Assembly: GCF_000424625.1 (NCBI RefSeq)
Contig: NZ_AUKG01000001.1
Span: 1,674,001-1,738,000, forward strand
DNA length: 64,000 nt
Reading direction: 5' to 3'
Source: Conexibacter woesei Iso977N
Lineage (GTDB): Bacteria > Actinomycetota > Thermoleophilia > Solirubrobacterales > Solirubrobacteraceae
Below, one piece after another: positions 1 to 64,000 of the stretch. A model generated the notes under the pieces. The model was not told the DNA's origin. It worked only from the letters and a program-made list of their open reading frames with translations, and did no database searches. The position numbers were made by a program, and so were the translations under genes. Each line of letters starts with the position of its first letter. Positions within the stretch are counted from its first letter, which is position 1.

Positions 1-188
1 GCCTCGTGGGAGGTCGAGTGGAAGTGGTGGTAGTCGAAGACGCCGTCGGTCCAGGTGCCACCCCAGCCGTTGTTGATGAACAACGACTCGCCGTCCCCGA
101 CGTCGACGCCGTGGTAGATCAGCACCGGCCAGCGGGGGTGGTTCGGGATCGGCTCGCCGGGCGGGGCGGTCCAGGTCTGAAGCTCCAT
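1..188 (-). CDS. cupin-domain protein, YjlB-like (3' part outside window)
   Basis: Only the first 62 codons are present; the gene runs off the left edge. The ATG at 188-186 opens a protein with IPNHPRWPVLIYHGV, an NNGWGGTWTDGVF stretch and an HHFHSTSHE metal-site-like motif, which matches the YjlB/COG4297 family of small single-domain cupins. That family has no settled biochemical role. It follows the aldose epimerase by 40 nt in the same direction and is probably the last visible gene of the arabinose operon, so a role in sugar or sugar-acid handling is a guess from context. Confidence 0.75.
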   Translation of the reverse strand, partial: MELQTWTAPPGEPIPNHPRWPVLIYHGVDVGDGESLFINNGWGGTWTDGVFDYHHFHSTSHE

Positions 189-228
189 GACCTGGACCGG
201 GCTACCCGGCGAGCGTCCCGAGGCGACC

Positions 229-1509
229 TCAGCCGTGGTGCTTCTTGACCTTCGCCTCCATCACGTGCCCGTGGTTGCCGTCGGAGCCGAAGTCGTACAC
301 CGTCGAGGTGGCGTACGTCTGGCCCGGGCGGAGGACAGTCGACGGGAACGACGGCTGGTTCGGCGAGTCCGGGAAGTGCTGGGTCTCCAGCGCCAGCCCG
401 TCGCCCTGCCGGTACTGGTGGCCGCTCGTCCCGTAGAGCGTCCCGTCCAGGAAGTTCCCGGAGTAGAACTGCAGGCCGGGCTGGTCGGTCCACACCGTCA
501 GCTGCCGGCCGGAGCCGGGATCCTTCAACCGTGCCGCGACCTGCAGCCCGTTGCCCGGCCGCCGGTCCAGGACCCAGTTGTGGTCGTAGCCCTGCCCGAT
601 CACCAGCTGCGGGTCGTTGTCGCGAACGCGCTCGCCGACCGCATGGAACTGCGTGAAGTCGAACGGCGTCCCGGCAACCGGCGCGATCACGCCCGTCGGG
701 ATCTGCGTCGTGTCGACCGGCGTGTAGTGCGAGGCGTTGATCTGCAGCTGCTGGCCGTCGATCGACCCCGAGCCCTCACCCGCCAGGTTCCAGTACGAGT
801 GGTTGGTGAGGTTGATCACCGTCGGCTTCGACGTGGTCGCGTGGTAGTCGATCCGGATCTGGTCGTCGTTGTTCAACGAGTACGTCACCGTCACCGGCAG
901 CTCACCGGGATACCCCTCCTCGCCGTCGGCCGAGGTGTAGGAGAACCGGACGCCCGCGCTCCCGTCGCGCCCCGACGCCGGGACCGGCACTGCCGTCCAG
1001 ACGTGCTTGTCGAACCCCTGGATCCCGCCGTGCAGCGAGTTCACCCCGTTGTTGATCGGTAGCTGGTACGTCGTGCCGTCGAGCGTGAACTGACCCCTGG
1101 CGATGCGGTTGCCGTAGCGCCCGATCGTCGCCCCGAAGTACGGGTTGCTCCTCAGGTACGCGGGCGACGTGTAGCCGGAGACGTCGCCGAAGCCGAGGGC
1201 GACGTCCTTCGCCTGCCCGCGCCGATCGGGGACGTTGACCGCCTGCAGCGTCGCGCCGTAGGTGATCACCGAGATCGACATCCCGCGCGCGTTGGTCAAC
1301 GTGTAGCGGTCGATCGCCGTGCCATCGCTGAGCGTTCCGAACCCGCTCTTGGTGATGCTCACGGAGTGACCACCTCCGCCACCACCGCCGCCACCGCCGC
1401 CACCGCCCCCGTGCGCCATCGCGCTCGCCGGGAGCACGGCCGCGCACAGCGCAGCCCCTACCGCGGCGACTCCTGCGAGTCGCCGGAAACCGGACATGTT
1501 GGACGACAT
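229..1509 (-). CDS. galM: exported aldose 1-epimerase (mutarotase)
   Basis: A 426-residue galactose mutarotase-family enzyme that interconverts alpha and beta anomers of aldoses. The ATG at 1509 was chosen because AGGAGG lies just upstream (1512-1517) and a signal peptide follows (residues 1-32, ending near PASAMA). A run of 14 consecutive glycines (residues 34-47) links it to the catalytic domain. Family motifs include NRIARGQF (about 134), [10 protein letters not shown], the catalytic His237 in NLTNHSYWN and the catalytic Glu375 in [12 protein letters not shown]. Export is unusual for an enzyme in an intracellular pentose operon; it may act on sugars released outside the membrane before uptake. 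It follows araA by 43 nt. Confidence 0.9.
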
Positions 1510-1552
1510 GCGTCCTCCTATGTTCTGGACCTTGCTTGTGGACTTGGCGGCG

Positions 1553-2998
1553 CTACACGAGCGCCAGCTCGATCCCCGCCGCCGCGCAGAACGCCCGCCA
1601 GGCGTCCGCGTGCCGCCCCGGATTGAGCACCTGGTGGTGCGGGCCGCCGAGGCGCAGCCATGCGTCCATGCAGTTCCGCACGCCCGAGTCCGGACGGAAC
1701 AGCCCGTACGGCATCTCGAGCGCCGGCAGCTCGTCGCTCTCCAAGATCTCACCCTCGGAGACCACGAGCCGGAACCGCGTTCCCTCCAGCGCGACCAGCG
1801 TGGCCAGCGTGCACGGCCCCGGCGCGTACTGGAACAGGAACGTCGGCGGATCTCCCAGCCCGCCGATACCCAACGGGCGCTTGATGAGCCGGACCGGTCG
1901 GTCGGCTCGGGCCAGCGCCCAGTTGCCCTCGCCCATGTGGGACATCAGGATCGCGTCCCTGGGGAAGTCCATGGCGTACATCTCGGTGAACTGCGTCGCG
2001 CCGAGCATGTCCTGCGCCGCCGCCATCAGCGACGCCGTGACGCTGTCGCCCTCGGCCGCGAACGCGTAGCCGTCGGCCATCAGCGACGACGCCGCCGCCA
2101 GCGGCAGCCGCGCGAAGCGCCCGTCCTCGGCGATCGCGCCGAAGTGCGTGGAGTACGCGCGGTACCCACCCGCGTCCAGCAGCGCGCGCAGCCCGAGCTG
2201 CATCCGCGCGTGGTCCTCGCGCTCCGCGGCAGACAACCGCGGGTCGACCTCGAAGCGCGCGTCCTCGGAGTCCAGCAGCCCCCGGACCGCGTCGTCCTCG
2301 ACCTCCGCGACCGCCCTCACCAACAGCCCCGTGCCGAGCGCATCAACCTGCGGTCCGAGCGACCGCAGGAACGCGTGCTCGTCGACCCGGATGTCGCCCA
2401 TCCCGTTCATCGTGTAGCCGAAGATCGCCACCTTCAGCGCGCGCCAGCGCGTCACCGCCGCGGCCGCGCGCGCCCACAGGCCCACGGCATCGACGAACTC
2501 AGAAGACTGCCAGTCGCCGGTGATCACGTGGAACGGCCGCCCGGACCGGACCAGCGCGTTGGCCGTGTCCTGCGCCCCGTGGATCCCCTGGTTGTAGGTC
2601 AGGTCGCCCATGTCCCACGCGTCGGTGATCGCGCCCTCCGGCTGCGTGTTCACCAGGCACACCGGAAGGTCCACGCCCGCGAGCGCGCGCGACACGTGCA
2701 TCGCCGGCCCGTACGTGAGCATGACCACCAACAACCCGTCGAGCCCGTCGGCAGCAAGTTCCCCAACAACGCGGTCCACGTCGGCACGCGTCTTCACCGG
2801 ATCGCCGACGACGACGTCGCACACCCCGCCCAGCGCCTCACCCACGGCCGCCGCGTACGCCGCCTGCCGCTCGGTGATCCCCGGCAACATGTCGTCGTAC
2901 AACGCCTGCATCACCCCGAGCAGGCCGATCCGCGGGCGCGCGGAACCCTGGGGGTCAGCGCTGGCCGTAGACGTTCTGGTAGCGGTCGTAGAGGGCAT
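1553..2998 (-). CDS. araA: L-arabinose isomerase
   Basis: Converts L-arabinose to L-ribulose, the first step of the pathway completed by the adjacent araB and araD. It has the Mn-site pattern of the L-fucose/L-arabinose isomerase superfamily: [10 protein letters not shown] and LMSHMGEGN supply a Glu and a His, and [11 protein letters not shown] near the C-terminus supplies the last His. At about 481 residues it is close to the roughly 500 of known AraA proteins. The start is uncertain. The recognisable fold begins at RPRIGLLG (about 2935). I use the ATG at 2998 because AAGGA precedes it; this overlaps araD by 44 nt. The residues before RPRIGLLG are Ser/Thr-rich and poorly conserved in style, so a later non-ATG start is possible. 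Confidence 0.85.
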
Positions 2999-3611
2999 CG
3001 ATGTCCTTGGATTCGAGCTGGATCGGGTCGCCGAGCTCACGGGCGAGGTGCACGGTGCGCGCGACGTCCTCGCACATCACCGCGGCTTTGAGCGCATCGA
3101 CGGCGCGCGCGCCGACGGTGAAGACGCCGTGGCTGCGCATCAGCACGGCGGGCGAGCGGTGGTCGCGCAGCGTCTCGACGATCCCGCGGCCGATCTCGGC
3201 GTCGCCGATCAGCCGGAACGGCCCGACCGGGATCTCGCCGCCGAACTCGTCGGCCATCGCGGTCAGGACGCACGGGATCGCCTCGCCGCGCGCGGCCCAC
3301 GCCGTCGCATACGCGCTGTGCGTGTGGCAGACGCCGCCGACGCCGCGCAGCTCGCGGTAGACGTGGCCGTGCGTCGCGGCGTCGCTGGACGGCGACAGGT
3401 CGCCCTCGACCAGCGTGCCGTCGAGGTCGCAGACGACCATCGCCTCCGGCGTCAGCGCGTCGAACGGGATCCCGGAGGCCTTGATGACCATCAGGTCCTC
3501 GTCGGGGACGCGCGCCGAGAGGTTCCCGGACGTCCAGGCGACGAGGCCCTGTCGTGGCAGCTCCAAGTGCAGCCGGCAGACCTCGGCGCGCAAGTCCATC
3601 AACTCGCTCAC
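2955..3611 (-). CDS. araD: L-ribulose-5-phosphate 4-epimerase
   Basis: A class II aldolase/adducin-family enzyme of 218 residues that turns L-ribulose 5-phosphate into D-xylulose 5-phosphate. Visible motifs are WTSGNLSAR (phosphate binding, about 26-34), KASGIPFD, the zinc-ligand histidines in VCHTHSAYATAWAARG and the later MRSHGVFTVG. The start is GTG at 3611; GTGA overlaps the araB stop, so araB and araD are translationally coupled. The order araB-araD-araA with an ABC importer upstream makes the L-arabinose assignment firm, although the fold alone would also fit L-fuculose-phosphate aldolases. Confidence 0.88.
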   Translation of the reverse strand: MSELMDLRAEVCRLHLELPRQGLVAWTSGNLSARVPDEDLMVIKASGIPFDALTPEAMVVCDLDGTLVEGDLSPSSDAATHGHVYRELRGVGGVCHTHSAYATAWAARGEAIPCVLTAMADEFGGEIPVGPFRLIGDAEIGRGIVETLRDHRSPAVLMRSHGVFTVGARAVDALKAAVMCEDVARTVHLARELGDPIQLESKDIDALYDRYQNVYGQR

Positions 3612-5320
3612 GCGGCCACCTCGACAACGGGCCGGCGCCGCAGCGCGTGCATCAGCTCGCCGCGCGCGAACGCGTCGTGCAGCTCGCCGTAGTGCTGGTA
3701 CAAGACGTCGTAGGCCGCGGCGCGCGCCGGGTCCGGCGTGTAGGCGTCGCGTGTGACCGCGCCCATCGCCGCCGACGCGGCGTGCACGTCGGCATAGGCG
3801 CCCGCCGCGACCGCCGCGTGGATCGCCGCGCCCAGCGCGGGGCCGTGCTCGGACTCCAGCAGGTGCAGCGGCATCCGGACGACGTCGGCGTAGATCTGCA
3901 TCACCAGCGGGTTCTTCGCCAGCCCGCCGGCGATGAACAGCTCCTGGACCGGGACGCCGCCGGCCGCGAACGCCTCGATGATCTTGCGCGTCCCGAACGC
4001 GGTCGCCTCGATCAGCGCGCGGTAGATGTCGGGCGCGCGCGTCTGCAGCGTCAACCCCAACAACAAGCCCGACAGCTCGTGGTCGACCAGCAGCGAGCGG
4101 TTGCCGTTGAGCCAGTCCAGCGCGACGAGCCCGTGTTCTCCTACATCCTGCTGTGCCGCCAGGGCAGAGAGATGCTCGTGCACGGAGACCCCGAGCGCCG
4201 CCGCCTCCGCGTGGTAGCGCGGCGGCGTCGCGTGGTCGACGACCCAGCCGAAGAGGTCGCCGACGCCGGACTGCCCGGCCTCGTAGCCCCACAGCCCCGC
4301 CGCGATCCCGCCGTCGACGACGCCGCACATGCCGGGGATCTCCGCGAGCTGCTCGGCGTTCATCACGTGGCAGGTCGACGTGCCCATGACCGCGAGCATC
4401 TGCCCGGGGCCGACCGACTGCGCGGCCGGCGCGGTCACGTGGGCATCCACGTTGCCAACAGCGACAGCGATGCCTTCGGGCAGTCCCGTCCACGCCGCCG
4501 CCTCGGCGGTCAGCGACCCCGCCCGCGCGCCCAGCGCCGCCAGCGGCCCGGCGAGCTTCTCGTCGACGAAGCCCGCGAAGTCCGGGTTGACGGCGCGCAG
4601 GTAGTCGGTCGACGGGTAGCGCCCGTCCTGGTGGATCGCCTTGTAGCCGGCGCTGCACGCGTTGCGCGTCTCCATACCGCACAGCTGCCAGACGATCCAG
4701 TCGGCGGCCTCGACCCAGCGGTCGGTCGCTGCGTAGGCCTCCGGATCCTCCTCGAGCAGTTGCAGGGCCTTGGCGAACTCCCACTCGGAGGAGATCGCGC
4801 CGCCGTAGCGCGCGAGCCAGGACTCGCCGCGCTCGCGGGCGACCATGTTGATGCGGTCGGCCTGGCCTTGGGCGGCGTGGTGCTTCCAGAGCTTCACATA
4901 GGCATGGGGTCGGTCGCGGAACCCGTCGGCCTCGCACAGCGGCGTCCCGTCGGCCTTGACCGGCATGGGGGAGGAGGCGGTGAAGTCCGTGGCAATGCCT
5001 ATGACATCCGCAGCAGAGACGCCCGCCGCGGCGATCGCCTCCGGCACCGCGCGCCGCAGCACCTCGCGGTAGTCCTCCGGGTCCTGCAGCGCCCACTGCG
5101 GCGGCAGCGCAGCCCCCGAAGCCGCCAGCGTCTCCTCCATCACCGCGTGCGGGTAGGCGAGCACCGCCGACCCCAGCTCCGCGCCATCGGCAACCCGTAC
5201 AACAAGCGCGCGCCCGGACAGCGTCCCGAAGTCCACGCCGACGACGACCGGCCCGGAAGGAGGAGGAGCCCCTGCCGGCCGGCCGTCGTCCCGCGCGGAC
5301 GTGGCAGCCCGCGACGTCAT
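3608..5320 (-). CDS. araB: ribulokinase
   Basis: An FGGY-family carbohydrate kinase of 570 residues, the usual AraB length, that phosphorylates L-ribulose with ATP. The N-terminal domain carries the phosphate-1 motif VVVGVDFGTLSGRALV (about 25-40); the C-terminal domain has the FGGY signature region around FIAGGLAKNPLVMQIYADV and the ATP-site stretch EHGPALGAAIHAAV. The first 24 residues are a Pro/Ala-rich extension of no obvious function. The start codon is 4 nt after the stop of the ABC ATPase gene, and the stop overlaps araD, so it sits in the middle of one transcript. Confidence 0.92.
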   Translation of the reverse strand: MTSRAATSARDDGRPAGAPPPSGPVVVGVDFGTLSGRALVVRVADGAELGSAVLAYPHAVMEETLAASGAALPPQWALQDPEDYREVLRRAVPEAIAAAGVSAADVIGIATDFTASSPMPVKADGTPLCEADGFRDRPHAYVKLWKHHAAQGQADRINMVARERGESWLARYGGAISSEWEFAKALQLLEEDPEAYAATDRWVEAADWIVWQLCGMETRNACSAGYKAIHQDGRYPSTDYLRAVNPDFAGFVDEKLAGPLAALGARAGSLTAEAAAWTGLPEGIAVAVGNVDAHVTAPAAQSVGPGQMLAVMGTSTCHVMNAEQLAEIPGMCGVVDGGIAAGLWGYEAGQSGVGDLFGWVVDHATPPRYHAEAAALGVSVHEHLSALAAQQDVGEHGLVALDWLNGNRSLLVDHELSGLLLGLTLQTRAPDIYRALIEATAFGTRKIIEAFAAGGVPVQELFIAGGLAKNPLVMQIYADVVRMPLHLLESEHGPALGAAIHAAVAAGAYADVHAASAAMGAVTRDAYTPDPARAAAYDVLYQHYGELHDAFARGELMHALRRRPVVEVAA

Positions 5321-5324
5321 CGCC

Positions 5325-6152
5325 CTACCGCGCCGTCCCCGGCTGCGCCTGTGCGGCCAGCCGGGCGCGGCGGTACTCGTTGACGACGATCTCGTTGAGC
5401 TCCTCGACCGACGTCTCCGCGGTCGGGCGGTCGTACGTGATCTCGCCGTCCTGGATCAGGTTCACGCGGTCACACGACTCGAGCACGTGCACGTAGTTGT
5501 GGGCGATCATGATGATCGACACGCGGCCTTCCTCGCGAAGCCGGGCCACGAGGTCGAGGATCATCGCCCCCTCCTTGGCGCCCATCGCCGCCAGCGGCTC
5601 GTCGAGCAGGATGATGTCGGCGTCGGAGGTGACCGTGCGCGCCACCGCGATCGCCTGGCGCTGGCCGCCCGACAGGCGCGCGACCGGCACGTCGATCCGC
5701 GGGATGTTGACGCCGATCGAGTCCAGCGCCGCCCGCGACTCCCTCTTCATCCGCCGGTTGTCGATCAGCGGCAGCCCGGTCCGGTGCGGCTCCCGGTTGA
5801 GGAACATATTGTGGTACACGGACAGCTCGTCGATCAGCGCGAGGTCCTGGTAGACGCAGTCGATCCCGAGCGAGCGCGCGTGGACGACCGACCTCAGCTC
5901 GACCTCCTCGCCCTTGACGATGACCTTGCCTTCGTCGGGCCTCTGGAAGCCGGAGATGATCTTCATCAACGTGGACTTGCCCGCGCCGTTGTCGCCGAGC
6001 AGGCCCAGCACCTCGCCCTTCTTGAGGTGCAGGTCGACGTTGCGGAGCGCCGTCACCGGGCCGAAGCGCTTGGCGACGCCCTCGATCCGCAGCACGTCCT
6101 CCACGGACGCCGCCGGAGTTGTAGGAGTTGCTTCCTGCCCCTGCTCAGCCAA
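5325..6152 (-). CDS. CUT2-type sugar ABC transporter, ATP-binding protein
   Basis: Energises sugar import together with the permease and binding protein encoded just upstream. The 275-residue protein has one nucleotide-binding domain: Walker A GDNGAGKST, the ABC signature LSGGQRQ, Walker B IILLDEP and the switch His in IMIAHNYVH. Most CUT2 ATPases (AraG, RbsA, XylG) have two fused domains of about 500 residues, so this belongs to the shorter FrcA-like group and must work as a homodimer. It overlaps the permease gene by 8 nt. L-arabinose as substrate is inferred from the linked araBDA. Confidence 0.88.
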   Translation of the reverse strand: MAEQGQEATPTTPAASVEDVLRIEGVAKRFGPVTALRNVDLHLKKGEVLGLLGDNGAGKSTLMKIISGFQRPDEGKVIVKGEEVELRSVVHARSLGIDCVYQDLALIDELSVYHNMFLNREPHRTGLPLIDNRRMKRESRAALDSIGVNIPRIDVPVARLSGGQRQAIAVARTVTSDADIILLDEPLAAMGAKEGAMILDLVARLREEGRVSIIMIAHNYVHVLESCDRVNLIQDGEITYDRPTAETSVEELNEIVVNEYRRARLAAQAQPGTAR

Positions 6153-7248
6153 GGCCCTGGCCCTTCCGGACGCGTCCGATGTACACGTTGATGACCATCG
6201 CGACGAGGATCGCGATGCCGAGGATGAAGTCCAGGTAGTCGGCGCTGACGCCCTGGATCGTCAGCCCGTCGCGCAGGACGCCGAGGAACAGCGCGCCGAA
6301 CAGCGCGCCGATCGCGGTGCCCTCGCCGCCGGTCAGCAGCGTGCCGCCGATGACCGCCGCCGACACGGCGCGGAACATCGTCTCCGACGCCCCCGCGGTG
6401 TCCGGCTGGACCGACGAGGCGCGCGTGGCCTCGAAGACGCCGACGAGGCCGGCGAGCGTCGAGCAGAGGATGAAGTTGCGGATCACGACGACGCGGACCT
6501 TGATGCCCGCCTCGCTCGCGCCGTGCTTGTTGCCGCCCGCCGCGATCGTGTGCAGGCCCCAGCGCGTCAGGCGCAGCACGACCTGCAGGAGCAACACGAT
6601 CAACAACGCCCAGATCAGCTCCGAGTAGACCCCGGCGCCGAAGATCTTGGCGAACGTCCCGACGTGGTTGACCTGCTCGGGCAGCGTGATCGTCTGGCCG
6701 TTGACGACCTTGGTGACGTTCTCGGTCGTCGTGGTCACGTCGGCGCCCGGCATCGCGACCGGCGCGGCGTTGGAGATGATCAGCGTCAGGCCGCCGACCC
6801 CGAGCAGCGTGCCCAGGGTGGTGATGAACGACGACACGCCGACGACCTCGGTCAGCACGCCGTTGATCACCCCGACGATCGCCGAGCAGATCAGCGCCCC
6901 GATCAGGCACAGCACGAGCCCGAAGCCCCACTGGTGGAACTCGTAGAACATGAACGGGGAGAAGAGGTACACCGAGCCGATCGACAGGTCGATCTCGCCG
7001 GCGATCATCAGCATCGCCTCGCCGGCCGCCAGGATCGCGAACGGCGCGAAGTACGGGAGCAGCGTGACGAAGTTGTCGTGGGTGAAGAAGCGGTCGTTCT
7101 TCACGGAGAAGTAGACGATCGCGATGAGCGTCACCACGACGATGCTGCCCTCGCGCAGCGTGAGGAACCGCTTGGCGAGCTCGCCGGCGCCCGGGCGCGA
7201 GGCCCGGGCGGTCGGCTGCTCGGTCGGTGCGGACTGCAGCGCCGACAT
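6145..7248 (-). CDS. CUT2-type sugar ABC transporter, permease
   Basis: A 367-residue integral membrane subunit of the BPD_transp_2 (AraH/RbsC-like) family. Several long hydrophobic helices are seen, for example around SIVVVTLIAIVYFS and ILAAGEAMLMIAGEIDLSIGS; the EIDLSIGS element is the conserved loop of ribose/arabinose-type permeases. A hydrophilic insert of roughly 40 residues lies after the fifth helix (VAMPGADVTTTTENVTKVV), where family members usually have a shorter extracellular loop. The gene starts 6 nt after the binding-protein stop. Confidence 0.88.
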   Translation of the reverse strand: MSALQSAPTEQPTARASRPGAGELAKRFLTLREGSIVVVTLIAIVYFSVKNDRFFTHDNFVTLLPYFAPFAILAAGEAMLMIAGEIDLSIGSVYLFSPFMFYEFHQWGFGLVLCLIGALICSAIVGVINGVLTEVVGVSSFITTLGTLLGVGGLTLIISNAAPVAMPGADVTTTTENVTKVVNGQTITLPEQVNHVGTFAKIFGAGVYSELIWALLIVLLLQVVLRLTRWGLHTIAAGGNKHGASEAGIKVRVVVIRNFILCSTLAGLVGVFEATRASSVQPDTAGASETMFRAVSAAVIGGTLLTGGEGTAIGALFGALFLGVLRDGLTIQGVSADYLDFILGIAILVAMVINVYIGRVRKGQGLG

Positions 7249-7254
7249 GATCTC

Positions 7255-8412
7255 CTAGGCCTTGGCGACGCCGGCGGCCGTCGAGGAGCCCTCGTACCGG
7301 CTCTTGGTGGTGTTGTACGGCCCGACGGTGGTCTTGTCGAGGAACTTCAGGCCGGTGTTGACGTCGGCCGGCCCGGTCAGCGAGTTCGACATCTTGTACA
7401 TGAACAACTGCAGGATCGGCAGGAAGCCCTGCAGGTAGGGCTGCTGGTCGATCGTGAAGTCGATCTGGTCGGCGGCCAGGAGCCTCTGGGTCACCGGCGT
7501 GAGGTCGTAGCCGCCGCCCTTGACGCCCCTGCCGCGCAGGCTGTGCTTCTGGATCGTCTGCGCGACCGACTGCGTCGAGCCGGCGTCCACGGCGAACAGC
7601 CCCTTCGTGTTCGGGTGACCCGACACGTAGGAGTCGATCGTCGACAGCTCGGCCGGGACCGCGGCGCCGGTGGCGACCGTGTGGGGCGTGATGCCCCTGC
7701 CCTGCTTCTTGATGGTGTCGAGCGCGCCGTCGATGCGCGGCTGGATGTTCGCCGAGCCCGGCGTCGCGATGAACAGCGCGACGTCGCCGGACGGGACCAG
7801 CTCGATGATGCGCTTGCCCATCTCCTGGCCGGAGACGAAGAGGTCCTGGCCGATGTAGGCCAAGCGCTTGTTCGAGGTCGAGTCCGCGTTGTAGGAGACG
7901 ACCGGGATGTTGGCCTTGAGCGCGGCTTGGGTCGCCGAGTTGAAGGCCTTCTCGTCGATCAGCGCGAGCGCGAGGCCGTCCGCGCCGCCGGTGATCGCCG
8001 AGTTGGTGGCGTTGACCATCTCGTTGACATTGGAGTTCTCCGAGCCGGTCCACTGGTAGCTGCAGCCGAGCAGCTTGCAGGCGTCCTCGGCGCCGTACTT
8101 CGTCGGCACGAAGAACGGGTTGGTGGTCACGTGGTTGACGAACGTGAACCTCAGCCTGCTGCTCGACGGGCCGAAGACGCCACTGGTGCCGCCGCCGTTG
8201 GTGCTGGTCTGCGCCGCGGCGGTCGTGGTCGTCTTGCTGTTGTTGGAGCCGCCGCACGCGGCCAGGATGGTCGCGGCCAGGCCCGCGGCGCCGCCGGTCA
8301 GCGCGGTGCGCCGGCTCATCGCCTTGAACTTCGAGTGCGGGGTCTCCTCCTCCTTGCCTTCCATCCACTCGAGGCGCTCGATCGCCTCGTGCACGGGGTC
8401 AAGCTCTGACAC
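7255..8412 (-). CDS. sugar ABC transporter substrate-binding lipoprotein (Tat-exported)
   Basis: The extracytoplasmic receptor of the arabinose-locus importer, 385 residues, Peripla_BP_4 fold (VSYNADSTSN, GYDLTPVTQRLL, TIDQQPYLQG are typical hinge and ligand-pocket regions). The start is GTG at 8412, preceded by AGGAGGA. The leader is unusually long: about 30 cytoplasmic residues, then a twin-arginine motif MSRRTALTG, a hydrophobic stretch and a lipobox LAACGG. A folded, lipid-anchored receptor exported by Tat is therefore expected. A Thr/Ala-rich linker follows the lipidated Cys. An inverted repeat at 8435-8458 lies in its promoter region. Confidence 0.87.
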   Translation of the reverse strand: MSELDPVHEAIERLEWMEGKEEETPHSKFKAMSRRTALTGGAAGLAATILAACGGSNNSKTTTTAAAQTSTNGGGTSGVFGPSSSRLRFTFVNHVTTNPFFVPTKYGAEDACKLLGCSYQWTGSENSNVNEMVNATNSAITGGADGLALALIDEKAFNSATQAALKANIPVVSYNADSTSNKRLAYIGQDLFVSGQEMGKRIIELVPSGDVALFIATPGSANIQPRIDGALDTIKKQGRGITPHTVATGAAVPAELSTIDSYVSGHPNTKGLFAVDAGSTQSVAQTIQKHSLRGRGVKGGGYDLTPVTQRLLAADQIDFTIDQQPYLQGFLPILQLFMYKMSNSLTGPADVNTGLKFLDKTTVGPYNTTKSRYEGSSTAAGVAKA

Positions 8413-8434
8413 CGGTCTCCTCCTGTTTGTAGGG

Positions 8435-8458
8435 GTGCTGCACATCTTTGCGCAGCAC
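8435..8458. promoter_or_regulatory. inverted repeat, candidate operator of the sugar transporter genes
   Basis: Arms GTGCTGC and GCAGCAC with a 10-nt spacer lie 23 nt upstream of the binding-protein start, between it and the regulator genes. The position fits a repressor or activator site for LacI or IclR encoded next door; which protein binds it cannot be told from sequence. Confidence 0.4.
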
Positions 8459-8488
8459 TCACTGCTCACCGGTGGCAACCGGCGGGCC

Positions 8489-8503
8489 GGGCGTCGCGCG
8501 CCC
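8489..8503 (-). terminator. short GC hairpin after iclR
   Basis: GGGCG and CGCCC arms with a 5-nt loop follow the IclR stop by 12 nt. There is no T-run, so this is a weak candidate for a terminator separating the regulator genes from the transporter/catabolic genes. Confidence 0.3.
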
Positions 8504-8514
8504 GTGTAACGGCA

Positions 8515-9333
8515 TCAAGCCACAGGGTTCCCCGTGCGGTCAACGGGGCGTTCGGCTATGCCGAACCGGTCCTGTTGGGAAGTCGTTAGCGCGCGCTTGC
8601 GCAGCAGCTCGGAGCAGCGCGCGGCGGCCGCGGCGACCGCGCGCGTCTGGTCGCGCGCGGTCGCGCGCCAGCGGGGCGCGGCGACGGTCAGGCCCAGTGC
8701 GGCGACGACGTGGCCGTGGAGGTCGCGGATCGGCGCGGCGACCGCGCACGCGGCCGGGTCGCGCTCCTGCTCCTCGTAGGCGAAGCCGCGCTGGCGGACG
8801 GCCGCGCACTCGCGGGCGAGGCGCTCGGCGGTCCGGATCGTGCGGTCGGTGAACGGCGTGAGGTCGCGCGCGGCGTGGTCGGCGATCGTCTCGGCCGGCT
8901 GGGCGGCGAGCAGGACCTTCCCGGCGGCGGTCGCGTGGACCGCGAGGGCCGAGCCGACGGCGGCGGGCGGCGGGCCGAACGCGTCGCGCCCGGCGTAGGA
9001 GGCGACGCAGATCGCGCTGCCGGGGCCCCAGGTCGCGAGGTGCGCGGCGTGGCCGGTCTGGGCGGCGAGCGCGGCGAGGACGCGGGTCGGCTCGGCGCCG
9101 AGGTGCGAGCTGTCGACGACGAGCGTGTTGAGCGCGATCACGCGCCAGCCGAGGCGGTAACGGCCGGGGCCGTGGCGTTCCAGCAGGCCGATGTCGGCGA
9201 GCGAGATGAGCAGCTCGTGGGCCTGGGACTTGGCGACGTCCAGCGCGTTGGCGACCGCGGTCGCGCCCCACTCGGGGTTGTCGGTGGAGAAGAGGTCGAG
9301 CACCTGGCCCGCGCGGCCGACGGTCTGGAGCAT
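8515..9333 (-). CDS. IclR-family transcriptional regulator
   Basis: A 272-residue IclR-type regulator. The N-terminal winged HTH spans about residues 1-65 (WGATAVANALDVAKSQAHELL is the recognition region, followed by LERHGPGRYRLGWRVIAL), and the C-terminal effector domain carries ATAAGKVLLAAQ and the FAYEEQERDPAACAVAAPI region typical of the ligand-binding GAF-like fold. Its ATG overlaps the lacI stop (TGATG), so both regulators are made from one message. It probably acts on the arabinose genes downstream, as a second regulator beside LacI. Confidence 0.9.
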   Translation of the reverse strand: MLQTVGRAGQVLDLFSTDNPEWGATAVANALDVAKSQAHELLISLADIGLLERHGPGRYRLGWRVIALNTLVVDSSHLGAEPTRVLAALAAQTGHAAHLATWGPGSAICVASYAGRDAFGPPPAAVGSALAVHATAAGKVLLAAQPAETIADHAARDLTPFTDRTIRTAERLARECAAVRQRGFAYEEQERDPAACAVAAPIRDLHGHVVAALGLTVAAPRWRATARDQTRAVAAAAARCSELLRKRALTTSQQDRFGIAERPVDRTGNPVA

Positions 9334-10358
9334 CAGCGCTCGCCTCCCGGTGCCGCCGTGCTCTGGCGGACGACCAGCTCGGGCGCGACGACGATGCCCT
9401 GCGGCGCGGAGCCGTTCTGCATGTGGTCGAGAAGGAGGGCGAGCGAGCGGCGGCCGATCTCGTCGAAGTCCTGGCGGACGGAGGTCAGCGGCGGCGTGTA
9501 GAACGCGGCCTCGGGGACGTCGTCGAAGCCGACGACGCTGATGTCGGCGGGCGCGGCCAGGCCGCGCTCGTTGATCGCGCGCAGGAGGCCGAGGGCCATC
9601 GGGTCGTTGGCGGCGAAGACCGCGGTGACCGGTTCCCGTTGTTGTAGGAGTCGCTGGCCCAGCTCGTAGCCACAGGACGCCGACCAGTCGCCGATCAGCG
9701 GCTCCGGGGCGGTGATGCCGGCGTCGGCGAGCGTGGCGCGCCAGCCGTCCACGCGCTGGACGGCCTCCATGAAGTCGGTCGGGCCGGCGATGTGGTGGAC
9801 GGTGGCGTGGCCGAGGTCCAGGAGGTGCTGGGTGGCGAGGCGCGCGCCGGCGAGCTGGTCGACCTCGGCCACCGGGATCGCGTCGCCGGGGCCGGCCTCG
9901 GCGGCGACGACGGGGACGCCGGGCGGGAGGTCGCGGAGCGCGTCGGCGGCGGTCTCCTGCGGGGCGATGACGACGATGCCGTCGACGCCGCGGTCGCGGA
10001 GGCGGTCGAGCGCGCCGCGGACCGACTCGCGCGTGAGCGAGCGCAGCGACACGATGATGATGAAGTAGCCCGCGTCGTGGGCGGCGCGCTCGATCCCGAG
10101 GATCGCCGACGCGGGGCCGTAGAGCGTGGTGTCGAACGAGATGACGCCGAGCGTCCTGGTCCGGCCGGTCACCAGCGCGCGGGCCGCGGAGTTGGGGCGG
10201 TAGTCGAGCTCCCTCATCGCCGCGAGGACGCGCTCGCGCGTCTCGGGACGCACGGCGGGGGAGTCGTGCAGGACGCGCGACACCGTCTGGTGGGACACGC
10301 CCGCAAGCTGGGCGACGTCCGACATGACCGCGGAGCGGGGCTTCTCGTTCTGACCCAT
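9333..10358 (-). CDS. LacI-family transcriptional repressor
   Basis: A 341-residue LacI/GalR-family regulator. The HTH (MSDVAQLAGVSHQTVSRVLH) and hinge region (RPNSAARALVTGRTRTLGV) are followed by a periplasmic-binding-protein-like effector domain (DGIVVIAPQ, FAANDPMALGLLRA, SVVGFDDVPEAAFYTPPLTSV). The ATG at 10358 gives an 11-residue lead before the HTH; MSDVAQ at about 10325 is an alternative start. A LacI-type operator 66 nt upstream suggests autoregulation. By position it is the likely arabinose-responsive repressor of the cluster. Confidence 0.92.
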   Translation of the reverse strand: MGQNEKPRSAVMSDVAQLAGVSHQTVSRVLHDSPAVRPETRERVLAAMRELDYRPNSAARALVTGRTRTLGVISFDTTLYGPASAILGIERAAHDAGYFIIIVSLRSLTRESVRGALDRLRDRGVDGIVVIAPQETAADALRDLPPGVPVVAAEAGPGDAIPVAEVDQLAGARLATQHLLDLGHATVHHIAGPTDFMEAVQRVDGWRATLADAGITAPEPLIGDWSASCGYELGQRLLQQREPVTAVFAANDPMALGLLRAINERGLAAPADISVVGFDDVPEAAFYTPPLTSVRQDFDEIGRRSLALLLDHMQNGSAPQGIVVAPELVVRQSTAAPGGER

Positions 10359-10423
10359 GACGCATTCCGGGCAGGCCGAAGCGCGCCGGGACTTGGCGCT
10401 CGCTCCTCCCTTCCGGGAGGCCG

Positions 10424-10439
10424 ATGTTAGCGTTCACAT
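10424..10439. promoter_or_regulatory. LacI-type operator upstream of lacI
   Basis: The 16-mer ATGTTAGCGTTCACAT is an imperfect palindrome with the central CG and half-site pattern (ATGTTAGC / ATGTGAAC) typical of LacI-family operators. It is 66 nt upstream of the lacI start, in the only gap between tetR and lacI, so autorepression and control of the whole regulator message are likely. Confidence 0.6.
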
Positions 10440-10449
10440 TCCTGCGGAG

Positions 10450-11055
10450 TCAACCTCTTTCGGCGCGCGAGGAGGCGCTGGGGGGTGAGTAGGCGGCGAG
10501 CAGCGCGCGGACGGCGTCGACGACGACCTGGCGGCGGTGGGTGCGGCTGCGGCGCTGGGCGGGGCCGTGGTCGGTGGCGTCGGCGCGGGTCCACATCGCG
10601 GCGATCGTCGTGATCAGGGCGAGGAGGTCCTCGGGTGGGAACGTCGCGCTGAGCGTGCCGTCGGCCTGCGCGGCGCGGATGCGGGCGACCTTCGCCTTCG
10701 CCGCTGCGGCGCGGAGGGCGTGGGGTGGGCGGTCGGCGGCGCGCTCCAGGCGGTACCAGGTCGCCAGGCGCGCGATGTCGGCGTCGTCCTCGTAGCGGTC
10801 GAAGAGGCCGGCGGCGTAGCCGGGGAGGTCGGTCGCGTCGAGCGGCGCCTCGTCGGTGGTCGCGGTGACGAGCTGGTCGAAGACCGCGTCGAAGAGGTCG
10901 TCCTTGGAGCCGAAGTAGTGGTAGATCTGCGCCTTGTTGGCCCCGGCGGCGGCGGCGATCCGGTCGACGCGCGCGCCGGCGATCCCGCGCAGCGCGAACT
11001 CCGCCTTGGCGGCGTCGAGGAGGCGCCTCTGGGTGGCCTGCGCATCGCCGGGCAT
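10450..11055 (-). CDS. TetR-family transcriptional regulator
   Basis: A 201-residue TetR-type repressor. The N-terminal HTH spans about residues 5-50: QRRLLDAAKAEFALRGIAGARVDRIAAAAGANKAQIYHYFGSK is family-typical, although split here by reading it in pieces (AKAEFALRG, IAAAAGANKAQIYHYFGSKDDL). The C-terminal ligand domain is variable. I start at ATG 11055; an in-frame TTG at 11076 would add seven residues but would lie inside operator site A. The gene is divergent from the SDR gene, with two matching operators in the shared 106-bp region, so it likely represses both. Confidence 0.88.
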   Translation of the reverse strand: MPGDAQATQRRLLDAAKAEFALRGIAGARVDRIAAAAGANKAQIYHYFGSKDDLFDAVFDQLVTATTDEAPLDATDLPGYAAGLFDRYEDDADIARLATWYRLERAADRPPHALRAAAAKAKVARIRAAQADGTLSATFPPEDLLALITTIAAMWTRADATDHGPAQRRSRTHRRQVVVDAVRALLAAYSPPSASSRAERG

Positions 11056-11076
11056 CGTGCGTCGCAGGGTAGCCAA

Positions 11077-11092
11077 CTAACCGGATGGTTGA
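11077..11092. promoter_or_regulatory. TetR operator site A
   Basis: CTAACCGGATGGTTGA. It shares 12 of 16 positions with the inverted form of site B and overlaps the -35 box of the SDR promoter, 22 nt upstream of the tetR start. Confidence 0.55.
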
Positions 11093-11116
11093 ACGTGACG
11101 CGAGCCGCGCTACAGT
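11089..11116 (+). promoter_or_regulatory. SDR gene promoter
   Basis: TTGAAC (11089-11094) and TACAGT (11111-11116) are separated by 16 nt, a good sigma70-type pair for the SDR gene at 11162. Operator A overlaps the -35 box and operator B starts 6 nt after the -10 box. Confidence 0.55.
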
Positions 11117-11122
11117 GACTGA

Positions 11123-11138
11123 CTAACCACCTAGTTAG
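11123..11138. promoter_or_regulatory. TetR operator site B
   Basis: CTAACCACCTAGTTAG has CTAAC/GTTAG arms. Read on the other strand (CTAACTAGGTGGTTAG) it aligns with site A. Binding here would cover the transcription start expected from the TACAGT box. Confidence 0.55.
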
Positions 11139-11161
11139 CGATCACGTTCGAAAGGCTCCCC

Positions 11162-12037
11162 ATGTCCTCCTCCTCCAAGGTCTTCCTCGTCACCGGCTCC
11201 TCCCGCGGCCTGGGCCGCTCGATCGCCGCGGCGGTCGTCGCCGCCGGCCACCAGCTCGTCGCCACGGCGCGCACGCCGGAGTCGCTCGACGACCTCGTCG
11301 CCCAGGCGCCGGACCGCGTCCGCGCGGTCGCGCTCGACGTCACCGACCCGGACGCCGCGGCCGCCGCGGTCCGGACGGCGGTCGACGCCTTCGGGCGCCT
11401 CGACGTCGTCGTCAACAACGCCGGCTACGCCGACCTCGCGGCGGTCGAGGACGTCACGCTCGACGCCTTCCGCGCGCAGATCGACACCAACCTGCTCGGC
11501 GTCGTCAACGTCACCAAGGCTGCGCTGCCGGTCATGCGCGAGCAGGGCGACGGGCACATCATCCAGGTGTCCTCGGTCGGCGGCCGGATGGCGACTCCGG
11601 GCCTTGGCGCCTACCAGGCGGCGAAGTGGGCGGTCGGCGGGCTGAGCGAGGTGCTGGCCGCCGAGGTCGGCCCGCTCGGCATCAAGGTCACGGTGCTGGA
11701 GCCGGGCGGGATGCGCACCGACTGGGCCGGCTCGTCGATGGCGATCCCGCCGGTCAGCGAGGCCTACAAGAACACCGTCGGCGCCGTCGCCGAGCGCATG
11801 GCCGGCTTCGCGGAGGCCTCGGCCTCGGACCCCGACAAGGTCGCCCAGGTCGTCCTGCAGGTCGCCGACCTCGACGCGCCGCCGGTCCGCCTCCTGATCG
11901 GCAGCGACGCCTACAACTACGGCCGCGCCGCCTGGCAGGCCCGCGTCGACACCGACGCGGAGTGGGAGGCGCTGTCCACCTCCACCGACCACGCCGACGC
12001 GACCGCCGACCAGCTGGACCCGCTCAACCGCGGCTGA
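11162..12037 (+). CDS. short-chain dehydrogenase/reductase
   Basis: A 291-residue classical SDR oxidoreductase with the NAD(P) motif TGSSRGLG (about 11-18), NNAGYADL, the catalytic Ser in VSSVGG and YQAAK as the active-site Tyr/Lys. Arg after TGSS favours NADP(H). The EPGGMRTDWAGSS region follows the pattern of the SDR subgroup often annotated as oxidoreductases under TetR control. It is divergent from tetR and almost certainly its target; the natural substrate is unknown. AAAGG precedes the ATG. Confidence 0.9.
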   Translation: MSSSSKVFLVTGSSRGLGRSIAAAVVAAGHQLVATARTPESLDDLVAQAPDRVRAVALDVTDPDAAAAAVRTAVDAFGRLDVVVNNAGYADLAAVEDVTLDAFRAQIDTNLLGVVNVTKAALPVMREQGDGHIIQVSSVGGRMATPGLGAYQAAKWAVGGLSEVLAAEVGPLGIKVTVLEPGGMRTDWAGSSMAIPPVSEAYKNTVGAVAERMAGFAEASASDPDKVAQVVLQVADLDAPPVRLLIGSDAYNYGRAAWQARVDTDAEWEALSTSTDHADATADQLDPLNRG

Positions 12038-12109
12038 GTCACGACGGGGCGGAGCGGGGCGGGCGGCGGCAGCGCAACCTTCGCCCCTCCGCGCGCGTTT
12101 GCGAGGTCG

Positions 12110-13474
12110 ATGACCTTGCGCGCACGCTTCGTCCTGCCGATCGCCGCCGCACTCGCGGCCGCCGCCCTCCCGGGCGCGGTCGCGGCGGCGACCCTGCAGC
12201 CCGCCCAGCTGATCGGCTCCGGCACGACGCTCGAGACCGCCGCGGCCGCGGGCGACCACGGGACGTTCGCGTTCGTCGTCCGGCGCCAGGACGGCATCGA
12301 GGCGGCGGTCCGGCGCGGCGTCGGCGCGCCCTGGCAGCGGCGGGTGCTCGACAGCGGCCTGAAGTTCGGCGACGACCGCGAGCCGCAGGTCGTCCTCGGC
12401 GGCGACGGCACCGCGACCGCCGTCTACACGGCCGGAGGCCGCCACCCGCAGCTGATGCTCGCCCGCGCGCCCGCCGGGCAGGGCTTCGGCCCCGCGCACG
12501 CGATCGCGCCGGTGACGGGCGCCGCGCGCCCGCGCCTCCTCGCGCTCACCGGCAGCCGCGCGCTGCTGCTCTACGTCGCGCGCCGGATCGTCCGCAGGGG
12601 CAGGTACCTGATGGGCTCCAGCGACGAGAGCGTGTACGCGCTGACGATCGACCACCGCGGCCACGCGTCCAGGCCGCGCGACCTCGGGATCCGCGGCGCC
12701 GAGATCGCGATCGCGCCCGAGGCGGGCGGCGCCGTGCTCACCTACCTCGTCGGCCACGCGGTCTGCAGCCAGCGCAACGGCGGCAGCTGCCGGCCGCGCG
12801 AGCAGCGCCTCGTCCTCGTCGGCCCCGACGGCAAGTTGCAGGGCGCGCCGCTGACCGTCACGCGCAGCTCCGGCGACACGCAGCATCCGCCGCGCGTGTT
12901 CGCCACCGGCGGGGCCGTCGTCGCCGCGTGGGTCCGCCACTCCTACGATCCCGCTCACCCGCCGGCCGCGTTCACCCGCACGTTCGACCTCTCCGCGCGC
13001 CGCCTGCACCCGACCGGCGTCGCGCGTCCGTTCCCGGTCTATGGCGGCATCGGCAGCAACACGCCGTCGGTGACGTCCACGCACGACGGCGGCCTCGTCG
13101 GCGCGGGCGTCGTGCCGCCGGGCGAGGCGGCGTTCGCCGCGACCGCGTCCGGCGACAGCGCCGGACCGTGGACGAACGCGCCGGAGCGCCTCGGCTCGCC
13201 CGGCGGCTGGACCACCGTCCCGCGCCTGGTGACCGCGCGCGACGGCGCGACGCTCGGCGTCTTCGCCCGCTCGATCGTCCGTCCGGGGCCCTCCGCCTAC
13301 GACGTCGTCCTGGCCCGCCGCACCGGCCCCGGCACGACGACCCAGACCACCCTCGGCGACACGCTGGCGACCAACGACGCCGGCGGCCTCGCCTTCGCCC
13401 AAGCCCCCGAAGGCGGCCTGATCGTCACCTGGCCAGATGCCCGCGGCGGCGTCTCGGTCGCGACCTCGAACTAG
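12110..13474 (+). CDS. secreted protein of unknown function, possible beta-propeller
   Basis: A 454-residue protein with a signal peptide (residues 1-26, MTLRARFVLPIAAALAAAALPGAVAAA) and no recognised enzyme motif. It shows repeated blocks of the type 'short strand - variable turn - short strand' (GTFAFVVRRQDG, TATAVYTAGGRHPQLMLARA, AVVAAWVRHSYDP, GLIVTWPDARGG), which resemble BNR or PD40-like propeller blades, but I cannot count blades with confidence. GAGG precedes the ATG. Its stop overlaps the convergent PhoX gene stop in CTAG, so no terminator separates them. It follows the SDR gene by 72 nt. Confidence 0.75.
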   Translation: MTLRARFVLPIAAALAAAALPGAVAAATLQPAQLIGSGTTLETAAAAGDHGTFAFVVRRQDGIEAAVRRGVGAPWQRRVLDSGLKFGDDREPQVVLGGDGTATAVYTAGGRHPQLMLARAPAGQGFGPAHAIAPVTGAARPRLLALTGSRALLLYVARRIVRRGRYLMGSSDESVYALTIDHRGHASRPRDLGIRGAEIAIAPEAGGAVLTYLVGHAVCSQRNGGSCRPREQRLVLVGPDGKLQGAPLTVTRSSGDTQHPPRVFATGGAVVAAWVRHSYDPAHPPAAFTRTFDLSARRLHPTGVARPFPVYGGIGSNTPSVTSTHDGGLVGAGVVPPGEAAFAATASGDSAGPWTNAPERLGSPGGWTTVPRLVTARDGATLGVFARSIVRPGPSAYDVVLARRTGPGTTTQTTLGDTLATNDAGGLAFAQAPEGGLIVTWPDARGGVSVATSN

Positions 13475-14919
13475 AGCCAGCCCTTGTCCCAGGGGCCGGT
13501 GATGGCGAACGTCTCGCCCGGGTACTGGAGGTGGACGAAGAGCCATTGGCCGTCGGGTGAGTAGGTGCAGCCCGACCACTCCGAGCGGCCGGTCCAGCCC
13601 TTGGCCTCGTCCTCCCACTTGTGGAGGTCCAGCGGTGTGTCGTTGCGGGCGAACGTCGCGATCTCGCCTGCGGGCGTCAGGCAGCGGATGAAGTTCGTGC
13701 CGCCGTTCACGTCCTCGCCGTCGCCGTCTTCGCCGACGACCACCCCGCCGCGGGGCGAGACGACCAGCGAGTCCGGCTGGTCGAGCACGTGCCCGGAGTG
13801 CGACTCGAACAACAGCGTCAAGTGCCCCTTCTTGGTCCCGGACGGCGTGTAGCGCCAGATCTGGCCCTTGCCGTCGTCGCCCGCCTCGCTGGCCACGAAG
13901 TACACCGAGCCGCGGGACCAGTGCGCGCCCTCCAGCCCGTAGAAGCGCGCGGCGCCGAGCGCGCGGCCCTGCTGGTAGACGGCGTCCGGGTGCCTGTCGG
14001 CGTGCTCGGGGTCCGGGTCCTTGATCGGGACCCACTCGCACTTCAGCGTCGTCCCAACCTTCTGACCACTCGCGGTGTTGTAGCCGGAGCGCCCCTGGAC
14101 GGCGAGCATCTCCAGCCGGCCGCCACGGTGCAGCCTGCCGTGGGTGTGCGGGATGAAGCGGTAGAAGCCGTCGCCGGGATCGCCGTTGTCCTCGGTCATG
14201 TAGATGACGCCGGTCCTGGGATCGATCACGCACGCCTCGTGCTCGAAGCGCCCCATCGCCTTGATCGGGACCGGGTCGACCGGCGCCCTCGCGCCCAGCG
14301 GCACCTCGAAGACGTAGCCGTGCGGCTTCTCGAAGCCGTCGTCGGGGCCGACCGTCGACTCCTCGCACGACAGCCACGAGCCCCACGGCATCTTGCCGCC
14401 GTTGCAGTTGTTGTCGGTGCCGTTGAGCACGAGCGAGGACCCCAACAACCTGCCCGACCTGGTGTCGAACAGCGACGTCGTCACGCCGCCCTGCGCGACG
14501 CGGTCGTAGGCCTTGCGCCTGCCCAGCGCGCGGCCCGGGTCGTAGCCCTCGTGGTTGCGGATCAGCGTGACGCGCCCACCGCCCGCGTCGTGCGTGGTCG
14601 TGCCGTCGTGGAAGCGCGGGGTCGGCAGCCCGTCGCTCATCCTCGTCCCGGCCTTGCCGAACCGCTCGACGTAGAAGCCCTCCGGGAGCGAGAACCCGAC
14701 GTCGAGGTACGGGCTGATCGGCCCATAGCCGGGCTTGTCGCCCGCGCCCGCCGCCGCGCGCCGCAGCGTCCGGGCGACCGCGTCGTCGGCACCGGTCGCG
14801 GCCAGCACCTGCGCGGCGACCGACGCGCCGGCGACGAGCTTCGCACCACCCCGCAGCACCTCGCGCCGCGTCGTCGCGCGGGCCTCGTCGTGTCCTTCAG
14901 GCAGCCTGATGTTCGCCAT
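13471..14919 (-). CDS. PhoX-like phosphatase (DUF839), Tat-exported
   Basis: A 482-residue member of the PhoX/DUF839 family of calcium-dependent extracellular alkaline phosphatases. A twin-arginine leader is present (TTRREVLRGG then a hydrophobic stretch). Family hallmarks are TLIRNHEGYDPG, LNGTDNNCNGGKMPWGSWLSCEE (shown in two overlapping parts: NNCNGGKMPWG and WLSCEESTVG), GRFEHEACVID and MTEDNGDPGDGFYRFIPH. It releases phosphate from organic phosphate outside the cell if it behaves like the family. Upstream 104 bp are shared with the divergent gene at 15024; no PHO box was recognised. Confidence 0.85.
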   Translation of the reverse strand: MANIRLPEGHDEARATTRREVLRGGAKLVAGASVAAQVLAATGADDAVARTLRRAAAGAGDKPGYGPISPYLDVGFSLPEGFYVERFGKAGTRMSDGLPTPRFHDGTTTHDAGGGRVTLIRNHEGYDPGRALGRRKAYDRVAQGGVTTSLFDTRSGRLLGSSLVLNGTDNNCNGGKMPWGSWLSCEESTVGPDDGFEKPHGYVFEVPLGARAPVDPVPIKAMGRFEHEACVIDPRTGVIYMTEDNGDPGDGFYRFIPHTHGRLHRGGRLEMLAVQGRSGYNTASGQKVGTTLKCEWVPIKDPDPEHADRHPDAVYQQGRALGAARFYGLEGAHWSRGSVYFVASEAGDDGKGQIWRYTPSGTKKGHLTLLFESHSGHVLDQPDSLVVSPRGGVVVGEDGDGEDVNGGTNFIRCLTPAGEIATFARNDTPLDLHKWEDEAKGWTGRSEWSGCTYSPDGQWLFVHLQYPGETFAITGPWDKGWL

Positions 14920-15023
14920 GTGCGGCGGGTTGTACGCCTGCGGACATCACGTTGGTGTTGCCGCTCGGTGAACGATGGGTACGTCCCCGCCCGCGCGGGT
15001 CCACCGGTGACGAAAGGGAAGCA

Positions 15024-16778
15024 ATGCGGCGGCGTGGGATCGGGATGGCGGTGGCGGTGCTCGCGGCAGCGCTGCTCGGCAGCGGCACGGCGGCCGCGGC
15101 GGACGGCGACGGCCTCCAGCTCGCGGGGCCACAGGACGCGATCGCGTGGTTCAGCGACTCGGGCGACCTGCTCAACCAAGGCCACGCCGGGGCGTTCCTC
15201 TGGCGCGGGACCGACTCCACCATCAAGCTCGAGCACGCCGGGGACGGTGTCGCGGTGTCGATCGGGACCGACGGCACGAACGACTTCCACCACTTCGAGC
15301 TCCAGCCCCCGCCCGGCACCGCGCTCAGGCCCGGCGCCTATCCCGACGCCTCCGAGGTGGGCTATCAGCGTCCGGGCGAACCGGGCCTCGAGGTCAAGGC
15401 CAACGATCAGAGCTGCGGCGGCACCAGCGAGTTCGAGGTGCGCGACATCGCATGGGACGCCGGCGGGCAGCCGACGCGGCTGTGGGCGGTCTTCGCCCAG
15501 TCCTGCGGCGGCAGCGGCCTCGCGGCGCACTGGGGCGAGATCCGGCTCGGTGAGCCGGAGACCGCGGCGCCGATCGTGGTCCCGAGCGTCGTGCGCTGGC
15601 CCGAGGCCGACCTCGGCGCCGGGCACAGCACGGTGCCGGCGACCGTGATCGCGGGCACGCAGGGCACCACCGTCGAGAACACGAGCTTGAGCGGTGCGCA
15701 GGCGAGCGACTACGCGATCTCCACCGACGACTGCGCCGGCAGGACGCTGGCGCCGAACGCGACCTGCCCGGTTCAGGTCGGCTTCGTGCCCGCGGTCTCG
15801 GGCACGCGGCAGGCGACGCTCGGGATCGGCACGAGCGCGGGGACCCTCACCGCGGCACTGCAAGGCTGGACCTACGGCGGGACCACCCGCCTGCACATCA
15901 CCGGCGACCCGGACGACTGGATCACCCAGGGCGGGACCTATGACCTGACGCCGGCCAACGCCAGGTTCGCCGTCATGGACAACGACGCCCGTGGCCTTCG
16001 GATCGGCGTCGGCACCCCCGCCGGCGACTGGACCGTCACGGTCGGGGCGGCGAGGAACGCGACCCTCGTCGCGCCGATGACCTACGACGCGACCACGGAC
16101 GACACGGGGCCGGTGCTCGACGTCACCGCTCCCGGACGGGGCTGCGGAGCGGGCGGCGAGGGCACGTTCACGATGGACGAGCTGCGCTACCGGCCCGCGC
16201 AGCCACTGGCCGCCGGGGTGGGGCTGTCGTTCACCCAGAACTGCCAAGGGGAAGCGGCCGCGGCGCACGGGACCCTCGAGTTCCGCGCCGGGGACACGAC
16301 GACGCCCGCGCCATGGATGGCGGCGGCCGCGGTTCCGGGCGCGGTCGGGGGTGGGAGCGACGCGGACGGGAGCGGCGGCGGGGCGCCGGCCGGTGGCGCG
16401 GCGCTCTCCGGTGCCGGGGCACCCGCGGCGCCCGTGGTGCCCGTGAGGGCGAGGAAGGCCGCGCCGCTGCTCAAGTTCCTGGGGTTGGTCGGCAAGGGCG
16501 CGCGGACGCTGCGCTTCAGCTCCCGCCTCCCGCGCGCCGGGACGCTGACCGCGCGCGTGACCGTGAAGCTGCACGGCAGGACGCTGCGGCTCGGCGACGG
16601 GCGCGTGACGACGACGCGTGCCGCGACCAAGACCATGAACATCGGCCTGCGCAAGGCCGTGTTGAAGGCCCTGGCCCACGTGCACAGCGCGCCGCTGACC
16701 GCGACCGTGACCTGGCGCCCCAAGGGGGCCAAGGCCATCAGGTCGCAGGCGACCGGCGTGCTGCGGCTGCGCCGCTAG
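15024..16778 (+). CDS. secreted multidomain protein with a choice-of-anchor D-like domain and a duplicated domain
   Basis: A 584-residue exported protein. The ATG at 15024 follows AAAGGGAA and starts a signal peptide (MRRRGIGMAVAVLAAALLGS, cleavage near AAAA/DGDG). A first domain of about 150 residues ends with WAVFAQSCGGSGLAAHWGEI; after a linker domain of the choice-of-anchor D type (SDYAISTDDCAGRTLAPNATCPVQVGF), a second domain ends with LSFTQNCQGEAAAAHGTLEF. The two end segments and the preceding Cys-containing blocks are clearly related, so the outer domain is duplicated. The C-terminal 120 residues are basic and resemble a third beta-rich module. Its function is unknown; binding or adhesion is a guess. 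Confidence 0.7.
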   Translation: MRRRGIGMAVAVLAAALLGSGTAAAADGDGLQLAGPQDAIAWFSDSGDLLNQGHAGAFLWRGTDSTIKLEHAGDGVAVSIGTDGTNDFHHFELQPPPGTALRPGAYPDASEVGYQRPGEPGLEVKANDQSCGGTSEFEVRDIAWDAGGQPTRLWAVFAQSCGGSGLAAHWGEIRLGEPETAAPIVVPSVVRWPEADLGAGHSTVPATVIAGTQGTTVENTSLSGAQASDYAISTDDCAGRTLAPNATCPVQVGFVPAVSGTRQATLGIGTSAGTLTAALQGWTYGGTTRLHITGDPDDWITQGGTYDLTPANARFAVMDNDARGLRIGVGTPAGDWTVTVGAARNATLVAPMTYDATTDDTGPVLDVTAPGRGCGAGGEGTFTMDELRYRPAQPLAAGVGLSFTQNCQGEAAAAHGTLEFRAGDTTTPAPWMAAAAVPGAVGGGSDADGSGGGAPAGGAALSGAGAPAAPVVPVRARKAAPLLKFLGLVGKGARTLRFSSRLPRAGTLTARVTVKLHGRTLRLGDGRVTTTRAATKTMNIGLRKAVLKALAHVHSAPLTATVTWRPKGAKAIRSQATGVLRLRR

Positions 16779-16783
16779 CGCCG

Positions 16784-17758
16784 CTAGGGCAGGCGGCCGA
16801 CGCGCGGGATCGAGAGCATCCCGGCGCCGAGCAGGAGGATCAGGGCCGCTGCGGCGAAGGCCGAGGTGACCTCGCGCTGCTCGTGCTTGGTCGCCAGGCG
16901 CGAGCCGAGCGTGGAGTAGATCGAGCGCAGCTGGCCCGCGTCGCCGGACGTGAACGCGCGGCCGCCGGAGACGTCGGCGATCTGCCTCAGCGTCTCGGGA
17001 TCGGGCGGGACCGCGATCGGTGGCGACAGCGGCGAGACCGGGTTCGGGATCGTCGCGTCGGCGGTCCCGAGCGCGACCGTGTAGATCGGGATCCGCAGCT
17101 TCTTGGCGATCTGCGCGACGCCGACCGGGTCGCGGCCGGTCGTCGTCTTGCCGTCGGACAGCAGCACGATCGCCGAGGCCGGCTTGGCGCTCCTGCCGTT
17201 GGGCGCGAGCGTGTCGAGCGCGACCTGCAGCGCCTCGCCGGTCGCCGTCGCGCCGACGGCGTCCTGGGCCTCGATCGTCTGGCGCACGCGCGTGCGGTCG
17301 GTCGTCGGCGCCAGCGTGCCGTCCGGGCCGTCGGAGTAGGCAACCACACCAACTCGGGTCGCCTTGGGCAGCTTGTCCAGGAACGTCTCGGCCGCGGCCT
17401 CGGCGGCGCTCAGCCGGTCCGGCTCGACGTCGGTGGCGCTCATCGAGCCCGAGTGGTCGGTGACCAGGACGATCGACGCGCCCTCGACCGGCACGGCGAC
17501 CGTGCGCTGCGGCCTGGCGAGCGCGAACGCCAGCGCGGCGATCGCGGCCAGCGCCAGCGCGGTCGGGACGTGGCGGCGCCACGGCGCCGCCGCGCCCGCG
17601 GCGAGCGCCAGCGACGCGGCCGCCGGGAAGCGCACCGCGTAGGCGGTCCGGCGCCGGCGCGCGCCGTAGAGCAACAACAACGCCAGCGGGATCGCCAGCA
17701 GCGCGAGCAGCCAGAGGGGCGTGGCGAACGACAGCGCGAGTGGCGTGGCGGTGGTCAT
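16784..17758 (-). CDS. BatA-like membrane protein with VWA domain (second copy)
   Basis: A 324-residue protein with two N-terminal hydrophobic segments (about 9-30 and 62-85), a von Willebrand A domain with the metal-ion site DHSGSMSATD and a C-terminal transmembrane helix (FAAAALILLLGAGML). This is the BatA/BatB layout found next to MoxR ATPases. It starts inside the DUF58 stop (ATGA). It is a paralogue of the VWA protein at 19762-20733 with the same architecture; this copy has Ser-His in place of Val-Ser around the first Asp (TDHSGSM versus TDVSGSM), which keeps the DxSxS pattern. Likely a scaffold acted on by MoxR. Confidence 0.87.
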   Translation of the reverse strand: MTTATPLALSFATPLWLLALLAIPLALLLLYGARRRRTAYAVRFPAAASLALAAGAAAPWRRHVPTALALAAIAALAFALARPQRTVAVPVEGASIVLVTDHSGSMSATDVEPDRLSAAEAAAETFLDKLPKATRVGVVAYSDGPDGTLAPTTDRTRVRQTIEAQDAVGATATGEALQVALDTLAPNGRSAKPASAIVLLSDGKTTTGRDPVGVAQIAKKLRIPIYTVALGTADATIPNPVSPLSPPIAVPPDPETLRQIADVSGGRAFTSGDAGQLRSIYSTLGSRLATKHEQREVTSAFAAAALILLLGAGMLSIPRVGRLP

Positions 17759-18699
17759 CGCAGGCGCCGCCCCAGCTGCAGCAGCCAGTCCTCGTCGGTG
17801 CTCAGCGCCGCGTGGTCGACCCTCAGGCGCCGCAGCTCGCTCGCGAGCGTCTCGCGCCGCTCGGCCTCGATCGCCGCGAACTTCTCCCGCACGCGCGGGC
17901 GCGACGTGTCGACCTCGACGCGCCGCCCCGTCTCCGGGTCGACGACCGCGATCCGGCCGACCGGCGGGATCGACGCCTCGCGCGGGTCGTGGACCTCGAC
18001 GGCCAGGACCGCGTGGCGGGAGCGCAGCACGCCGAGCGGCCGCGCCCAGTCGCGCTGGTCGCGGAAGTCTGAGACGACGACGACAAGCCCCGGCAGCCGC
18101 GCCACCCTGCCGACGCGCCCCAGCGCATCGGCCAGCGCGTGCGGATCGGCGACGCCGTCCCGCGCGACGCCCGCGTTGAGCGTCCGCCGCAGCGCGACCA
18201 GCCCGGCCTTCGACCCGCGCGGCGGCTGCACGCGCGTGTCGCCGTCGCCGAACGTCGCGATCCCGACGCGCCCCGCGTGGCGCAGCGCCAGCCGGCCGAT
18301 CGCGAGCATCACGCCCTCCGCGACGTCGGCCTTCAGCCGCGCCGCGGTCCCGAACGCCATCGAGGAAGAGACGTCCAGCGCCAGCCACGTCGTCAGCGTC
18401 CGCTCAGGGACTTCAAGGCGTACATGTGGCTCGCCCGTCCGGGCGGTCGTCGCCGCGTCGATTCGACGCACGTCGTCGCCGAACGCGTACGGGCGGATCT
18501 GCGCGAGCTCGGTGCCCGCGCCGACGCCCGCGGCGCGACGGTCGCCCGGCAGCGCGCCCGCGACCCGCTGCGTCACCGCGATCGCCAGCGCGTCCAGCAG
18601 GGCGGGCGGCATCGCGCCCGGGCCCTGCTTGGCGGCGGGCTGCGCCAGCTGGGCGCGGCGGCGGTGCGGCTGCGGCGTGGTGTCGCTCGGCGACGCCAT
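17755..18699 (-). CDS. DUF58-domain protein
   Basis: A 314-residue soluble protein of the DUF58 family (COG1721), which always accompanies MoxR ATPases and is thought to bind clients or partners through a VWA-like fold. The diagnostic block is present: AQIRPYAFGDDVRRIDAATTAR, split as RPYAFGDDVRRID and TTARTGEPHVR, followed by LALDVSSSMAFG. Usually the family reads IDW at the end of that block; here it is IDA. It lies 3 nt after moxR and overlaps the next VWA gene, so it is in the middle of the operon. Confidence 0.88.
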   Translation of the reverse strand: MASPSDTTPQPHRRRAQLAQPAAKQGPGAMPPALLDALAIAVTQRVAGALPGDRRAAGVGAGTELAQIRPYAFGDDVRRIDAATTARTGEPHVRLEVPERTLTTWLALDVSSSMAFGTAARLKADVAEGVMLAIGRLALRHAGRVGIATFGDGDTRVQPPRGSKAGLVALRRTLNAGVARDGVADPHALADALGRVGRVARLPGLVVVVSDFRDQRDWARPLGVLRSRHAVLAVEVHDPREASIPPVGRIAVVDPETGRRVEVDTSRPRVREKFAAIEAERRETLASELRRLRVDHAALSTDEDWLLQLGRRLR

Positions 18700-18702
18700 G
18701 AA

Positions 18703-19734
<1,032 letters not shown>

Positions 19735-19761
19735 GGGTTCTCCTGGTGCTTCGAAGGCTTG

Positions 19762-20733
19762 TTAGATGAGTCGCCCGGTGAAGCGCAGCGACAGCGCCGC
19801 GCCGAGGCCGAGGAGCACGAGCCCGAGGCCCGCGAAGCCGGCCGTGATCTGGCGCGGCTCCTTCTTGGTCCCGAGCTGGGAGCCCAGGCGCTGGTAGACG
19901 TCGCTGAGGTCGCCCGCCGTCTCGGCGGAGTAGGCCTTGCCGCCGCTGGCCTGCGCGACGCGCTCCAGCGAGGCGGGATCCGGCGGGACCGGCTTGGTGA
20001 CCGTCCCGGCCGCCGGGTGCCTGGGATCGCGCAGGACGGTGATCGTGCCGCCCGGCGTGCCGAGCGTCACGGTGTAGACGGGGATCCTGAGCCTGGCGGC
20101 CGCCTGGGCGGCGGCGACCGGGTCGACGCCCTTGACCGACACGCCGTCGGTCAGCAGGACGATCGCCGACGGCGGCTTCCTGCCGTCCTGCGCGGGGGCT
20201 TGTTGGAGGACTCGCGTGGCGGTGACGATCGCCTCGCCGGTCGCGGTGCCACCCGAGGAGCTCAGGCGCCCGAGGGCGGAGGCGAGCGCGTCGCGGTCGG
20301 TCGTGGGGTTGGCCAGCACCTGCGGGACCTGGTTGAAGGCCTCGATCCCGACGTTGACGCGCTTGGGCACCTTGTCGATGAACGCCTGGCCGGCGCGGCG
20401 CGCGGCGACCAGCCGGTTGGGCCTGACGTCGGTCGCCAGCATCGAGCCCGAGACGTCGGTCAGCAGCATGATCTGCGCGTGCTCGACCGGGACCGCGACC
20501 GTCTTCTGCGGCTGGGCGAGCGCGACGACGAGCGCGGTCACCGCCAGCAGGAACGCGAGCAGCGGGACGTGGCGGCGCCAGCGTGGGCGCTGCGGCGCGA
20601 CCGAGGCGGCCATGCGCGGCGCGGCGAACGCGGCGGCGGCGCGGGCACGGTCCCGCTGGAGCGTCAGGTAGCCGACGACGAGGGCGGGGACGACCAGCAG
20701 CGCGAGGAGGAAGAAGGGCTGGCCGAAGCTCAC
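19762..20733 (-). CDS. BatA-like membrane protein with VWA domain (first copy)
   Basis: A 323-residue protein with an N-terminal membrane segment (FFLLALLVVPALVVGYL), a second one around LLAFLLAVTALVVALAQ, a VWA domain with DVSGSMLATD and TDG, and a C-terminal helix (GLGLVLLGLGAAL). The GTG start at 20733 overlaps the protease stop (GTGA). Sequence and layout match the protein at 16784-17758, indicating a duplication within the operon. MoxR systems commonly carry two VWA membrane proteins, so heterodimerisation is plausible. Confidence 0.87.
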   Translation of the reverse strand: MSFGQPFFLLALLVVPALVVGYLTLQRDRARAAAAFAAPRMAASVAPQRPRWRRHVPLLAFLLAVTALVVALAQPQKTVAVPVEHAQIMLLTDVSGSMLATDVRPNRLVAARRAGQAFIDKVPKRVNVGIEAFNQVPQVLANPTTDRDALASALGRLSSSGGTATGEAIVTATRVLQQAPAQDGRKPPSAIVLLTDGVSVKGVDPVAAAQAAARLRIPVYTVTLGTPGGTITVLRDPRHPAAGTVTKPVPPDPASLERVAQASGGKAYSAETAGDLSDVYQRLGSQLGTKKEPRQITAGFAGLGLVLLGLGAALSLRFTGRLI

Positions 20734-21998
20734 GGGGTGTTGGTCGCGGGCGTGTTGGGGCGGTTCTTCAGCGTGACGCCGACGGACTCGTCGCGGCCGT
20801 TGCGGTTGACCTTCAAGGTGATGTGGTCGCCCGGCGCCTTGGAGTTGATGATCGTCGAGAGCTGGTCGGCGTCCTGGACCTTCTGGCCGTCGATCTCGGT
20901 CACGACGTCGCCGGACTGGATGCCGGCCGACTCGGCGGGGCCGCCGGTGGTGACGCCGGCGATCTGCGCGCCGGAGCTGGACGCCGACGTGGCGGTCTGG
21001 GTCTCGACGCCGAGCCACGCGTGCTCGACCGTGCGGCCGTCCTTGAGGCCGGGCAGGACCTGGCGGACGGTGTTGGACGGGACCGCGAAGCCGATGCCGA
21101 CGTTGCCGTTGGAGATGCCATTGGTGGCGATCTGCGAGTTGATCCCGATGACCTTGCCGCCGTCGTCGAGGAGCGGGCCGCCGGAGTTGCCGGGGTTGAT
21201 CGCGGCGTCGGTCTGGATCACGCCGTCGATCTGGTAGTTGTTGGGCGCGCGCAGGGTGCGGCCGAGGGAGGAGACGATGCCCTCGGTGACCGTGCGGTCC
21301 AGGCCGAAGGGGTTGCCGATCGCGATCGCGACGTCGCCGACGGACACGCCGGAGGAGTCGGCGAACTGCAGCGGCTTGGTCTTGGCCGGGATCGAGCTCG
21401 GCGCGATGTGGACGACCGCGAGGTCCGAGGACGGGTCGGTGCCCTTGACGGTGCCGGTGATCGTGCTGCCGTCGGTGCCGAACTTGACCTGGACGGTCCT
21501 GGCGGTCTCGACGACGTGGTCGTTCGTCACGAGGGTGCCCTCGTTGTCGACCAGGAAGCCGGTGCCGGAGCCCGAGGAGGTGCGGATCGAGACCACGGCG
21601 GGGGAGGCGGCCTGGTAGATGGCGCCGGCGCGGGTCTGGCCGCGGTTGGGGGTGAGCGGCCTGCTCGAGACGGCGGGGAGCGCGGCGGGGCGGGCGATCT
21701 TCCTGCTGTTGTCGCCGCCGTTGTCGAGCAGGGCGCCGGCCGCGAAGGCGGCGCCGCCGATGACGACGGCGGTGATCAGCGCGAGCGCGGCGACGCGGCC
21801 GCGGGACATGCCGGGTGCGGGCGTGTCCGGCTCGTCGCTGGGCGGGTAGTGGGTGCGGCCGACGGTGGTCGGGGCCTCTTGCGGGTCCGGCTGCTCGGGG
21901 TGGTCGAGGCGGGTCTGCTCGGCCTCGGCGCGGCGGCGCGCGTCCTCCTCGGACTCGTGCTCCCAGTTGCCGCTCCAGATGTGCTTGGGCGGTGTCAT
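20730..21998 (-). CDS. membrane-anchored HtrA/DegP-like serine protease with PDZ domain
   Basis: A 422-residue protease. It has a charged cytoplasmic N-terminus (1-65), one transmembrane helix (about 68-92), a trypsin-like domain with His161 (TNDHVV), Asp192 (SSDLAVV) and Ser272 (GNSGGP), and a C-terminal PDZ domain (about 325-415; GPAESAGIQSGDVVTEIDG). The active site therefore faces outside, as in envelope quality-control proteases. It is the first gene of the VWA-MoxR-DUF58-VWA operon and overlaps its second gene by 4 nt, which suggests that the MoxR system serves envelope stress or proteolysis here. Confidence 0.92.
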   Translation of the reverse strand: MTPPKHIWSGNWEHESEEDARRRAEAEQTRLDHPEQPDPQEAPTTVGRTHYPPSDEPDTPAPGMSRGRVAALALITAVVIGGAAFAAGALLDNGGDNSRKIARPAALPAVSSRPLTPNRGQTRAGAIYQAASPAVVSIRTSSGSGTGFLVDNEGTLVTNDHVVETARTVQVKFGTDGSTITGTVKGTDPSSDLAVVHIAPSSIPAKTKPLQFADSSGVSVGDVAIAIGNPFGLDRTVTEGIVSSLGRTLRAPNNYQIDGVIQTDAAINPGNSGGPLLDDGGKVIGINSQIATNGISNGNVGIGFAVPSNTVRQVLPGLKDGRTVEHAWLGVETQTATSASSSGAQIAGVTTGGPAESAGIQSGDVVTEIDGQKVQDADQLSTIINSKAPGDHITLKVNRNGRDESVGVTLKNRPNTPATNTP

Positions 21999-22103
21999 GC
22001 CTTGGACTCCCCGGACCGGCTGGCGTGCATGCGGACACTCTGCGGCATGGAGATGATCGGTTCCTGTTGGCGCGCTAAAGGCTGGGTAAGAGAGGATGCC
22101 GCC

Positions 22104-23000
22104 ATGTCAGGCGACGTCGTGACGCTGCAGGCCGGCAACTGGACCGCTCGGTGGGTGCCTTCTGTGGGCATGGTGGGAGTGTCCCTGTTCGGCGCGGGGC
22201 GGGAACTTCTGGGCCAGATGGGCGGACTCGATGCCTATGCGTCGCGGGGGTCGACCTTCGGGATCCCGCTGTTGCATCCATGGGCGAACCGGCTGGCGGC
22301 GTTCTCGTATGCCGTCGGTGGGCAGGAGGTCGCGCTGGGTGCCGAGACGCCCGGTTTGCACACCGAGGAGCGCGGGCTGCCGATCCACGGGCTGCTGTCG
22401 GGGCGGAGGGGGTGGGAGGTCGTCGACGTGTCGGGGACATCGGTGCGTTCGCGCTTCTCCTTCGACACACCAGACCTCCTGGCGGCGTTCCCCTTCCCGC
22501 ACGACCTGGAGATCGCGGCGGTCCTGTCCGCGGGCGCGCTGACGATCTCGACGACGCTGATCCCCACGTCCGACCAGGCGGTGCCGGTGGCGTTCGGCTG
22601 GCACCCGTACTTCACGCTGCCCGGGATCGACCGGGACCACCTCATCCTCCGGACGCCCTCGATGTCGCGGATGCTCCTCGACGACCACATGATCCCGACC
22701 GGCGAGACCGAGCCCTTCGGGCCCCGCCACGCCCCGATCGCCGACACCGACTGGGACGACGCCTTCACCAACCTCGGCGCCGACCCCCACTTCACGCTCG
22801 CCGGCGGAGGTCACGAGCTGACGGTCCGCTTCCTGGAGGGCTACACCCACCTCCAGCTCTACACCCCTCCCGGCCGTGCCGTCGTGGCGATCGAGCCGAT
22901 GACCGCCCCCACCAACGCCCTCCGCTCCCACGACCACCTCCGCCTGACCACCGAGCCCTTCACGGCAACCTTCGCGATCGACCTGTCCGAAGCGGCCTGA
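22104..23000 (+). CDS. aldose 1-epimerase-family protein (cytosolic)
   Basis: A 298-residue mutarotase-fold protein without a signal peptide. GIPLLHPWANRLAAF, GLPIHGLLSG (catalytic-His region), PVAFGWHPYFTLPG and the EPMTAPTNAL segment with the catalytic Glu mark the aldose/glucose-6-phosphate 1-epimerase superfamily. It is much shorter than and different from the exported copy at 229-1509. The ATG at 22104 follows GAGAGG. It is divergent from the HtrA operon and monocistronic, with a GC hairpin directly after the stop. The substrate is unknown. Confidence 0.88.
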   Translation: MSGDVVTLQAGNWTARWVPSVGMVGVSLFGAGRELLGQMGGLDAYASRGSTFGIPLLHPWANRLAAFSYAVGGQEVALGAETPGLHTEERGLPIHGLLSGRRGWEVVDVSGTSVRSRFSFDTPDLLAAFPFPHDLEIAAVLSAGALTISTTLIPTSDQAVPVAFGWHPYFTLPGIDRDHLILRTPSMSRMLLDDHMIPTGETEPFGPRHAPIADTDWDDAFTNLGADPHFTLAGGGHELTVRFLEGYTHLQLYTPPGRAVVAIEPMTAPTNALRSHDHLRLTTEPFTATFAIDLSEAA

Positions 23001-23005
23001 GAGAC

Positions 23006-23023
23006 GCGCGTCGATAGACGCGC
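23006..23023. terminator. GC hairpin after the aldose epimerase
   Basis: GCGCGTC - GATA - GACGCGC starts 5 nt after the epimerase stop. It is a perfect 7-bp stem without a T-run, acceptable as a terminator in such GC-rich DNA. Confidence 0.45.
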
Positions 23024-23091
23024 CTCGTCGCCAGTGATCGCGCGACCGGTGCGGGGCGGTCGGTGGGGTGGTGGCCGCGGTGTCATGTCGG

Positions 23092-23128
23092 CGGTGCATT
23101 TGGGTTCGCCTGGAGCCCTTTTGCACCG
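23092..23128. promoter_or_regulatory. inverted repeat upstream of the SDR gene
   Basis: CGGTGCA and TGCACCG arms lie 23 nt apart, with GGG/CCC able to extend the stem inside. They are centred about 60 nt before the SDR start, over the expected -35 region. It could be an operator or a leader-independent hairpin. Confidence 0.3.
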
Positions 23129-23156
23129 TTGGCGGAGTGGGAGTGCGGGGAGCGCC

Positions 23157-23162
23157 TAGGCT
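23157..23162 (+). promoter_or_regulatory. -10 box TAGGCT, leaderless start of the SDR gene
   Basis: TAGGCT ends 6 nt before the ATG at 23169, so transcription should begin at or next to the start codon; no ribosome-binding site is present. This supports the chosen start. Confidence 0.4.
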
Positions 23163-23168
23163 CGGGGG

Positions 23169-23915
23169 ATGGTGAATGAGTTGGGTGGGAAGGTCGTGGC
23201 GATCACGGGGGCGTCATCGGGGATTGGGGAGGCGACGGCGTTGAGGGTGGTTGCGGCGGGTGGGGTGGTTGCGCTCGCTGCTCGGCGGACGGAGCGGATT
23301 GAGGCGTTGGCGGAGAGGATCAACGGCGAGGGTGGGAGGGCGATTGCTGTCACCACCGATGTTGGGGATGAGGCGCAGGCGAGGGCGTTCGTCGAGGCCA
23401 CGGTCGAGCAGTTGGGCAGGATCGATGTGCTCGTCAACAACGCCGGCGTCATGTTGTTGGGGCGGGTGAGTGGCGCTGACACGGACGAGTGGCGGCGGAT
23501 GATCGATGCCAACCTCTACGGCGTCATCTACGCCACGCATGCCGCGGTTCCGCATCTCCTACAACAACGCAGCGGGCATGTCGTCACCGTGTCCTCGATC
23601 GCGGGTGTGCGGGCGAGTGCGGGGTCGGCGGTCTACAACGCCACCAAGTTCGGCGTCAACGCGTTCAGCGAGGCGTTGCGGCAGGAGCTCGCAGAGCACG
23701 ATGTCCGCGTCACCACCATCAACCCGGGCGCCGTGGAGACGGAGTTGCGCACGCACTTGAGCCCCGAGCTGCAGCAACAGCAACAAGAACGCTTCGCCGA
23801 TGTCGAGCTGCTGCAGGCGGACGACATCGCCGATGCCATCGTCTACGCGATCTCGCAGCCGCCCTACGTGTCGATCAACGACGTCCTGGTCCGCCCGACG
23901 CGACAGCAGCGCTAG
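23169..23915 (+). CDS. short-chain dehydrogenase/reductase with atypical codon use
   Basis: A 248-residue classical SDR of the YdfG-like type: TGASSGIG cofactor motif (about 14-21), NNAGVMLLG, VSSIAG, the catalytic pair in YNATK and NPGAVETEL. It is likely an NADP-dependent oxidoreductase of unknown substrate. The first 300 nt use TTG for Leu, GTT/GTG for Val and GGT/GGG for Gly far more than neighbouring genes, which prefer CTG/CTC, GTC and GGC. This points to recent acquisition or relaxed codon selection. The stop codon lies within the left arm of the inverted-repeat element that starts at 23912. Confidence 0.9.
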   Translation: MVNELGGKVVAITGASSGIGEATALRVVAAGGVVALAARRTERIEALAERINGEGGRAIAVTTDVGDEAQARAFVEATVEQLGRIDVLVNNAGVMLLGRVSGADTDEWRRMIDANLYGVIYATHAAVPHLLQQRSGHVVTVSSIAGVRASAGSAVYNATKFGVNAFSEALRQELAEHDVRVTTINPGAVETELRTHLSPELQQQQQERFADVELLQADDIADAIVYAISQPPYVSINDVLVRPTRQQR

Positions 23916-24053
23916 ATCGATTCTGCGGGCCGCCTCGCCGCGCCTGACGGCCGCCGACCCGTCTTACGTAGAACCACCACGCGCCGCTGGGTCGGCGACC
24001 GTCAGCCACGACGATCCGGGCCGCAGAATCGACCTAGCACGTCGCGGTGGTTC
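23912..24053. repeat. nested and crossing inverted repeats (possible small mobile or structured element)
   Basis: Three arm pairs are seen. Arms A (23912-23932 / 24017-24037) match at 19 of 21 positions and start CTAG(A/G)TCGATTCTGCGG. Arms B (23944-23960 / 23989-24005) match at 16 of 17 positions and lie inside A. Arm C (GAACCACC at 23971-23978, in the loop of B) pairs with GGTGGTTC at 24046-24053, outside A', so C-C' crosses A-A'. No transposase or target duplication is visible. It may be a MITE-like remnant, a REP-type element, or an RNA with alternative folds. Confidence 0.6.
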
Positions 24054-24142
24054 GAGAATCTGAGCGCTCACGAGATGGCGGTCGACGAGCAAGATGAACA
24101 CCGACTGCCTGACCCGCGTGAGTGCCAGCCGCCGGAGGGCTC

Positions 24143-24334
24143 CTACCAGAGACGCGACGAGGACGAAGCGATCGCCCCGAGGACGCTGTCGCCGCCCGCG
24201 CCGAGGAGGTCGAACACCGAGTCGCCGATGTCGCCCGGACGGCTGCCGCGCCACCGCGGCAGCGCGCGCCCGCCGAGCCAGCGTCGCCGCACGCGCCAGC
24301 GTGCGCCGTCGGGCGCGGCGACCTCAGTCGCCAC
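24143..24334 (-). pseudogene. small ORF, possibly the broken start of a membrane protein gene
   Basis: A GTG at 24334, overlapping the VOC gene stop by 11 nt, opens 63 codons beginning MATEVAAPDGARWRVRRRWL. The 'basic RRRW after a short polar start' layout resembles the N-terminus of small actinobacterial membrane proteins. The reading stops at SSSRLW, but a +1/-1 shift continues into a hydrophobic stretch in another frame (RFVLVASLVGALRRL, then QSVFILLVD, to about 24068). This is consistent with a gene broken by a frameshift next to the inverted-repeat element. It could also be a genuine short ORF or chance. Confidence 0.35.
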
Positions 24335-24686
24335 CCGGCACCTGCGCGAAGCCCAGCGAGTTGCCGTCGACATCGATGACGATCGCCTTGCGGCCACCGC
24401 CGACCGACTCCACCGAGTCAACCGCCACACCCCGCGCCGCCCACTCCTCAAGCCACCAGTCCAGGTCGGCGACCAACATGGTGTTGTTGCCGCCGCCGGC
24501 CCGCGCGACATCAACAACAACAACGACCCAGCACGACTTGCTCAACCGCCAGCAGCGCTCGCCGTCGTGCGGCTTCAGGTCGGCGCCGCGCCCGAACAGC
24601 GCCTCGTAGAACGGCAGCGCCGCGGCCAGATCGGCCACGGCGCAGCCCGCGAACAGATGATGGACCTCAGAAGCAGCGGCGCTCAC
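24324..24686 (-). CDS. VOC-superfamily (glyoxalase-like) protein
   Basis: A 120-residue single VOC module: HHLFAGCAVADLAAALPFYEALFG at the start, split as HHLFAG and LPFYEALFGRG, and IDVDGNSLGFAQVPG at the end, the usual metal-ligand strand pattern of glyoxalase/bleomycin-resistance proteins. The starting GTG is at 24686. The metal ligands are not fully canonical (the terminal Glu is replaced by Gly-Phe in NSLGFAQ), so it may be a binding protein and not an enzyme. It starts 15 nt after metH and may be cotranscribed. Confidence 0.82.
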   Translation of the reverse strand: MSAAASEVHHLFAGCAVADLAAALPFYEALFGRGADLKPHDGERCWRLSKSCWVVVVVDVARAGGGNNTMLVADLDWWLEEWAARGVAVDSVESVGGGRKAIVIDVDGNSLGFAQVPGGD

Positions 24687-24701
24687 GCCGCCGAACGCTA
24701 C

Positions 24702-27700
24702 CTACGCCTCAGCGGGCACGGCACCGGAAGCGAGCCCCCCGGGCGAGCCTTCCGCTGAGTCGCCCTCGCCCTCGGCCACGCCGCCCTCGACCGGATCGAC
24801 GTCGAGCTCCTCGGCGTCGGCCTGCGCGAACAGCGACGGGTCGCGCTTGGAGCCCTTGATGACGTCGTCCGGGGACGTCGCGTCGACCGGCTTGAGCTTG
24901 CCCTGCTTCATCCCGAAGTAGAACGCCTGCGGGTGGTGGGCGACCAGCGCGAGCGTCGACTGCTCCGGCACCGGCGCGTAGCCGTCGCTGATCGACATGC
25001 CGATCGTCGACAGGTCCAGGACCGCGTCGACCTTCTCGTGCTCGGACTGATCCGGCACCGCCGGGTAGCCCCACGAGTAGCGGCGGCCCTGTGTCGCCGG
25101 GATCCCGTAGTCGTCGCGGACCTTCGCGTGCAGCCACTCCGCCAGCCCCTCGGCGGTCTGCACGCCGAGCCCGTGCACGAACAGCTGCTCGGCGAACTCG
25201 CCGTCCCTCTCCAGCTGCGCCATCAGCTCGGTGACCTCGTCGCCGACCGTCACGGCCTGCAGGGCGATGACGTCGAGCTCACCGCTCGACTTCGGCCGGA
25301 AGAAGTCCGCCAGGCACACGTGGTCGTTGCCCGGCTGGCGCGGGTTGACGAAGCGCGTCAGCTCCGTCTCGCGGTCGCTCGGGTCCAGGACGACGATGTC
25401 GTTGTCCTCGGCGTAGCACGGGAAGTACCCCAACAACGCGCGCGGGTGCAGGTAGGTCTGGTCGCGCCACATGCGCTCCAGCTTGGGGCGGAAGCCCTCG
25501 TCCTCGTCGGTGCCGTCGACCAGCGCCTTCCACGCGTCGCCCTTGACGCCCTTGCCGCCCCAGTGCAGCTTGAACAGCACGTGCGTGTCGAGGTGCGGGT
25601 AGACCTCGTCGAGATCGACCGGGATCTCGCGCACGCCCCAGAACGGCGGCTCCGGGATCTCCACGTCGTCGGCCGCGTCCGAGCGTTCGGTGCCGGTCGT
25701 GTCGAGCACGACCTCCTCGTCGCCCTTCTCGCGGAACGTGTTGGCGGCATCGCGCAACTGCGACAACAACTCCGCGCGCGTGTCCTCCTCGACGATCTTG
25801 TCCATCACGTGCAGGCCCTCGAACGCGTCCTTGCAATAGAAGACGCCCGGGTCATACAACTTGCTGTCGTCAAGGCCATTGACATGCAGCGCCCGGTAGC
25901 CGAACGCGCGGTTGATCGCCGCGCCGCCGATCAACACGGGGTACTCGAGGCCCTCGCGCTCCAGCTCCTGGATCGCCAGCGGCATCTGCTTCGACGTCGA
26001 CACCAGCAGGGCGGAGAGCCCGATCGCCGTCGCGTCGTGCTCCTTGGCCGCCTCCAGGATCGTGGAGACCGGGACCTGCTTGCCGAGGTCGATCACCGTG
26101 TAGCCGTTGTTGGTGAGGATCGTGTTCACCAACGACTTGCCGATGTCGTGGACGTCGCCGAAGACCGTCGCCAGGACGACCGTGCCCTTGGTGTAGCCCT
26201 CGATCCGGTCCAGGTACCTCTCCAGCTGGGCGACCGAGCGCTTCATGACCTCGGCGCTCTGCAGGACGAACGGCAGGATCAGCTCGCCCGCGCCGAACTT
26301 GTCGCCGACCTCCTTCATCGCCGGCAGCAGCACGTCGTTGAGCACCGGGACCGCGCCGAGCTTCTCGACCGCCGCGTCGATCTGGGCCTCCACGCCGTCC
26401 TTCTTGCGGCGCAGGATGTGCCAGTGCAGCGCCTCCTCGGGCTCCATGCCCGCGGTCGGGTCGGCGACCTCGGCGGCCTCCTCCTCGCCCCTGGACTCGA
26501 AGTGCTCGATGAAGCGCTGCAGCGCGTCGTCGCGCTTGTTGTACACCAGGTCGTCGGCGAGCTCGCGCTCCAGCTCGCTGATCTCCCCGTACGGCGTGAT
26601 GTGATTGGGGTTGACCATCGCGAGGTCCAGGCCGGCCTCGACGCAGTGGTGCAGGAAGACGGAGTTCAGGACCGCGCGCGCGGGCTGGCCGACGCCGAAC
26701 GACACGTTCGACACGCCCAGCGACGTCTTGACGCCCGGGAGCGCCTCCTTGACGGCCGCGATGCCCTTGATCGTCTCGACCGCCGACGGCTTCCACTCGT
26801 CGTCGCCGGTCGTCAGCGTGAACGTCAGGACGTCGAAGATCAGCAGCTCGGGGTCGAGGCCGTGCTCGTCGCAGGCGATCTCCTTGATGCGCTGGGCGAT
26901 CTCGACCTTGCGCTCGGCCGTCTTCGCCATCCCGACCTCGTCGATCGTCAGAGCGATCAACGCCGCTCCGTGCTGGATCGCCAGCGGGATCACGGTGTCG
27001 GCCTTGGCGCGGCCGGCCTCCAAGTTGATGGAGTTGACGATCGCGCGGCCCGGCGTCTGCTCCAGCGCGAGCTTGATGACGTCCGGCTCGGTCGAGTCGA
27101 TCTGCAGCGGCGCGGGCTGGGAGAGCGAGACGCGCTTGGCGACCATCCGCATCTGCTCGTCCTCGTCGACGCGCTCGGTCAGCGCGACGCAGAGGTCCAG
27201 CACGTGGGCGCCGCCCTCGACCTGGTCCTCGGCGATCTGGACGAGGCCGTCGTAGTCGTCGGCCAGCAGCAGCTCCTTGGCCTTGCGCGAGCCCTGCGAG
27301 TTGACGCGCTCGCCGACCAGCGTCGGGGCGGGCTCCTGGACCAGCGGCGTCGCCGCGATCATCGAGGAGACCTGCGGCGGGCGCGGCGCGGGGCGGGCGC
27401 CCGGCTTGTGGCCGCGGACGCGCTCGGCGATGGCGGAGATGTGGTCGACCGTGGTGCCGCAGCAGCCGCCGACGACCGACACGCCGTGCTGCTCGACGAA
27501 CTCGCCGAGCACGGCGGCCAGCTCGTCCGGGCCCTCGGGGAAGATGGTCTCGCCGTTGCGGCCCTGCTGGGGCAGGCCGGCGTTCGGGATGCAGTGGACC
27601 GGGACCGGCGAGTGCTCGCCGAGGTACCGGATCGCGTCGCGCATGTCGTTGGGGCCGGTCGAGCAGTTCAGGCCGATGACGTCGACCTTCAGGGCCTCCA

Positions 27701-28331
27701 ACGTGGTCAGGACCGCGTTGATGTCGGTGCCCAGCAGCATCTTGCCGCCGTTGGGCAGCAGCGAGACCGAGGCCTGGATCGGCAGCGTCTTGCCCTCGAG
27801 CTTGAACGCCTCGCGCGCGCCGAAGATCGCGGCCTTGACCTCCAGGATGTCCTGGGCGGTCTCGATGATCAGCAGGTCGGAGCCGCCGCGGACCAGGCCC
27901 TGGGCCTGCTGGGTGAAGATCTCGACCAGCTCGGCGAACGTGATCGCGCCGAGCGTCGGGTCGTCGGAGGCGGGCAGGTGGCCGGTCGGGCCGATCGAGC
28001 CGGCGACGAAGCGGTCCTCGCCGACCGCGCGGCGGGCGATCTCGGCGGCCCTCTGGTTGATCTCGAAGGTGTGCTCGCCGAGGCCCCACTCCTCCAGCTT
28101 CAGGCGCGAGGCCTGGAACGTGTCGGTCTCGACGACCTCCGCACCCGCGCGGACCATCGACTCGTGGAGCTCCTGGATGACGTCCGGGCGGTGCAGGACG
28201 AGCGCCTCGTGGCACTTGCCCTCCAGCCCGCCGTAGTCGGCCTGCGAGAGGTCGAACTCCTCCAGCGTCGCACCCATCGAGCCGTCGAAGACGACGACGT
28301 GGTCACGGACGGCGGCCAGGAAATCACGCAT
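24702..28331 (-). CDS. metH: cobalamin-dependent methionine synthase
   Basis: Transfers a methyl group from methyltetrahydrofolate to homocysteine through methylcobalamin. The 1209-residue length matches MetH, and all four modules are visible: the homocysteine domain with zinc cysteines in GLNCSTGP and VVGGCCGTT (about residues 220-320), the pterin-binding domain (GERVNSQGSRKAKELL onward), the B12 domain with the DVHDIGKS lower-ligand motif near residue 730 and LIGGAAINRAFG, and the C-terminal S-adenosylmethionine activation domain (RYSWGYPAVPDQSEHEKV). ATG 28331 was chosen since MRDFLAAVRDHVVVFDGSMG is the normal MetH start. Only 49 bp separate it from the divergent GNAT gene, so there is no room for a cobalamin riboswitch; a palindrome there is the likely control point. 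Confidence 0.96.
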   Translation of the reverse strand: MRDFLAAVRDHVVVFDGSMGATLEEFDLSQADYGGLEGKCHEALVLHRPDVIQELHESMVRAGAEVVETDTFQASRLKLEEWGLGEHTFEINQRAAEIARRAVGEDRFVAGSIGPTGHLPASDDPTLGAITFAELVEIFTQQAQGLVRGGSDLLIIETAQDILEVKAAIFGAREAFKLEGKTLPIQASVSLLPNGGKMLLGTDINAVLTTLEALKVDVIGLNCSTGPNDMRDAIRYLGEHSPVPVHCIPNAGLPQQGRNGETIFPEGPDELAAVLGEFVEQHGVSVVGGCCGTTVDHISAIAERVRGHKPGARPAPRPPQVSSMIAATPLVQEPAPTLVGERVNSQGSRKAKELLLADDYDGLVQIAEDQVEGGAHVLDLCVALTERVDEDEQMRMVAKRVSLSQPAPLQIDSTEPDVIKLALEQTPGRAIVNSINLEAGRAKADTVIPLAIQHGAALIALTIDEVGMAKTAERKVEIAQRIKEIACDEHGLDPELLIFDVLTFTLTTGDDEWKPSAVETIKGIAAVKEALPGVKTSLGVSNVSFGVGQPARAVLNSVFLHHCVEAGLDLAMVNPNHITPYGEISELERELADDLVYNKRDDALQRFIEHFESRGEEEAAEVADPTAGMEPEEALHWHILRRKKDGVEAQIDAAVEKLGAVPVLNDVLLPAMKEVGDKFGAGELILPFVLQSAEVMKRSVAQLERYLDRIEGYTKGTVVLATVFGDVHDIGKSLVNTILTNNGYTVIDLGKQVPVSTILEAAKEHDATAIGLSALLVSTSKQMPLAIQELEREGLEYPVLIGGAAINRAFGYRALHVNGLDDSKLYDPGVFYCKDAFEGLHVMDKIVEEDTRAELLSQLRDAANTFREKGDEEVVLDTTGTERSDAADDVEIPEPPFWGVREIPVDLDEVYPHLDTHVLFKLHWGGKGVKGDAWKALVDGTDEDEGFRPKLERMWRDQTYLHPRALLGYFPCYAEDNDIVVLDPSDRETELTRFVNPRQPGNDHVCLADFFRPKSSGELDVIALQAVTVGDEVTELMAQLERDGEFAEQLFVHGLGVQTAEGLAEWLHAKVRDDYGIPATQGRRYSWGYPAVPDQSEHEKVDAVLDLSTIGMSISDGYAPVPEQSTLALVAHHPQAFYFGMKQGKLKPVDATSPDDVIKGSKRDPSLFAQADAEELDVDPVEGGVAEGEGDSAEGSPGGLASGAVPAEA

Positions 28332-28353
28332 GCGCGGAAGGGTAGCGCAACCT

Positions 28354-28369
28354 TGACACAACTGTGTCA
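28354..28369. promoter_or_regulatory. palindromic operator in the metH/GNAT divergent region
   Basis: TGACACA-AC-TGTGTCA, 7-bp perfect arms with a 2-nt spacer, lies midway in the 49-bp gap between the two start codons. A dimeric regulator bound here would affect both genes. TTGACA within the left arm (28353-28358) could serve as a -35 box for the plus strand. Confidence 0.55.
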
Positions 28370-28380
28370 GGGTATGACCG

Positions 28381-28902
28381 ATGGAGGTCCGGATCCGGCC
28401 CTGGGACGAGGGCGACGCGGAGGCGCTGGCCGCGGCGGTCGCCGCCTCGCTGCCGGAGCTGCGCCCGTGGATGCCGTGGGCGGCCGACGAGCCGCAGCCG
28501 CCGGACGCGCGCCGCGCGTGGATCCGCGAGGCCAACGCGGCCGAGGCGGCCGGCGGCGACCGCACGCGCGCGATCCTCGCCGGCGGCGCGGTCGCCGGGT
28601 CCTGCGGGCTGCACCGCCGGATCGGCCCGGACGCGCTGGAGCTCGGCTACTGGGTCGCGACCGCGCTCACGGGGCGCGGCGTGGCGACGGCGGCCGTCGC
28701 GCTGCTGGCCGCCGAGGCGTTCGCCGACTCGGCGATCGGCCACGTCGAGATCCACCACGACCCGCGCAACGCCGCGTCCGGCGCGGTCGCCGCGCGCGCC
28801 GGGTTCACGCCCGTCGCGCCCGTCGCGACGGCGGGCGCGGCGCCGGAGCGGATCTGGCGCCTGACCCGTGCGGGGTGGGACGCGCTCACTGCAGGACGTT
28901 GA
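28381..28902 (+). CDS. GNAT-family N-acetyltransferase (RimJ/RimL-like)
   Basis: A 173-residue acetyltransferase that uses acetyl-CoA. Typical RimJ/RimL features are IRPWDEGDAEAL at the start, LELGYWVATALTGRGVATAAV (beta4-alpha3 with the pyrophosphate-binding loop GRGVAT) and HVEIHHDPRNAASGAVAARAGF near the end. The substrate may be a ribosomal or other protein N-terminus, or a small amine. The ATG lies within 12 nt of the operator at 28354-28369, so the message probably has almost no leader. Its 3' end overlaps the convergent gene at 28886. Confidence 0.87.
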   Translation: MEVRIRPWDEGDAEALAAAVAASLPELRPWMPWAADEPQPPDARRAWIREANAAEAAGGDRTRAILAGGAVAGSCGLHRRIGPDALELGYWVATALTGRGVATAAVALLAAEAFADSAIGHVEIHHDPRNAASGAVAARAGFTPVAPVATAGAAPERIWRLTRAGWDALTAGR

Positions 28903-29650
28903 ACCTCACCGGCTCGCTGCCGGGCACCGTGAGCTGCACGCTCGCCGGCTGGTTGGCCAGCTCGTAGACGTTGTCGATCACCGGCTCGTCGTGGCGCAGG
29001 CCGGTGTCGGCGTCGGTCACCGTGACCGACCGGACCCCGTCCGGGGCGATGCCGAACAGCGCGTTCCCGTCGCTGAAGGTCAGCGCGCCCGCGCGGGCCG
29101 CGGCGTCGGTGTTGCAGCCCGCCCCGATCGTGGCGTCGCCGACCGCCTGCATCCCGATGCAGACGAAGCCGTTGCCGGGCATCAGCCAGATGTTGTAGCC
29201 GTCGCGCGTCGCGATCTGCCGGGCGAGCCCGGCGTTGAGCCCGAACGGCCCGTCGTCCTGGAGCGTCCGGAGCGCCGTCATGTTGTCCGGGTCGGCTTCG
29301 GCGGCGCCGGCCGGCCGCGTCAGCGCCGACCAGGTGCTCGCGTCGGCGGCGGGGAGCGCGGCGACGACCGGCATGTGGATCTCGTTGCCGTCGGCGCCAC
29401 TGCTCAGGGGCCGGACCGCGGGCGAGGCGTGGTTCGCGTAGTGCACGACGGCGGTCGCGGCGACCGTGACCGGCACCGACGCGACCACCGCCGCGAGCAC
29501 CAGCGTGCGCGCCGTCATCCGGCGCGGCCGCAGGCGTGGGACCCGCAGGCGCGTGGGGGCGGGCGCGGGCGTGGGTGCGACCGGCAGCGGCTGCATCGCC
29601 GCCGCGGCGGCGATCACGAGGTTGCGCTTGTTCTGCTGGACGTAGGTCAT
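28886..29650 (-). CDS. membrane protein coupled to the ECF sigma factor, possible anti-sigma or sensor
   Basis: A 254-residue protein with a basic, proline-rich cytoplasmic N-terminus (1-45), one transmembrane helix (about 48-68, LVLAAVVASVPVTVAATAV) and an extracytoplasmic domain. Its ATG overlaps the sigma-factor stop (ATGA), the usual place for an anti-sigma factor, but no zinc-binding anti-sigma motif is present. The outer domain (from about residue 85) is related to the secreted protein at 30307-30954: shared ALTRPAGAAEADPDN / VLARPASADDTDN, IWLMPGNGFVCIGM / VWLIPANGALCLGL and GIAPDGV / GLAPDAV. I infer a regulatory partner of the sigma factor; no direct evidence for this. Confidence 0.75.
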   Translation of the reverse strand: MTYVQQNKRNLVIAAAAAMQPLPVAPTPAPAPTRLRVPRLRPRRMTARTLVLAAVVASVPVTVAATAVVHYANHASPAVRPLSSGADGNEIHMPVVAALPAADASTWSALTRPAGAAEADPDNMTALRTLQDDGPFGLNAGLARQIATRDGYNIWLMPGNGFVCIGMQAVGDATIGAGCNTDAAARAGALTFSDGNALFGIAPDGVRSVTVTDADTGLRHDEPVIDNVYELANQPASVQLTVPGSEPVRFNVLQ

Positions 29651-30213
29651 GCGAAGTGCTCCAGGTTCTTGCGAAGGGACTTCAGGCCGCGGCTGACGTT
29701 CTTGCGGACCACCAGCTCCGAGCAGTCCAGGCGGGCGGCGATCTCCGGGTACGAGAGCTCCTCCAGGACGCGGGCCCGGACGGCCTCGCGCTGGCGCGGC
29801 GGCAGCTCGTGCAGCGCACGGGCGAGGGCCGGGCCGTCCTCGCCGAGCGCGGCGATCGCGTCGAGGTCGACGTCGACGAGCGCGACCGGCTCCCACGCCG
29901 CCAGGCGGCGCCGCGCCTCCTCCTCGACGCGTCCGCGCCGGAGGCTGGTCGACAGCGTGTTGCGCGCGATCGTGAACAGCCACGCGGCCGCGGAGCCGTC
30001 GCCGTGCTCGCCGCGGAACTGCGCCGCGGCGCCGAGGACGGACGCGAACACCTCGCCGGTCAGGTCGACGGCGACCTCCGGCTCGCGGACGCGGCGCTGG
30101 AAGTAGGCGAGGATCGGGCCCTCCCAGCGGTCGTAGAAGACCGCGAAGGCCTCCGGGTCCTCGGCGGTTCGCTGCAGGAGGACGGCATCGCTGTCCTTGC
30201 CGGTCGGTCGCAT
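29647..30213 (-). CDS. ECF-type RNA polymerase sigma factor
   Basis: A 188-residue sigma70-family protein with region 2 (about 20-85: FAVFYDRWEGPILAYFQRRV and the AWLFTIARNTL stretch) and region 4 (about 130-182: LPPRQREAVRARVLEELSYPEIAARLDCSELVVRKNVSRGL). This is the usual two-domain ECF plan. The ATG follows TAGGAG. A strong GC hairpin (30254-30283) separates it from the upstream secreted-protein gene. CGTCC in its leader region resembles ECF -10 elements, so self-activation is possible but unproven. Confidence 0.93.
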   Translation of the reverse strand: MRPTGKDSDAVLLQRTAEDPEAFAVFYDRWEGPILAYFQRRVREPEVAVDLTGEVFASVLGAAAQFRGEHGDGSAAAWLFTIARNTLSTSLRRGRVEEEARRRLAAWEPVALVDVDLDAIAALGEDGPALARALHELPPRQREAVRARVLEELSYPEIAARLDCSELVVRKNVSRGLKSLRKNLEHFA

Positions 30214-30253
30214 CTACTCCTACAGGACGCTAGTGCGGGGAGCTTGTGACCGC

Positions 30254-30283
30254 AGGGGGTCCGGATGTCCACCCGGACCCCCT
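30254..30283 (-). terminator. strong GC hairpin between the secreted-protein gene and the sigma factor gene
   Basis: Perfect 11-bp arms AGGGGGTCCGG / CCGGACCCCCT with an 8-nt loop lie 23 nt after the stop of the gene at 30307. No T-run follows, but the stem strength makes a terminator likely. Confidence 0.6.
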
Positions 30284-30306
30284 CCGCGGTAGGGCATGCC
30301 GAGCGC

Positions 30307-30954
30307 TCAGCCTCCGTGATCGCCGCCGCCGTTGGCGTCGAACGACCGCGAGCCGTCCGGAGCGTCGAGCGTCACGGTGTTGTGGCCGGCATCGAGGGTG
30401 TAGACCTCGCCGCCGGTGCCGAGCGAGTCGCCGCCGGACGTCGCCGCGGCCGCGCGGGATGACGCGTCGGCCGGCGCCGCGTGGATCGCGGTGACCGCGT
30501 CCGGGGCCAGACCGTAGACCTGGGTGCCGTCGCCGATCGTGACGCCATCCTGGAGCGCGGCGTCCTCCAGCGTGCAGGAGATGCCGAGCGAGTCGGTGGC
30601 GGTGTCCTCGAGGCCGAGGCAGAGCGCGCCGTTGGCCGGGATCAGCCAGACGCGCCCGGAGGCGATGCTCCCGACGACGCGTGCGCCATCGGCATCGACG
30701 CCGATGCCCGACTGCGACGCGATCCGGGCGACGAGCGCGTTGTCGGTGTCATCGGCGCTCGCCGGGCGGGCGAGGACCGAGAACGCGGCCTTGTCGGCCG
30801 CCGTCGCCGGGACCGGGGTGTCGCTGGCGGCGGGGACGTCGAACCTCGGGTGATCCGGGCTGCTGACGGTCTGGGCGACGGCGACCGCCGCGGGGCCCGC
30901 GAGGGCGGCGGCGGCGAACAGGGCGGTGAGACGCAGGTTGATGTGCATGGTCAT
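30307..30954 (-). CDS. secreted protein, paralogue of the sigma-linked membrane protein
   Basis: A 215-residue exported protein with a signal peptide (residues 1-27). Its body aligns by eye with the outer domain of the protein at 28886-29650: ARPASADDTDN, VWLIPANGALCLGL, a second Cys at the GISC position, GDGTQVYGLAPDAV and a final VYTL segment. The two conserved Cys may form a disulfide. The tail is Gly/Asp/His-rich. It begins 5 nt after the preceding gene at 30960, so the two share a message. The function is unknown; the relationship to the sigma partner suggests a signal or decoy in the same response. Confidence 0.75.
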   Translation of the reverse strand: MTMHINLRLTALFAAAALAGPAAVAVAQTVSSPDHPRFDVPAASDTPVPATAADKAAFSVLARPASADDTDNALVARIASQSGIGVDADGARVVGSIASGRVWLIPANGALCLGLEDTATDSLGISCTLEDAALQDGVTIGDGTQVYGLAPDAVTAIHAAPADASSRAAAATSGGDSLGTGGEVYTLDAGHNTVTLDAPDGSRSFDANGGGDHGG

Positions 30955-30959
30955 CGTCC

Positions 30960-31376
30960 CTAGTAGCTGGTGTGGGTCGTGGTGGCGATGATGATGTCCA
31001 GGCCGGTCGCGTTGTCGACCCAGCCGTGGTAGCAGCAGCTGCCGTCCTCCGTGCGTGAGGCAAAGCCGCCGGTGCTCGAGCAGGCCCGCGTGCCCGAGGT
31101 CGTCTTCGTCGCCGACGCGTAGCCGGTCGTGCCCTGGTCCTTGGCGACGCAGAAGCCGTTGTGGTCCCCGCTGCCCTCGATGTAGGTGACGGAGTGAGCC
31201 TCGCTGCCTGCCCAGCCCCTGCCCGAGACCAGCGTCCCGCTGAAGTAGTGGTCGGCGCCGGCGAGGGCGGTCGCGGTCGAGGCCGCCGCGATCGAGAGGG
31301 TGGCAACGCCGATGAGCGCCTTGCGCCGAAGGCGGCTAGGCGTCCGCGCTGCTGCGGCATGGGTACGCAACATCAT
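30960..31376 (-). CDS. small secreted cysteine-containing protein
   Basis: A 138-residue protein with a signal peptide ending near residue 40 (ATALA/GADHYF). The mature part of about 98 residues has four Cys (NGFCVAK, TRACSST and the adjacent pair in GSCCYHGW) and many aromatic, Thr and Gly residues, as expected for a disulfide-stabilised extracellular domain. No family was recognised. It is the first gene of a two-gene transcript with the sigma-linked paralogue downstream. A palindrome (31409-31424) lies in its promoter region. Confidence 0.7.
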   Translation of the reverse strand: MMLRTHAAAARTPSRLRRKALIGVATLSIAAASTATALAGADHYFSGTLVSGRGWAGSEAHSVTYIEGSGDHNGFCVAKDQGTTGYASATKTTSGTRACSSTGGFASRTEDGSCCYHGWVDNATGLDIIIATTTHTSY

Positions 31377-31408
31377 GACTCCGTTCGGTGGTGCATTGTC
31401 TGTATTAA

Positions 31409-31424
31409 CTCAGTGATATCTGAG
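31409..31424. promoter_or_regulatory. palindrome upstream of the small secreted protein
   Basis: CTCAG-TGATAT-CTGAG, in an AT-rich patch 33 nt before the start at 31376. This is a candidate operator or promoter core for the two-gene transcript 31376-30307. Confidence 0.35.
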
Positions 31425-31572
31425 CGCACAGCAGCACAACACGATCAGCTCTGCTTTGAGACACGACTGCGCGAATCGGGTGGGCGAGGGCGGCCGGGTT
31501 GAACATCTTCCGCAGCCCCGGTCACAGACGCTGCGCGAACGCGTCCGCCGGTGACATCGCGCCCCGGAACGC

Positions 31573-31600
31573 CGAAAGGCCCGCCGGAGCGGGCCTTTCG
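31573..31600 (-). terminator. glnA terminator hairpin
   Basis: A perfect 12-bp stem (CGAAAGGCCCGC / GCGGGCCTTTCG) with a 4-nt loop lies 36 nt beyond the glutamine synthetase stop. The stem ends in a short T-rich stretch on the minus strand. Two smaller hairpins lie between it and the stop. Confidence 0.7.
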
Positions 31601-31601
31601 A

Positions 31602-31627
31602 CGACTTGCAAGTCGCGCCAGTGGCGC
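31602..31627. repeat. two small hairpins between glnA stop and its terminator
   Basis: CGACTTGCAAGTCG (31602-31615) is a perfect 14-nt palindrome, and GCGCC-AGT-GGCGC (31615-31627) follows at once. With the terminator at 31573 they form three consecutive stem-loops after glnA, which may stabilise the 3' end of the message. Confidence 0.45.
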
Positions 31628-31635
31628 GAACGGGA

Positions 31636-33780
31636 CTACTTGATGAACAACATCTCGCTGTACTTCGGCAGCGGCCAGAGGTCGTCGGAGACGATGCGCT
31701 CCAGCTTGTCGGCGATCGTGCGGGTCGTGTCCATCGCCGGGATCACGCGGTCGCGCATGTACTTGGCGTGGGTCAGGCCGCCGTCGGGGCCGTCGTGGTC
31801 GTTGGCCTTCTCGAGGTCGAGGATCGCGGCGTAGAGCTCCTCCACCAGCGGCTCGACCTCCTCGACCAGGGCCGGGATGCCGGACGCGCGCACCTCCGCC
31901 AGGTGGCGCGCGGCCGCCGGCAGGATCATCGTGCGGGCGATCGACGCCGCGGTCTCGGCCTCGATGTTCAACTTGGTGGAGTACTGCTCCACCGCGACCT
32001 CGAACCGCGACTCCAGCTCGCGCTCGCTGAGCACGTTGTAGCGCTCGAAAGCCCGGATCGTCTGCTTCTCGACCAGCCACGGCAGCGCGTCTGGCGTCGT
32101 GCGCAGGTTCTTGAGCCCGCGCTCCGCGGCCTCCTTGTGCCACGCCTCGCTGTAGCCGTCGCCGCCGAAGACGATCTGCGAGTTCTTCTCCCAGACGTCC
32201 TTGACGACGACGCTGACGGCCGCCGGGATGTCGCCCCTGGACGTCCTGACGGCCCTCTCCAGCAGCGCGCTCAGCTCGTCGACCGACTCGGCGACGATCG
32301 TGTTGAGCACCGAGTTGACCATGCCCAGCGACATGCTGGACCCCAGCGCCCGGAACTCGAACTTGTTGCCCGTGAACGCGAACGGCGAGGTGCGGTTGCG
32401 GTCGCCGCCGTCCATCGGCAGCTGCGGCAGGACCTCGGCGCCCAGGCCGAGCAGGCCCTTCTTGATGCGCTTGCCCTTGCCGGTCGAGATCTTCTGGAAC
32501 GCGTTCTCCAGCTCGGCGCCGAGGAAGATCGAGATGATCGCCGGCGGCGCCTCGTTGGCGCCCAGGCGGTGGTCCTGGCCGACGTTGGCGACCGACGCGC
32601 GCAGCAGCGCCTGGTGCTTGTTGACCGCGCGGATGACCGCCGCGCAGAAGAACATGAACGACGCGTTGTCCTCCGGCGTCTCACCCGGGTTGAGCAGGTT
32701 GTGGCCGGAGTCGGTCCCCATCGACCAGTTGTTGTGCTTGCCGGACCCGTTGACGCCGGCGAACGGCTTCTCGTGCAGCAGGCAGACCATGCCGTAGCGG
32801 CGGGCCACGCTCTGCAGGATCGACATCGTCAGCTGCTGGTGGTCGCTGCCGACGTTGGAGTTCTCGAAGATCGGCGCCAGCTCGTACTGACCCGGGGCGA
32901 CCTCGTTGTGGCGGGTCTTGACCGGCACGCCGAGCTTGCGCAGCTCCTGCTCGGACTCCATCATGAACGCCAGGACGCGCTCCGGGATCGTCCCGAAGTA
33001 GTGCTCGTCCAGCTCATGGCCCTTCGGCGGCTTGGCGCCGAACAGCGTACGACCGGTCGTGTAGAGGTCCGGGCGCTCGAAGTAGTACTGCTCGTCGACG
33101 AGGAAGTACTCCTGCTCCGGGCCGACCGTGGTGAAGATCCGCCTGGCCTCGTGGTCGCCGAGCAGGTCGAGCGCCTTCAGCGCGCTCTTGCTCAGCGCGT
33201 CCATCGAGCGCAGCAGCGGGATCTTGGTGTCGAGCGCCTCGCCGGTCCACGACACGAACGCCGTCGGGATGCAGAGGAACGTGCCGTTCGGGTTGTCCAG
33301 GATGAACGCCGGCGACGTCGGGTCCCACGCGGTGTAGCCGCGGGCCTCGAAGGTCGCGCGGATGCCGCCGGTCGGGAACGACGACGCGTCGGGCTCGCCC
33401 TGGATCAGCTCCTTGCCGCTGAACTCGGCGATCGCGTGGCCGTCGCCGGTCGGGTTGTAGAAGGAGTCGTGCTTCTCGGCGGTCAGGCCGGTGAGCGGCT
33501 GGAACCAGTGCGTGTAGTGGGTGGCGCCCTTCTCCATCGCCCACTCGCGCATCGCCTGGGCGATCGCGTCGGCCAGCTGCGGGTCGAGCGGGTCGCCGGC
33601 CTCCAGCGTCGCGGTCAGCTGCTTGAAGACGTGCTTGGGCAGCCGTGCGCGCTGCTCGTCGGTGGTGAAGACGTTGGCGCCGAAGACGTTGGCGCCGGGG
33701 GCCGTCAGGTCGACGGTCCCGAGGGCGCCGCCGTTCACCGACCACTGGGCGGCCGTGACGTTCTGCTGGCGGGAACTCAT
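31636..33780 (-). CDS. glnN: glutamine synthetase, type III (GlnN)
   Basis: Makes glutamine from glutamate, ammonia and ATP. At 714 residues it belongs to the large type III class and not the 450-480-residue GSI. Visible blocks are [21 protein letters not shown] near the start (a type III hallmark; two parts VFGANVF and [10 protein letters not shown]), [20 protein letters not shown] with the metal-site Glu residues, [29 protein letters not shown] and [28 protein letters not shown] precedes ATG 33780. It is divergent from amtB-glnK, so the locus handles ammonium uptake and assimilation. No adenylylation site typical of GSI-beta was looked for, since type III enzymes lack it. Confidence 0.94.
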
Positions 33781-34062
33781 GGGGCGGGAACTTCCTCCTG
33801 TGCGTGTTCGGGTCGCTGCTGTCGCGGCGCGGCGGCGTCTCGCGGCCGACGGCGTTGACGTCGAGCCTATTTCCCGCGCGCGTATGACGCCTTGTACCAA
33901 TGTCCAAAGTCCGGTCCGAGACGTTCGCCCTGAGGTAGGCCCGGCCGTCAAGGCCGCCTCGACCGGATGGCGAACGACCCCCGCCGATCTTTCGACATCG
34001 GGCTAACGACCTGCGCCTCGCTGGACAAGAGACTGCCATGGCACGCTCGACTAGGAGGTCAC
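33781..34062. promoter_or_regulatory. divergent control region between glnN and amtB
   Basis: The 282-bp region holds the glnN leader with its ribosome site and, on the minus strand, a possible promoter pair TTGGAC / TACGCG around 33870-33915. The near-palindrome TTGTACCAA (33892-33900) sits in it. On the plus side an AGGAGG (34053-34058) serves amtB. I looked for GlnR-type boxes (GTNAC and GAAAC spaced by 6) and saw no convincing pair. Confidence 0.4.
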
Positions 34063-35541
34063 ATGAGACGTTCCCTTGCGGTTCGCGCGCTGGTGTTCGG
34101 CACGCTGGCTGCGCTCATCATCCCTGCCTCGGCATCTGCGGATCTGTACGACCGCGCCGGGAACCAAGGACTGCTGCAAAGCGTCGGCATCAACTCGATC
34201 TGGGTGATCGTGGCCGGCCTGTTGGTGTTCTTCATGCAGGCGGGTTTCGCCTTCTTGGAGATCGGCTTCTCCCGCGGTAAGAACGCGGGCACGATCATCG
34301 CCAAGATCCTCGTGAACTTGGCGATCTGCTCGATCGTCTACTGGGCGGTCGGCTTCGCGTTCGCGTTCGGCGGCGACCCCGGGCACGTCATCGGCACGCA
34401 CGGGTTCTTCCTGCGTGACTACGGCGACCCGCAGGCGGCGTTCCCCGTCATGGGCTTCTCGAACGCGACCATCGAGTCGAAGTTCTTCTTCCAGTTCGTG
34501 TTCGCGGCCGTCTCACTGGCGATCGTCTGGGGCACGACCCTGGAGCGCGTCAAGTTCGGCGTCTACATCATCTACGCGGTCGTCTTCTCGGCGCTGATCT
34601 ACCCGATCTTCTCGGGCTGGGTCTTCGGCGGTGGCTGGCTGCAGAACAACCTGGGCATGCAGGACTTCGCCGGCTCGACGGCGGTCCACCTGATCGGTGC
34701 GACCGGCGCCCTGGCGGCCCTGCTGCACCTCGGACCGCGCAAGGGCAAGTACGGGCCAGACGGCAAGCCACGGGCGATCCCGGGGCACAACATGCCGCTG
34801 TTCGGGCTCGGCATCTTCATCCTGTGGCTCGGCTGGTTCGGCTTCAACCCGGGCTCGACGCTCGGCGCGCTGGACGGCCGGTTCCCGGAGGTCGTGCTGA
34901 CGACGAACCTCGCGGCTGCGGCCGGCGTCCTGACCGCGGTCTCGACGGCGTGGATCAAGACCAGGTCGATCGACATCGGCATGGCGGGCAACGGCGCGAT
35001 CGCCGCGCTCGTCGCGATCACCGCAGGCTCGGGCTATGTGGTCCCGTGGGCGGCGGTCGTCATCGGCGCGACCGCGGGCGTGATCGTGGTCCTCGGCGTC
35101 TACGCGATCGACAAGTTCATCGACGACCCGGTGGGCGCGCTGTCGGCGCACGGCCTGGCCGGCATCTGGGGCACGCTCGCGTGCGGGTTGTTCACGAACC
35201 CATCGCTGGCGGCCTACAACGCCGTCGGTGACGGCGGCCTCGTCTACACGGGCTCGTTCCACCAGCTGCTGGTTCAGGCGGCCGGCGTGGGCATCGTGTT
35301 CTCCGGCGTCTTCATCAGCTCCTACATCGTCTTCGGCGTCATCAAGGCGACGTACGGCATGCGGGTGTCCGAGGAAGAGGAGATGGCGGGCCTGGACATC
35401 TCCGAGCACGGCATGTACGGGTACCCGGAGCAGTTCATCCCTGCTCCGGAGCTGGTCGGTTACGGTGCGGCCCCCACGGGGACCGCCGCCGCATCCGGCG
35501 TGGCCCCCATCGCGACCGCAACGGAGGTTCCCGCAACATGA
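34063..35541 (+). CDS. amtB: ammonium transporter
   Basis: A 492-residue Amt/Rh-family channel. The signal peptide (about 1-26) is followed by eleven hydrophobic helices. Conserved pore elements include WVIVAGLLVFFMQAGFAFLEIG (as two segments), WGTTLERVKF, the first pore His in STAVHLIGATGAL and the second in LSAHGLAGIWGTLACG. The C-terminal tail is long (EEEEMAGLDISEHGMYGYPEQF), the part that contacts P-II proteins. ATG 34063 follows AGGAGG. The stop overlaps glnK (ATGA), tying channel and regulator stoichiometry together. Confidence 0.95.
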   Translation: MRRSLAVRALVFGTLAALIIPASASADLYDRAGNQGLLQSVGINSIWVIVAGLLVFFMQAGFAFLEIGFSRGKNAGTIIAKILVNLAICSIVYWAVGFAFAFGGDPGHVIGTHGFFLRDYGDPQAAFPVMGFSNATIESKFFFQFVFAAVSLAIVWGTTLERVKFGVYIIYAVVFSALIYPIFSGWVFGGGWLQNNLGMQDFAGSTAVHLIGATGALAALLHLGPRKGKYGPDGKPRAIPGHNMPLFGLGIFILWLGWFGFNPGSTLGALDGRFPEVVLTTNLAAAAGVLTAVSTAWIKTRSIDIGMAGNGAIAALVAITAGSGYVVPWAAVVIGATAGVIVVLGVYAIDKFIDDPVGALSAHGLAGIWGTLACGLFTNPSLAAYNAVGDGGLVYTGSFHQLLVQAAGVGIVFSGVFISSYIVFGVIKATYGMRVSEEEEMAGLDISEHGMYGYPEQFIPAPELVGYGAAPTGTAAASGVAPIATATEVPAT

Positions 35542-35909
35542 AGATGGTGGTGGCATACATCCGCCACGAGGCGTTCGAGCCGATCCGCACGGACCTGCTC
35601 GACCTCGGGTTCCCCTCGCTGAGCATCAGCGAGGTGAAGGGCTCGGGGCGCCAGAAGGGCATCACCGAGCGCTACCGCGGCGCTGAGCTCACCAACTACC
35701 TCCGGCCGAAGGTCAAGCTGGAGTGCGTGGTGGCCTCGGGTGACGTGCAGACGATCGTGGACACGATCCTCAAGCACGCCCGCACCGGAGCCGTCGGTGA
35801 CGGCAAGGTGTTCGTGATGCCGGTTGAAGAGGCGTACCGCGTCCGGACCGGGGAGGCTGGCGAGGAGATCCTCCAGGCCCACCCGGATGCCGCGACGACG
35901 GCCGCCTAG
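35538..35909 (+). CDS. glnK: P-II nitrogen regulatory protein without Tyr51
   Basis: A 123-residue P-II trimer subunit that senses 2-oxoglutarate and ATP/ADP and blocks AmtB when nitrogen is plentiful. Family segments are present: GRQKGITERYRGAE (T-loop, residues 37-50), VKLECVV, ARTGAVGDGKVFVMPVEEAYRVRTGE (split as ARTGAVGDGKVFV and EEAYRVRTGE; the B- and C-loops). At the T-loop position normally occupied by Tyr51, the uridylylation or adenylylation site (RGAEY), this protein has Leu (RGAEL). Tyr46 is kept and Tyr54 is nearby. It is thus unlikely to be modified at the standard residue. It overlaps amtB by 4 nt and is 17 nt before pucR. Confidence 0.93.
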   Translation: MKMVVAYIRHEAFEPIRTDLLDLGFPSLSISEVKGSGRQKGITERYRGAELTNYLRPKVKLECVVASGDVQTIVDTILKHARTGAVGDGKVFVMPVEEAYRVRTGEAGEEILQAHPDAATTAA

Positions 35910-35926
35910 ACAAGTAGGAGAACCCG

Positions 35927-37168
35927 ATGGGTGAGGCGGCGGAGAAGATGAGTGATCCTTCCGAGGGTCGGGCCGCCGCCTCGCCGGCCGGTTCGCTGGT
36001 GGAGCGGCTGCGGTCGGTCCACCTGAAGATGGTCGACGCCGTCCTCGGCGGCGACGGCCTGCAGCAGGTCGCGGCGCTGGCCGCGGAGGCCGCGGGCGCC
36101 CCAGTGGCGATCGTGGTCCCGCGGTTGGACGCCGCGGTGGCTGCCGGAGCCGATGGCCCGGTGCTGGAGGCGGTGCGGCGGTACGTCGCCGACCGCGTCC
36201 GGGACCGGCCGTCGCAGGTGCCGGAGGCGCTGGCCGCCGAGGCACCGATCCAGTCGGGTGACGACGTGGTCGGGGCCGTGGTGATGCTGCACGGCGAGCC
36301 GGGCGCCCCGGAGCCGTTGCCCGAGGCCGGCGACTTCCTGCACCTGGCCGCGGTCGCGTGCCTCACGGAGGTCGCGGTCGAGGAGGCCAAGGAGGAGGTC
36401 GAGCAGAACCTCCGCGGGTCGTTCCTGGAGGACCTGCGCTCGCGTCCGGACCTGGAGCCGCGCGAGGTCGTGCGGCGGGCGGCCCGCCTGGGCTGCGACC
36501 TGGCGCGCGGGGCCGTCGTCCTGTGCGCCGAGTTGACGACCGACCGGCCGCGGCACGTGATCGCGACGATCACCGGCGACGAGCCGGGGGCCCTGGCCGA
36601 ACATCTTGACGGGCGCGTGTACGCGATCCTGCCGGGGACCGGCGGCGACGACGCACCCGAGGGCACGACCGCGCGAGGCCGCGCGTTGGCGACGCGGCTG
36701 CGCCGTCACGGCACGGTCGGCGTGTCGTCCTTCTACAGCGATCCCGCCGAGCTGCCGCGCGCGATCCAGGAGGCCGAGCTGGTCCTGGACGTGCTCAAGC
36801 AGGGCGAGGGCGGCGGCTGGGACGGGGTCCAGGACATCGGCACCGGCACCTACCGGTTGCTCTTCCGGGTGCTCGCTTCGCACCCCGAGGAAGTGCGCTC
36901 CTTCTACGAGGACACCGTGGCGCCGATCGTCCGCTACGACGACCAGTACCGCACCGACCTCGTCGGAACCCTCGAGGCCTACCTCGAGCAGAACTGCAAC
37001 ATGAACGCGACGGCGAGCGCGATCTACGCCCACCGCCACACGGTGGCCTACCGCCTGGAACGCGTCAAAGAGCTGACCGGCCTCGACCCCATGCTCTCCG
37101 AAGACCGCGAACGCCTCGGCCTCGGCCTCAAGGCCTACCGCATCATCGCGCCCCGCCTACCGAAGTAG
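35927..37168 (+). CDS. PucR/CdaR-family transcriptional regulator
   Basis: A 413-residue regulator. The N-terminal 170 residues look like a GAF-type sensor domain (VVGAVVMLHGEPGAPEPL, FLHLAAVACLTEVAVEEAKEE), a middle GGDEF-like fragment follows (GVSSFYSDPAELPRAIQEAELVLDV), and the C-terminal PucR-type HTH is clear (LEAYLEQNCNMNATASAIYAHRHTVAYRLERVKELTGLDP, given as NATASAIYAHRHTVAYRLER and KELTGLDP). Family members control purine, sugar-diacid or nitrogen use. Standing 17 nt after glnK with its own AGGAG, it is probably a nitrogen-status regulator of this locus. Confidence 0.9.
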   Translation: MGEAAEKMSDPSEGRAAASPAGSLVERLRSVHLKMVDAVLGGDGLQQVAALAAEAAGAPVAIVVPRLDAAVAAGADGPVLEAVRRYVADRVRDRPSQVPEALAAEAPIQSGDDVVGAVVMLHGEPGAPEPLPEAGDFLHLAAVACLTEVAVEEAKEEVEQNLRGSFLEDLRSRPDLEPREVVRRAARLGCDLARGAVVLCAELTTDRPRHVIATITGDEPGALAEHLDGRVYAILPGTGGDDAPEGTTARGRALATRLRRHGTVGVSSFYSDPAELPRAIQEAELVLDVLKQGEGGGWDGVQDIGTGTYRLLFRVLASHPEEVRSFYEDTVAPIVRYDDQYRTDLVGTLEAYLEQNCNMNATASAIYAHRHTVAYRLERVKELTGLDPMLSEDRERLGLGLKAYRIIAPRLPK

Positions 37169-37178
37169 CCGCCGGCCG

Positions 37179-37198
37179 GCGCGCGCAGCCGCGCGCGC
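37179..37198. terminator. bidirectional GC hairpin between pucR and the nucleotidyltransferase gene
   Basis: GCGCGCGC-AGCC-GCGCGCGC sits in the 30-bp gap between two convergent stops. An 8-bp perfect stem can serve both transcripts. Confidence 0.5.
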
Positions 37199-37888
37199 TC
37201 AGCGACCGGCCAGCGCGCGGAGAGCCGGGAGGACGATCGACGCGGCACGCTCCTGGCTTGCGGCGTCGGCGCGGAGGAAGCCGAAGACGGCGTCGGTGAA
37301 CCGGCGCTCGTCGAGCAGCGCGCCGACCTCGGCGGCGATGAACGCCCGGACGTCGGCATCGGCGTCCGCCAGCTCGGCGACGAGCTCCTCGCGGCCGTCG
37401 ACGAGCAACACGATGTCCTCGAGGTCGCGGCTGCCGAGGTGGTCGCCGCCGCCGCGCCCGGTGAAGGCGTACAGCTTGGTCGCGATCAGGTAGGGCGGCG
37501 TCGCGGCGCGGATGCGTGTGCCGGACGGCAGCGTGCACCACTTGGCGCGTGGGAGCGCAGCGGTCTGCCACGGGTTCTCGAAACCGAGCAGCCCGCCGGC
37601 CGCGGGCATGGCGTCAAGGGTCAGGTCGAAGGCGTCGTGGCGCCAGCGGCAGATCACCGAGGACTCGGCGTCGTTGCTGAAACCTCGCTCCCGGAGCGCC
37701 GTCTCGAACGCGTGCAACGCGCTGCGCGTCGTCACCTCGACCACGACATCGACGTCCTTGGTCGGCCGCGGGGCGGGCGCGCCGGGGTCGGTGATCCAGA
37801 GGGCGATCGTCGCGCCGCCGACGAAGGCGACCTGGTCGGTCAGCGGTCCGAGGGCGGCCGCGCCGCGTTCGAGCAGCTCGATGCTCAC
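37199..37888 (-). CDS. nucleotidyltransferase-fold protein (AbiEii-like)
   Basis: A 229-residue protein with the polymerase-beta-like nucleotidyltransferase signature: FVGGATIALW (about 22-31, GG motif) followed by PTKDVDVVVEV (metal-binding DxD), then VICRWRHDAFDLTLDAMP with the third acidic strand. It resembles the AbiEii/AbiGii toxin superfamily. ATG 37888 overlaps the upstream HTH gene (ATGA), a two-gene layout that recurs in other genomes as a presumed toxin-antitoxin-like pair. Toxicity is an inference; other members of the fold modify tRNA or antibiotics. Confidence 0.78.
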   Translation of the reverse strand: MSIELLERGAAALGPLTDQVAFVGGATIALWITDPGAPAPRPTKDVDVVVEVTTRSALHAFETALRERGFSNDAESSVICRWRHDAFDLTLDAMPAAGGLLGFENPWQTAALPRAKWCTLPSGTRIRAATPPYLIATKLYAFTGRGGGDHLGSRDLEDIVLLVDGREELVAELADADADVRAFIAAEVGALLDERRFTDAVFGFLRADAASQERAASIVLPALRALAGR

Positions 37889-38391
37889 GCCGGGACGCGG
37901 AGGCGGTCGGGGAGGGCGCGCTCGGCCAGGCGCCGGGTGCGGGCGTCGCCCGCTCGGATCGCGTCGACCAGCGCGAGGCGCTCATGCAGAGCCGGATCGC
38001 CGAGCGCCAGCTGCGGCACGACGGCGTGCAGCGGCTCCAGGGCAATGCCGCGGACCTCGCCCGTGGTGTGTGGCCAGACCGGCGGCAGGCCGTCGCCGGC
38101 CAGCTCCGCGACCAGTGGCGGCGCCGCCCACGCGGCGGCCACGCCGCGCGTCTCGCTCCCGCGCACCGCGGGGAACACGTACTTGACGCCGTGGATCAGG
38201 AACTCCTCGGCCGCCGCCTCTGGCACGCGACCACGACGGCGGTCGTAGAGCCCGGCGTCCTCGAGCCGATGCAGTGCGCGGTGGGTCGTGGCGACGCTCA
38301 GCATCGCGCGATCGGCCAGCCGCTGGGTCGAGCCGAAGCTCGGCTCACCTGCAAGCAGCAACAGAAGGACGATGTCCTGGCCCTTGAGCAC
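37885..38391 (-). CDS. HTH protein paired with the nucleotidyltransferase
   Basis: A 168-residue protein with an N-terminal winged-HTH-like region (DIVLLLLLAGEPSFGSTQRLADRAMLSVATTHRALHRLEDAGL, in parts LADRAMLSVATTHRALHRLE and AGLYDRRRG), then a domain with FLIHGVKYVFPAVRGSETRGVAAAWAAPPL and LPPVWPHTTGEVRGIALEPL (read as FLIHGVKYVFPAVRG and VWPHTTGEVRGIALEPL). This second part is typical of a conserved family that always sits before an AbiEii-like nucleotidyltransferase. The start is GTG 38391. A perfect 16-bp palindrome 24 nt upstream suggests autoregulation, as expected for an antitoxin. Confidence 0.78.
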   Translation of the reverse strand: MLKGQDIVLLLLLAGEPSFGSTQRLADRAMLSVATTHRALHRLEDAGLYDRRRGRVPEAAAEEFLIHGVKYVFPAVRGSETRGVAAAWAAPPLVAELAGDGLPPVWPHTTGEVRGIALEPLHAVVPQLALGDPALHERLALVDAIRAGDARTRRLAERALPDRLRVPA

Positions 38392-38414
38392 AGGCGCATG
38401 GTAGCGGCTTATTC

Positions 38415-38430
38415 CATATTTCGAAATATG
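38415..38430. promoter_or_regulatory. 16-bp perfect palindrome, operator of the HTH/nucleotidyltransferase pair
   Basis: CATATTTCGAAATATG is a perfect palindrome in an AT-rich island that contrasts strongly with the surrounding GC-rich DNA. It lies 24 nt before the GTG of the HTH gene. TATGGA/GAATAA on the minus strand next to it could act as a -10 box, so the site would cover the promoter. Confidence 0.65.
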
Positions 38431-38441
38431 AAACGAATGCT

Positions 38442-39061
38442 TCAGCAGCGGTGGGTGAGGATGGGGGTGGTTGCGTGGATGGCCCAGGATTGGGGATCTT
38501 GGGCGGTGGGTTGGGCGGGGGTGGGGAGGCAGGTGGCGTGGATGGAGAGGTCGTCGGGTTGCCAGAGGAGGGTCTGGCTGTCGGTGGACCAGGTGAGGCG
38601 GAGCTCGTCGTCGGTGTTGGTGATGCGGTGGGTGGCGGTGGCGGCGGGGTTGGTCGTGTAGACCTCGTTGGCGGGTGAGGTCTTGTTGGTGTCCTCGCCG
38701 GCGGGGATGGAGCCCTTGCCGTCCTTGGTCGAGAGGTAGGCGATGAGCTTGCCGTCGGGAGACCAGAGGGGATGCGCGGCCGTCCTGTCGTCCGGCAGCA
38801 GCCGGCGGCGGTGGCCGGTCGCGGCGTTGACACGCCAGAGGCCGCCTTCGGAGAAGGTGTAGGACTTGCTGTCGGGCGCGAAGGAGAGGTCGGACTCCTC
38901 GTGGTTGACGAGCACGCGGTGGTGGCCGGTCGCGACGGGACTCAGCGGGTCGTGGTCGACCTGGCGACCGTGCCTGCCGTGCTCCTCGATCCGCGCGGTC
39001 TCGCCGTGCGGAAGCCGCCCGCCAGCAGCGCGACGACCGCCAGCCCTGAAAGACACCTCAT
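38442..39061 (-). pseudogene. frameshifted TolB/PD40-like secreted protein gene
   Basis: ATG 39061 opens a signal peptide (MRCLSGLAVVALLAGG), but this frame soon turns into low-quality sequence and stops. A different frame, entered at about 39008-39025 (a GGCGGGCGG stretch), continues as PHGETARIEEHGRHG and a PD40 propeller-like body (DLSFAPDSKSYTFSEGGLW, HPLWSPDGKLIAYLSTKDG) ending in SWAIHATTPILTHRC at 38442. One base lost or gained would restore a 200-residue exported protein. The start codon is also buried in a 10-bp hairpin. It is either a true pseudogene or a sequencing error in a G/C run. Confidence 0.6.
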
Positions 39062-39075
39062 CGGTGATGAGGTGT
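39053..39075 (-). terminator. hairpin after the PEP-mutase-like gene
   Basis: ACACCTCATC-GGT-GATGAGGTGT, a perfect 10-bp stem, begins 10 nt after the stop of the gene at 39085. It also contains the start codon of the downstream frameshifted gene, so that gene would be poorly translated from a read-through message. Confidence 0.55.
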
Positions 39076-39084
39076 GTCCAATCC

Positions 39085-39882
39085 TCAGCCCGTCATGAGC
39101 CCGTTGACGTCCGGGTAGCCCAGCGCGCCGGGCGCGGGCGCCGGATAGGAACCGGTGGCGAGCAGCTCGCGGGCGGCCGCGTCGATCGCCGAGTAGGCGG
39201 TGAGGATCGGGCGCGAGCCCGACGAGACGCGCGCGACGCCGAGCGCCGACAGCTCGGCGACGGAGGGGAGGCCCGGGACCATCAGGACGTTGATGGTGGT
39301 GTCGGTCCCGGCCACGGCGGCGACGAGCGCGCGCAGGTCGTCCGGCGCGCTCGCGCCCGGCACGAAGACGCCGTGCGCGCCCGCCGCGGCGTAGGCGGCG
39401 GCGCGCTCGCAGGAGATCGCGCGCGCGTCCGGGAGCCTCAACCACATCGCGTCGGTGCGCGCGTTGACGAACGCGCCGGAGGTCGCGGCCGCGGCGACGG
39501 CGGCGCCGAGCAGCTCCAGATGCTCGTCGAGCGGGCGCAGCGCGCCGCCGGGAGTCCCGTCCTCCAAGTTGAAGCCGACCGCGCCGGCGGCGACCGCGCG
39601 CGTCACCGTGCCGCCCGGATCCCCGTAGCCCGACTCCAGGTCCGCGGTCACCGGCACCGACACGGCGGACGCGATCGACTCGACCGCGCGCAGCACCACA
39701 TCGACAGCCAGCGACTCGCCGTCGCGCAGCCCGTGCGACCACGACACGCCCGCGCTCGTCGTGCCCAGCGCCACCGCGCCCGCGGCCTCGAGCACGCGCG
39801 CGCTCCCGGCATCCCACGCGTTCAGCAGCCGCAAGGGCGCAGCGACATCGTGCAGCGCGTGGAACCGAGAAGCGAGCGACAT
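39085..39882 (-). CDS. isocitrate lyase/PEP mutase superfamily protein
   Basis: A 265-residue TIM-barrel protein of the PEP mutase/ICL superfamily: LLNAWDAGSARVLEAAG near the start, TADLESGYGD (Mg-binding acidic cluster), GFNLEDGTPGG, FVNARTDAMW and LMVPGLPSVAEL. The KKCGH motif of true isocitrate lyases is absent, so it more likely belongs to the oxaloacetate-decarboxylase or methylisocitrate-lyase-like subgroup often annotated only by superfamily. The substrate is unknown. It lies 17 nt after the lipoprotein gene and may share its transcript. Confidence 0.87.
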   Translation of the reverse strand: MSLASRFHALHDVAAPLRLLNAWDAGSARVLEAAGAVALGTTSAGVSWSHGLRDGESLAVDVVLRAVESIASAVSVPVTADLESGYGDPGGTVTRAVAAGAVGFNLEDGTPGGALRPLDEHLELLGAAVAAAATSGAFVNARTDAMWLRLPDARAISCERAAAYAAAGAHGVFVPGASAPDDLRALVAAVAGTDTTINVLMVPGLPSVAELSALGVARVSSGSRPILTAYSAIDAAARELLATGSYPAPAPGALGYPDVNGLMTG

Positions 39883-39899
39883 GCCCGCAGACGCTACGC

Positions 39900-40532
39900 C
39901 TACGACGATGCGGAGTCGGCCGAAACGACGTCGCCCGTCTTCGGGTCGACCGTCACGGCCGGAGCCTTCTGCGACACGCTCACCTTGAACGTCCCCGCCG
40001 CATCCTGCCCGTCGCGCGTGCGCGCGATCGCCTTGCCGTTCAGCCCCGCGGCGACATGCCAGCGCAACGTGTGCGTGCCCGCGACGACCGGCGTCACGTG
40101 CCACTCGAACGTCCGCGACTGCCCGGCGGGCAGCGCGCCCAGCGCCCACGTCGACACGTACGCGGTGTCGCCGCCGTGCGGGCCCTTGTCGACGATCCAC
40201 AGCTGCCGCGTCGGATCGGCGAGCGTCGTGTCGGACGAGCGCGTGGTGAACCCCGCGCCGCCCCTGTCGCCGTCGTCGTTGGTCACCGTGACCGCGACGT
40301 TCGGGATCGTCTTGCTGTCGGCGTTGTGCACGGTGATCTTCATCACCGCGTCATCCGCCAGCCGCTGCCTCTTCGGGAACGACGCCCGCACGACGGTCAC
40401 CTTGTAGGTGCCCGACGGCTCGTTGGCATCTTGGCGGTCGCCACCGCCGCCGCAACCCGCGGCGCCCAGCATGAGCGCGGCCGCACACGGCACGGCGCTC
40501 ACAAGCGTTCTCCAGGACCAGGACCCCTCCAC
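39900..40532 (-). CDS. lipoprotein of unknown function
   Basis: A 210-residue protein with a lipoprotein signal (AALMLGAAGCGGGG, lipobox LGAAGC). The mature part is beta-rich, with SGTYKVTVVRASFPKRQRL followed by an immunoglobulin-like pattern (VMKITVHNADSKTIPNVAVTV, RTFEWHVTPVVAGTHTLRWHV as two fragments EWHVTPVVAG and HTLRWHVAAG). This resembles extracellular domains that follow the CARDB/DUF11 style. The GTG start is at 40532. It is divergent from the mce operon across 173 bp that contain GTGAC/GTCAC half-sites. Confidence 0.78.
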   Translation of the reverse strand: MEGSWSWRTLVSAVPCAAALMLGAAGCGGGGDRQDANEPSGTYKVTVVRASFPKRQRLADDAVMKITVHNADSKTIPNVAVTVTNDDGDRGGAGFTTRSSDTTLADPTRQLWIVDKGPHGGDTAYVSTWALGALPAGQSRTFEWHVTPVVAGTHTLRWHVAAGLNGKAIARTRDGQDAAGTFKVSVSQKAPAVTVDPKTGDVVSADSASS

Positions 40533-40606
40533 TGCGCGCGGACCGTACCAGAGGAAGGTGCGGCCGAGCGCAGGTCGAACGAATCCATAGCCGTCACGGT
40601 TCCCGG

Positions 40607-40636
40607 TTGGCAGCCGTGACGACGGTCACATAGACT
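40607..40636 (+). promoter_or_regulatory. mce operon promoter with embedded palindrome
   Basis: TTGGCA (40607-40612) and TAGACT (40631-40636) are 18 nt apart. Between them lies GTGAC-GACG-GTCAC (40616-40629), and a further GTCAC is at about 40593. A regulator using GTGAC half-sites would overlap the promoter. The yrbE start follows 70 nt later, with AGGAGAGG in the leader. Confidence 0.5.
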
Positions 40637-40705
40637 GGCCGCCGAGCGGGAGCCCTGCAGGAAGGGCAGGCGCCCCGCGGGTTCCAGAGGAGAGGTCCAC
40701 ACCGC

Positions 40706-41512
40706 GTGGTCAGCAGCGTTGCCGACCGGGCATTTGCCCCGGCGAAAAGCCTGCTCGAAGAAGTAGGCGACATGATGATCCTGACGGGCAAGACGATGGT
40801 CTCTGCCCTTCGCCCGCCGTACCCGTACGGCAGCGAGTTCGTGGGTCAGTTCCTGTTCGCCCTGCGTCTTTGCTGGCTGCCCCTGTTGATCTCGACCGTC
40901 GCCGTGTCCTATGGCGCGCCGGGTCTGCAGGCCGCGAACTTCCTGATCCTCTTCGGCGCGCTGGACCGCCTCGGAGGCTTCTTCGTCCTGGCGATCATCC
41001 GCGAGTTCGCCCCGTTCGTCTGCGCGATCATCGTCGCGGGCGTCGCGGGGACCGCCATCACGGCGGACCTCGGCGCGCGCAAGATCCGCGAGGAGCTCGA
41101 CGCCCTTCAGGTCCTCGGCGTCGACCCGGTCAAGAACCTCGTCGTCCCGCGCTTCCTGGCCCTGATGCTCGTCACGGGCCTGTTCGACATCTTCGCCATC
41201 ATCTTCGGCATCACCGGCGGCCTGATCGCGACGCTCGTCAACGGCGCGCCGCTCGGCCCGTTCTGGGCGACGTTCTTCACGAACGCCTCGACGACCGACC
41301 TCTGGGGCTCGCTGCTGAAGTGCACCATGTTCGGCGCGATCACCGCGATCGTCTGCTGTTACAAGGGCATGACCGCATCGGGCGGCGCCGAAGGGGTGGG
41401 CAAGGCCGTCAACCAGGCGGTCGTCATCACCTTCCTCGGCGTGTTCGCCTTCAACTACGTGTTCACGCAGACGCTGCTCGCGACCCACCCCGACATCACG
41501 GTGATCCGCTGA
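40706..41512 (+). CDS. yrbEA: Mce-associated permease YrbE (A copy)
   Basis: A 268-residue MlaE-family inner-membrane permease, one of the pair that forms the channel of an Mce lipid importer. The domain shows GTAITADLGARKIREELDALQVLGVDPVKNLVVPR (in parts: TADLGARKIREELDALQVLG and NLVVPRFLALML), the hallmark EExDAL-x-x-x-G loop of YrbE proteins, and several hydrophobic helices. The start is GTG 40706. It overlaps the next gene in TGATG. Confidence 0.93.
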   Translation: MVSSVADRAFAPAKSLLEEVGDMMILTGKTMVSALRPPYPYGSEFVGQFLFALRLCWLPLLISTVAVSYGAPGLQAANFLILFGALDRLGGFFVLAIIREFAPFVCAIIVAGVAGTAITADLGARKIREELDALQVLGVDPVKNLVVPRFLALMLVTGLFDIFAIIFGITGGLIATLVNGAPLGPFWATFFTNASTTDLWGSLLKCTMFGAITAIVCCYKGMTASGGAEGVGKAVNQAVVITFLGVFAFNYVFTQTLLATHPDITVIR

Positions 41513-42309
41513 TGGTCGGCTGGCTCACCGTCCCGAAGGACTGGATCGCGTCCTTCGGCGAGATCGCGAAGTTCAGCGGCAAGATCCTCGGCCAGGTCTT
41601 CAGCCTCCGGGTCCTGCACTTCTTCGGGGAGACGCTGCGCCAGTGCGGCGTCCTGATCCTCGGCTCGACGCTCGTCATCTGGGGCCTGGTCTTCATCGTC
41701 GGCCTGCAGTGCGGCATCGAGGGCGCGTACTTCACGCGCGCGCAGGGCGCGCCCGCCTACTCCGGCGTCTTCGCCGCCTGGTGCGACCTGCGCGAGATCG
41801 TGCCTTACGGCTTCGGCTACATGATGTCCGCCAAGGTCGGCACCGGCATCGTGGCCGAGCTCGGCTCGATGCGGATCTCCGACGAGATCGACGCCCTCGA
41901 GGTCATGGGCATCGACTCGGTCCTCTTCCTCTGCGCGACGCGCCTGCTTGCGAGCTGGCTGGTCCTGCCGTTCATGTACATGGCGGCGGTCGGCGCCGGC
42001 TTCTTCGCGTCCTACCTGGCGGTCGTCCAGCAGATCGGCGAGGTGAGCTCCGGCGGGTTCTCGCTGATCTTCTGGATGTTCCAGAACCCTCCCGACCTCT
42101 TATACAGCGTGATCAAAGCCATGACGATGGCCACGGCCATCGTCCTCGTCGGCTGTTACTACGGCTACCACGCGGGCGGGGGACCCGTCGGCGTTGGTAC
42201 CGCAACCGCGAAATCGATGGTCATGAACATCGTTCTGGTGCATCTCATCGGGATGCTGGGAACACAGGTGTTCTGGGGAGCGAACCCACGCGCCCCAATT
42301 GGAGGCTGA
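41512..42309 (+). CDS. yrbEB: Mce-associated permease YrbE (B copy)
   Basis: A 265-residue second MlaE-family permease. KVGTGIVAELGSMRISDEIDALEVMGIDSVLFLC carries the same conserved loop (MRISDEIDALEVMGID), followed by helices around LPFMYMAAVGAGFFASYLAV. The N-terminal amphipathic part (GKILGQVFSLRVLHFFGETLRQCG) is typical of the B-type partner. ATG 41512 lies inside the upstream stop. It is 6 nt before the ATPase gene. Confidence 0.93.
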   Translation: MVGWLTVPKDWIASFGEIAKFSGKILGQVFSLRVLHFFGETLRQCGVLILGSTLVIWGLVFIVGLQCGIEGAYFTRAQGAPAYSGVFAAWCDLREIVPYGFGYMMSAKVGTGIVAELGSMRISDEIDALEVMGIDSVLFLCATRLLASWLVLPFMYMAAVGAGFFASYLAVVQQIGEVSSGGFSLIFWMFQNPPDLLYSVIKAMTMATAIVLVGCYYGYHAGGGPVGVGTATAKSMVMNIVLVHLIGMLGTQVFWGANPRAPIGG

Positions 42310-42315
42310 GCGCAC

Positions 42316-43278
42316 ATGTCCGACGAGCACGACAACGACTACGACGACGTGACCACCGAGCACGACGCGACCGAGACGCCCGCCCGCAACGGCGACGGCG
42401 CGGTCCCGCGCAACCCGGACGACGAGCGCCTCGCGGTCGTCCGGGAGGCGCCGCCGACCGGTGGCGCCGAGGGCGACGACGACGAGTACCAGTGGCACAC
42501 GGGCCTCAACCGCCCGACCGGCGTGCCGGACGCGGTCGAGTTCGTCGACGTCCACAAGGCCTTCGGCCGCAACAAGATCCTCCGCGGCCTGAACATGGGC
42601 CTGCCGGAGGGCAAGATCTCCATGATCCTCGGCCCGTCGGGCACGGGGAAGTCCGTGTGCATCAAGCACATGGTCGGCCTGCTGTACCCGGACGAGGGCG
42701 ACGTCCTCGTCCACGGCGAGTCGGTCCCCAACATGACCGACGACGAGCTGTTCGACATGCGCAAGCGGTTCGGGGTCCTGTTCCAGGACGGTGCGCTGTT
42801 CGGCTCGATGAACCTCGTCGACAACGTGGCCTTCCCGCTGCGCCAGCACACGGACAAGAGCGAGGACGAGATCCTCGAGATCGTGCACAAGCGCTTGGAG
42901 GAGGTCGGCCTCCAGGGCGCCCACGACAAGATGCCCAACGAGCTCTCCGGGGGGATGCGCAAGCGCGCGGGGTTCGCACGGGCACTGGTCCTGGACCCCA
43001 ACATCGTGCTCTTCGACGAGCCGGACTCCGGCCTGGACCCGGTCCGCACGGCGCTGCTGTGCGAGCTGATCCAGGAGATCCACGATGAGAACGGTGGCGC
43101 CTACACGGTGATCACCCACGACATCATGAGCGCGCGCCGCGTGGCGGAGTACATCTCGGTCCTGTGGAAGGGCCGGATCGTCGAAGCCGGTCCCGCGGAG
43201 GAGCTCTTCAACTCGGAGAACGCCTTCGTGCGCCAGTTCCTGTCGGGCGAGTCCCAGGGCCCGCTCGGCATGGAGTAG
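42316..43278 (+). CDS. mkl: Mce transporter ATPase (Mkl/MlaF-like)
   Basis: A 320-residue ABC ATPase that powers the Mce importer. After an acidic N-terminal extension of about 70 residues, it has Walker A GPSGTGKS, the signature LSGGMRKRAGFARAL (the GGM variant of MlaF/Mkl), Walker B IVLFDEPDSGLDPVR and the switch in VITHDIMSA. In mycobacteria the equivalent gene (mceG) lies away from the mce operons; here it sits between yrbE and the first mce gene, forming a complete import cassette. A GC hairpin follows at 43284. Confidence 0.93.
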   Translation: MSDEHDNDYDDVTTEHDATETPARNGDGAVPRNPDDERLAVVREAPPTGGAEGDDDEYQWHTGLNRPTGVPDAVEFVDVHKAFGRNKILRGLNMGLPEGKISMILGPSGTGKSVCIKHMVGLLYPDEGDVLVHGESVPNMTDDELFDMRKRFGVLFQDGALFGSMNLVDNVAFPLRQHTDKSEDEILEIVHKRLEEVGLQGAHDKMPNELSGGMRKRAGFARALVLDPNIVLFDEPDSGLDPVRTALLCELIQEIHDENGGAYTVITHDIMSARRVAEYISVLWKGRIVEAGPAEELFNSENAFVRQFLSGESQGPLGME

Positions 43279-43283
43279 GGCCC

Positions 43284-43302
43284 CCGTCGCGCCACGCGAC
43301 GG
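43284..43302 (+). terminator. hairpin between the ATPase and the first mce gene
   Basis: CCGTCGCG-CCA-CGCGACGG, an 8-bp perfect stem 6 nt after the ATPase stop. The next gene starts 145 nt later. It may be a partial terminator that lowers mce expression relative to the transporter core, or a processing signal. Confidence 0.4.
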
Positions 43303-43447
43303 TTCGCAACACCGTCTCAACAAACCATTTGAAAGATTGACGGCCGGTTCACCCCGGTCGTCCCACCGCAAGAACCGAACCCCACACGGTCCTGTCTCAG
43401 CAAGCTCCTTGTCCTGAATCGTTCGCCGCACCCTGCGAGGTGCGTCG

Positions 43448-44782
43448 ATGACCCTCGCCCGCGGTCTCGCCGTCGGGGCGCTCGGCGTCGCCATCGTGGT
43501 GGCGATCCTGCTGCTCACGGGCGGGAGCAAGCACGAGTACACGCTGGTCTTCCAGAACGCCGGCCAGCTGGTGAAGGGCAACGACGTCCAGATCGGCGGC
43601 CGCCGCGTCGGCAGCGTCAAGGACATCAGGCTGTCCAGGAACAACCTCGCCGACGTGAAGGTCGACCTCGACGAGCCCTACGCGCCGCTGCACCAGGGCA
43701 CGACCGCGGTGATCCGCTCCGGCTCGCTGTCGGGCGTGGCCAACCGCTTCATCTCGATCGCGCCCGGCCCGAACTCGGCGCCGAAGTTCGACGACGGCGC
43801 GACCCTCGGCCTCGACAAGACCACCACCTCGGTCGACCTCGACCAGCTCTTCGACACGATCGACCCCAAGACGCGCAAGGCGCTCCAGAACGTCATCAGG
43901 GGCTCGGCGACCCAGTACGAGGGCAAGGGCGCGAGGGCCAACGAGGCGCTGAAGTACTTCAACCCGACGTTGTCGACGACCTCGCGCCTGGTCAACGAGC
44001 TGGACTCCGACCAGAGCGCGCTCCAGGACTTCATCACCTACACCGCCAAGGCGACGACGGCGCTGGCGGCCAAGAGCGGCACGGTCACCGACCTCGTCAG
44101 CAACGCCAACACCTCGTCGGCCGCGATCGCCTCGGAGTCCGAGTCGCTCAACCAGGCGCTGCACGCGCTGCCCCAGACGCTGCGCCAGGCCAACACCACC
44201 TTCGTGAACCTGCGCTCGACGCTGGACGACCTCGACCCGCTGGTCGACGCCTCCAAGCCGGTCGCGCCCAAGCTCGCGCCGTTCTTCCGGCAGCTGCGCC
44301 CGCTGGTCACCGACGCCCGGCCGACGATCAGGGACCTGCAGACCCTGATCTCGCGCCCCGGCGCCGACAACGACCTGATCGACCTGCTGCGCAAGCAGCC
44401 GCGCCTGACCCAGGTCGCGACGCCGACGTTCAGGCACACGATCGCGGGCCTGCAGCAGGGCACGCCGGTCCTGCAGTTCATCCGCCCGTACGCGCCGGAC
44501 CTGATCGGCTGGTTCCGCGACTTCGGCCAGTCGACGGCCAACTACGACGCCAACGGCCACTTCGCGCGGATCTCGCCGATCGTCAACGCCTTCCAGTTCA
44601 CGAGCAACCCCGCCGGCGGGACGCTGACCGCGCTCAGGCCCTCCGAGCGCCAGGTCGGCCTGCAGTCCGGCAAGATCCGCCGCTGCCCGGGCTCCGCCAC
44701 GCAGGCGGCCAAGGACGGCTCCAACCCCTACGCCCCGGACGGCTCGGATTGCGATTCGAGCATCGTCCCGCCCGGCCCATGA
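43448..44782 (+). CDS. Mce-family protein 1
   Basis: A 444-residue MCE-domain protein: an N-terminal membrane anchor (about 5-25), the MlaD/MCE domain (about 30-115; YTLVFQNAGQLVKGNDVQIGGRRVGSV is its first strand pair, read as QNAGQLVKGNDVQIGG), a long helical region (about 150-330) and a Cys-containing C-terminus. In Mce systems six such subunits form a tube that passes lipid from the outer layers to YrbE. The protein begins 169 nt after the ATPase; the following gene overlaps it at ATGA. Confidence 0.92.
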   Translation: MTLARGLAVGALGVAIVVAILLLTGGSKHEYTLVFQNAGQLVKGNDVQIGGRRVGSVKDIRLSRNNLADVKVDLDEPYAPLHQGTTAVIRSGSLSGVANRFISIAPGPNSAPKFDDGATLGLDKTTTSVDLDQLFDTIDPKTRKALQNVIRGSATQYEGKGARANEALKYFNPTLSTTSRLVNELDSDQSALQDFITYTAKATTALAAKSGTVTDLVSNANTSSAAIASESESLNQALHALPQTLRQANTTFVNLRSTLDDLDPLVDASKPVAPKLAPFFRQLRPLVTDARPTIRDLQTLISRPGADNDLIDLLRKQPRLTQVATPTFRHTIAGLQQGTPVLQFIRPYAPDLIGWFRDFGQSTANYDANGHFARISPIVNAFQFTSNPAGGTLTALRPSERQVGLQSGKIRRCPGSATQAAKDGSNPYAPDGSDCDSSIVPPGP

Positions 44783-46515
44783 TGCGCGTCCGCCTCATCG
44801 CCGTCGGAGCTGCCGTGGCCGCCGCCGCGCTCGTCCTCGTGATCTTCGGGACGGGGGCCGGCGACGACCACAAGGGCGACTACAAGGTCCGCGCGATCTT
44901 CAACAACGCCTTCACGGTGATCCCGGGCGAGGACGTCAAGATCTCCGGCGTCAAGGTCGGCAAGATCCAGTCGCTGGACGTCACGCCCGACAACAAGGCC
45001 GCGGTCGTCCTCGACATCACCGAGGCGGGCTTCAAGGACTTCCGCACCGACGCGACCTGCACGATCCGCCCGCAGTCGCTGATCGGCGAGCGCTTCGTCG
45101 AGTGCACGCCGACGCAGCCGCGCGCCGACGGCGACAGGGAAGCGCCGTCGCTGCCCAAGATCAAGAGGGGCGCCGGCAAGGGCGAGTACCTGCTGCCGGC
45201 GACCAACACGATCAAGCCGGTCGACATCGACCTCGTGGGCAACATCATGCGGTTGCCCTACCGCCAGCGCCTGTCGATCATCATCAACGAGCTCGGCACC
45301 GGCCTGGCCGGCAACGGCGCGGCGCTGAACTCGGCGATCAGGCAGGCCGATCCCGCGCTGCAGGAGACCGACAAGGTCCTGGCGATCCTCGCCGACCAGA
45401 ACAGGACGCTGGCGCAGCTGGCCAAGAACGGCGACACGGTCCTGGCGCCGCTGGCGAGGGACAAGGAGAAGGTCTCCGACTTCATCGACAAGGCCAACAC
45501 GACGGCCGTCGCCAGCGCCGAGCGCCGCAGCGACATCGAGGCGTCGCTGCAGAGGTTCCCCGCGCTGCTGAACGAGCTCAAGCCGACGATGCAGCAGCTC
45601 GGCGACCTCGCCGACCAGATGACGCCGGTCCTGACCGACCTCGGCGCGCACGCGACCGACATCAACACCTTCATCAGGCAGCTCGGCCCGTTCTCGCAGG
45701 CCGGCATCCCGGCGCTGAAGTCGCTCGGCGACACGTCGGTCACCGGCCGTCAGGCGCTGCTCGCGGCCAAGCCGATCACGCAGGACCTGGGCACGTTCTC
45801 CAGGAACGCCAAGCCGCTGACCGAGAACCTCGACAGCCTGCTGACGAGCCTCCGGACGACCGGCGGCATCGAGCGCTTCATGGACTTCCTGTACTACCAG
45901 GCGGCCGCGACCAACGGCTACGACACGCTCGGCCACTACCTGCGCGCCGTGTTCGTCCTGACGTCCTGCACGACCTACTCGACGACCAGGATCCCGAACT
46001 GCGGCGCGAACTTCACGGCACCGGTCGCCAGCAGCGCGTCGGTGGCGCGCGCGTCGGCCAGGAGGATCCCGACGGTCGCCGACGTCAACCGCGAGATCGC
46101 CGACGGCCGCAGCCCGTACCTGGCACGCCAGGACGCGGTCGCCGCGGGCCTGGACCCGAAGCTGCTGACCGAGGACGCGAGCAAGGACGACAACTCGTCG
46201 TCGTCCAAGGACGACAAGAAGGGCTCGAGGTCGTCCGACAGCTCCTCGTCGAAGAGGTCGAGCACGCCGATCAGCCTGCCGGCCTCCGTCTTCCCGGGCA
46301 GCGCGCCTGCGAGCACGCCGGCGCCGAGCACCGGCACCACGACCGGCACGACCACCGGTGACACGCCGGCCGCGCCCGCGCCGACGACGAGCACCGGCAC
46401 CGCCACGACGCCCGACGCGGGCACGAGCAGCACGCCCGCGACCTCGAGCACGCCCAGCAGCGGCGGCTCCGGCGGCGCGACCCAGACCCTCCTCGACTAC
46501 CTCCTGGGGAACTAG
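44779..46515 (+). CDS. Mce-family protein 2 with low-complexity tail
   Basis: A 578-residue MCE protein: anchor (about 3-23), MCE domain (YKVRAIFNNAFTVIPGEDVKISGVKVG, as FNNAFTVIPGEDVKISG), helical region to about 380, then a Ser/Lys/Asp-rich stretch and a Thr/Ser/Pro/Gly-rich tail of about 70 residues at the C-terminus. The tail may span the wall or be glycosylated; that is inference. ATG 44779 overlaps the preceding stop; ATG 44782 is an equally possible start. Confidence 0.92.
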   Translation: MMRVRLIAVGAAVAAAALVLVIFGTGAGDDHKGDYKVRAIFNNAFTVIPGEDVKISGVKVGKIQSLDVTPDNKAAVVLDITEAGFKDFRTDATCTIRPQSLIGERFVECTPTQPRADGDREAPSLPKIKRGAGKGEYLLPATNTIKPVDIDLVGNIMRLPYRQRLSIIINELGTGLAGNGAALNSAIRQADPALQETDKVLAILADQNRTLAQLAKNGDTVLAPLARDKEKVSDFIDKANTTAVASAERRSDIEASLQRFPALLNELKPTMQQLGDLADQMTPVLTDLGAHATDINTFIRQLGPFSQAGIPALKSLGDTSVTGRQALLAAKPITQDLGTFSRNAKPLTENLDSLLTSLRTTGGIERFMDFLYYQAAATNGYDTLGHYLRAVFVLTSCTTYSTTRIPNCGANFTAPVASSASVARASARRIPTVADVNREIADGRSPYLARQDAVAAGLDPKLLTEDASKDDNSSSSKDDKKGSRSSDSSSSKRSSTPISLPASVFPGSAPASTPAPSTGTTTGTTTGDTPAAPAPTTSTGTATTPDAGTSSTPATSSTPSSGGSGGATQTLLDYLLGN

Positions 46516-47946
46516 ATGGGCCGGCGCCGCGGATCGCAGTCCATCGCAGCGAACCCCGTGCTGATCGGCGCGGCGACGACGCTCGTCGTCCTCGTCGCGG
46601 TCTTCCTGGCCTACAACGCCAACAACGGCCTGCCGTTCGTCCCGACCTACGGGCTGACGGCCGACGTCCCGAGCGCGGCGAACCTGGTCAAGGGCAACGA
46701 GGTCCGGATCGGCGGCACCCGCGTCGGCGTGGTCGACAAGATCACCCCGAAGCAGCTCAAGAACGGCAGGGTCATCGCCCAGCTGCACCTCAAGCTCGAG
46801 ACGACGATCAGGCCGCTGCCGGTCGACTCCACCATCTTGATCCGGTCGAAGTCCGCGCTCGGCCTCAAGTACGTGCAGATCACCAAGGGCACGTCGACCA
46901 GGGGCCTGGACGAGGGCGCGACGGTCCCGATCAAGCAGGCGACGCCGGCGCCGGTCGAGTTCGACGAGTTCCTCTCGACGTTCGACGACAAGACGCGCGC
47001 CGCCGCCCAGCAGCAGCTCAACGGCTTCGGCAACGCGCTCGCCGGCCGCGGCCAGGACCTCAACCGCGCGATCCAGGACTTCGACCCGCTGCTGACCCAG
47101 CTCGCGCCGGCGATGGCCAACCTGTCCGACAACCGCACGCAGCTCGCGCAGTTCACCGAGGCGCTCGCGCGCACGTCGGCGATCGTCGCGCCGGTCGCCG
47201 ATCAGCAGGCCGCGCTGTTCACCAACCTGGACACGACCTTCTCGGCCCTCGCGTCGATCGCCCGGCCCTACCTGCAGGACTCGATCAGCGGCGGCCCGCC
47301 GGCCGAGCAGACCGCGATCGAGGAGCTGCCCAAGCAGCGCCCGTTCCTGAAGAACAGCACCGAGTTCTTCGCCGACCTGCGCCCCGGCGTCGCCGCGCTC
47401 TCGGGCGCCGCCCACGACCTGGCCGACGCGTTCACGGTCGGCGTCCCGGCGCTGAAGCAGTCGGTGCAGCTCAACAAGGACCTCAAGCCGACCTTCGTGG
47501 CGCTGAAGTCGTTCGCCGAGGACCCGCTGGTCAAGCTCGGCGTCAACGACCTCAACGACACCGCGTCGATCGCCAACCCGCTGTTCGCCGCGATCACGCC
47601 GAGCCAGACGGTCTGCAACTACTGGACGCTGCTGTTCCGCAACGCCGCCTCGGTGCTGTCCGAGGGCGACACCAACGGCACCGGCCAGCGCTTCATGATC
47701 GTCGCCGCGCCGCAGGGCCCCAACAACGAGGGTGGCCCGTCGTCCGGTCCGGCCAGCGGCCCGACCAAGGACAACTACCTGCACGCCAACCCGTACCCGA
47801 ACACCGCCGCGCCGGGTCAGACGCGCGAGTGCGAGGCGGGCAACGAGCAGTACGCGGCGGGCAGGCAGGTCATCGGCAACGACCCGGGCAACCAGGGCAT
47901 CAACACCCAGAAGACGACGCTCTCGACCGACACCCCCAGGAACTGA
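46516..47946 (+). CDS. Mce-family protein 3
   Basis: A 476-residue MCE protein with an N-terminal helix (IGAATTLVVLVAVFLAY), the MCE domain (VPSAANLVKGNEVRIGGTRVG) and a helical region ending in a hydrophilic Asn/Gly-rich tail with one Cys pair (TVCNYW, TRECEAG). The start codon abuts the preceding stop directly, so translation is coupled. The next gene begins in its stop (TGATG). Confidence 0.92.
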   Translation: MGRRRGSQSIAANPVLIGAATTLVVLVAVFLAYNANNGLPFVPTYGLTADVPSAANLVKGNEVRIGGTRVGVVDKITPKQLKNGRVIAQLHLKLETTIRPLPVDSTILIRSKSALGLKYVQITKGTSTRGLDEGATVPIKQATPAPVEFDEFLSTFDDKTRAAAQQQLNGFGNALAGRGQDLNRAIQDFDPLLTQLAPAMANLSDNRTQLAQFTEALARTSAIVAPVADQQAALFTNLDTTFSALASIARPYLQDSISGGPPAEQTAIEELPKQRPFLKNSTEFFADLRPGVAALSGAAHDLADAFTVGVPALKQSVQLNKDLKPTFVALKSFAEDPLVKLGVNDLNDTASIANPLFAAITPSQTVCNYWTLLFRNAASVLSEGDTNGTGQRFMIVAAPQGPNNEGGPSSGPASGPTKDNYLHANPYPNTAAPGQTRECEAGNEQYAAGRQVIGNDPGNQGINTQKTTLSTDTPRN

Positions 47947-49631
47947 TGAGCAGCAAGGGCGACAAGCGCAAGCGCGTTCTGCGCAAGGACCGGACGGGTG
48001 CCAACCCGTTCACGGTCGGCCTGCTCGTGCTCGTGCTCGCCGGGATCGTCGTCTACGCCGGCTTCTCCAAGCACGTGCCGTTCACGCACGGCTTCCGCGT
48101 CAAGGCCGTCTTCACCAACGCCAACAACATCCGGCCCAACTCGCCGGTCCGGATCGCGGGCGTGAACATCGGCAAGGTCAAGAAGGTCACGGCCTACAAG
48201 GGCGGCGACGGCAACATGTCGCTCGTCACGATGGAGATCGACAAGGCCGGCCTGCCGATCCACAAGGACGCGACGCTGAAGGTCCGGCCGCGCATCTTCC
48301 TCGAGGGCAACGAGTTCGTCGACCTGTCGCCGGGCACGCCCGAGGCGCCGACGCTGAGCGACGGCGACACGATCCCGTCCACGCAGACCGCGGCGCCCGT
48401 GCAGTTCGACCAGATCCTGACCGCGCTGCAGTCCGACACGCGCGACAGCCTCAAGAGGCTGCTCGACGGCTACGGCACCGCGCTGACCCACCAGCCGACC
48501 GCCGCCGAGGACAAGACGCAGGATCCCGACGTCCAGGGCAAGACGGCCGCCGAGGCGCTGAACAGGTCGATCGACTACGCGCCGGGCGCGCTGAAGAACG
48601 CGTCGATCGTCAACCAGGCGTTCCTGGGCCTCGACGAGCACGACCTCTCCGGCCTGGTCGCCAACACCGCGAAGGTCACCAAGGCGCTCGGCTCCGACCC
48701 GGCCCAGCTCCAGGGCTTCGTCACGAACTTCAACACCACCTTGAGCGCGCTGGCCGACGAGCAGGACAACCTGAAGGCCACGATCGGCGAGCTCGGCCCG
48801 ACGCTGACGCACACCGACAGGGCGCTGGTCAGCCTCAACGCCTCGTTCCCGAACACGCGCGCGTTCGCCAAGGAGATCCTGCCCGGCGTCAAGGAGACCC
48901 CGGCGACGATCGACGCGGCCGAGCCGTGGATCGCGCAGGCGCGCAAGCTCGTCGGGCCCGACGAGCTGGGCGGCCTGACCAGGGAGCTCAAGCCGACGAC
49001 CGTCGACCTCGCCAGGCTCGTGGACGGGACGCTGACCGCGCTGCCGCAGGCCGACCTCGTCTCCCAGTGCATCACGCACACGATCCTGCCGACCGGCGAC
49101 ATCAAGATCCAGGACGGCCAGTTCACCTCCAACGAGGAGAACTACAAGGAGTTCTGGTACGCCATGGTCGGCCTCGCGGGCGAGTCGCAGAACTTCGACG
49201 GCAACGGCCACTACGTCCGCTTCGCGGTCGGCGGCGGCGACCAGACGGTCTCGACCGGCAAGTACGGCGGCGCCGCGGGCGAGAAGCTCTACGGCCGCGT
49301 CAACAACCCGCCGCTGGGCACGCGCCCCGCCTTCCCGGGCAAGCGCCAGCCGTACAACCACACCGCGGCGTGCAAGGACCAGAGGCTGCCGGACCTCAAC
49401 GGCGCGAAGACCGGCGGGGCCGACGGCGGCGGTGGCACGCCGGCTCCCGCGGCGCCGGCCGTGACGACCCCGACGGTGACCACGCCCGCCGGGACCGTGC
49501 CGTCGACCACGACGCCGCTGCCCGTGCCCGCGCTGGGCGTGTCGACGAGGTCGTCCAGCGCGTCCGGCGAGTCGCTGACCGCCGAGCTGGTCGATCGCCT
49601 CAACCCCTTCCGCAAGGGGGCGGGCAAGTGA
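47946..49631 (+). CDS. Mce-family protein 4
   Basis: A 561-residue MCE protein: a basic start (KGDKRKRVLRKD), a membrane helix (VGLLVLVLAGIVVYAGF), the MCE domain (AVFTNANNIRPNSPVRIAGVNIG), a helical stretch and a C-terminal region with Cys in VSQCITHT and AACKDQR, then a Pro/Thr-rich linker and a short basic end. Long helical parts such as those seen here build the channel in Mce tubes. The stop overlaps the following GTG start. Confidence 0.92.
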   Translation: MSSKGDKRKRVLRKDRTGANPFTVGLLVLVLAGIVVYAGFSKHVPFTHGFRVKAVFTNANNIRPNSPVRIAGVNIGKVKKVTAYKGGDGNMSLVTMEIDKAGLPIHKDATLKVRPRIFLEGNEFVDLSPGTPEAPTLSDGDTIPSTQTAAPVQFDQILTALQSDTRDSLKRLLDGYGTALTHQPTAAEDKTQDPDVQGKTAAEALNRSIDYAPGALKNASIVNQAFLGLDEHDLSGLVANTAKVTKALGSDPAQLQGFVTNFNTTLSALADEQDNLKATIGELGPTLTHTDRALVSLNASFPNTRAFAKEILPGVKETPATIDAAEPWIAQARKLVGPDELGGLTRELKPTTVDLARLVDGTLTALPQADLVSQCITHTILPTGDIKIQDGQFTSNEENYKEFWYAMVGLAGESQNFDGNGHYVRFAVGGGDQTVSTGKYGGAAGEKLYGRVNNPPLGTRPAFPGKRQPYNHTAACKDQRLPDLNGAKTGGADGGGGTPAPAAPAVTTPTVTTPAGTVPSTTTPLPVPALGVSTRSSSASGESLTAELVDRLNPFRKGAGK

Positions 49632-50971
49632 GGCTCGCGATCCGCAAGTACAGGTACGACTTCCTCGCGATGGTCGGGATCTTCCTGATCGCGCTGGTCG
49701 TCGGCGGCTTCATCCTCGGCCACCAGCGCTTCTACCTGCCCAAGTGGTTCCCGGTCGTCGGCACCGAGTTCGTCACCTACAAGGCGGACTTCGCGACCGC
49801 GCAGTCGGTCACGCCGGGCCAGGGCCAGACGGTCAACGTCGCGGGCGTGCCGGTCGGCGAGATCTCCAACGTGACGCTGAAGGACGGGCGCGCGCAGATC
49901 TCGATGAAGATCCGCAAGAAGTACGCGCACATCTACAAGAACGCGACGGCGCTGCTGCGGCCGAAGACCGGCCTCAACGACATGATCATCGAGCTGACGC
50001 CCGGCACCCGCCGCGCCGGTGAGCTGAACCACAGCCACGACGTCATCCCGATCACGCAGACGCTGCCCAACGTCAACACCGACGAGTTCCTGGCCGCGCT
50101 CGACGGCGACACGCGCAGCTACCTGCAGCTGCTGGTCGCCGGCGCCGGCGAGGGCCTGGACGGCAACGCCAACAACCTGTCGGCGACGTTCCGGCGCTTC
50201 GAGCCGACCAACCGCGACATCTTGAAGATCACCAAGGCGCTGTCGGTCCGCCGCGACAACATCGCCCGCTCGATCCACAACTTCAAGGAGCTGACCGAGG
50301 CGGTCGGCACCAAGGACAGGCAGCTGACGTCGCTGATCGGCGCCAGCAACGCGGTCTTCTCCTCGTTCGCCAGGCAGGACGCCAACCTGCGCAAGACGCT
50401 GCAGCTGCTGCCCTCGACGCTGAGGACGACCGACGTCGCGGTCACCAAGGCCGACAAGCTCGGCCAGACGCTCGGCCCGACGCTCGGCAAGCTGCGCCCC
50501 GGCGCCCGCGCGCTCGGCCCGTCGCTGAAGCAGTCACGCCCGTTCTTCGAGCAGACCACGCCGGTGATCGAGAAGCAGCTGCGCCCGTTCGCCCGCGACG
50601 CGCTGCCGACGGTCAAGGTCCTGCGCCCGGCCGCCCGCGACCTCGCGGCGCTGACCCCGCACTTCACCTCGGTGCTGAGGACGGCCAACTACCTGCTCAA
50701 CACGTTGGCCTACAACCCGCCCGGCGACGACGAGGGCTACCTGTTCTGGACGTCGTGGCTGAACCACATCGGCCCGACCGTCTTCTCGACGCAGGACGCC
50801 CACGGCCCGATCCGCCGCGGCGCGCTGTTCTTCTCGTGCTCGGGCCTCGGCCTGCTGGACACGCTGAAGACGGTCAACCCGCAGCTGGGCACGATCATCG
50901 GGCTGACCAACGCGCCGGCCAGGAACGACGTCTGCGCGTCCAGCTCGCAGGCCAACGGGACGAACGGGTAG
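49628..50971 (+). CDS. Mce-family protein 5
   Basis: A 447-residue MCE protein beginning with GTG in a GTGA overlap. It has an N-terminal helix (FLAMVGIFLIALVVGGFIL), an MCE domain (ADFATAQSVTPGQGQTVNVAGVPVG), a long helical region (about 150-350) and an aromatic-rich C-terminal segment (GYLFWTSWLNHIGP) with Cys in FFSCSGLG and NDVCASS. The variant VNVAGVPVG fits the 'VRIAGVxVG' consensus of the domain. Confidence 0.92.
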   Translation: MRLAIRKYRYDFLAMVGIFLIALVVGGFILGHQRFYLPKWFPVVGTEFVTYKADFATAQSVTPGQGQTVNVAGVPVGEISNVTLKDGRAQISMKIRKKYAHIYKNATALLRPKTGLNDMIIELTPGTRRAGELNHSHDVIPITQTLPNVNTDEFLAALDGDTRSYLQLLVAGAGEGLDGNANNLSATFRRFEPTNRDILKITKALSVRRDNIARSIHNFKELTEAVGTKDRQLTSLIGASNAVFSSFARQDANLRKTLQLLPSTLRTTDVAVTKADKLGQTLGPTLGKLRPGARALGPSLKQSRPFFEQTTPVIEKQLRPFARDALPTVKVLRPAARDLAALTPHFTSVLRTANYLLNTLAYNPPGDDEGYLFWTSWLNHIGPTVFSTQDAHGPIRRGALFFSCSGLGLLDTLKTVNPQLGTIIGLTNAPARNDVCASSSQANGTNG

Positions 50972-50987
50972 AGGGGGAGGCGAGCGC

Positions 50988-52511
50988 ATGAACAAGCAGG
51001 TCCCCAGCCTCGGCAAGATCCTCGTGATGGTCGGCTTCGCGCTGTCCTGCTTCGGCCTGCTGCTGTTCCTGTGGCTGGCCTTCGGCGGGCCGACGCCGCT
51101 GAAGGCCAAGTCCTACCGCTTCAAGGTGTCCTTCGGCGAGGCGACGCAGCTCGCCCACGAGGCCGACGTCCGGATCTCCGGCGTCCCGGTCGGCAAGGTC
51201 AAGGACATCGTCACCAACAGGCAGACCGGCCGCTCCGACGCGACGATCGAGCTCGACAGCGAGTACGCGCCGCTGCCCTCCGACGCCAAGGCGATCCTGC
51301 GCCAGAAGACGCTGCTGGGCGAGACCTACGTCGAGCTGACGCCGGGCACGTCCAACGCGAAGGCGATCCCCGACAACGGGCGCTTGGCGACCGGCCAGGT
51401 CTCCGACACCGTCGAGCTCGACGAGATCCTGCGCACGTTCGACCCGCAGACGCGCAGGGCGTTCCAGACCTGGGTCCAGACCCAGGCCCAATCGCTGACC
51501 GGCCGCGGCCAGGCGCTCAACGACGCGCTCGGCAACCTCGCGCCGTTCGCCGAGGACACCACCAAGATCCTCGAGGTGCTGAACGCGCAGAAGGCCGGCG
51601 TGCGCCAGCTCGTGCGCAACACCGGCGTCGTCTTCGACGCGCTCAGCGCGCGTGACGACCAGCTCGCGGGCGTCATCACCAACTCCAACAAGGTCTTCGC
51701 GACGACCGCCGCGCGCGACGCCGACCTGCAGGCCGCGTTCAAGGCGCTGCCGACGTTCGAGAGGGAGTCCTCGACGACGCTCAAGCGCCTGACGAAGTTC
51801 AGCCAGAACGCGAACCCGGTGGTCACCGACCTCAAGCCGGCGGCCAGGGAGATCAGCCCGACCTTCACGCAGCTCGCCGCGCTGGCGCCGGACCTCAAGG
51901 CGCTGTTCCGCGACATCGACCCGCTGGTCAAGGCCTCCAAGAAGGGCCTGCCGGCGACGACCGAGTTCCTGAACCAGCTGCACCCGCTGCTGGCGAACTT
52001 CGACGCGCCGCTGAAGCAGCTCAACCCGATCCTCGACGGCGCGAACCTGTACTCCAGGGAGATCAACGCGTTCTTCGCGAACTCGACGGCCGCGACCCAG
52101 GCGACCGCGCCGGTCAGCGACTCCGCCGAGCCCGCGCACTACCTGCGCACGAGCAACCCGCTCAACCCGGAGATGCTGGCGCAGTATCCGAACCGGCTGC
52201 CGACCAACCGCACCAACGCGTACGCGTTCCCGGGCGACAGCCTGTCGCTCAAGGACGGCCTGGCGTCGTTCGAGACGCGTCAGTGCTCGGGCGCGGCGGT
52301 CACCGCGGCCCCGACCCTCGGGCCGGCGGTCGACGGCGTGCTGACGCAGACGCTGCGCGACAACATCCTGAAGTTCGCCCTGAACGGCGGGAACGTCGTG
52401 GCGCCGCCGTGCAAGCAGCAGGCGCGCTTCAGCCTCAACGGGCAGCTCACGCAGTTCCCGCAGGTGCGGCCGAGCACCAAGGGCGTCCAGGCGGGGCTCC
52501 CCCAGCCGTAG
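50988..52511 (+). CDS. Mce-family protein 6
   Basis: A 507-residue MCE protein, sixth and last of the set. It has a membrane helix (ILVMVGFALSCFGLLLFLWLAF, about 11-32), an MCE domain (VSFGEATQLAHEADVRISGVPVG), a helical region rich in Ala/Asp/Lys and a C-terminus with Cys in RQCSGAAV and APPCKQQ. GGGGGAGG precedes the ATG. It carries the same architecture as the other five, so the operon can form a hetero-hexamer. Confidence 0.92.
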   Translation: MNKQVPSLGKILVMVGFALSCFGLLLFLWLAFGGPTPLKAKSYRFKVSFGEATQLAHEADVRISGVPVGKVKDIVTNRQTGRSDATIELDSEYAPLPSDAKAILRQKTLLGETYVELTPGTSNAKAIPDNGRLATGQVSDTVELDEILRTFDPQTRRAFQTWVQTQAQSLTGRGQALNDALGNLAPFAEDTTKILEVLNAQKAGVRQLVRNTGVVFDALSARDDQLAGVITNSNKVFATTAARDADLQAAFKALPTFERESSTTLKRLTKFSQNANPVVTDLKPAAREISPTFTQLAALAPDLKALFRDIDPLVKASKKGLPATTEFLNQLHPLLANFDAPLKQLNPILDGANLYSREINAFFANSTAATQATAPVSDSAEPAHYLRTSNPLNPEMLAQYPNRLPTNRTNAYAFPGDSLSLKDGLASFETRQCSGAAVTAAPTLGPAVDGVLTQTLRDNILKFALNGGNVVAPPCKQQARFSLNGQLTQFPQVRPSTKGVQAGLPQP

Positions 52512-52541
52512 GAGACCGGCGCGCGGTTGCTGCGCGCCAGG

Positions 52542-52547
52542 TACATT
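52542..52547 (+). promoter_or_regulatory. -10-like box TACATT ahead of the MMPL gene
   Basis: TACATT ends 9 nt before ATG 52557 and would give a leaderless secondary transcript for the MMPL gene within the mce operon. No good -35 box was seen. Confidence 0.3.
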
Positions 52548-52556
52548 GAGCGCTTG

Positions 52557-55262
52557 ATGGGTCGGCTGCCGCGCATCCTGGCCGCCGTCATGGGCACGGC
52601 CGCCCGTCGCCCGTTGGCGATCGGCCTGCTGGTGACGGTGCTCGCGCTCGCAGGCGCCGCGCTCGCGCTGCGCCTCAGCCCGACGACCGCGTCCAAGACG
52701 CTCGTCGGGTCGTCGTCGCAGTCCTACAAGGCGACGGAGACCGACAACAGGCTGTTCGGCGAGGACGCGGTCTACGTCCTGGTCAAGGGCAGGGTCTCGA
52801 ACCTCGTCCTGACGAGCGACCTCGAGCGGCTCGTCGCGCTGGAGGGCTGCCTCGGCGGCAACGTCCCGAAGAGGGCGACGCCGGTCGGCGGCTGGTCGTC
52901 GGCGTGCGGGCGGATGGGGAAGACCAGGCCCGCGCAGGTCGTGTTCGGGCCGGGGACGTTCCTCAACGAGTCGGTCACGCAGATCGGCGACGAGTACAAC
53001 GCGCAGCTGAGGTCGCTGGGCAGCGCGGGCCAGAGGGAGGGCGAGGCCGCCTACAAGCTGGCGATCGCCAAGGGCTACTCGAAGGCGAAGGCCAACAGGC
53101 TGGCCGGCGAGGCCAAGTCGGTCGCCGCCAACCAGCAGCTGCTGCAGGCCGCGCAGGTCGCGATGAAGTACGGGATCCTGACCGCGCCGCAGCTCAACGA
53201 CCCGGGCTTCATCGCCTCGATCGTCTTCCAGGGCGGCAAGGCGGCGGGGACGCCGAAGGCGCGTTTCGCCTACCTGTTCCCGAACGCCAACGCGTCGCTG
53301 ATCCAGGTGCGGCTCAAGCCGGGGCTGAGCGACGGCGCGCGCAAGGCCGCGATCGCCAACGTGCGCGACGCGGTCGCCATGAGGGACTTCGCGCCGCAGA
53401 ACGGCGAGCAGTACGTGGTGACCGGCGCGCCGGTGGTGCTGTCGGACCTGACGACCAAGATCACCGACTCGATCGCGCTGCTGCTGATCGCCGCGGTGTT
53501 GGTGATGGCCTTGGTCCTGGCGCTCGTGTTCCCGGCGCGGCGGCGACTGCTGCCGTTGTTGGTGGCCTTGGCCGCGGTGGCGATCACGTTCGGCGCGCTG
53601 TCGCTGATCGGCGCGTCGCTGACGATGGCGTCGGTGGGCGTGGTCCCGGTGCTGATCGGGTTGGCGGTCGACTACGCGATCCAGCTGCAGGCGCGGATCG
53701 GCGAGCGCTCGGGGCCGGTCCCGACGCGGGCCGAGATGACGCGGGCGGTCGCGCACGTCGCGCGCTCGGGCGCGCCCGCGGTGGCGGTCGCGGCCTGCGC
53801 GACGGCGGCGGGGTTCCTGGTGCTCGGCGTGTCGCCGGTCCCGATGGTCCAGGGCTTCGGGCTGCTGCTGGTCGCGGGGATCTTCGTGGGGCTGGCGACC
53901 GCGCTGACGCTGGGGACGGCGGTGCTCGTGGGGCTGAGCGGCGGCGGCGCCGGCCGGTCGCGGCGGTTGCCCGCGTCGGTCGTGGGCGCGGGCGAGCTGC
54001 TGGGCTCCAGCGCGCGCGGCGCGGGCGAGCTGCTGCGCGAGAACCGCGGGACCCAGTGGGTCCTCGCGCGTGGGCGCGGGGTCCGCGGCCGTGCGCTGAC
54101 CGCGGCGGTCCGGCGGCCGGAGCGGGTCCTGGCGATCGGCCTGGCGGTCGCGGTCGTCGGCTGGGCCGCCGACACGCAGACCAAGGTCGAGTCCGACGTC
54201 ACCAAGCTCGTGCCGCAGAACCTCCCGGCGCTGCAGGACCTGACGGCGCTGGAGAAGGCGACGAGCGTCGGCGGGCAGATCGACGTCGTCGTCCAGAGCG
54301 ACAGGCTGACGACGCCCGCGGTCATCAACTGGATGTCGGCCTACCAGCAGCGGCTCTTGAAGCGCTACGGGTACACCGAGGCGCGCGGCTGCGGCGAGGC
54401 CGAGCTGTGCCCGGCGTTCTCGCTGCCGGACCTGTTCGGCGGGGCCAACGGCAGGGGCAAGGTCACGAGCGCGGCGCAGGTCACCGACCTGCTCGACGCG
54501 ATCCCGGCGTACTTCTCGCAGGCCGTCGTGACGAAGGACCGCAGGACCGCCACGATGGCGTTCGGGATCCGGCTGATGCCGCTGGCCCACCAGAAGGACG
54601 TCATCGACGCGATGCGCTCCGAGCTGCATCCGCCCGCGGGCGTCAACGCGCAGCTCGCGGGCCTGCCGGTGCTGGCGGCCGACGCGAACGCCGCGGTGTC
54701 GTCGCCGTGGCGGCGGATCGTGCTGCTGGTGCTGGGCCTGCTGGCGGTCGGCGCGGTGTTGTTGGTGGCCTTCCGGTCCTGGCGGCGCGCGCTGACCCCG
54801 CTGCTGCCGATCGCGCTGGCGACCGGCTGGAGCGCGCTGGTGCTGTTCGCGACGCGCGTGCCGTTGAACCCCATGTCGGTGACGATGGGCGCGCTGGTCG
54901 TCGCGATCTCGACCGAGTTCTCGGTCCTGCTGGCGGAGCGGTTCCGGGCCGAGCGCGCTGCGGGGCTGGAGCCTTTGGCGGCGTTGGAGAAGACCTACAG
55001 GTCGACGGGCGCGGCGGTGCTGGCGTCGGGCGTGACGGCGATCGCGGGCTTCGCGGTGCTGGTGCTCAGCGACATCCGGATGTTGCGCGACTTCGGCGCG
55101 GTGACGGTCGTCGACCTGGCCGTGTCGTTGTTGGGGGTGTTGCTCGTCCTGCCCTCGGCGCTGGTGCTGGGGGAGCAGTGGAAGCCGGCGCGCGTGCGCC
55201 TGCGCGTGCCGCGCCCGCGGCTGCCGTGGACGGCGCAGGCGCAGGCGGAGCCTGACGCATGA
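52557..55262 (+). CDS. MMPL/RND-family transporter
   Basis: A 901-residue RND-type membrane protein with two halves, each with one helix, an outer domain and five further helices. The first half begins AARRPLAIGLLVTVLAL and has the helix block LLLIAAVLVMALVLALVF to GLSGGG; the second restarts at RRPERVLAIGLAVAVVGW. Conserved Asp in GLAVDYAIQL (first half) corresponds to an RND proton-relay site; the matching position in the second half is AISTEFSVLLAER (Glu). It lies 45 nt after mce6 and is likely to export or hand over lipids in the same pathway. ATG 52557 is used; TTG at 52527 would add ten residues. Confidence 0.9.
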   Translation: MGRLPRILAAVMGTAARRPLAIGLLVTVLALAGAALALRLSPTTASKTLVGSSSQSYKATETDNRLFGEDAVYVLVKGRVSNLVLTSDLERLVALEGCLGGNVPKRATPVGGWSSACGRMGKTRPAQVVFGPGTFLNESVTQIGDEYNAQLRSLGSAGQREGEAAYKLAIAKGYSKAKANRLAGEAKSVAANQQLLQAAQVAMKYGILTAPQLNDPGFIASIVFQGGKAAGTPKARFAYLFPNANASLIQVRLKPGLSDGARKAAIANVRDAVAMRDFAPQNGEQYVVTGAPVVLSDLTTKITDSIALLLIAAVLVMALVLALVFPARRRLLPLLVALAAVAITFGALSLIGASLTMASVGVVPVLIGLAVDYAIQLQARIGERSGPVPTRAEMTRAVAHVARSGAPAVAVAACATAAGFLVLGVSPVPMVQGFGLLLVAGIFVGLATALTLGTAVLVGLSGGGAGRSRRLPASVVGAGELLGSSARGAGELLRENRGTQWVLARGRGVRGRALTAAVRRPERVLAIGLAVAVVGWAADTQTKVESDVTKLVPQNLPALQDLTALEKATSVGGQIDVVVQSDRLTTPAVINWMSAYQQRLLKRYGYTEARGCGEAELCPAFSLPDLFGGANGRGKVTSAAQVTDLLDAIPAYFSQAVVTKDRRTATMAFGIRLMPLAHQKDVIDAMRSELHPPAGVNAQLAGLPVLAADANAAVSSPWRRIVLLVLGLLAVGAVLLVAFRSWRRALTPLLPIALATGWSALVLFATRVPLNPMSVTMGALVVAISTEFSVLLAERFRAERAAGLEPLAALEKTYRSTGAAVLASGVTAIAGFAVLVLSDIRMLRDFGAVTVVDLAVSLLGVLLVLPSALVLGEQWKPARVRLRVPRPRLPWTAQAQAEPDA

Positions 55263-55969
55263 GCGAGGGCCGCGAGCGCGGTCCCCTGGACTTCGACGAC
55301 GAGGCTCCGGCCGAGCACGTCCCGCTGAAGGGGCCGCCGGAGCCGCCTGCCCCGCGGGTCAGGGCGCAGCCGATGCGCTACCTGTGGGTCGTCGGTGCGG
55401 CGGCGGTCGTGCTTGTTGTCGTCCTTGGTTTGACGACGCTGAGGCACGGGACCGAGCGCGGCGCGCGCGGGGTTCCGGTCGGGTCGGTGATGCCGCCGTT
55501 CGCGGTGCCCGCGGCGGCGTCGAGGCTCGACGGCGATGCCAACATCGCGACGAGGAGCGGCGAGGGTCAGGCGGGCCACGAGCCGGCGTGCACGGTCCGG
55601 GGCCCGGACGTCGTCAACGGCTGCGCGCTGCGCGAGGCGGGGCCGGTCGTCCTGGCGTTCTTCTCGGCCAACAGCGAGAAGTGCGTGGCTCAGCTCGACG
55701 CGATGCAGCAGGTTGTCGGGGAGCTCCCGAGCGTGCGCTTCGCGGCGATCGCGATCCGGGGCGACCGCGACGACCTGCGCGCGATGGTCAGGCGCCACGG
55801 CTGGACGTTCCCGGTCGGCTACGACCACGACGGCGCGCTGACCAACGCCTACCACGTGCAGGTCTGCCCGCAGCTGACGTTCGCCCGCCGCGGCGGGCGC
55901 GTGGTCGACACGACGTTCGGCGTGCTCGCGCCGCGCGAGCTGGCCGCGAAGGCGCGGAGCCTGCAGTGA
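55259..55969 (+). CDS. membrane-anchored thioredoxin-fold (TlpA/AhpC-TSA-like) protein
   Basis: A 236-residue protein with a cytoplasmic start (1-38), one transmembrane helix (about 40-60) and an outer thioredoxin-like domain: GSVMPPFAVPAA, VVLAFFSANSEKCVAQLDAMQ and TFPVGYDHDGALTNAYHV, then QVCPQLTFARRGGRVVD. The usual CxxC is replaced by SxxKC (only the second Cys is left), so it cannot act as an ordinary disulfide oxidoreductase; single-Cys peroxidase-like or structural roles are possible. Its ATG overlaps the MMPL stop, so it belongs to the lipid-transport operon. Confidence 0.82.
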   Translation: MSEGRERGPLDFDDEAPAEHVPLKGPPEPPAPRVRAQPMRYLWVVGAAAVVLVVVLGLTTLRHGTERGARGVPVGSVMPPFAVPAAASRLDGDANIATRSGEGQAGHEPACTVRGPDVVNGCALREAGPVVLAFFSANSEKCVAQLDAMQQVVGELPSVRFAAIAIRGDRDDLRAMVRRHGWTFPVGYDHDGALTNAYHVQVCPQLTFARRGGRVVDTTFGVLAPRELAAKARSLQ

Positions 55970-56631
55970 GCGATGCGGGCGACGGGGACGAGCCGGTCGA
56001 GGGGACCGTCGCCCCGGCGCTCGCCGCCGAGCTGCCCGGGTTGCGGCTGCGCTGGACGCTCGTCGGCGACGCGCTGGGCGGGAGGACGCCGCGGGCGCTG
56101 AGGCGGCGGCTCGACCACGTCTCGCAGCGCTTCCGGGGCGCGGACGCGATCGCGCTGAGGACGCGGCCGGTGCCGCGCGCGTACCGGGCGTTCTTCCGGC
56201 AGGTCGGGCTCGATCCCGACGTCGACCGCACGCCGGCCGAGGCGGCCGCGCTGCAGCGGCTGGTGCGCGGCGAGCTGCATTCCGGCGACCGGATGAGCGA
56301 CGCCCTGGTTCTGGCGATCCTGGAGACCGGCGTGCCGGTCGTCGCGTTCGCGGAGGCTCAGCTGGAGGGTGACGTGGTGCTGCGGGCCGCCGAGGTGGGG
56401 GAGACGCTGCCGACCGGCGACTACGCCCACGACGTCCCCGCCGGGCGGTTGGTCCTGGCCGACGGCGCCGGTCCGGTGGCGATCCTGTTCGGGCGGCTGA
56501 GCGACCGTCACGCCGCCGGTCGTGAGCGCGCGGCGGTCCGGCTGGTGGCCGTCCAGGTGGCGGGCGTGCCCGACGTGCACGTCGGCGAGGCGTTGTGGCT
56601 GGCGGCCGAGGCCCTGACGGAGGTAGACTGA
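55966..56631 (+). CDS. B3/B4 tRNA-binding-domain protein (PheT-like)
   Basis: A 221-residue protein of the B3_4 domain family (COG3382), the domain also found in the beta subunit of phenylalanyl-tRNA synthetase. Visible hallmarks are RRRLDHVSQRFRGADAIALRTRPVPRAYRAFFRQVGLDPDVDRTP (as RPVPRAYRAFFRQVGLDPD) and GDRMSDALVLAILETGVPV. Stand-alone members may edit mischarged amino acids or bind amino acids. The GTG start overlaps the preceding stop (GTGA), which places it in the mce transcript. What links it to lipid transport is unclear. Confidence 0.85.
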   Translation: MSDAGDGDEPVEGTVAPALAAELPGLRLRWTLVGDALGGRTPRALRRRLDHVSQRFRGADAIALRTRPVPRAYRAFFRQVGLDPDVDRTPAEAAALQRLVRGELHSGDRMSDALVLAILETGVPVVAFAEAQLEGDVVLRAAEVGETLPTGDYAHDVPAGRLVLADGAGPVAILFGRLSDRHAAGRERAAVRLVAVQVAGVPDVHVGEALWLAAEALTEVD

Positions 56632-56651
56632 GCGATGGAGAGGAGTTGCAC

Positions 56652-57128
56652 GTGGTCGTCGTCGAGCTGACAAGCCCGTTCGCACCCGCGGTCGCCGCGC
56701 CCGACGAGGCCGCCGCCCGTAAGACCCTGCGCGCGCAGATCGCCCGCCTGGAGCGCGAGCTCGGCGACACGGTGCTCGCCGCGTTCCCGCACATCCGGCC
56801 CCAACCGGTGCCCCGCCGGGCCGCCGGGCCGCGTCTGCTGTCGCTCGGAGAGCTCGAGGAGGTCCGCGACGACCTCGCCGACCGTCTCCACGAAGCGCGC
56901 GTCGTCGTCGCGCAGCGCGCCGAGCTGGAGTCCCGCTCCCGCGCGTTGTTGGAGGAGATGCTCCGGGAGCCCCGCCGCCACAAGGACGTCCGCCTGCCCC
57001 TGGCCGACCTCGGCCAACCCGGCTGCGGCGCCTACTCCGTCCGCCCCCGCCTCGGCATCATCGGCATGCTCATGGGCTGGTGGCACATCAAGCTCTCCTC
57101 GGGCTGCCCCAGACCCACGCCGGCATAA
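56652..57128 (+). CDS. small charged protein with coiled-coil region
   Basis: A 158-residue protein. The GTG at 56652 is chosen since AGGAG lies 6 nt before it. Residues about 20-45 (AARKTLRAQIARLERELGDTVLAAF) and 75-105 (EEVRDDLADRLHEARVVVAQRAELESRSRALLEEML) are heptad-like and charged, so a coiled coil is likely. The C-terminal third (RLGIIGMLMGWWHIKLSSGC) is more hydrophobic and ends in PRPTPA. I do not recognise a family. It closes the plus-strand run that starts with the mce genes. Confidence 0.65.
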   Translation: MVVVELTSPFAPAVAAPDEAAARKTLRAQIARLERELGDTVLAAFPHIRPQPVPRRAAGPRLLSLGELEEVRDDLADRLHEARVVVAQRAELESRSRALLEEMLREPRRHKDVRLPLADLGQPGCGAYSVRPRLGIIGMLMGWWHIKLSSGCPRPTPA

Positions 57129-57134
57129 GGCCGG

Positions 57135-57163
57135 CCGCTCCACACCGCTCCACACCGCTCCAC
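57135..57163. repeat. tandem 10-mer, just under three copies
   Basis: The unit CCGCTCCACA is repeated nearly three times directly after the preceding stop codon. It is short and of unknown role, possibly replication slippage. Confidence 0.5.
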
Positions 57164-57209
57164 CGCCGCGCTCTCCGCGCGCGTCGGCGTGGTGGGGCAC
57201 GGCACGGTC

Positions 57210-57215
57210 TAGGAT
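57210..57215 (+). promoter_or_regulatory. -10 box TAGGAT, leaderless start
   Basis: TAGGAT ends 9 nt before ATG 57225 with no ribosome-binding site in between, so the message probably starts at or next to the ATG. Confidence 0.4.
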
Positions 57216-57224
57216 CCCCAGCGC

Positions 57225-57725
57225 ATGGGACGACGGAGTCGGAAGCGAGGCGGCGTCAGCGCTGGGGTCGACGCGCCGGTGCGGCCGCCTGCCGTCGAGC
57301 GGCCGGCGCCGAGGGCTGCGGCCGCGCCGCGGACCGCGACCTACAAGTCGCGCAGGGAAGACGCTCCGCAGCCCGCGTGGGCGCCGTTCCCGCTGACCGA
57401 GCTGGCGATCTTCATCTCCATCATCTTGCTCGCGCTCGGCTTCCTGACGCACGACGCGACCCGCGGCGTCCTGCTCGGCGGCGGCTTCCTGCTGGTCACG
57501 CTCTCCGCCGGCGAGCTGGCGGTCCGGGAGCACTTCGCGGGCTACCGCTCGCACTCGTCGCTGCTGGCCGGGATCTGCGCGATCGTCGCCGCGGTCCCCG
57601 TCTGGCTGCTGCCGGTCCCGCAGGAGCTGGTGCTCGCCGCGGGCGTCCTGGCGTTCGTCGCCGGCCTCTACGGCTTCCGCCGCGCGTTCATGCGTCGCAG
57701 CGGCGGCGTAGGGTTCCGCGCGTGA
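57225..57725 (+). CDS. small membrane protein, four helices
   Basis: A 166-residue protein with a basic, proline/alanine-rich start (1-50) and four hydrophobic segments (about 58-78, 84-102, 112-130 and 135-153). No functional motif is seen. ATG 57225 follows a -10-like TAGGAT at 9 nt, so it is likely leaderless. The stop overlaps the next gene's GTG (GTGA), which makes cotranscription with the VOC gene likely. Confidence 0.75.
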   Translation: MGRRSRKRGGVSAGVDAPVRPPAVERPAPRAAAAPRTATYKSRREDAPQPAWAPFPLTELAIFISIILLALGFLTHDATRGVLLGGGFLLVTLSAGELAVREHFAGYRSHSSLLAGICAIVAAVPVWLLPVPQELVLAAGVLAFVAGLYGFRRAFMRRSGGVGFRA

Positions 57726-58156
57726 GCGAACAGACGCCTCCGCCGGACTCCGAGCGCCGCATGCAGCTGCGCGGGCTGCACCACGTGACCGCGATCGTCG
57801 CGGATCTCGACAAGACGACCGCGTTCTACCGTGACGTCCTGGGGCTCGCGCTGACCGCCCAGGAGGAGAACCCGGACGACCCGGGCCGCCGCCACTTCTG
57901 GTTCGGCGACGCGCAGGGCACGCCCGGCACGCTCGTGTCCTTCATGGAGTACGCGGACCTGCCGCAGGCGACCGAGGGCCGCGGCGGCGTGCACCACTTC
58001 GCGTTCCAGGTCGGCTCGGCCGACGAGCAGCTCGCGTGGCGCGACTACCTGCGCCAGCGTGGCGTGCCGTGCTCCGAGGTCTTCCAGCGGGGCCGCTTCC
58101 GGTCGCTGTACTTCCGCGACCCGGACGGCAACCTGCTGGAGATCGCGGCCGGCTAG
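57722..58156 (+). CDS. VOC-superfamily protein (glyoxalase/dioxygenase-like)
   Basis: A 144-residue VOC protein with the repeated beta-alpha-beta-beta-beta pattern: LRGLHHVTAIVADLDKTTAFYRDVLGLAL, split as LRGLHHVTAIVADLD and FYRDVLGLAL, GGVHHFAFQVGSADEQ and LYFRDPDGNLLEIAAG. The HH in each half and the final Glu give the usual metal-ligand set, so it is likely a metalloenzyme such as a dioxygenase or glutathione-independent glyoxalase; the substrate is unknown. GTG 57722 overlaps the upstream gene. A strong hairpin follows the stop. Confidence 0.87.
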   Translation: MSEQTPPPDSERRMQLRGLHHVTAIVADLDKTTAFYRDVLGLALTAQEENPDDPGRRHFWFGDAQGTPGTLVSFMEYADLPQATEGRGGVHHFAFQVGSADEQLAWRDYLRQRGVPCSEVFQRGRFRSLYFRDPDGNLLEIAAG

Positions 58157-58202
58157 GTCGCGAGTCCTACAACTACTGCCGGTCGAGGCCGAAGGGCCGC
58201 GA

Positions 58203-58238
58203 CGCGGCGGGCGTCCATCTGCGATGACGCCCGCCGCG
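58203..58238. terminator. bidirectional terminator hairpin
   Basis: A perfect 13-bp stem (CGCGGCGGGCGTC / GACGCCCGCCGCG) with a 10-nt loop lies between the convergent VOC (+) and IHF-like (-) genes. It could stop both transcripts. Confidence 0.65.
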
Positions 58239-58255
58239 CGCTGCGCATCAACCTT

Positions 58256-58579
58256 CTAGGCCGGGATCCCCTCCAGCAGCCGCGAGAGCGCCTGCCGCTG
58301 TCGCTCGGTCATCGACCCCACCGTCTTGTTCTCGGACATCGGGATCGAAGCGAGGACCTTGCGGCACCGCGTGCTACCCCAGCGGCGCTGGCTCGTGAGG
58401 AGATCGGAGACCGACATGCTGGCGGCCTCCCACGGGCACTCGAGGATGACGTGCGCGGCGGTGACCTCGCCCTCCGCAACCTGACGCTTCAGCTCCGCGC
58501 GTGCGAGGCGGACCTCGTTCGCTCGGGCCAACGCGCGCAAGTGCTGCGGCGCAGGGGCGATCGTCGCTGCTGCGTTCAT
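58256..58579 (-). CDS. mihF: actinobacterial integration host factor-like protein (mIHF)
   Basis: A 107-residue DNA-binding protein of the actinobacterial IHF/S13-like H2TH group. The protein has a helical start (LRALARANEVRLARAELKRQVAEGEVTAAHVI, in parts LARANEVRLARAELKRQV), MSVSDLLTSQRRWGSTRCRKVLASIPMSENKTV and a final MTERQRQALSRLL. These correspond to the mIHF order: basic helix, 'VsdLL.S...G..r.rkvL..I.i.E...v..l..rQr..L'. It would shape the nucleoid and assist recombination or transcription. ATG 58579 follows GGGAGGAC and a leader hairpin. Confidence 0.72.
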   Translation of the reverse strand: MNAAATIAPAPQHLRALARANEVRLARAELKRQVAEGEVTAAHVILECPWEAASMSVSDLLTSQRRWGSTRCRKVLASIPMSENKTVGSMTERQRQALSRLLEGIPA

Positions 58580-58582
58580 CTG

Positions 58583-58618
58583 TCCTCCCGCCGGCGCACC
58601 CTCAGCAGTGGCGCCGGC
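58583..58618 (-). promoter_or_regulatory. leader hairpin next to the mihF ribosome-binding site
   Basis: GCCGGCGC (58611-58618) and GCGCCGGC (58590-58597) form an 8-bp perfect stem that ends immediately before the ribosome-binding site GGGAGG (58584-58589) on the minus strand. It may change accessibility of the site, for example through protein binding or coupled folding. Confidence 0.4.
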
Positions 58619-59023
58619 ATCTCGTTTGTTGCGTGACGGAGCGCTGACGCAGGATCGAACCCGCGGGGATGACCACGTGTGCACCGGGACGACGAGCGGG
58701 CGTCTCCTCAAACGAATCCCGCTCCTCGGTCCGGGACATCCACTCCCCGGGGCGTCCGCGTCAGACGCGTCCCGAACGTATGCCAGGGCGGCAGCTTCGA
58801 TCAAGGTGTGAACGTGCGCAACATCCGCTCAGAGCGCCTTTTTTCTTCCGTCCGGAACGCCCGGATGTCCGGCGCCGACGCCGCCGCCGGTGAGGGCTCG
58901 CGAGCGGCGGGCTTCGTGCTACGGACGGTTGCTGAAATGACGCTCAGCATTGCGACTGCGCAGCGACGCTCAGCAAACGGGGGGTAGCGTTTATGAAACC
59001 CACACCGATGGCTTCGAGACCGG

Positions 59024-59047
59024 GCGCGCCGGCGGTCGCCGGCGCGC
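59024..59047 (-). terminator. terminator hairpin of the aminotransferase gene
   Basis: GCGCGCCGGC-GGTC-GCCGGCGCGC, a perfect 10-bp stem, lies 21 nt after the stop at 59069. Confidence 0.6.
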
Positions 59048-59068
59048 TTCGGGGTCGTCGCGGGTCGA

Positions 59069-60373
59069 TCAGGCGACGCGGCGGCGACCGTGGTCGCCCG
59101 GGCCCGGCAGCGGGCCGTGCTCGGCCTCGAAGCTCGCCTTGACCGCGCTGAACGCGTCGAGCGCCTCGTCGAGCGTCGCGCGCTCGTGCGTGGCCATCAC
59201 CGACGTGCGCAGCAGCGACTGCCCGTGCGGCACCGCGGGGTGCAGCGCGGTGTTGACGAAGACGCCGGACTCGTAGAGGCCCTTCCACATGAGCCCGGTC
59301 TGCCAGTCGTCGCCGATCAGCACGGGGACGATGGGGGTGACGATGTCGGCGCCGTACGGGTGGCCGTCCGGCAGCGTCTGCGGCTCGACGACCGCGAAGC
59401 CGCGCTCCTCCAGCCCGTCGCGCCAGTAGCGCGCGTTGTCCTGGACGGCGCGCAGCAGCGGCGGCCCGGCCTCGCTCCGGACGACCCGGAGCGCGGCGAG
59501 CGCCGCGCCCGTCGCGGCCGGGACGGCGGAAGCGGTGAAGAGGAACGTCCGCGACTGGATCCGCAGGTACTCGATGACGTCGGCCTTGCCGGCGACGAAC
59601 CCGCCGCACGACGCCAGCGACTTCGAGAACGTGCCCATCCGCAGGTCGACGCGGTCCTCGACGCCGAAGAGCTCCGAAGCGCCCGCGCCGCGGTCGCCGA
59701 GCACGCCGGCGCCGTGGGCCTCGTCGACCATCAGGCGCGCGCCGTAGGCCTCGCAGAGGTCGCAGATCTCGGGCAGCGGGGCGAGGTCGCCCTCCATGCT
59801 GAACACGCCGTCGACCACGACCAGGACGCCGCCGCCGTCGCCGGCGGCGCGGTCCAGCATCTTCTCGAGCTTGTCGAGCTTGTTGTGGCGGAACGGGCGC
59901 AGCTTGGCGCGCGAGAGGATGCAGCCGTCGAGGATCGACGCGTGGTCGCCGGAGTCGACGATCACGGTGTCGCCCGGCGCGAGGATCGTCCCGAGCGTCC
60001 CGACGTTGGCCTGGTTGCCGGTCGTGAAGACGATCGCGTCCTCGGTGCCCATCCACTCGGCGATCTCGGCCTCGAGCGTCAGGTGCATCTCGGTCGTGCC
60101 GTTGAGCAGGCGCGAGCCGGTCATCCCGGTGCCGTACCGCTTGAGCGCGTCGGCCGCTCCGTCGATCACGCTCTGGTCCTCGGTCAGCCCGAGGTAGTTG
60201 TTGCCGCCGAGCATGATGCGCGAGCGGCCCTCCATCTCCACCACCGGCTTGGCCGGCGACTCCATCACCCGGAAGTAGGGGACCATGTCGGCCTCGCGGG
60301 CCGCCTGGAGGATAGCGAGGCGCTCGTGGTTGCGAGCCTTCTCGAAGACGTCGATCTGCGCGCGTTGGGGCAC
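59069..60373 (-). CDS. spt: alpha-oxoamine synthase, serine palmitoyltransferase-like
   Basis: A 434-residue PLP enzyme that joins an amino acid to an acyl-CoA with loss of CO2. Family residues are His144 (GDHASILDG, stacks on PLP), Asp217 (VDEAHG) and Lys251 (GTFSKSLAS, Schiff base). GNNYLGLT, YGTGMTGSRLLNGTTEMH and the C-terminal GVFVNTALHPAVPHGQSLLRTS (in parts VFVNTALHPAVPHG and LLRTSVMATH) fit bacterial serine palmitoyltransferase better than BioF or Kbl; the length, 30-45 residues longer than these, agrees. Divergent neighbours are an acyltransferase and a fatty-acid hydroxylase, so a first step of ceramide-type lipid synthesis is likely. BioF-type activity is not excluded by sequence alone. 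Confidence 0.75.
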   Translation of the reverse strand: MPQRAQIDVFEKARNHERLAILQAAREADMVPYFRVMESPAKPVVEMEGRSRIMLGGNNYLGLTEDQSVIDGAADALKRYGTGMTGSRLLNGTTEMHLTLEAEIAEWMGTEDAIVFTTGNQANVGTLGTILAPGDTVIVDSGDHASILDGCILSRAKLRPFRHNKLDKLEKMLDRAAGDGGGVLVVVDGVFSMEGDLAPLPEICDLCEAYGARLMVDEAHGAGVLGDRGAGASELFGVEDRVDLRMGTFSKSLASCGGFVAGKADVIEYLRIQSRTFLFTASAVPAATGAALAALRVVRSEAGPPLLRAVQDNARYWRDGLEERGFAVVEPQTLPDGHPYGADIVTPIVPVLIGDDWQTGLMWKGLYESGVFVNTALHPAVPHGQSLLRTSVMATHERATLDEALDAFSAVKASFEAEHGPLPGPGDHGRRRVA

Positions 60374-60402
60374 CGAAAGAGCGTACCTGGACGTTCACTC
60401 GC

Positions 60403-60408
60403 TAGGTT
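60403..60408 (+). promoter_or_regulatory. -10 box TAGGTT ahead of the acyltransferase gene
   Basis: TAGGTT ends 11 nt before ATG 60420 in the 46-bp gap shared with the divergent aminotransferase gene. No ribosome-binding site is seen, so the message is probably leaderless. Confidence 0.4.
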
Positions 60409-60419
60409 GGTGCGTCCCC

Positions 60420-61553
60420 ATGGCCGTCACCGTCCGCACCGCTCGTTCCTTCCGCGACGTCGGGCGGTTCATCGACCTGCCCAAGCGCCTGCACGCCGGG
60501 ACGCCGTTCGTCCCGCAGCTGAAGATCGAGCGCCGCCTGTTCCTGAGCAGGCGCCCGCGGCTGTCGACCTACGCGGGGCGGATCGACTGGGAGCTGTTCC
60601 TGGCCGAGCGCGACGGGCGCGTCGTCGGGCGCATCAGCGCCCAGATCGACAAGTCCTACAACAAGTACCACGACGAGCAGCGGGGCTGGTTCGGGTTCTT
60701 CGACTGCGAGGACGACCCGGAGGCCGCCGGCGCGCTGGTGACCGCCGCCGAGGACTGGCTGCGCACGCGCGGGATGACGCGCATGACCGGGCCGGCCGAC
60801 TTCACGATGAACGACGAGTCCGGGATCGTCATCGAGGGCCACGACCTGCCGCCGATGGTCCGCCAGCCCTGGCACCCGCCGTACTACCAGCACTTGCTCG
60901 AGCACGCCGACGTCGCGCTGGACAAGGAGGTCGACCTCTTCATGTGGGAGCTCGAGATCTCCGACCGCGAGCAGATGCTGCCGATCCTGCCCGAGCTGGC
61001 CAGGGACGCGCGCGAGAAGCACAACGTCAGGATCCGGCGGATGTCGCGCAAGAACCTGCGCCGCGACATGGACGTCTTCGGCGAGATCTACAACCGCGCG
61101 TGGCGGCGCAACTTCGGCTTCGTCCCCTACGACGAGCACGACCTCGACCAGTACGCGGCCGAGATGCAGCTGGCCTACAACAAGGACTGGTTCATGGTCG
61201 CCGAGGTCGAGGACGAGCCGATCGCGATCGCCATCACCATCCCGGACCTCAACCAGGTCCAGAAGAAGATGAACGGCAGGCTGCTGCCGCTGGGGTGGTG
61301 GCACTTCCTGCGCCGCAACTCCTACATCGACAAGGTCCGTGTCGGGTTCCTGGGGGTCAAGCCCAAGTTCCAGCACACGGGTGCGGCGGCCGCGCTGTAC
61401 GTCGAGCACTTCGACGTCGCCGAGCGCCACAAGCACATCCACTCCGGTGAGATGGGCTGGATCCTGGAGACCAACCGCGCCATGAACCGCGGGATGGAGG
61501 CCATGAACGGCCGCATCGTCAAGAAGTACCGTGTGTACGGGCGCGACTTGTAG
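60420..61553 (+). CDS. GNAT-like acyltransferase, bacterial ceramide synthase-like (bCerS)
   Basis: A 377-residue protein of the large GNAT-type family that includes the bacterial ceramide synthase described in Caulobacter. Marks are RVVGRISAQID, QRGWFGFFDCEDDPEAA (about 78-95), the stretch MTGPADFTMNDESGIVIEGHDLPPM (as GPADFTMNDESGIVIEG and LPPMVRQPWHPPYYQHLL) and a second GNAT-like half with VGFLGVKPKFQHTGAAAALY. If it acts like bCerS it adds a fatty acyl group to the long-chain base made by the divergent Spt-like enzyme. The ATG is at 60420, probably leaderless. The exact substrate is inference from context. Confidence 0.75.
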   Translation: MAVTVRTARSFRDVGRFIDLPKRLHAGTPFVPQLKIERRLFLSRRPRLSTYAGRIDWELFLAERDGRVVGRISAQIDKSYNKYHDEQRGWFGFFDCEDDPEAAGALVTAAEDWLRTRGMTRMTGPADFTMNDESGIVIEGHDLPPMVRQPWHPPYYQHLLEHADVALDKEVDLFMWELEISDREQMLPILPELARDAREKHNVRIRRMSRKNLRRDMDVFGEIYNRAWRRNFGFVPYDEHDLDQYAAEMQLAYNKDWFMVAEVEDEPIAIAITIPDLNQVQKKMNGRLLPLGWWHFLRRNSYIDKVRVGFLGVKPKFQHTGAAAALYVEHFDVAERHKHIHSGEMGWILETNRAMNRGMEAMNGRIVKKYRVYGRDL

Positions 61554-61579
61554 GGGTAGTTCCCGATCATCCGATTTGC

Positions 61580-61595
61580 GATTGCGCACGCAATC
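61580..61595. promoter_or_regulatory. inverted repeat upstream of the hydroxylase gene
   Basis: GATTGCG-CA-CGCAATC, 7-bp perfect arms with a 2-nt spacer, covers the expected -35 region for the -10 box TAAGGT at 61612. This is a good candidate for an operator controlling the hydroxylase. Confidence 0.5.
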
Positions 61596-61611
61596 ACGTT
61601 GCGAGAGGCGA

Positions 61612-61617
61612 TAAGGT
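61612..61617 (+). promoter_or_regulatory. -10 box TAAGGT, leaderless start of the hydroxylase gene
   Basis: TAAGGT ends 7 nt before ATG 61625 and follows the inverted repeat at 61580-61595 by 16 nt. No ribosome-binding site is present. Confidence 0.45.
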
Positions 61618-61624
61618 TGGCCTA

Positions 61625-62323
61625 ATGGCACGGTCCGACGATCTCAAGGCTTCACCGCCGATGTTCGAGAACCGGATGCTGGACCGCTTCACGCGCGTCC
61701 ACCCGTCGGTCCCGCCGTTGCTCTTCGTGCCGATCATCGCCGTGATGCTCGTCGCGGGCCTCTCGCGCGTGAGCACGGTGACGGGGATCGTGCTGCTCGC
61801 CGCGGGCTACGTCTTCTGGACGCTGTTCGAGTACTGGCTGCACCGCGTCGTCTTCCACTTCGAGCCGTACACGTCGGAGTTCGGGATGCGGCTGCACTGG
61901 ATGATCCACGGCGTCCACCACGACCACCCGAACGACCCGCTGCGGCTGGTCATGCCGCCGTCGGTCTCGCTGCCGCTGGGCGCGGCGGTGCTGGCCGCGT
62001 TCTGGGCGGTGCTCGGGTGGGACAACGCGCTGGTGTTCGGCGGCGGGTTCCTGGCCGGGTACTTGGCCTACGACATGCTCCATTACCACGTGCACCACCA
62101 CAAGCCGCGCACGGCCGTGGGGCACAAGCTGCGCGAGCTGCACATGCGCCATCACTTCCAGGACGACGAGCGCGGGTTCGGGATCAGCGCGCCGTACTGG
62201 GACTACGTGTTCGGGACCGCGTCGCATGCGACGGGCAACCGGAGCGTCCCGGCGCGCGAGCAGAACGGAGCGACAGCGACGGCCGCGACCGCCTCGACGG
62301 ACCGCACGTCGGGCGCTCGCTGA
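61625..62323 (+). CDS. fatty acid hydroxylase, FA2H/Scs7-like
   Basis: A 232-residue membrane di-iron hydroxylase with the complete histidine set: HRVVFH (73-78), HWMIHGVHHDH (91-101), HYHVHHH (153-159) and HMRHH (173-177). NDPLRLVMPP and FGISAPYWDYVFGT match the C2-hydroxylases of ceramide fatty acids (yeast Scs7, animal FA2H) more than general sterol desaturases. Four hydrophobic segments lie between. With Spt-like and bCerS-like genes next to it, 2-hydroxylation of the amide-linked acyl chain is the natural reading. It starts 71 nt after the acyltransferase with its own promoter. Confidence 0.82.
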   Translation: MARSDDLKASPPMFENRMLDRFTRVHPSVPPLLFVPIIAVMLVAGLSRVSTVTGIVLLAAGYVFWTLFEYWLHRVVFHFEPYTSEFGMRLHWMIHGVHHDHPNDPLRLVMPPSVSLPLGAAVLAAFWAVLGWDNALVFGGGFLAGYLAYDMLHYHVHHHKPRTAVGHKLRELHMRHHFQDDERGFGISAPYWDYVFGTASHATGNRSVPAREQNGATATAATASTDRTSGAR

Positions 62324-62381
62324 GCGTCGTTCGCGGACGTTGCTTCGCGGTCGTCGGGTCGAGTTGGCAGACTGGGTGGTC

Positions 62382-62759
62382 GTGAGCGAGCCGCAGGATC
62401 AGGAGACCGTCGCTGCCGAGTCCTACGAGGACGCGGAGGTGGTCGATGCCCTGCCCGTGCCTGAGCCGGGAGAGGTGGGCGCCGGAGCGGGTGCCGCCGC
62501 CCGTTCGGTGCCGGCCGCGGTGGCGGATGCCGCGCGCGGTGGCGCGCGTGGGCTGGTCATCGGGGCGCCCGTGGCCGTGCAGGCCGCGGCGGTCGGCGTG
62601 ACCGCGTTCGCGGCGGGCGCCGCGACGGTGGCGGTCGTGCGGCACCGGCGCGGGCGCAAGGCCGGGCGCCGTGCGCTGTCGCGCCGCACCAAGGCGGGCG
62701 ACAGCGTCCTGGCGACGCGCTCGTTCCTGGTCGACGTCCACTTCCTCGGCCGGGACTGA
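62382..62759 (+). CDS. small membrane-associated protein of unknown function
   Basis: A 125-residue protein with an acidic first half (VAAESYEDAEVVDALPVPEPGE), an Ala/Val-rich helix (about 70-95, GAPVAVQAAAVGVTAFAAGAA) and a basic end (RHRRGRKAGRRALSRR) before FLVDVHFLGRD. CAGACT ends 8 nt before GTG 62382, so a leaderless start is likely; GTG 62376 is an alternative. No family was recognised. It stands between the hydroxylase and the glycosylase genes. Confidence 0.6.
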   Translation: MSEPQDQETVAAESYEDAEVVDALPVPEPGEVGAGAGAAARSVPAAVADAARGGARGLVIGAPVAVQAAAVGVTAFAAGAATVAVVRHRRGRKAGRRALSRRTKAGDSVLATRSFLVDVHFLGRD

Positions 62760-62772
62760 CGCCACGTCTGCG

Positions 62773-63696
62773 GTGGCGCGCGCAGAGGCTCGCCGTGAGG
62801 TGAGGCCTGCCTGGCCGTTCCGGTTGCCGGGCGGCGGGGGGATGGACGGCGTCGCGTCACGGCGCGGTGGCGTCTGGGAGCGGCTGGTCCATGTTGATGA
62901 TGTCGCGGTCGTGGTGCGGGCGGCGCAGCCGTCGGCCGACCGCGTGGTGATCGGCGCGCGCTCGGAGGGCGGACGTGAGGCCTGCGAGGAGGCGATCGCG
63001 CGGGTCCGCGTCGCGTTCGGCGTCGACGAGTCGCTGCGCGAGTTCTACGAGCTGTTCCGGGACGACCCGCTGATCGGCGCGTCCGTCCGGTCGCGCCCGC
63101 ACCTGCGCGTGACGCGGCGGGTCGACCCGTTCGAGGCGCTCGCCTGGGCGATCTGCGAGCAGCTGATCGAGTACGAGCGCGCGGCGGCGATCGAGCGCCA
63201 GATCGTGTGGCGGCTCGGCCGTAAGGCGCCCTCCTGGGACGGGAGCCGGACGTTGCACGACCTGCCCTCGGCTGCGACCCTCGCCGGGACGGCACCCGCC
63301 CTGCTGCAGTCCTTCGACCTCAGTGCCGGCCGCGCGCTGTCGCTCGTGAAGGTCTCCCGCGAGGTCGCCTCCGGCCGCATCGACCTCTGGAGCAGCGACC
63401 ACGAGCGCGCGTGGGCCCGCCTCCGCGCGATCCCCGGGATCGGCTCCTGGACCATCGGCGTCCTCGCGCTGCACGGCCAGGGCCGCTACGACGTCCTGCC
63501 AGCGGGCGACCTCGCCTACCTGAAGCTGGTGGGTCGCGCCGCAGCCGACGGCCGCCCCTCGGCGCGCGCGACCGAGCAAGAGGTCCTCGACTTCTTCGCG
63601 CCCTACACGGGCTGGACCGGCCTGGCCGGCATCCACGCCCTCGGCGGCATGGCGACCGGCGGCGGCGCCGCAACCCGCTTCGCAGCCGCCGCCTAG
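62773..63696 (+). CDS. DNA-3-methyladenine glycosylase (AlkA-type, HhH-GPD)
   Basis: A 307-residue base-excision repair glycosylase that removes alkylated bases. The HhH-GPD motif is clear: LRAIPGIGSWTIGVLALHGQGRYDVLPAGD, given as LRAIPGIGSWTIGVLALHG (helix-hairpin-helix) and DVLPAGDLAYLKLVGR with the catalytic Asp. Upstream, DPFEALAWAICEQLIEYERAAAI is the usual substrate-side helix region, although family members often read 'I..QQ' where this has 'ICEQLI'. The start is GTG 62773. Its last 25 nt recur downstream as a near copy (63734-63758). Confidence 0.87.
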   Translation: MARAEARREVRPAWPFRLPGGGGMDGVASRRGGVWERLVHVDDVAVVVRAAQPSADRVVIGARSEGGREACEEAIARVRVAFGVDESLREFYELFRDDPLIGASVRSRPHLRVTRRVDPFEALAWAICEQLIEYERAAAIERQIVWRLGRKAPSWDGSRTLHDLPSAATLAGTAPALLQSFDLSAGRALSLVKVSREVASGRIDLWSSDHERAWARLRAIPGIGSWTIGVLALHGQGRYDVLPAGDLAYLKLVGRAAADGRPSARATEQEVLDFFAPYTGWTGLAGIHALGGMATGGGAATRFAAAA

Positions 63697-63758
63697 CAGC
63701 GCGCCGCCTCCACGCTCCCGGCCTCGCCGCGGCGCAACCGGCTTCGCAGCGGCGGCCT
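63670..63758. repeat. near-duplicate of the 3' end of the glycosylase gene
   Basis: Two 25-nt stretches (63670-63694 and 63734-63758) agree at 22 positions; the three differences are all C/G. The second copy lies in the gap before mreC. Local duplication is the simple explanation. Confidence 0.55.
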
Positions 63759-63775
63759 GAGCGCTCGCGGTTTCC

Positions 63776-63781
63776 TACACT
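63776..63781 (+). promoter_or_regulatory. -10 box TACACT ahead of mreC
   Basis: TACACT ends 7 nt before the TTG start at 63789; the message is likely leaderless or nearly so. Confidence 0.45.
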
Positions 63782-63788
63782 TCGGGCC

Positions 63789-64000
63789 TTGCCGCAGCGC
63801 AACGTCATCCTCCGGCGCCGTCTCACGCTGGCCGCGTTCGTGGTCGTCGTGATCATCGCGCTCGCTGTCGCGGGCGGGCCGGCGAAGGACGTCCGGCGTG
63901 GGTTGAGCACGGTCACGTCGCCGATCGGGACCGGGGTCTCGACCGCGGTCAAGCCGTTCTCGAACCTGACCGGCTGGATCGGCGACACGGTCACCGCCAA
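63789..64000 (+). CDS. mreC: rod-shape-determining protein MreC, N-terminal part
   Basis: About 70 codons are visible before the window ends. They encode a short basic start (RNVILRRRLTL), one membrane helix (AAFVVVVIIALAVAGG) and the beginning of the periplasmic-side domain (VRRGLSTVTSPIGTGVSTAVKPFSNLTGWIGD), which is the typical MreC opening. MreC links MreB to the wall-synthesis machinery. TTG 63789 is the first usable start and lies 7 nt after a TACACT -10 box. The identity rests on the N-terminus only. Confidence 0.7.
   Translation, partial: MPQRNVILRRRLTLAAFVVVVIIALAVAGGPAKDVRRGLSTVTSPIGTGVSTAVKPFSNLTGWIGDTVTA

Follow-up and report, generated by a model that had tools for sequence, protein, structure and literature searches.

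The ECF sigma factor SIG is encoded in the window (the whole 64,000-nucleotide stretch of DNA that was analysed) as part of a gene set that also comprises MEM, a membrane protein with one transmembrane (TM) helix to which SIG is translationally coupled, SEC, a secreted protein bearing the outer domain of MEM, and P4, a small secreted protein. The set appears to be an undescribed system by which secreted proteins are sensed at the cell surface. In the preferred reading, which is given a probability of about 0.4, SIG and MEM are an ECF sigma factor and an anti-sigma-type receptor, and the outer domain of the receptor, which is also made as a free secreted protein, probably binds small secreted proteins of the P4 type. 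This reading starts from the homology of SEC and MEM, the coupling of the sigma and membrane genes, the recurrence and adjacency of the two gene units (P4-SEC and SIG-MEM), and a promoter-like element, all of which are established. If the reading is true, a sigma factor would serve to sense self-encoded secreted proteins in a poorly studied branch of the soil actinobacteria with almost no known signalling biology. Identification of the ligand is directly testable, because the genome encodes candidate extracellular partners, namely the domain in soluble form and a small secreted protein.

The four genes and the shared outer domain

The genes follow one another on the minus strand in the order P4, SEC, SIG, and MEM; the calls of start codons, signal peptides, and small genes rest on simple rules applied to high-GC DNA. 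The locus contains the following features:

28886..29650, minus strand: MEM, one-TM protein of 254 aa, homologous to SEC
29647..30213, minus strand: SIG, ECF sigma-70 factor of 188 aa with sigma2 and sigma4, from Pfam/NCBIfam
30226..30251, minus strand: ECF-type promoter-like site GGTCACA-N15-CGTC before SIG, from the clade-wide GTCACA element and the exact-match genome count
30249..30290, minus strand: strong hairpin in the SEC–SIG spacer, lacking a T run, a possible terminator of P4-SEC
30307..30954, minus strand: SEC, secreted protein of 215 aa with a signal peptide, bearing the MEM-type outer domain
30960..31376, minus strand: P4, small secreted protein of 138 aa with four cysteines in the mature part
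31520..31545, plus strand: second GGTCACA-N15-CGTC site, upstream of P4 and oriented away from it

The spacer between P4 and SEC is 5 nt long and that between SEC and SIG is 93 nt long, while the stop codon of SIG and the start codon of MEM overlap in the sequence ATGA. The preliminary description of this DNA, from which P4 was absent despite its position 5 nt upstream of SEC, had rightly recognized a sigma factor coupled to a single-pass membrane protein. SIG matches the Sigma70_r2 (PF04542, 1.2e-8) and r4_2 (PF08281, 7.9e-15) families and scores 74 bits against TIGR02937 (cut-off 42.9), and it shows the ECF layout of sigma2 and sigma4 with no sigma3 at a size of ~190 aa. Its region 4 match stops at residue 180–182 of the 188 residues, leaving no C-terminal extension. 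MEM consists of a cytoplasmic part (residues 1–44), a single TM helix (~51–69), and a beta-rich outer domain (~90–254), and two conserved cysteines of the latter, C164 and C179, suggest that it carries a disulphide. Searches of Pfam and NCBIfam up to E = 1 gave no match for MEM and no recognizable class I anti-sigma (ASDI) domain, in agreement with the preliminary description.

The proposed kinship between the outer domain of MEM and the secreted protein encoded upstream is also significant: MEM and SEC share 34% identity over 109 aa (BLASTP, E = 2e-16), and searches of the whole 5.7-Mb genome with MEM or SEC each retrieve the other (1.4e-14 and 8.3e-15). SEC has no match in Pfam or NCBIfam, and 35 copies of the domain likewise match nothing in Pfam, the RsiV domain included. 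The search with a profile of the shared domain that had been suggested was made with 11 copies and matches at least 74 of 399 genomes of the window's class, and a wider profile matches at least 9 genomes in a phylum sample of 296, including 6 from the window's class; these counts are lower bounds, since a limited number of candidates was scored per genome. The domain has a wide distribution in the window's class and is rare in the remainder of the phylum sample. In an AlphaFold2 model built from 35 sequences, residues ~90–254 of MEM are predicted, mostly with pLDDT > 90, as a beta-rich domain that follows short helices. When this model was compared with PDB folds, nothing matched at E ≤ 1e-3, the nearest folds being small beta-sandwich domains (best 3sd2, aligned over ~73 columns), and PDB sequence searches returned nothing convincing.

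The sequence of the outer domain diverges fast, and in a tree of 40 copies, the secreted and membrane forms are not sorted into two clades (6 changes; deep branches weak). The window SEC groups with the SEC of G005, a second species of the window's genus, and the window MEM groups with the G005 MEM, while the SEC and MEM of g19 fall in different supported clades and the secreted and membrane copies of locus L082 are sisters. Because of these placements, SEC/MEM pairs appear to have arisen more than once. The window's own genome contains additional copies of the domain (G000:C2:852531, C2:679756, C1:1809424, C1:1248168, and others), some of them secreted and some encoded after a sigma gene, and the membrane partners at L088 and L091 apparently contain two tandem copies.

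The P4-SEC cassette and the recurrence of the complete set

A gene for a small secreted protein lies directly upstream of 34 of 53 secreted copies of the domain, compared with 32 of 435 control genes (Fisher 8e-21), as judged by an automatic rule that misses some visible cases (L089 and L107); many of the compared genomes are fragmentary, and this and the other statistics over loci ignore kinship. The proteins encoded by these P4-like genes have ~100–160 aa, for the most part with cysteine and numerous aromatic or polar residues, and are hypervariable between loci. None of the nine P4-like proteins searched against Pfam has a match, and the window P4 has no family match in Pfam or NCBIfam, where a single meaningless 13-bit match was returned. 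The only clear orthologue of the window P4 is that of G005, which is 70% identical in the mature part. Comparison with the P4-like proteins of the other genus by hhalign (probability 3%, E 0.014) does not demonstrate homology, and for this reason "P4-like" is used here as a positional and compositional class. The AlphaFold2 model of P4 has a pLDDT of 39 and offers no usable structure.

P4 belongs to the SEC-SIG-MEM arrangement, and the gene set recurs in other genera. The order P4-SEC-SIG-MEM, with SEC and MEM both bearing the domain, is found in the window, in G005, in five genomes of one other genus (G240, G396, G024, G041, and G055), and in one genome of a third genus (G017). In G005, where the MEM retains the outer domain at 46% identity, the set is split over two contigs and MEM, whose N-terminus falls in the gap between contigs, is presumed to be adjacent; in G017, the MEM domain is reached only with a refined profile (1.7e-10). 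The order SIG-MEM-P4-SEC, again with both copies of the domain, occurs at L093, L091, L210, and L211. SIG-MEM(domain) is divergent from P4-SEC at L082 and L092, and from a secreted copy of the domain that has no visible P4 at L200. P4-SEC adjoins SIG-MEM in several genera and in three gene orders. A P4-like gene lies within ~4 kb at 13 of 27 domain-bearing MEM loci and at 8 of 57 loci with other partners, a comparison within a biased sample, since the first 20 loci were chosen for co-occurring sigma and domain matches. About half of the domain-bearing MEM loci have neither a secreted copy nor a P4-like gene nearby. Secreted copies, for their part, have a P4-like gene as a neighbour more regularly than a sigma gene; many have no sigma nearby, and cassettes occur both with and without one. 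A defence-system reading was also considered and rejected, as there was no PADLOC match.

The sigma clade, its cytoplasmic motif, and its promoter-like element

The clade of SIG was sampled as 80 loci fetched around the closest sigma homologues and around domain matches. The start codon of the membrane partner lies exactly at −4 to the sigma stop in 67 of 84 recognized partners, and the sigma genes of this clade are, as a rule, coupled translationally to a one-TM protein. The cytoplasmic parts of the partners are short (median 38 aa) and contain the motif LPxLExxLxxAAxR, followed by a basic stretch and one TM helix. With a position-weight matrix, the motif is detected at p < 0.01 against the proteins' own shuffles in 78 of 80 partners; the matrix was trained on the same partner sequences, and leave-one-out scores are high too. 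The outer parts vary widely in length and sequence, the MEM/SEC domain being one class among them. In this clade of mostly coupled one-TM partners with varied outer domains, some 80 ECF sigma loci (L077–L156) have both the cytoplasmic motif and a GTCACA promoter-like element in common, and the LPxLExxLxxAAxR segment may be an undescribed anti-sigma segment that serves many different outer domains. An open-access literature search found no papers on sigma factors of the window's class. At L095 (G355:C42), five sigma genes of the clade lie within ~12 kb, and two of their partners (841–904 aa) have closely related large outer domains; at L129 (1–850, plus strand), an upstream frame matches the outer part of the sigma partner several times and may encode a repeat protein.

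The cytoplasmic segment of the window MEM (VQQNKRNLVIAAAAAM) is in the right register for the motif of the partners but scores −7.3, compared with at least 8.4 in the 80 partners; the residual match has p = 0.024 when position-restricted and p = 0.15 when position-free. Judged by its sequence, the segment is a degenerate version of the partners' motif. Binding of SIG by this segment is plausible, and because of the degeneracy, we only infer an anti-sigma role for the window MEM. A cytoplasmic part of 44 residues is not too short for such a role, since the class II anti-sigma factor CnrY uses a short two-helix segment (PMC7406223). Compared with this CnrY-like class, the segment has a fitting length (<50 aa); it carries the partners' motif in degenerate form and has a pLDDT < 50 over residues 1–19.

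Of 92 sigma genes in the clade, 81 have GTCACA upstream, mostly 48–80 nt short of the end of the examined upstream region, and the longer forms GTCACAA and GGTCACA occur upstream of 40 (0.8 expected) and 37 (1.45 expected) of them, respectively. The exact pattern GGTCACA-N15-CGTC, for which 0.10 matches are expected within the window, has three matches in the 5.7-Mb genome, two of which are at this locus, compared with none for a reversed-pattern control. The site at 31520–31545 (plus strand) points to a GC-rich hairpin a few tens of nucleotides further on, near the 3' end of a glutamine synthetase-like gene, and possibly gives rise to a short RNA. At L077–L081, GTCACA elements also lie upstream of P4 and are likewise oriented away from it, and a short sigma-like gene, divergent from P4, is found downstream of a GTCACA element directed at that gene at L077 (~6158–6576) and L081 (~6410–6870) (plus strand). 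Transcription of P4-SEC by SIG was considered but is not put forward: sense-oriented GTCACA lies upstream of 6 of 34 P4-like genes, compared with 2.9 expected, which is no clear enrichment. The 93-nt spacer between SEC and SIG, taken whole, has z = −1.9, and hairpins are also present in this spacer in G005 and in five g19 loci. As hairpins occupy the spacer, P4-SEC may be transcribed separately from SIG-MEM.

Possible mechanism and comparison with known systems

In the proposed mechanism, SIG and MEM would form an ECF sigma factor/membrane-regulator pair, in which the short cytoplasmic segment of MEM most likely holds SIG inactive at the membrane and the outer domain would receive the signal. 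Upon release by MEM, SIG would drive its own transcription and that of MEM from the GGTCACA-N15-CGTC site observed upstream of SIG. The outer domain, predicted to be a disulphide-bearing beta domain, would be the binder of a P4-type secreted protein. Since free copies of the domain share a two-gene unit with a P4-type protein, SEC would act outside the cell as P4's soluble partner. MEM would be the receptor in the membrane, reading P4 itself, the complex of P4 and SEC, or the occupancy of SEC; SEC and MEM may compete.

The outer domain might instead bind an environmental or envelope ligand, as in RsgI-like sensing, with SEC being an effector that uses the domain, MEM sensing the same ligand, and P4 being another effector. 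Clostridial anti-sigma-I factors combine an extracytoplasmic module for sensing with a TM domain and an intracellular part that binds the sigma factor (PMC6056542), and many one-TM partners of the clade have other outer parts without the domain, as expected for sensors of varied cues. However, the domain resembles no known binding module, and its tight pairing with one small secreted gene would remain unexplained; this reading is considered rather unlikely. The preliminary description had suggested ligand competition or homotypic signalling; in such a scheme, free SEC would bind MEM, or the ligand of MEM, and thereby set the threshold of SIG. The shared domain behind this proposal stands, SEC and MEM adjoin in several genera, and such pairs have apparently formed more than once; however, no secreted copy lies near about half of the domain proteins that are coupled to a sigma, many secreted copies lack a sigma gene in their vicinity, and the secreted copies are linked more regularly to P4-like genes than to SIG-MEM. 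Competition or homotypic signalling is therefore not the sole natural reading, and as an explanation of the whole set it appears improbable.

The properties of the P4-like proteins, which are small, secreted, mostly cysteine-containing, and hypervariable between loci, would also suit an antagonistic or self-recognition protein, with SEC as its co-secreted inhibitor and MEM as a sensor of such proteins from the cell itself or its neighbours. The fast divergence of the outer domain and the occurrence of cassettes with or without a sigma gene point the same way, but the proteins of the window are similar to no toxin or defence family, and antagonism is given a slim chance. The degenerate cytoplasmic motif, scoring below all 80 partners, would be explained if the MEM of the window's genus had no anti-sigma activity and were a membrane-anchored partner of SEC that merely resides in the operon of the sigma factor. 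Such a loss of function is very improbable, as the start–stop overlap and the register of the motif are kept, the residual in-register match has p = 0.024, and the G005 MEM retains the outer domain. The reading of MEM as a receptor for P4-type proteins could be extended to a whole family of bacterial surface-signalling modules. Each would pair a hypervariable small secreted protein with a secreted binder in one cassette and place an ECF sigma factor under the control of the binder's membrane-anchored form. Through sigma release, the cell would read a protein signal that it makes itself and that is specific to its lineage (quorum, kin recognition, or antagonism); this generalization is tentative and rather unlikely.

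The earlier view that no described system has this arrangement was too strong, given the outer sensory modules of RsgI (PMC6056542) and the role of RsiV as a receptor for a secreted protein (PMC5014341). The promoter of ECF41 sigma factors, TGTCACA-n16-CGTC (PMC3426412), is nearly identical to the GGTCACA-N15-CGTC site at SIG, but the C-terminal regulatory extension of ECF41 is absent and SIG ends right after region 4. The class II anti-sigma factor CnrY binds sigma4 and sigma2 through a short two-helix cytoplasmic segment of <50 aa (PMC7406223). The window pair resembles this type in combining an ECF sigma factor with a membrane protein whose cytoplasmic part has <50 residues, whereas the outer domain of MEM is unrelated, MEM has no detectable similarity to named anti-sigma domains, and its contact with the sigma factor is a presumed one.

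The outer modules of RsgI proteins are related to modules of secreted proteins. In clostridial RsgI anti-sigma-I factors, sensory modules are located outside the membrane and the sigma gene is in an operon with the TM regulator (PMC6056542), and the window likewise joins a sigma gene and a TM regulator with an outer module in one operon. In contrast to RsgI, MEM has no RsgI Pfam match and its partner is an ECF sigma factor rather than sigma-I, and the domain of MEM is novel and tied to a small secreted protein. RsiV is an anti-sigma factor that is both the receptor and the inhibitor of a secreted protein, lysozyme (PMC5014341). By analogy with SigV/RsiV, MEM may work like an anti-sigma factor whose outer domain is the receptor for a secreted protein; MEM differs in lacking the RsiV domain and in having a candidate ligand that is encoded next door by the same genome.

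What the first reader, a model, noticed from the sequence alone, without database searches (positions are those of the whole stretch)
59069..62323. Candidate ceramide/sphingolipid-type synthesis locus in an actinobacterium
Seen: an alpha-oxoamine synthase with Spt-like motifs, divergent from a bCerS-type GNAT acyltransferase, followed by a hydroxylase with the full FA2H/Scs7 histidine pattern including RLVMPP. Known: in Caulobacter, Spt and bCerS (with a reductase, CerR) make ceramide, and FA2H-type enzymes hydroxylate its acyl chain. Inference: this cluster makes a 2-hydroxylated ceramide or related lipid, a class not normally expected in actinobacteria. No CerR-like gene is in the window, so the product could be a keto-ceramide or the reductase may be elsewhere.
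Basis: partly seen in the sequence, partly recalled or inferred. Interest (0 to 1): 0.78.

Follow-up and report, generated by a model that had tools for sequence, protein, structure and literature searches.

The report
Ceramide-type lipid genes in soil actinobacteria
Three neighbouring genes in a soil actinobacterium look like enzymes that build and hydroxylate a ceramide-like lipid; the first two recur through the sampled members of its order, yet the reductase that normally finishes bacterial ceramide was not found in this genome.

Summary
59069-60373(-) is an alpha-oxoamine synthase closest to serine palmitoyltransferase (Spt), 60420-61553(+) a tandem-GNAT acyltransferase of the family found in Spt clusters, 61625-62323(+) an FA2H/Scs7-type hydroxylase. 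A separate BioF exists; placement with BioF or with Kbl is rejected.

Synthase and acyltransferase are divergent in 45 of 49 fetched loci. In a class sample the acyltransferase is in 53 of 53 genomes of the window's order and 7 of 146 others, the hydroxylase in 47 of 53 and 2 of 146.

No CerR-type reductase was recognised: left-out references score 207-263 bits, the best own candidate 129-159. Rubrobacter, Streptomyces and Nonomuraea have a CerR-like gene beside the pair.

What seems new is an order-wide version without a recognised CerR, with a eukaryote-like hydroxylase, often beside an Mce/MMPL lipid-transport operon. Substrates and products are inferred; no lipid data were available.

The parts
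59069..60373 (-). Alpha-oxoamine synthase of Spt type (434 aa, GTG start), expected to condense an acyl thioester with serine to 3-ketosphinganine
   Evidence: Pfam/NCBIfam, PDB Spt E 4e-92, alignment, tree
60374..60419 (.). 46-bp stretch between the divergent called starts; in relatives the distance between the aligned ends is 7-146 bp
   Evidence: 45 of 45 loci that hold both genes are divergent
60420..61553 (+). Tandem-GNAT N-acyltransferase of the bCerS/YghO family
   Evidence: alignment with cluster GNATs; fold
61625..62323 (+). FA2H/Scs7-type di-metal hydroxylase without a cytochrome b5 domain (232 aa), expected to 2-hydroxylate the acyl chain
   Evidence: distribution
40706..55262 (+). 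Neighbouring Mce-type lipid transport operon (MlaE permease, ABC ATPase, MlaD/Mce proteins, MMPL at 52527-55262); a conserved neighbour, functional link not shown
   Evidence: Pfam on six of its proteins; MMPL upstream in 20 of 25 loci with at least 8.5 kb of upstream sequence

Best explanation
The three genes encode a bacterial ceramide-type pathway. Step 1 (inferred from family): the Spt-type synthase condenses an acyl-CoA or acyl-ACP with L-serine and releases CO2, giving 3-ketosphinganine. Step 2 (inferred): the tandem-GNAT acyltransferase N-acylates it to a keto-dihydroceramide, the order of steps proposed for Caulobacter. Step 3 (inferred): the Scs7-like di-metal hydroxylase puts a 2-hydroxyl on the amide-linked acyl chain, with electrons from an unlinked redox partner, since the protein has no b5 domain. 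Step 4: no CerR orthologue was recognised in this genome, so the ketone is either left in place or, which I think more likely (about 2 to 1), reduced by an SDR not recognised here, encoded elsewhere. Shown: homology, gene arrangement, conservation through the sampled order, failure to recognise CerR. Inferred: substrates, products, order of steps.
For: Spt is the best family on each sequence measure used: NCBIfam SerpalmtaseCFB 397 bits against Kbl 360 and BioF 343; PDB Spt 312 bits against 254 for the best Kbl. In a 27-row tree the window clade and the Spt-like rows stand apart from Kbl and BioF with 100/98 support; the AU test rejects the window clade with Kbl (p 0.022) and with BioF (p 0.005). 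GNAT homologues sit in clusters with an Spt-type synthase and a CerR-like SDR: E. coli PN43 (YghO), Sphingomonas, and in Actinomycetota Rubrobacter, Streptomyces and Nonomuraea, the last with the same divergent synthase/GNAT layout. Pair divergent in 45 of 49 loci. The hydroxylase co-occurs with the GNAT (47 of 53 order genomes, 2 of 146 others) and lies next to it in the same direction (window, L009, L010, L011, G121, G426), next to it convergent (G346), or convergent with one methyltransferase-like gene between (L013, L024). Acidisoma has hydroxylase, synthase, SDR and GNAT in one stretch. FA2H homologues occur in myxobacteria; a cited title ties them to sphingolipid formation (passages of PMC10002949).
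Against: The synthase misses the curated Spt cut-offs (397 against 640, 373 against 500); so do the Rubrobacter, Streptomyces and Aureispira cluster synthases. The Spt-like side of the tree also holds a Priestia plasmid synthase with a higher Spt score (522 bits) and no GNAT or CerR-like gene among its annotated neighbours, so Spt-likeness alone does not prove ceramide. Holding the window clade with Kbl plus BioF together is not rejected (p 0.33), so the branching among Spt-like groups and the root are unresolved. Serine was not distinguished from other amino acids. The Acidisoma synthase, on a long branch, fell with a PKS-linked Streptomyces synthase (86/86) and not with the Spt-like rows, so that cluster may make something else. 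The hydroxylase is near the pair in only 5 of 45 loci with both genes (39 of the 45 have at least 1.5 kb downstream), and 6 of 53 order genomes lack it. Co-occurrence follows one order, so shared descent explains much of it. No reductase was identified. No Caulobacter sequence could be fetched: the references are called ceramide clusters from their gene content. No lipid data.
Confidence: 0.67

Rival explanations
1. The synthase uses another amino acid (alanine or glycine for 1-deoxy bases, cysteate for sulfonolipids), so the product is an N-acylated amino-ketone lipid but not a ceramide.
For: Curated Spt cut-offs are missed; the alpha-oxoamine fold is shared; 1-deoxysphingolipids are reported from bacteria in the abstract of PMC11334938 (passage).
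Against: Cysteate acyltransferase 28eh scores 204 bits against 312 for Spt; the stretch GTFSKSLAS and the region GVFVN..PAVP match Spt 8guh.
Confidence: 0.18
2. The synthase is BioF or Kbl (biotin or threonine metabolism) and its neighbours are unrelated.
For: Family-level similarity only: Kbl 360 and BioF 343 bits.
Against: A BioF over cut-off lies elsewhere in the genome; none of the ten upstream window proteins run through Pfam is a threonine or biotin enzyme; both placements rejected by the AU test; divergent from the acyltransferase in 45 of 45 loci that hold both.
Confidence: 0.03
3. Synthase and acyltransferase work as proposed, but the hydroxylase acts on another lipid (free fatty acid, phospholipid, carotenoid) and its adjacency here is accidental.
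For: It is away from the pair in the six order genomes whose hydroxylase surroundings were read, and missing from 6 of 53 that have the GNAT.
Against: It is Scs7-like, the ceramide acyl hydroxylase; it recurs by the GNAT in more than one arrangement and in the Acidisoma stretch.
Confidence: 0.25

Closest known systems
Caulobacter Spt-bCerS-CerR ceramide pathway (Stankeviciute et al. 2022, not held; passages of PMC11087976)
   Same: Spt-type synthase and GNAT acyltransferase; acylation thought to precede reduction
   Different: No CerR orthologue recognised in this genome; no ACP or acyl-AMP ligase among the neighbours run through Pfam; an FA2H-type hydroxylase beside the GNAT; actinobacterial host
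Actinobacterial Spt-GNAT-CerR clusters (Rubrobacter radiotolerans plasmid L091, Streptomyces NBC_01001 L090, Nonomuraea L092)
   Same: Same synthase and GNAT families; Nonomuraea has the same divergent layout
   Different: They carry a CerR-like SDR directly after the GNAT; the window has the hydroxylase there
E. coli YghO cluster (plasmid of strain PN43, L095)
   Same: GNAT 33% identical over its length; Spt beside it
   Different: Proteobacterial-type Spt over the curated cut-off, with ACP, FAAL and CerR-like SDR; no hydroxylase annotated in the 21 kb read
Acidisoma plasmid cluster (L157)
   Same: Hydroxylase, synthase and GNAT together
   Different: A classical SDR (PF00106) takes the place of CerR; its synthase did not group with the Spt-like rows; glycosyltransferases and an LTA synthase family protein nearby
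Yeast Scs7 / mammalian FA2H
   Same: Hydroxylase core with the His clusters and RLVMPP (Scs7 aligned)
   Different: No cytochrome b5 domain

Membership tests
Serine palmitoyltransferase (Spt) | Curated NCBIfam equivalog cut-off (NF047600/NF047599/NF047603) | tested here: not met
   397/373/299 bits against 640/500/670; Rubrobacter, Streptomyces and Aureispira cluster synthases also miss. So filed as Spt-like, not as Spt
Serine palmitoyltransferase (Spt) | Groups with Spt and not with BioF/Kbl | tested here: met
   100/98 support in a 27-row tree; AU rejects joining Kbl (0.022) or BioF (0.005), not both together (0.33); three long rows left out
Serine palmitoyltransferase (Spt) | PLP lysine and catalytic His/Asp/Arg (roles recalled) | tested here: met
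   Alignment to 8guh: K251, H144, D217, H220, R389 conserved
Serine palmitoyltransferase (Spt) | Uses L-serine | not testable with these tools
   needs enzyme assay or labelling
Bacterial ceramide synthase (bCerS) | Full-length homology to the GNAT of Spt clusters | tested here: met
   30-37% identity to 8 GNATs beside Spt-type or related synthases; reference clusters assigned by gene content, Caulobacter bCerS itself not fetched
Bacterial ceramide synthase (bCerS) | GNAT fold | tested here: met
   tandem GNAT, Z 22.1, 297 residues, rmsd 4.0 to 5kf2
Bacterial ceramide synthase (bCerS) | N-acylates 3-ketosphinganine | not testable with these tools
   needs enzyme assay
FA2H/Scs7 fatty acid 2-hydroxylase | Di-metal His clusters in Scs7 register | tested here: met
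   phmmer alignment to 4zr1, residues 8-199
FA2H/Scs7 fatty acid 2-hydroxylase | N-terminal cytochrome b5 domain of the eukaryotic enzymes | tested here: not met
   232 aa, only FA_hydroxylase in Pfam
Complete Caulobacter-type pathway (Spt, bCerS, CerR) | CerR orthologue in the genome | tested here: not met
   best own SDR 129-159 bits against 207-263 for left-out references. Caveats: tree backbone weak (53/33) and one own SDR, C1:797522, falls among the CerR rows there, though at 128.5 bits and without the tail motif; genome 96.55% complete
BioF | Curated cut-off TIGR00858 | tested here: not met
   343 against 426.45; another gene in the genome reaches 453.9

The most novel reading that the evidence does not exclude
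Solirubrobacterales as an order make a CerR-independent ceramide-class lipid: N-(2-hydroxyacyl)-3-ketosphinganine left as a keto-ceramide, or finished by an unrecognised reductase, and moved by the neighbouring Mce/MMPL system, so that an Mce operon would be a sphingolipid transporter.
Probability: 0.2. Interest if true: 0.78.

Novelty: new variant of a known kind. Interest (0 to 1): 0.56.

Why it matters
Ceramide-type lipids in Gram-positive bacteria are known from few cases. If an entire order of soil actinobacteria makes them, without a recognisable CerR and with a eukaryote-like 2-hydroxylase, then looking for Spt plus bCerS plus CerR (as PMC11334938 says ref. 38 did; passage) would miss them. 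It gives natural comparisons: genera with and without the hydroxylase, families with and without CerR. The conserved Mce/MMPL neighbour is a concrete, if weak, lead for the unknown sphingolipid transporter that PMC11087976 mentions (passage).

Tried and rejected
CerR elsewhere in the genome: the best profile hit, C1:110359-111300, rejected by score, tree and lack of the tail motif; C1:1657488 is HpnA-like (265.6 bits, under that family's cut-off); C1:797522 scores 128.5 bits and its full frame lacks the motif, but in the tree it and a same-class SDR (L178) fell among the CerR rows on a weak backbone (53/33), so it is the least excluded candidate. The motif (W, then T/S/Y, then C/A) was picked after seeing the references, so it is post hoc. 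In some searches only 7 and 11 first-look candidates per genome were scored; in the own genome all 108 were. Four order genomes (G463, G390, G408, G441) have SDRs at 198-207 bits, touching the weakest left-out reference, but they group with the own candidate (96/96) and lack the motif; 7 further order genomes with hits at 160-166 bits were not put in the tree. A classical SDR like that of Acidisoma: only generic matches, best 66 bits, 31%. Reductase beside the unlinked hydroxylase genes of six genomes: no match to the CerR or classical SDR queries next to it; one extended SDR (22-26% identity, GDP-mannose-dehydratase-like by Pfam) about 7 kb away in L162.

Loci without the synthase: L050, L051, L052 and L055 of 49; L055 is cut close to the contig end; L165 (about 9 kb each side of the GNAT in G165, whose contig has the length of the L052 contig) has none. 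The 49 loci and the G genomes overlap (L016 and G322 match in position), so they are not independent samples. The Mce neighbourhood as proof of function: not accepted, because other neighbours (a VOC protein, an AlkA-like protein) are conserved too, so it may be plain synteny; five of 25 long loci lack the MMPL.

Trees: the first had very long rows (own third synthase, Acidisoma, Streptomyces L125), left out. L173 dropped out of the SDR tree because my slice of that short locus was empty; the same gene in L179 has the WTC tail and 29-37% identity to five references. In one search the slices of L143 and L146 were empty or nearly so and that of L140 partial, so their 'no motif' lines mean nothing. 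In one search the query called AlkA was read in a wrong frame; its hits were not used.

Papers: no paper listed for 'Solirubrobacter' and 'sphingolipid' (8), 'Conexibacter' and 'ceramide' (1) or 'Thermoleophil' and 'sphingolipid' (8) looks, by title, to be about lipids of this order; listings only, texts not read. Subscription papers are mostly not held.
Full report
WHAT IS THERE. The window is G000:C1:1674001-1738000 of a 5.7-Mb, 9-contig genome, 96.55% complete. Its nearest relatives for the acyltransferase are Conexibacter-labelled and other Solirubrobacterales contigs, so the host is taken to be a member of the Solirubrobacterales (Thermoleophilia, Actinomycetota); that name is an inference. 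The called starts of synthase and acyltransferase are 46 bp apart on opposite strands; the hydroxylase follows the acyltransferase after 71 bp.

SYNTHASE. NCBIfam ranks Spt first (397 bits, CFB type), above Kbl (360) and BioF (343), but under every curated cut-off. As yardsticks, synthases of Sphingomonas, Roseomonas, E. coli PN43 and Parabacteroides pass an Spt cut-off; those of Rubrobacter, Streptomyces 01001, Aureispira, Nonomuraea L112 and Priestia do not. Priestia scores higher (522) than the window though no GNAT or CerR-like gene is annotated around it, so the score alone is not proof. The nearest solved structure is Spt (312 bits); the best Kbl chain has 254. In a 27-row tree the window clade and Spt-like rows are separated from Kbl and BioF at 100/98; holding the window clade with Kbl or with BioF is rejected (p 0.022 and 0.005), holding it with both together is not (p 0.33), so the exact place among Spt-like groups is open. 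The genome has a BioF over its cut-off elsewhere.

ACYLTRANSFERASE. Pfam sees only a weak GNAT match. A model from an alignment of 27 sequences (mean pLDDT 87.2) is a tandem GNAT (Foldseek E 3.6e-13 to 5kf1; Z 22 to 5kf1/5kf2). A tblastn search of plasmids gave 44 records, of which eight regions were read. The same GNAT occurs with an Spt-type synthase and an extended SDR in E. coli PN43 (YghO, with ACP and fatty acyl-AMP ligase), Sphingomonas parapaucimobilis, Rubrobacter radiotolerans, Streptomyces NBC_01001, Aureispira and Nonomuraea; in Roseomonas an Spt and an ACP lie about 10 kb away. Identity to the window protein is 30-37%, with 22 residues invariant in 11 sequences. I could not fetch the tested Caulobacter proteins; these clusters are called ceramide clusters from their content.

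HYDROXYLASE. It is Scs7-like (E 1.6e-30) with the His groups and RLVMPP aligned, and without a b5 domain. PMC10002949 (abstract and passages) says FA2H rests on four His motifs and that myxobacteria have FA2H-like enzymes; one of its references, by title, ties them to sphingolipid formation.

CONSERVATION. Of 49 loci fetched, 45 have the synthase divergent from the GNAT, with 7-146 bp between the aligned ends. The hydroxylase is near in 5 of the 45. In 296 Actinomycetota genomes the GNAT (E 1e-15 or better) is in 9 of 9 of the window's order and 20 of 287 others; the hydroxylase in 8 of 9 and, weakly (at most 46.7 bits), 3 of 287. In 199 class genomes the GNAT (E 1e-40) is in 53 of 53 order genomes and 7 of 146 others, the hydroxylase (E 1e-25) in 47 of 53 and 2 of 146. 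The two samples overlap. The order total of 53 is read from the kinship column: non-matches are listed nearest kin first, and none of the same order appears; 119 non-matches were not printed. The two hydroxylase genomes outside the order lack the GNAT at the cut-off used. Because both genes mark one order, co-occurrence alone is weak. Position is better evidence: next to the GNAT in the same direction (window, L009, L010, L011, G121, G426), next to it convergent (G346), or convergent with one methyltransferase-like gene between (L013, L024). The Acidisoma stretch adds a distant case, but its synthase did not group with the Spt-like rows.

THE MISSING REDUCTASE. A profile of six cluster SDRs finds three genomes of one family, one of them 99.7% identical to the Rubrobacter gene, at 331-423 bits right after the GNAT (Rubrobacter is in the profile, so this is partly circular). 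Left out one at a time, the six references score 207-263, the best own SDR 129-159. In the class sample 11 of 53 order genomes have a hit at E 1e-46 or better, best 206.9; the four best, tested with the own candidate, form a group (96/96) that the tree keeps apart from the CerR rows and lack the tail motif of all six references. The tree's backbone is weak (53/33), and another own SDR, C1:797522 (128.5 bits, no motif), falls among the CerR rows. Only 7 or 11 candidates per genome were scored. G401, of the same class but another family, has a CerR-like gene with the motif (293 bits) and a partial GNAT match. So CerR was not recognised in the window's genome, nor in the order genomes as far as they were examined. 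Acidisoma and Novosphingobium carry a classical SDR with the hydroxylase (54% identical to each other), which shows a possible substitute, but the own genome has only generic matches.

NEIGHBOURHOOD. Upstream lies an Mce operon with MlaE, ABC, MlaD proteins and MMPL. The MMPL is upstream in 20 of 25 loci with enough sequence. PMC11087976 (passages) notes that no transporter for these lipids has been identified. Since other neighbours are conserved as well, I treat this as a lead only.

KNOWN OR NEW. Passages of PMC11743623, PMC12134224 and PMC11087976, all citing Stankeviciute et al. 2022 (not held; otherwise recalled), report ceramides from Streptomyces aurantiacus, the genes in several Actinobacteria, and likely producers among smaller Gram-positive groups. 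PMC11334938 (passages) counts 40 phyla of potential producers and says that bCerS and CerR are in many cases not near Spt. So the kind is known. Three searches of the held library showed no paper on sphingolipids of this order (listings only). The order-wide, hydroxylase-bearing version without a recognised CerR is a new variant, by sequence only.

Noticed in passing
L092:5000-13300 (Nonomuraea): Synthase seen in two overlapping frames, divergent from GNAT plus CerR-like gene; next to them a PAP2-looking and an MMPL-looking protein (read by eye, no profile run).
   Followed up: partly
L157:7950-13140 (Acidisoma plasmid): Hydroxylase, synthase, classical SDR and GNAT in one stretch with glycosyltransferases and an LTA synthase family protein: possible CerR-independent glycolipid cluster; the synthase is on a long branch.
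   Followed up: partly
L050, L051, L052: GNAT homologues (47-49%) without a synthase in the flanks held; G441, G455 and G459 carry two GNAT copies, in G459 in tandem.
   Followed up: no
L013:11128-11784 and L024:2693-3316: A methyltransferase-like gene (Methyltransf_16) lies between GNAT and hydroxylase, on the hydroxylase strand: possible further tailoring enzyme.
   Followed up: partly
window 58259-58804 (-): Small basic protein conserved near the synthase in 38 loci; only a sub-threshold H2TH match; looks like an actinobacterial integration host factor (recalled).
   Followed up: no
L041: A contig titled Bifidobacterium breve carries Solirubrobacterales-like genes in the same order; the record's title is probably wrong.
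   Followed up: no
L179 (G401:C105): A genome of the same class but another family has a CerR-like gene with the WTC tail and a partial GNAT match on a 5.9-kb contig.
   Followed up: partly
L161:1-4108: In G165 the unlinked hydroxylase lies about 5 kb from what look, by similarity to L013, like Mce genes.
   Followed up: no
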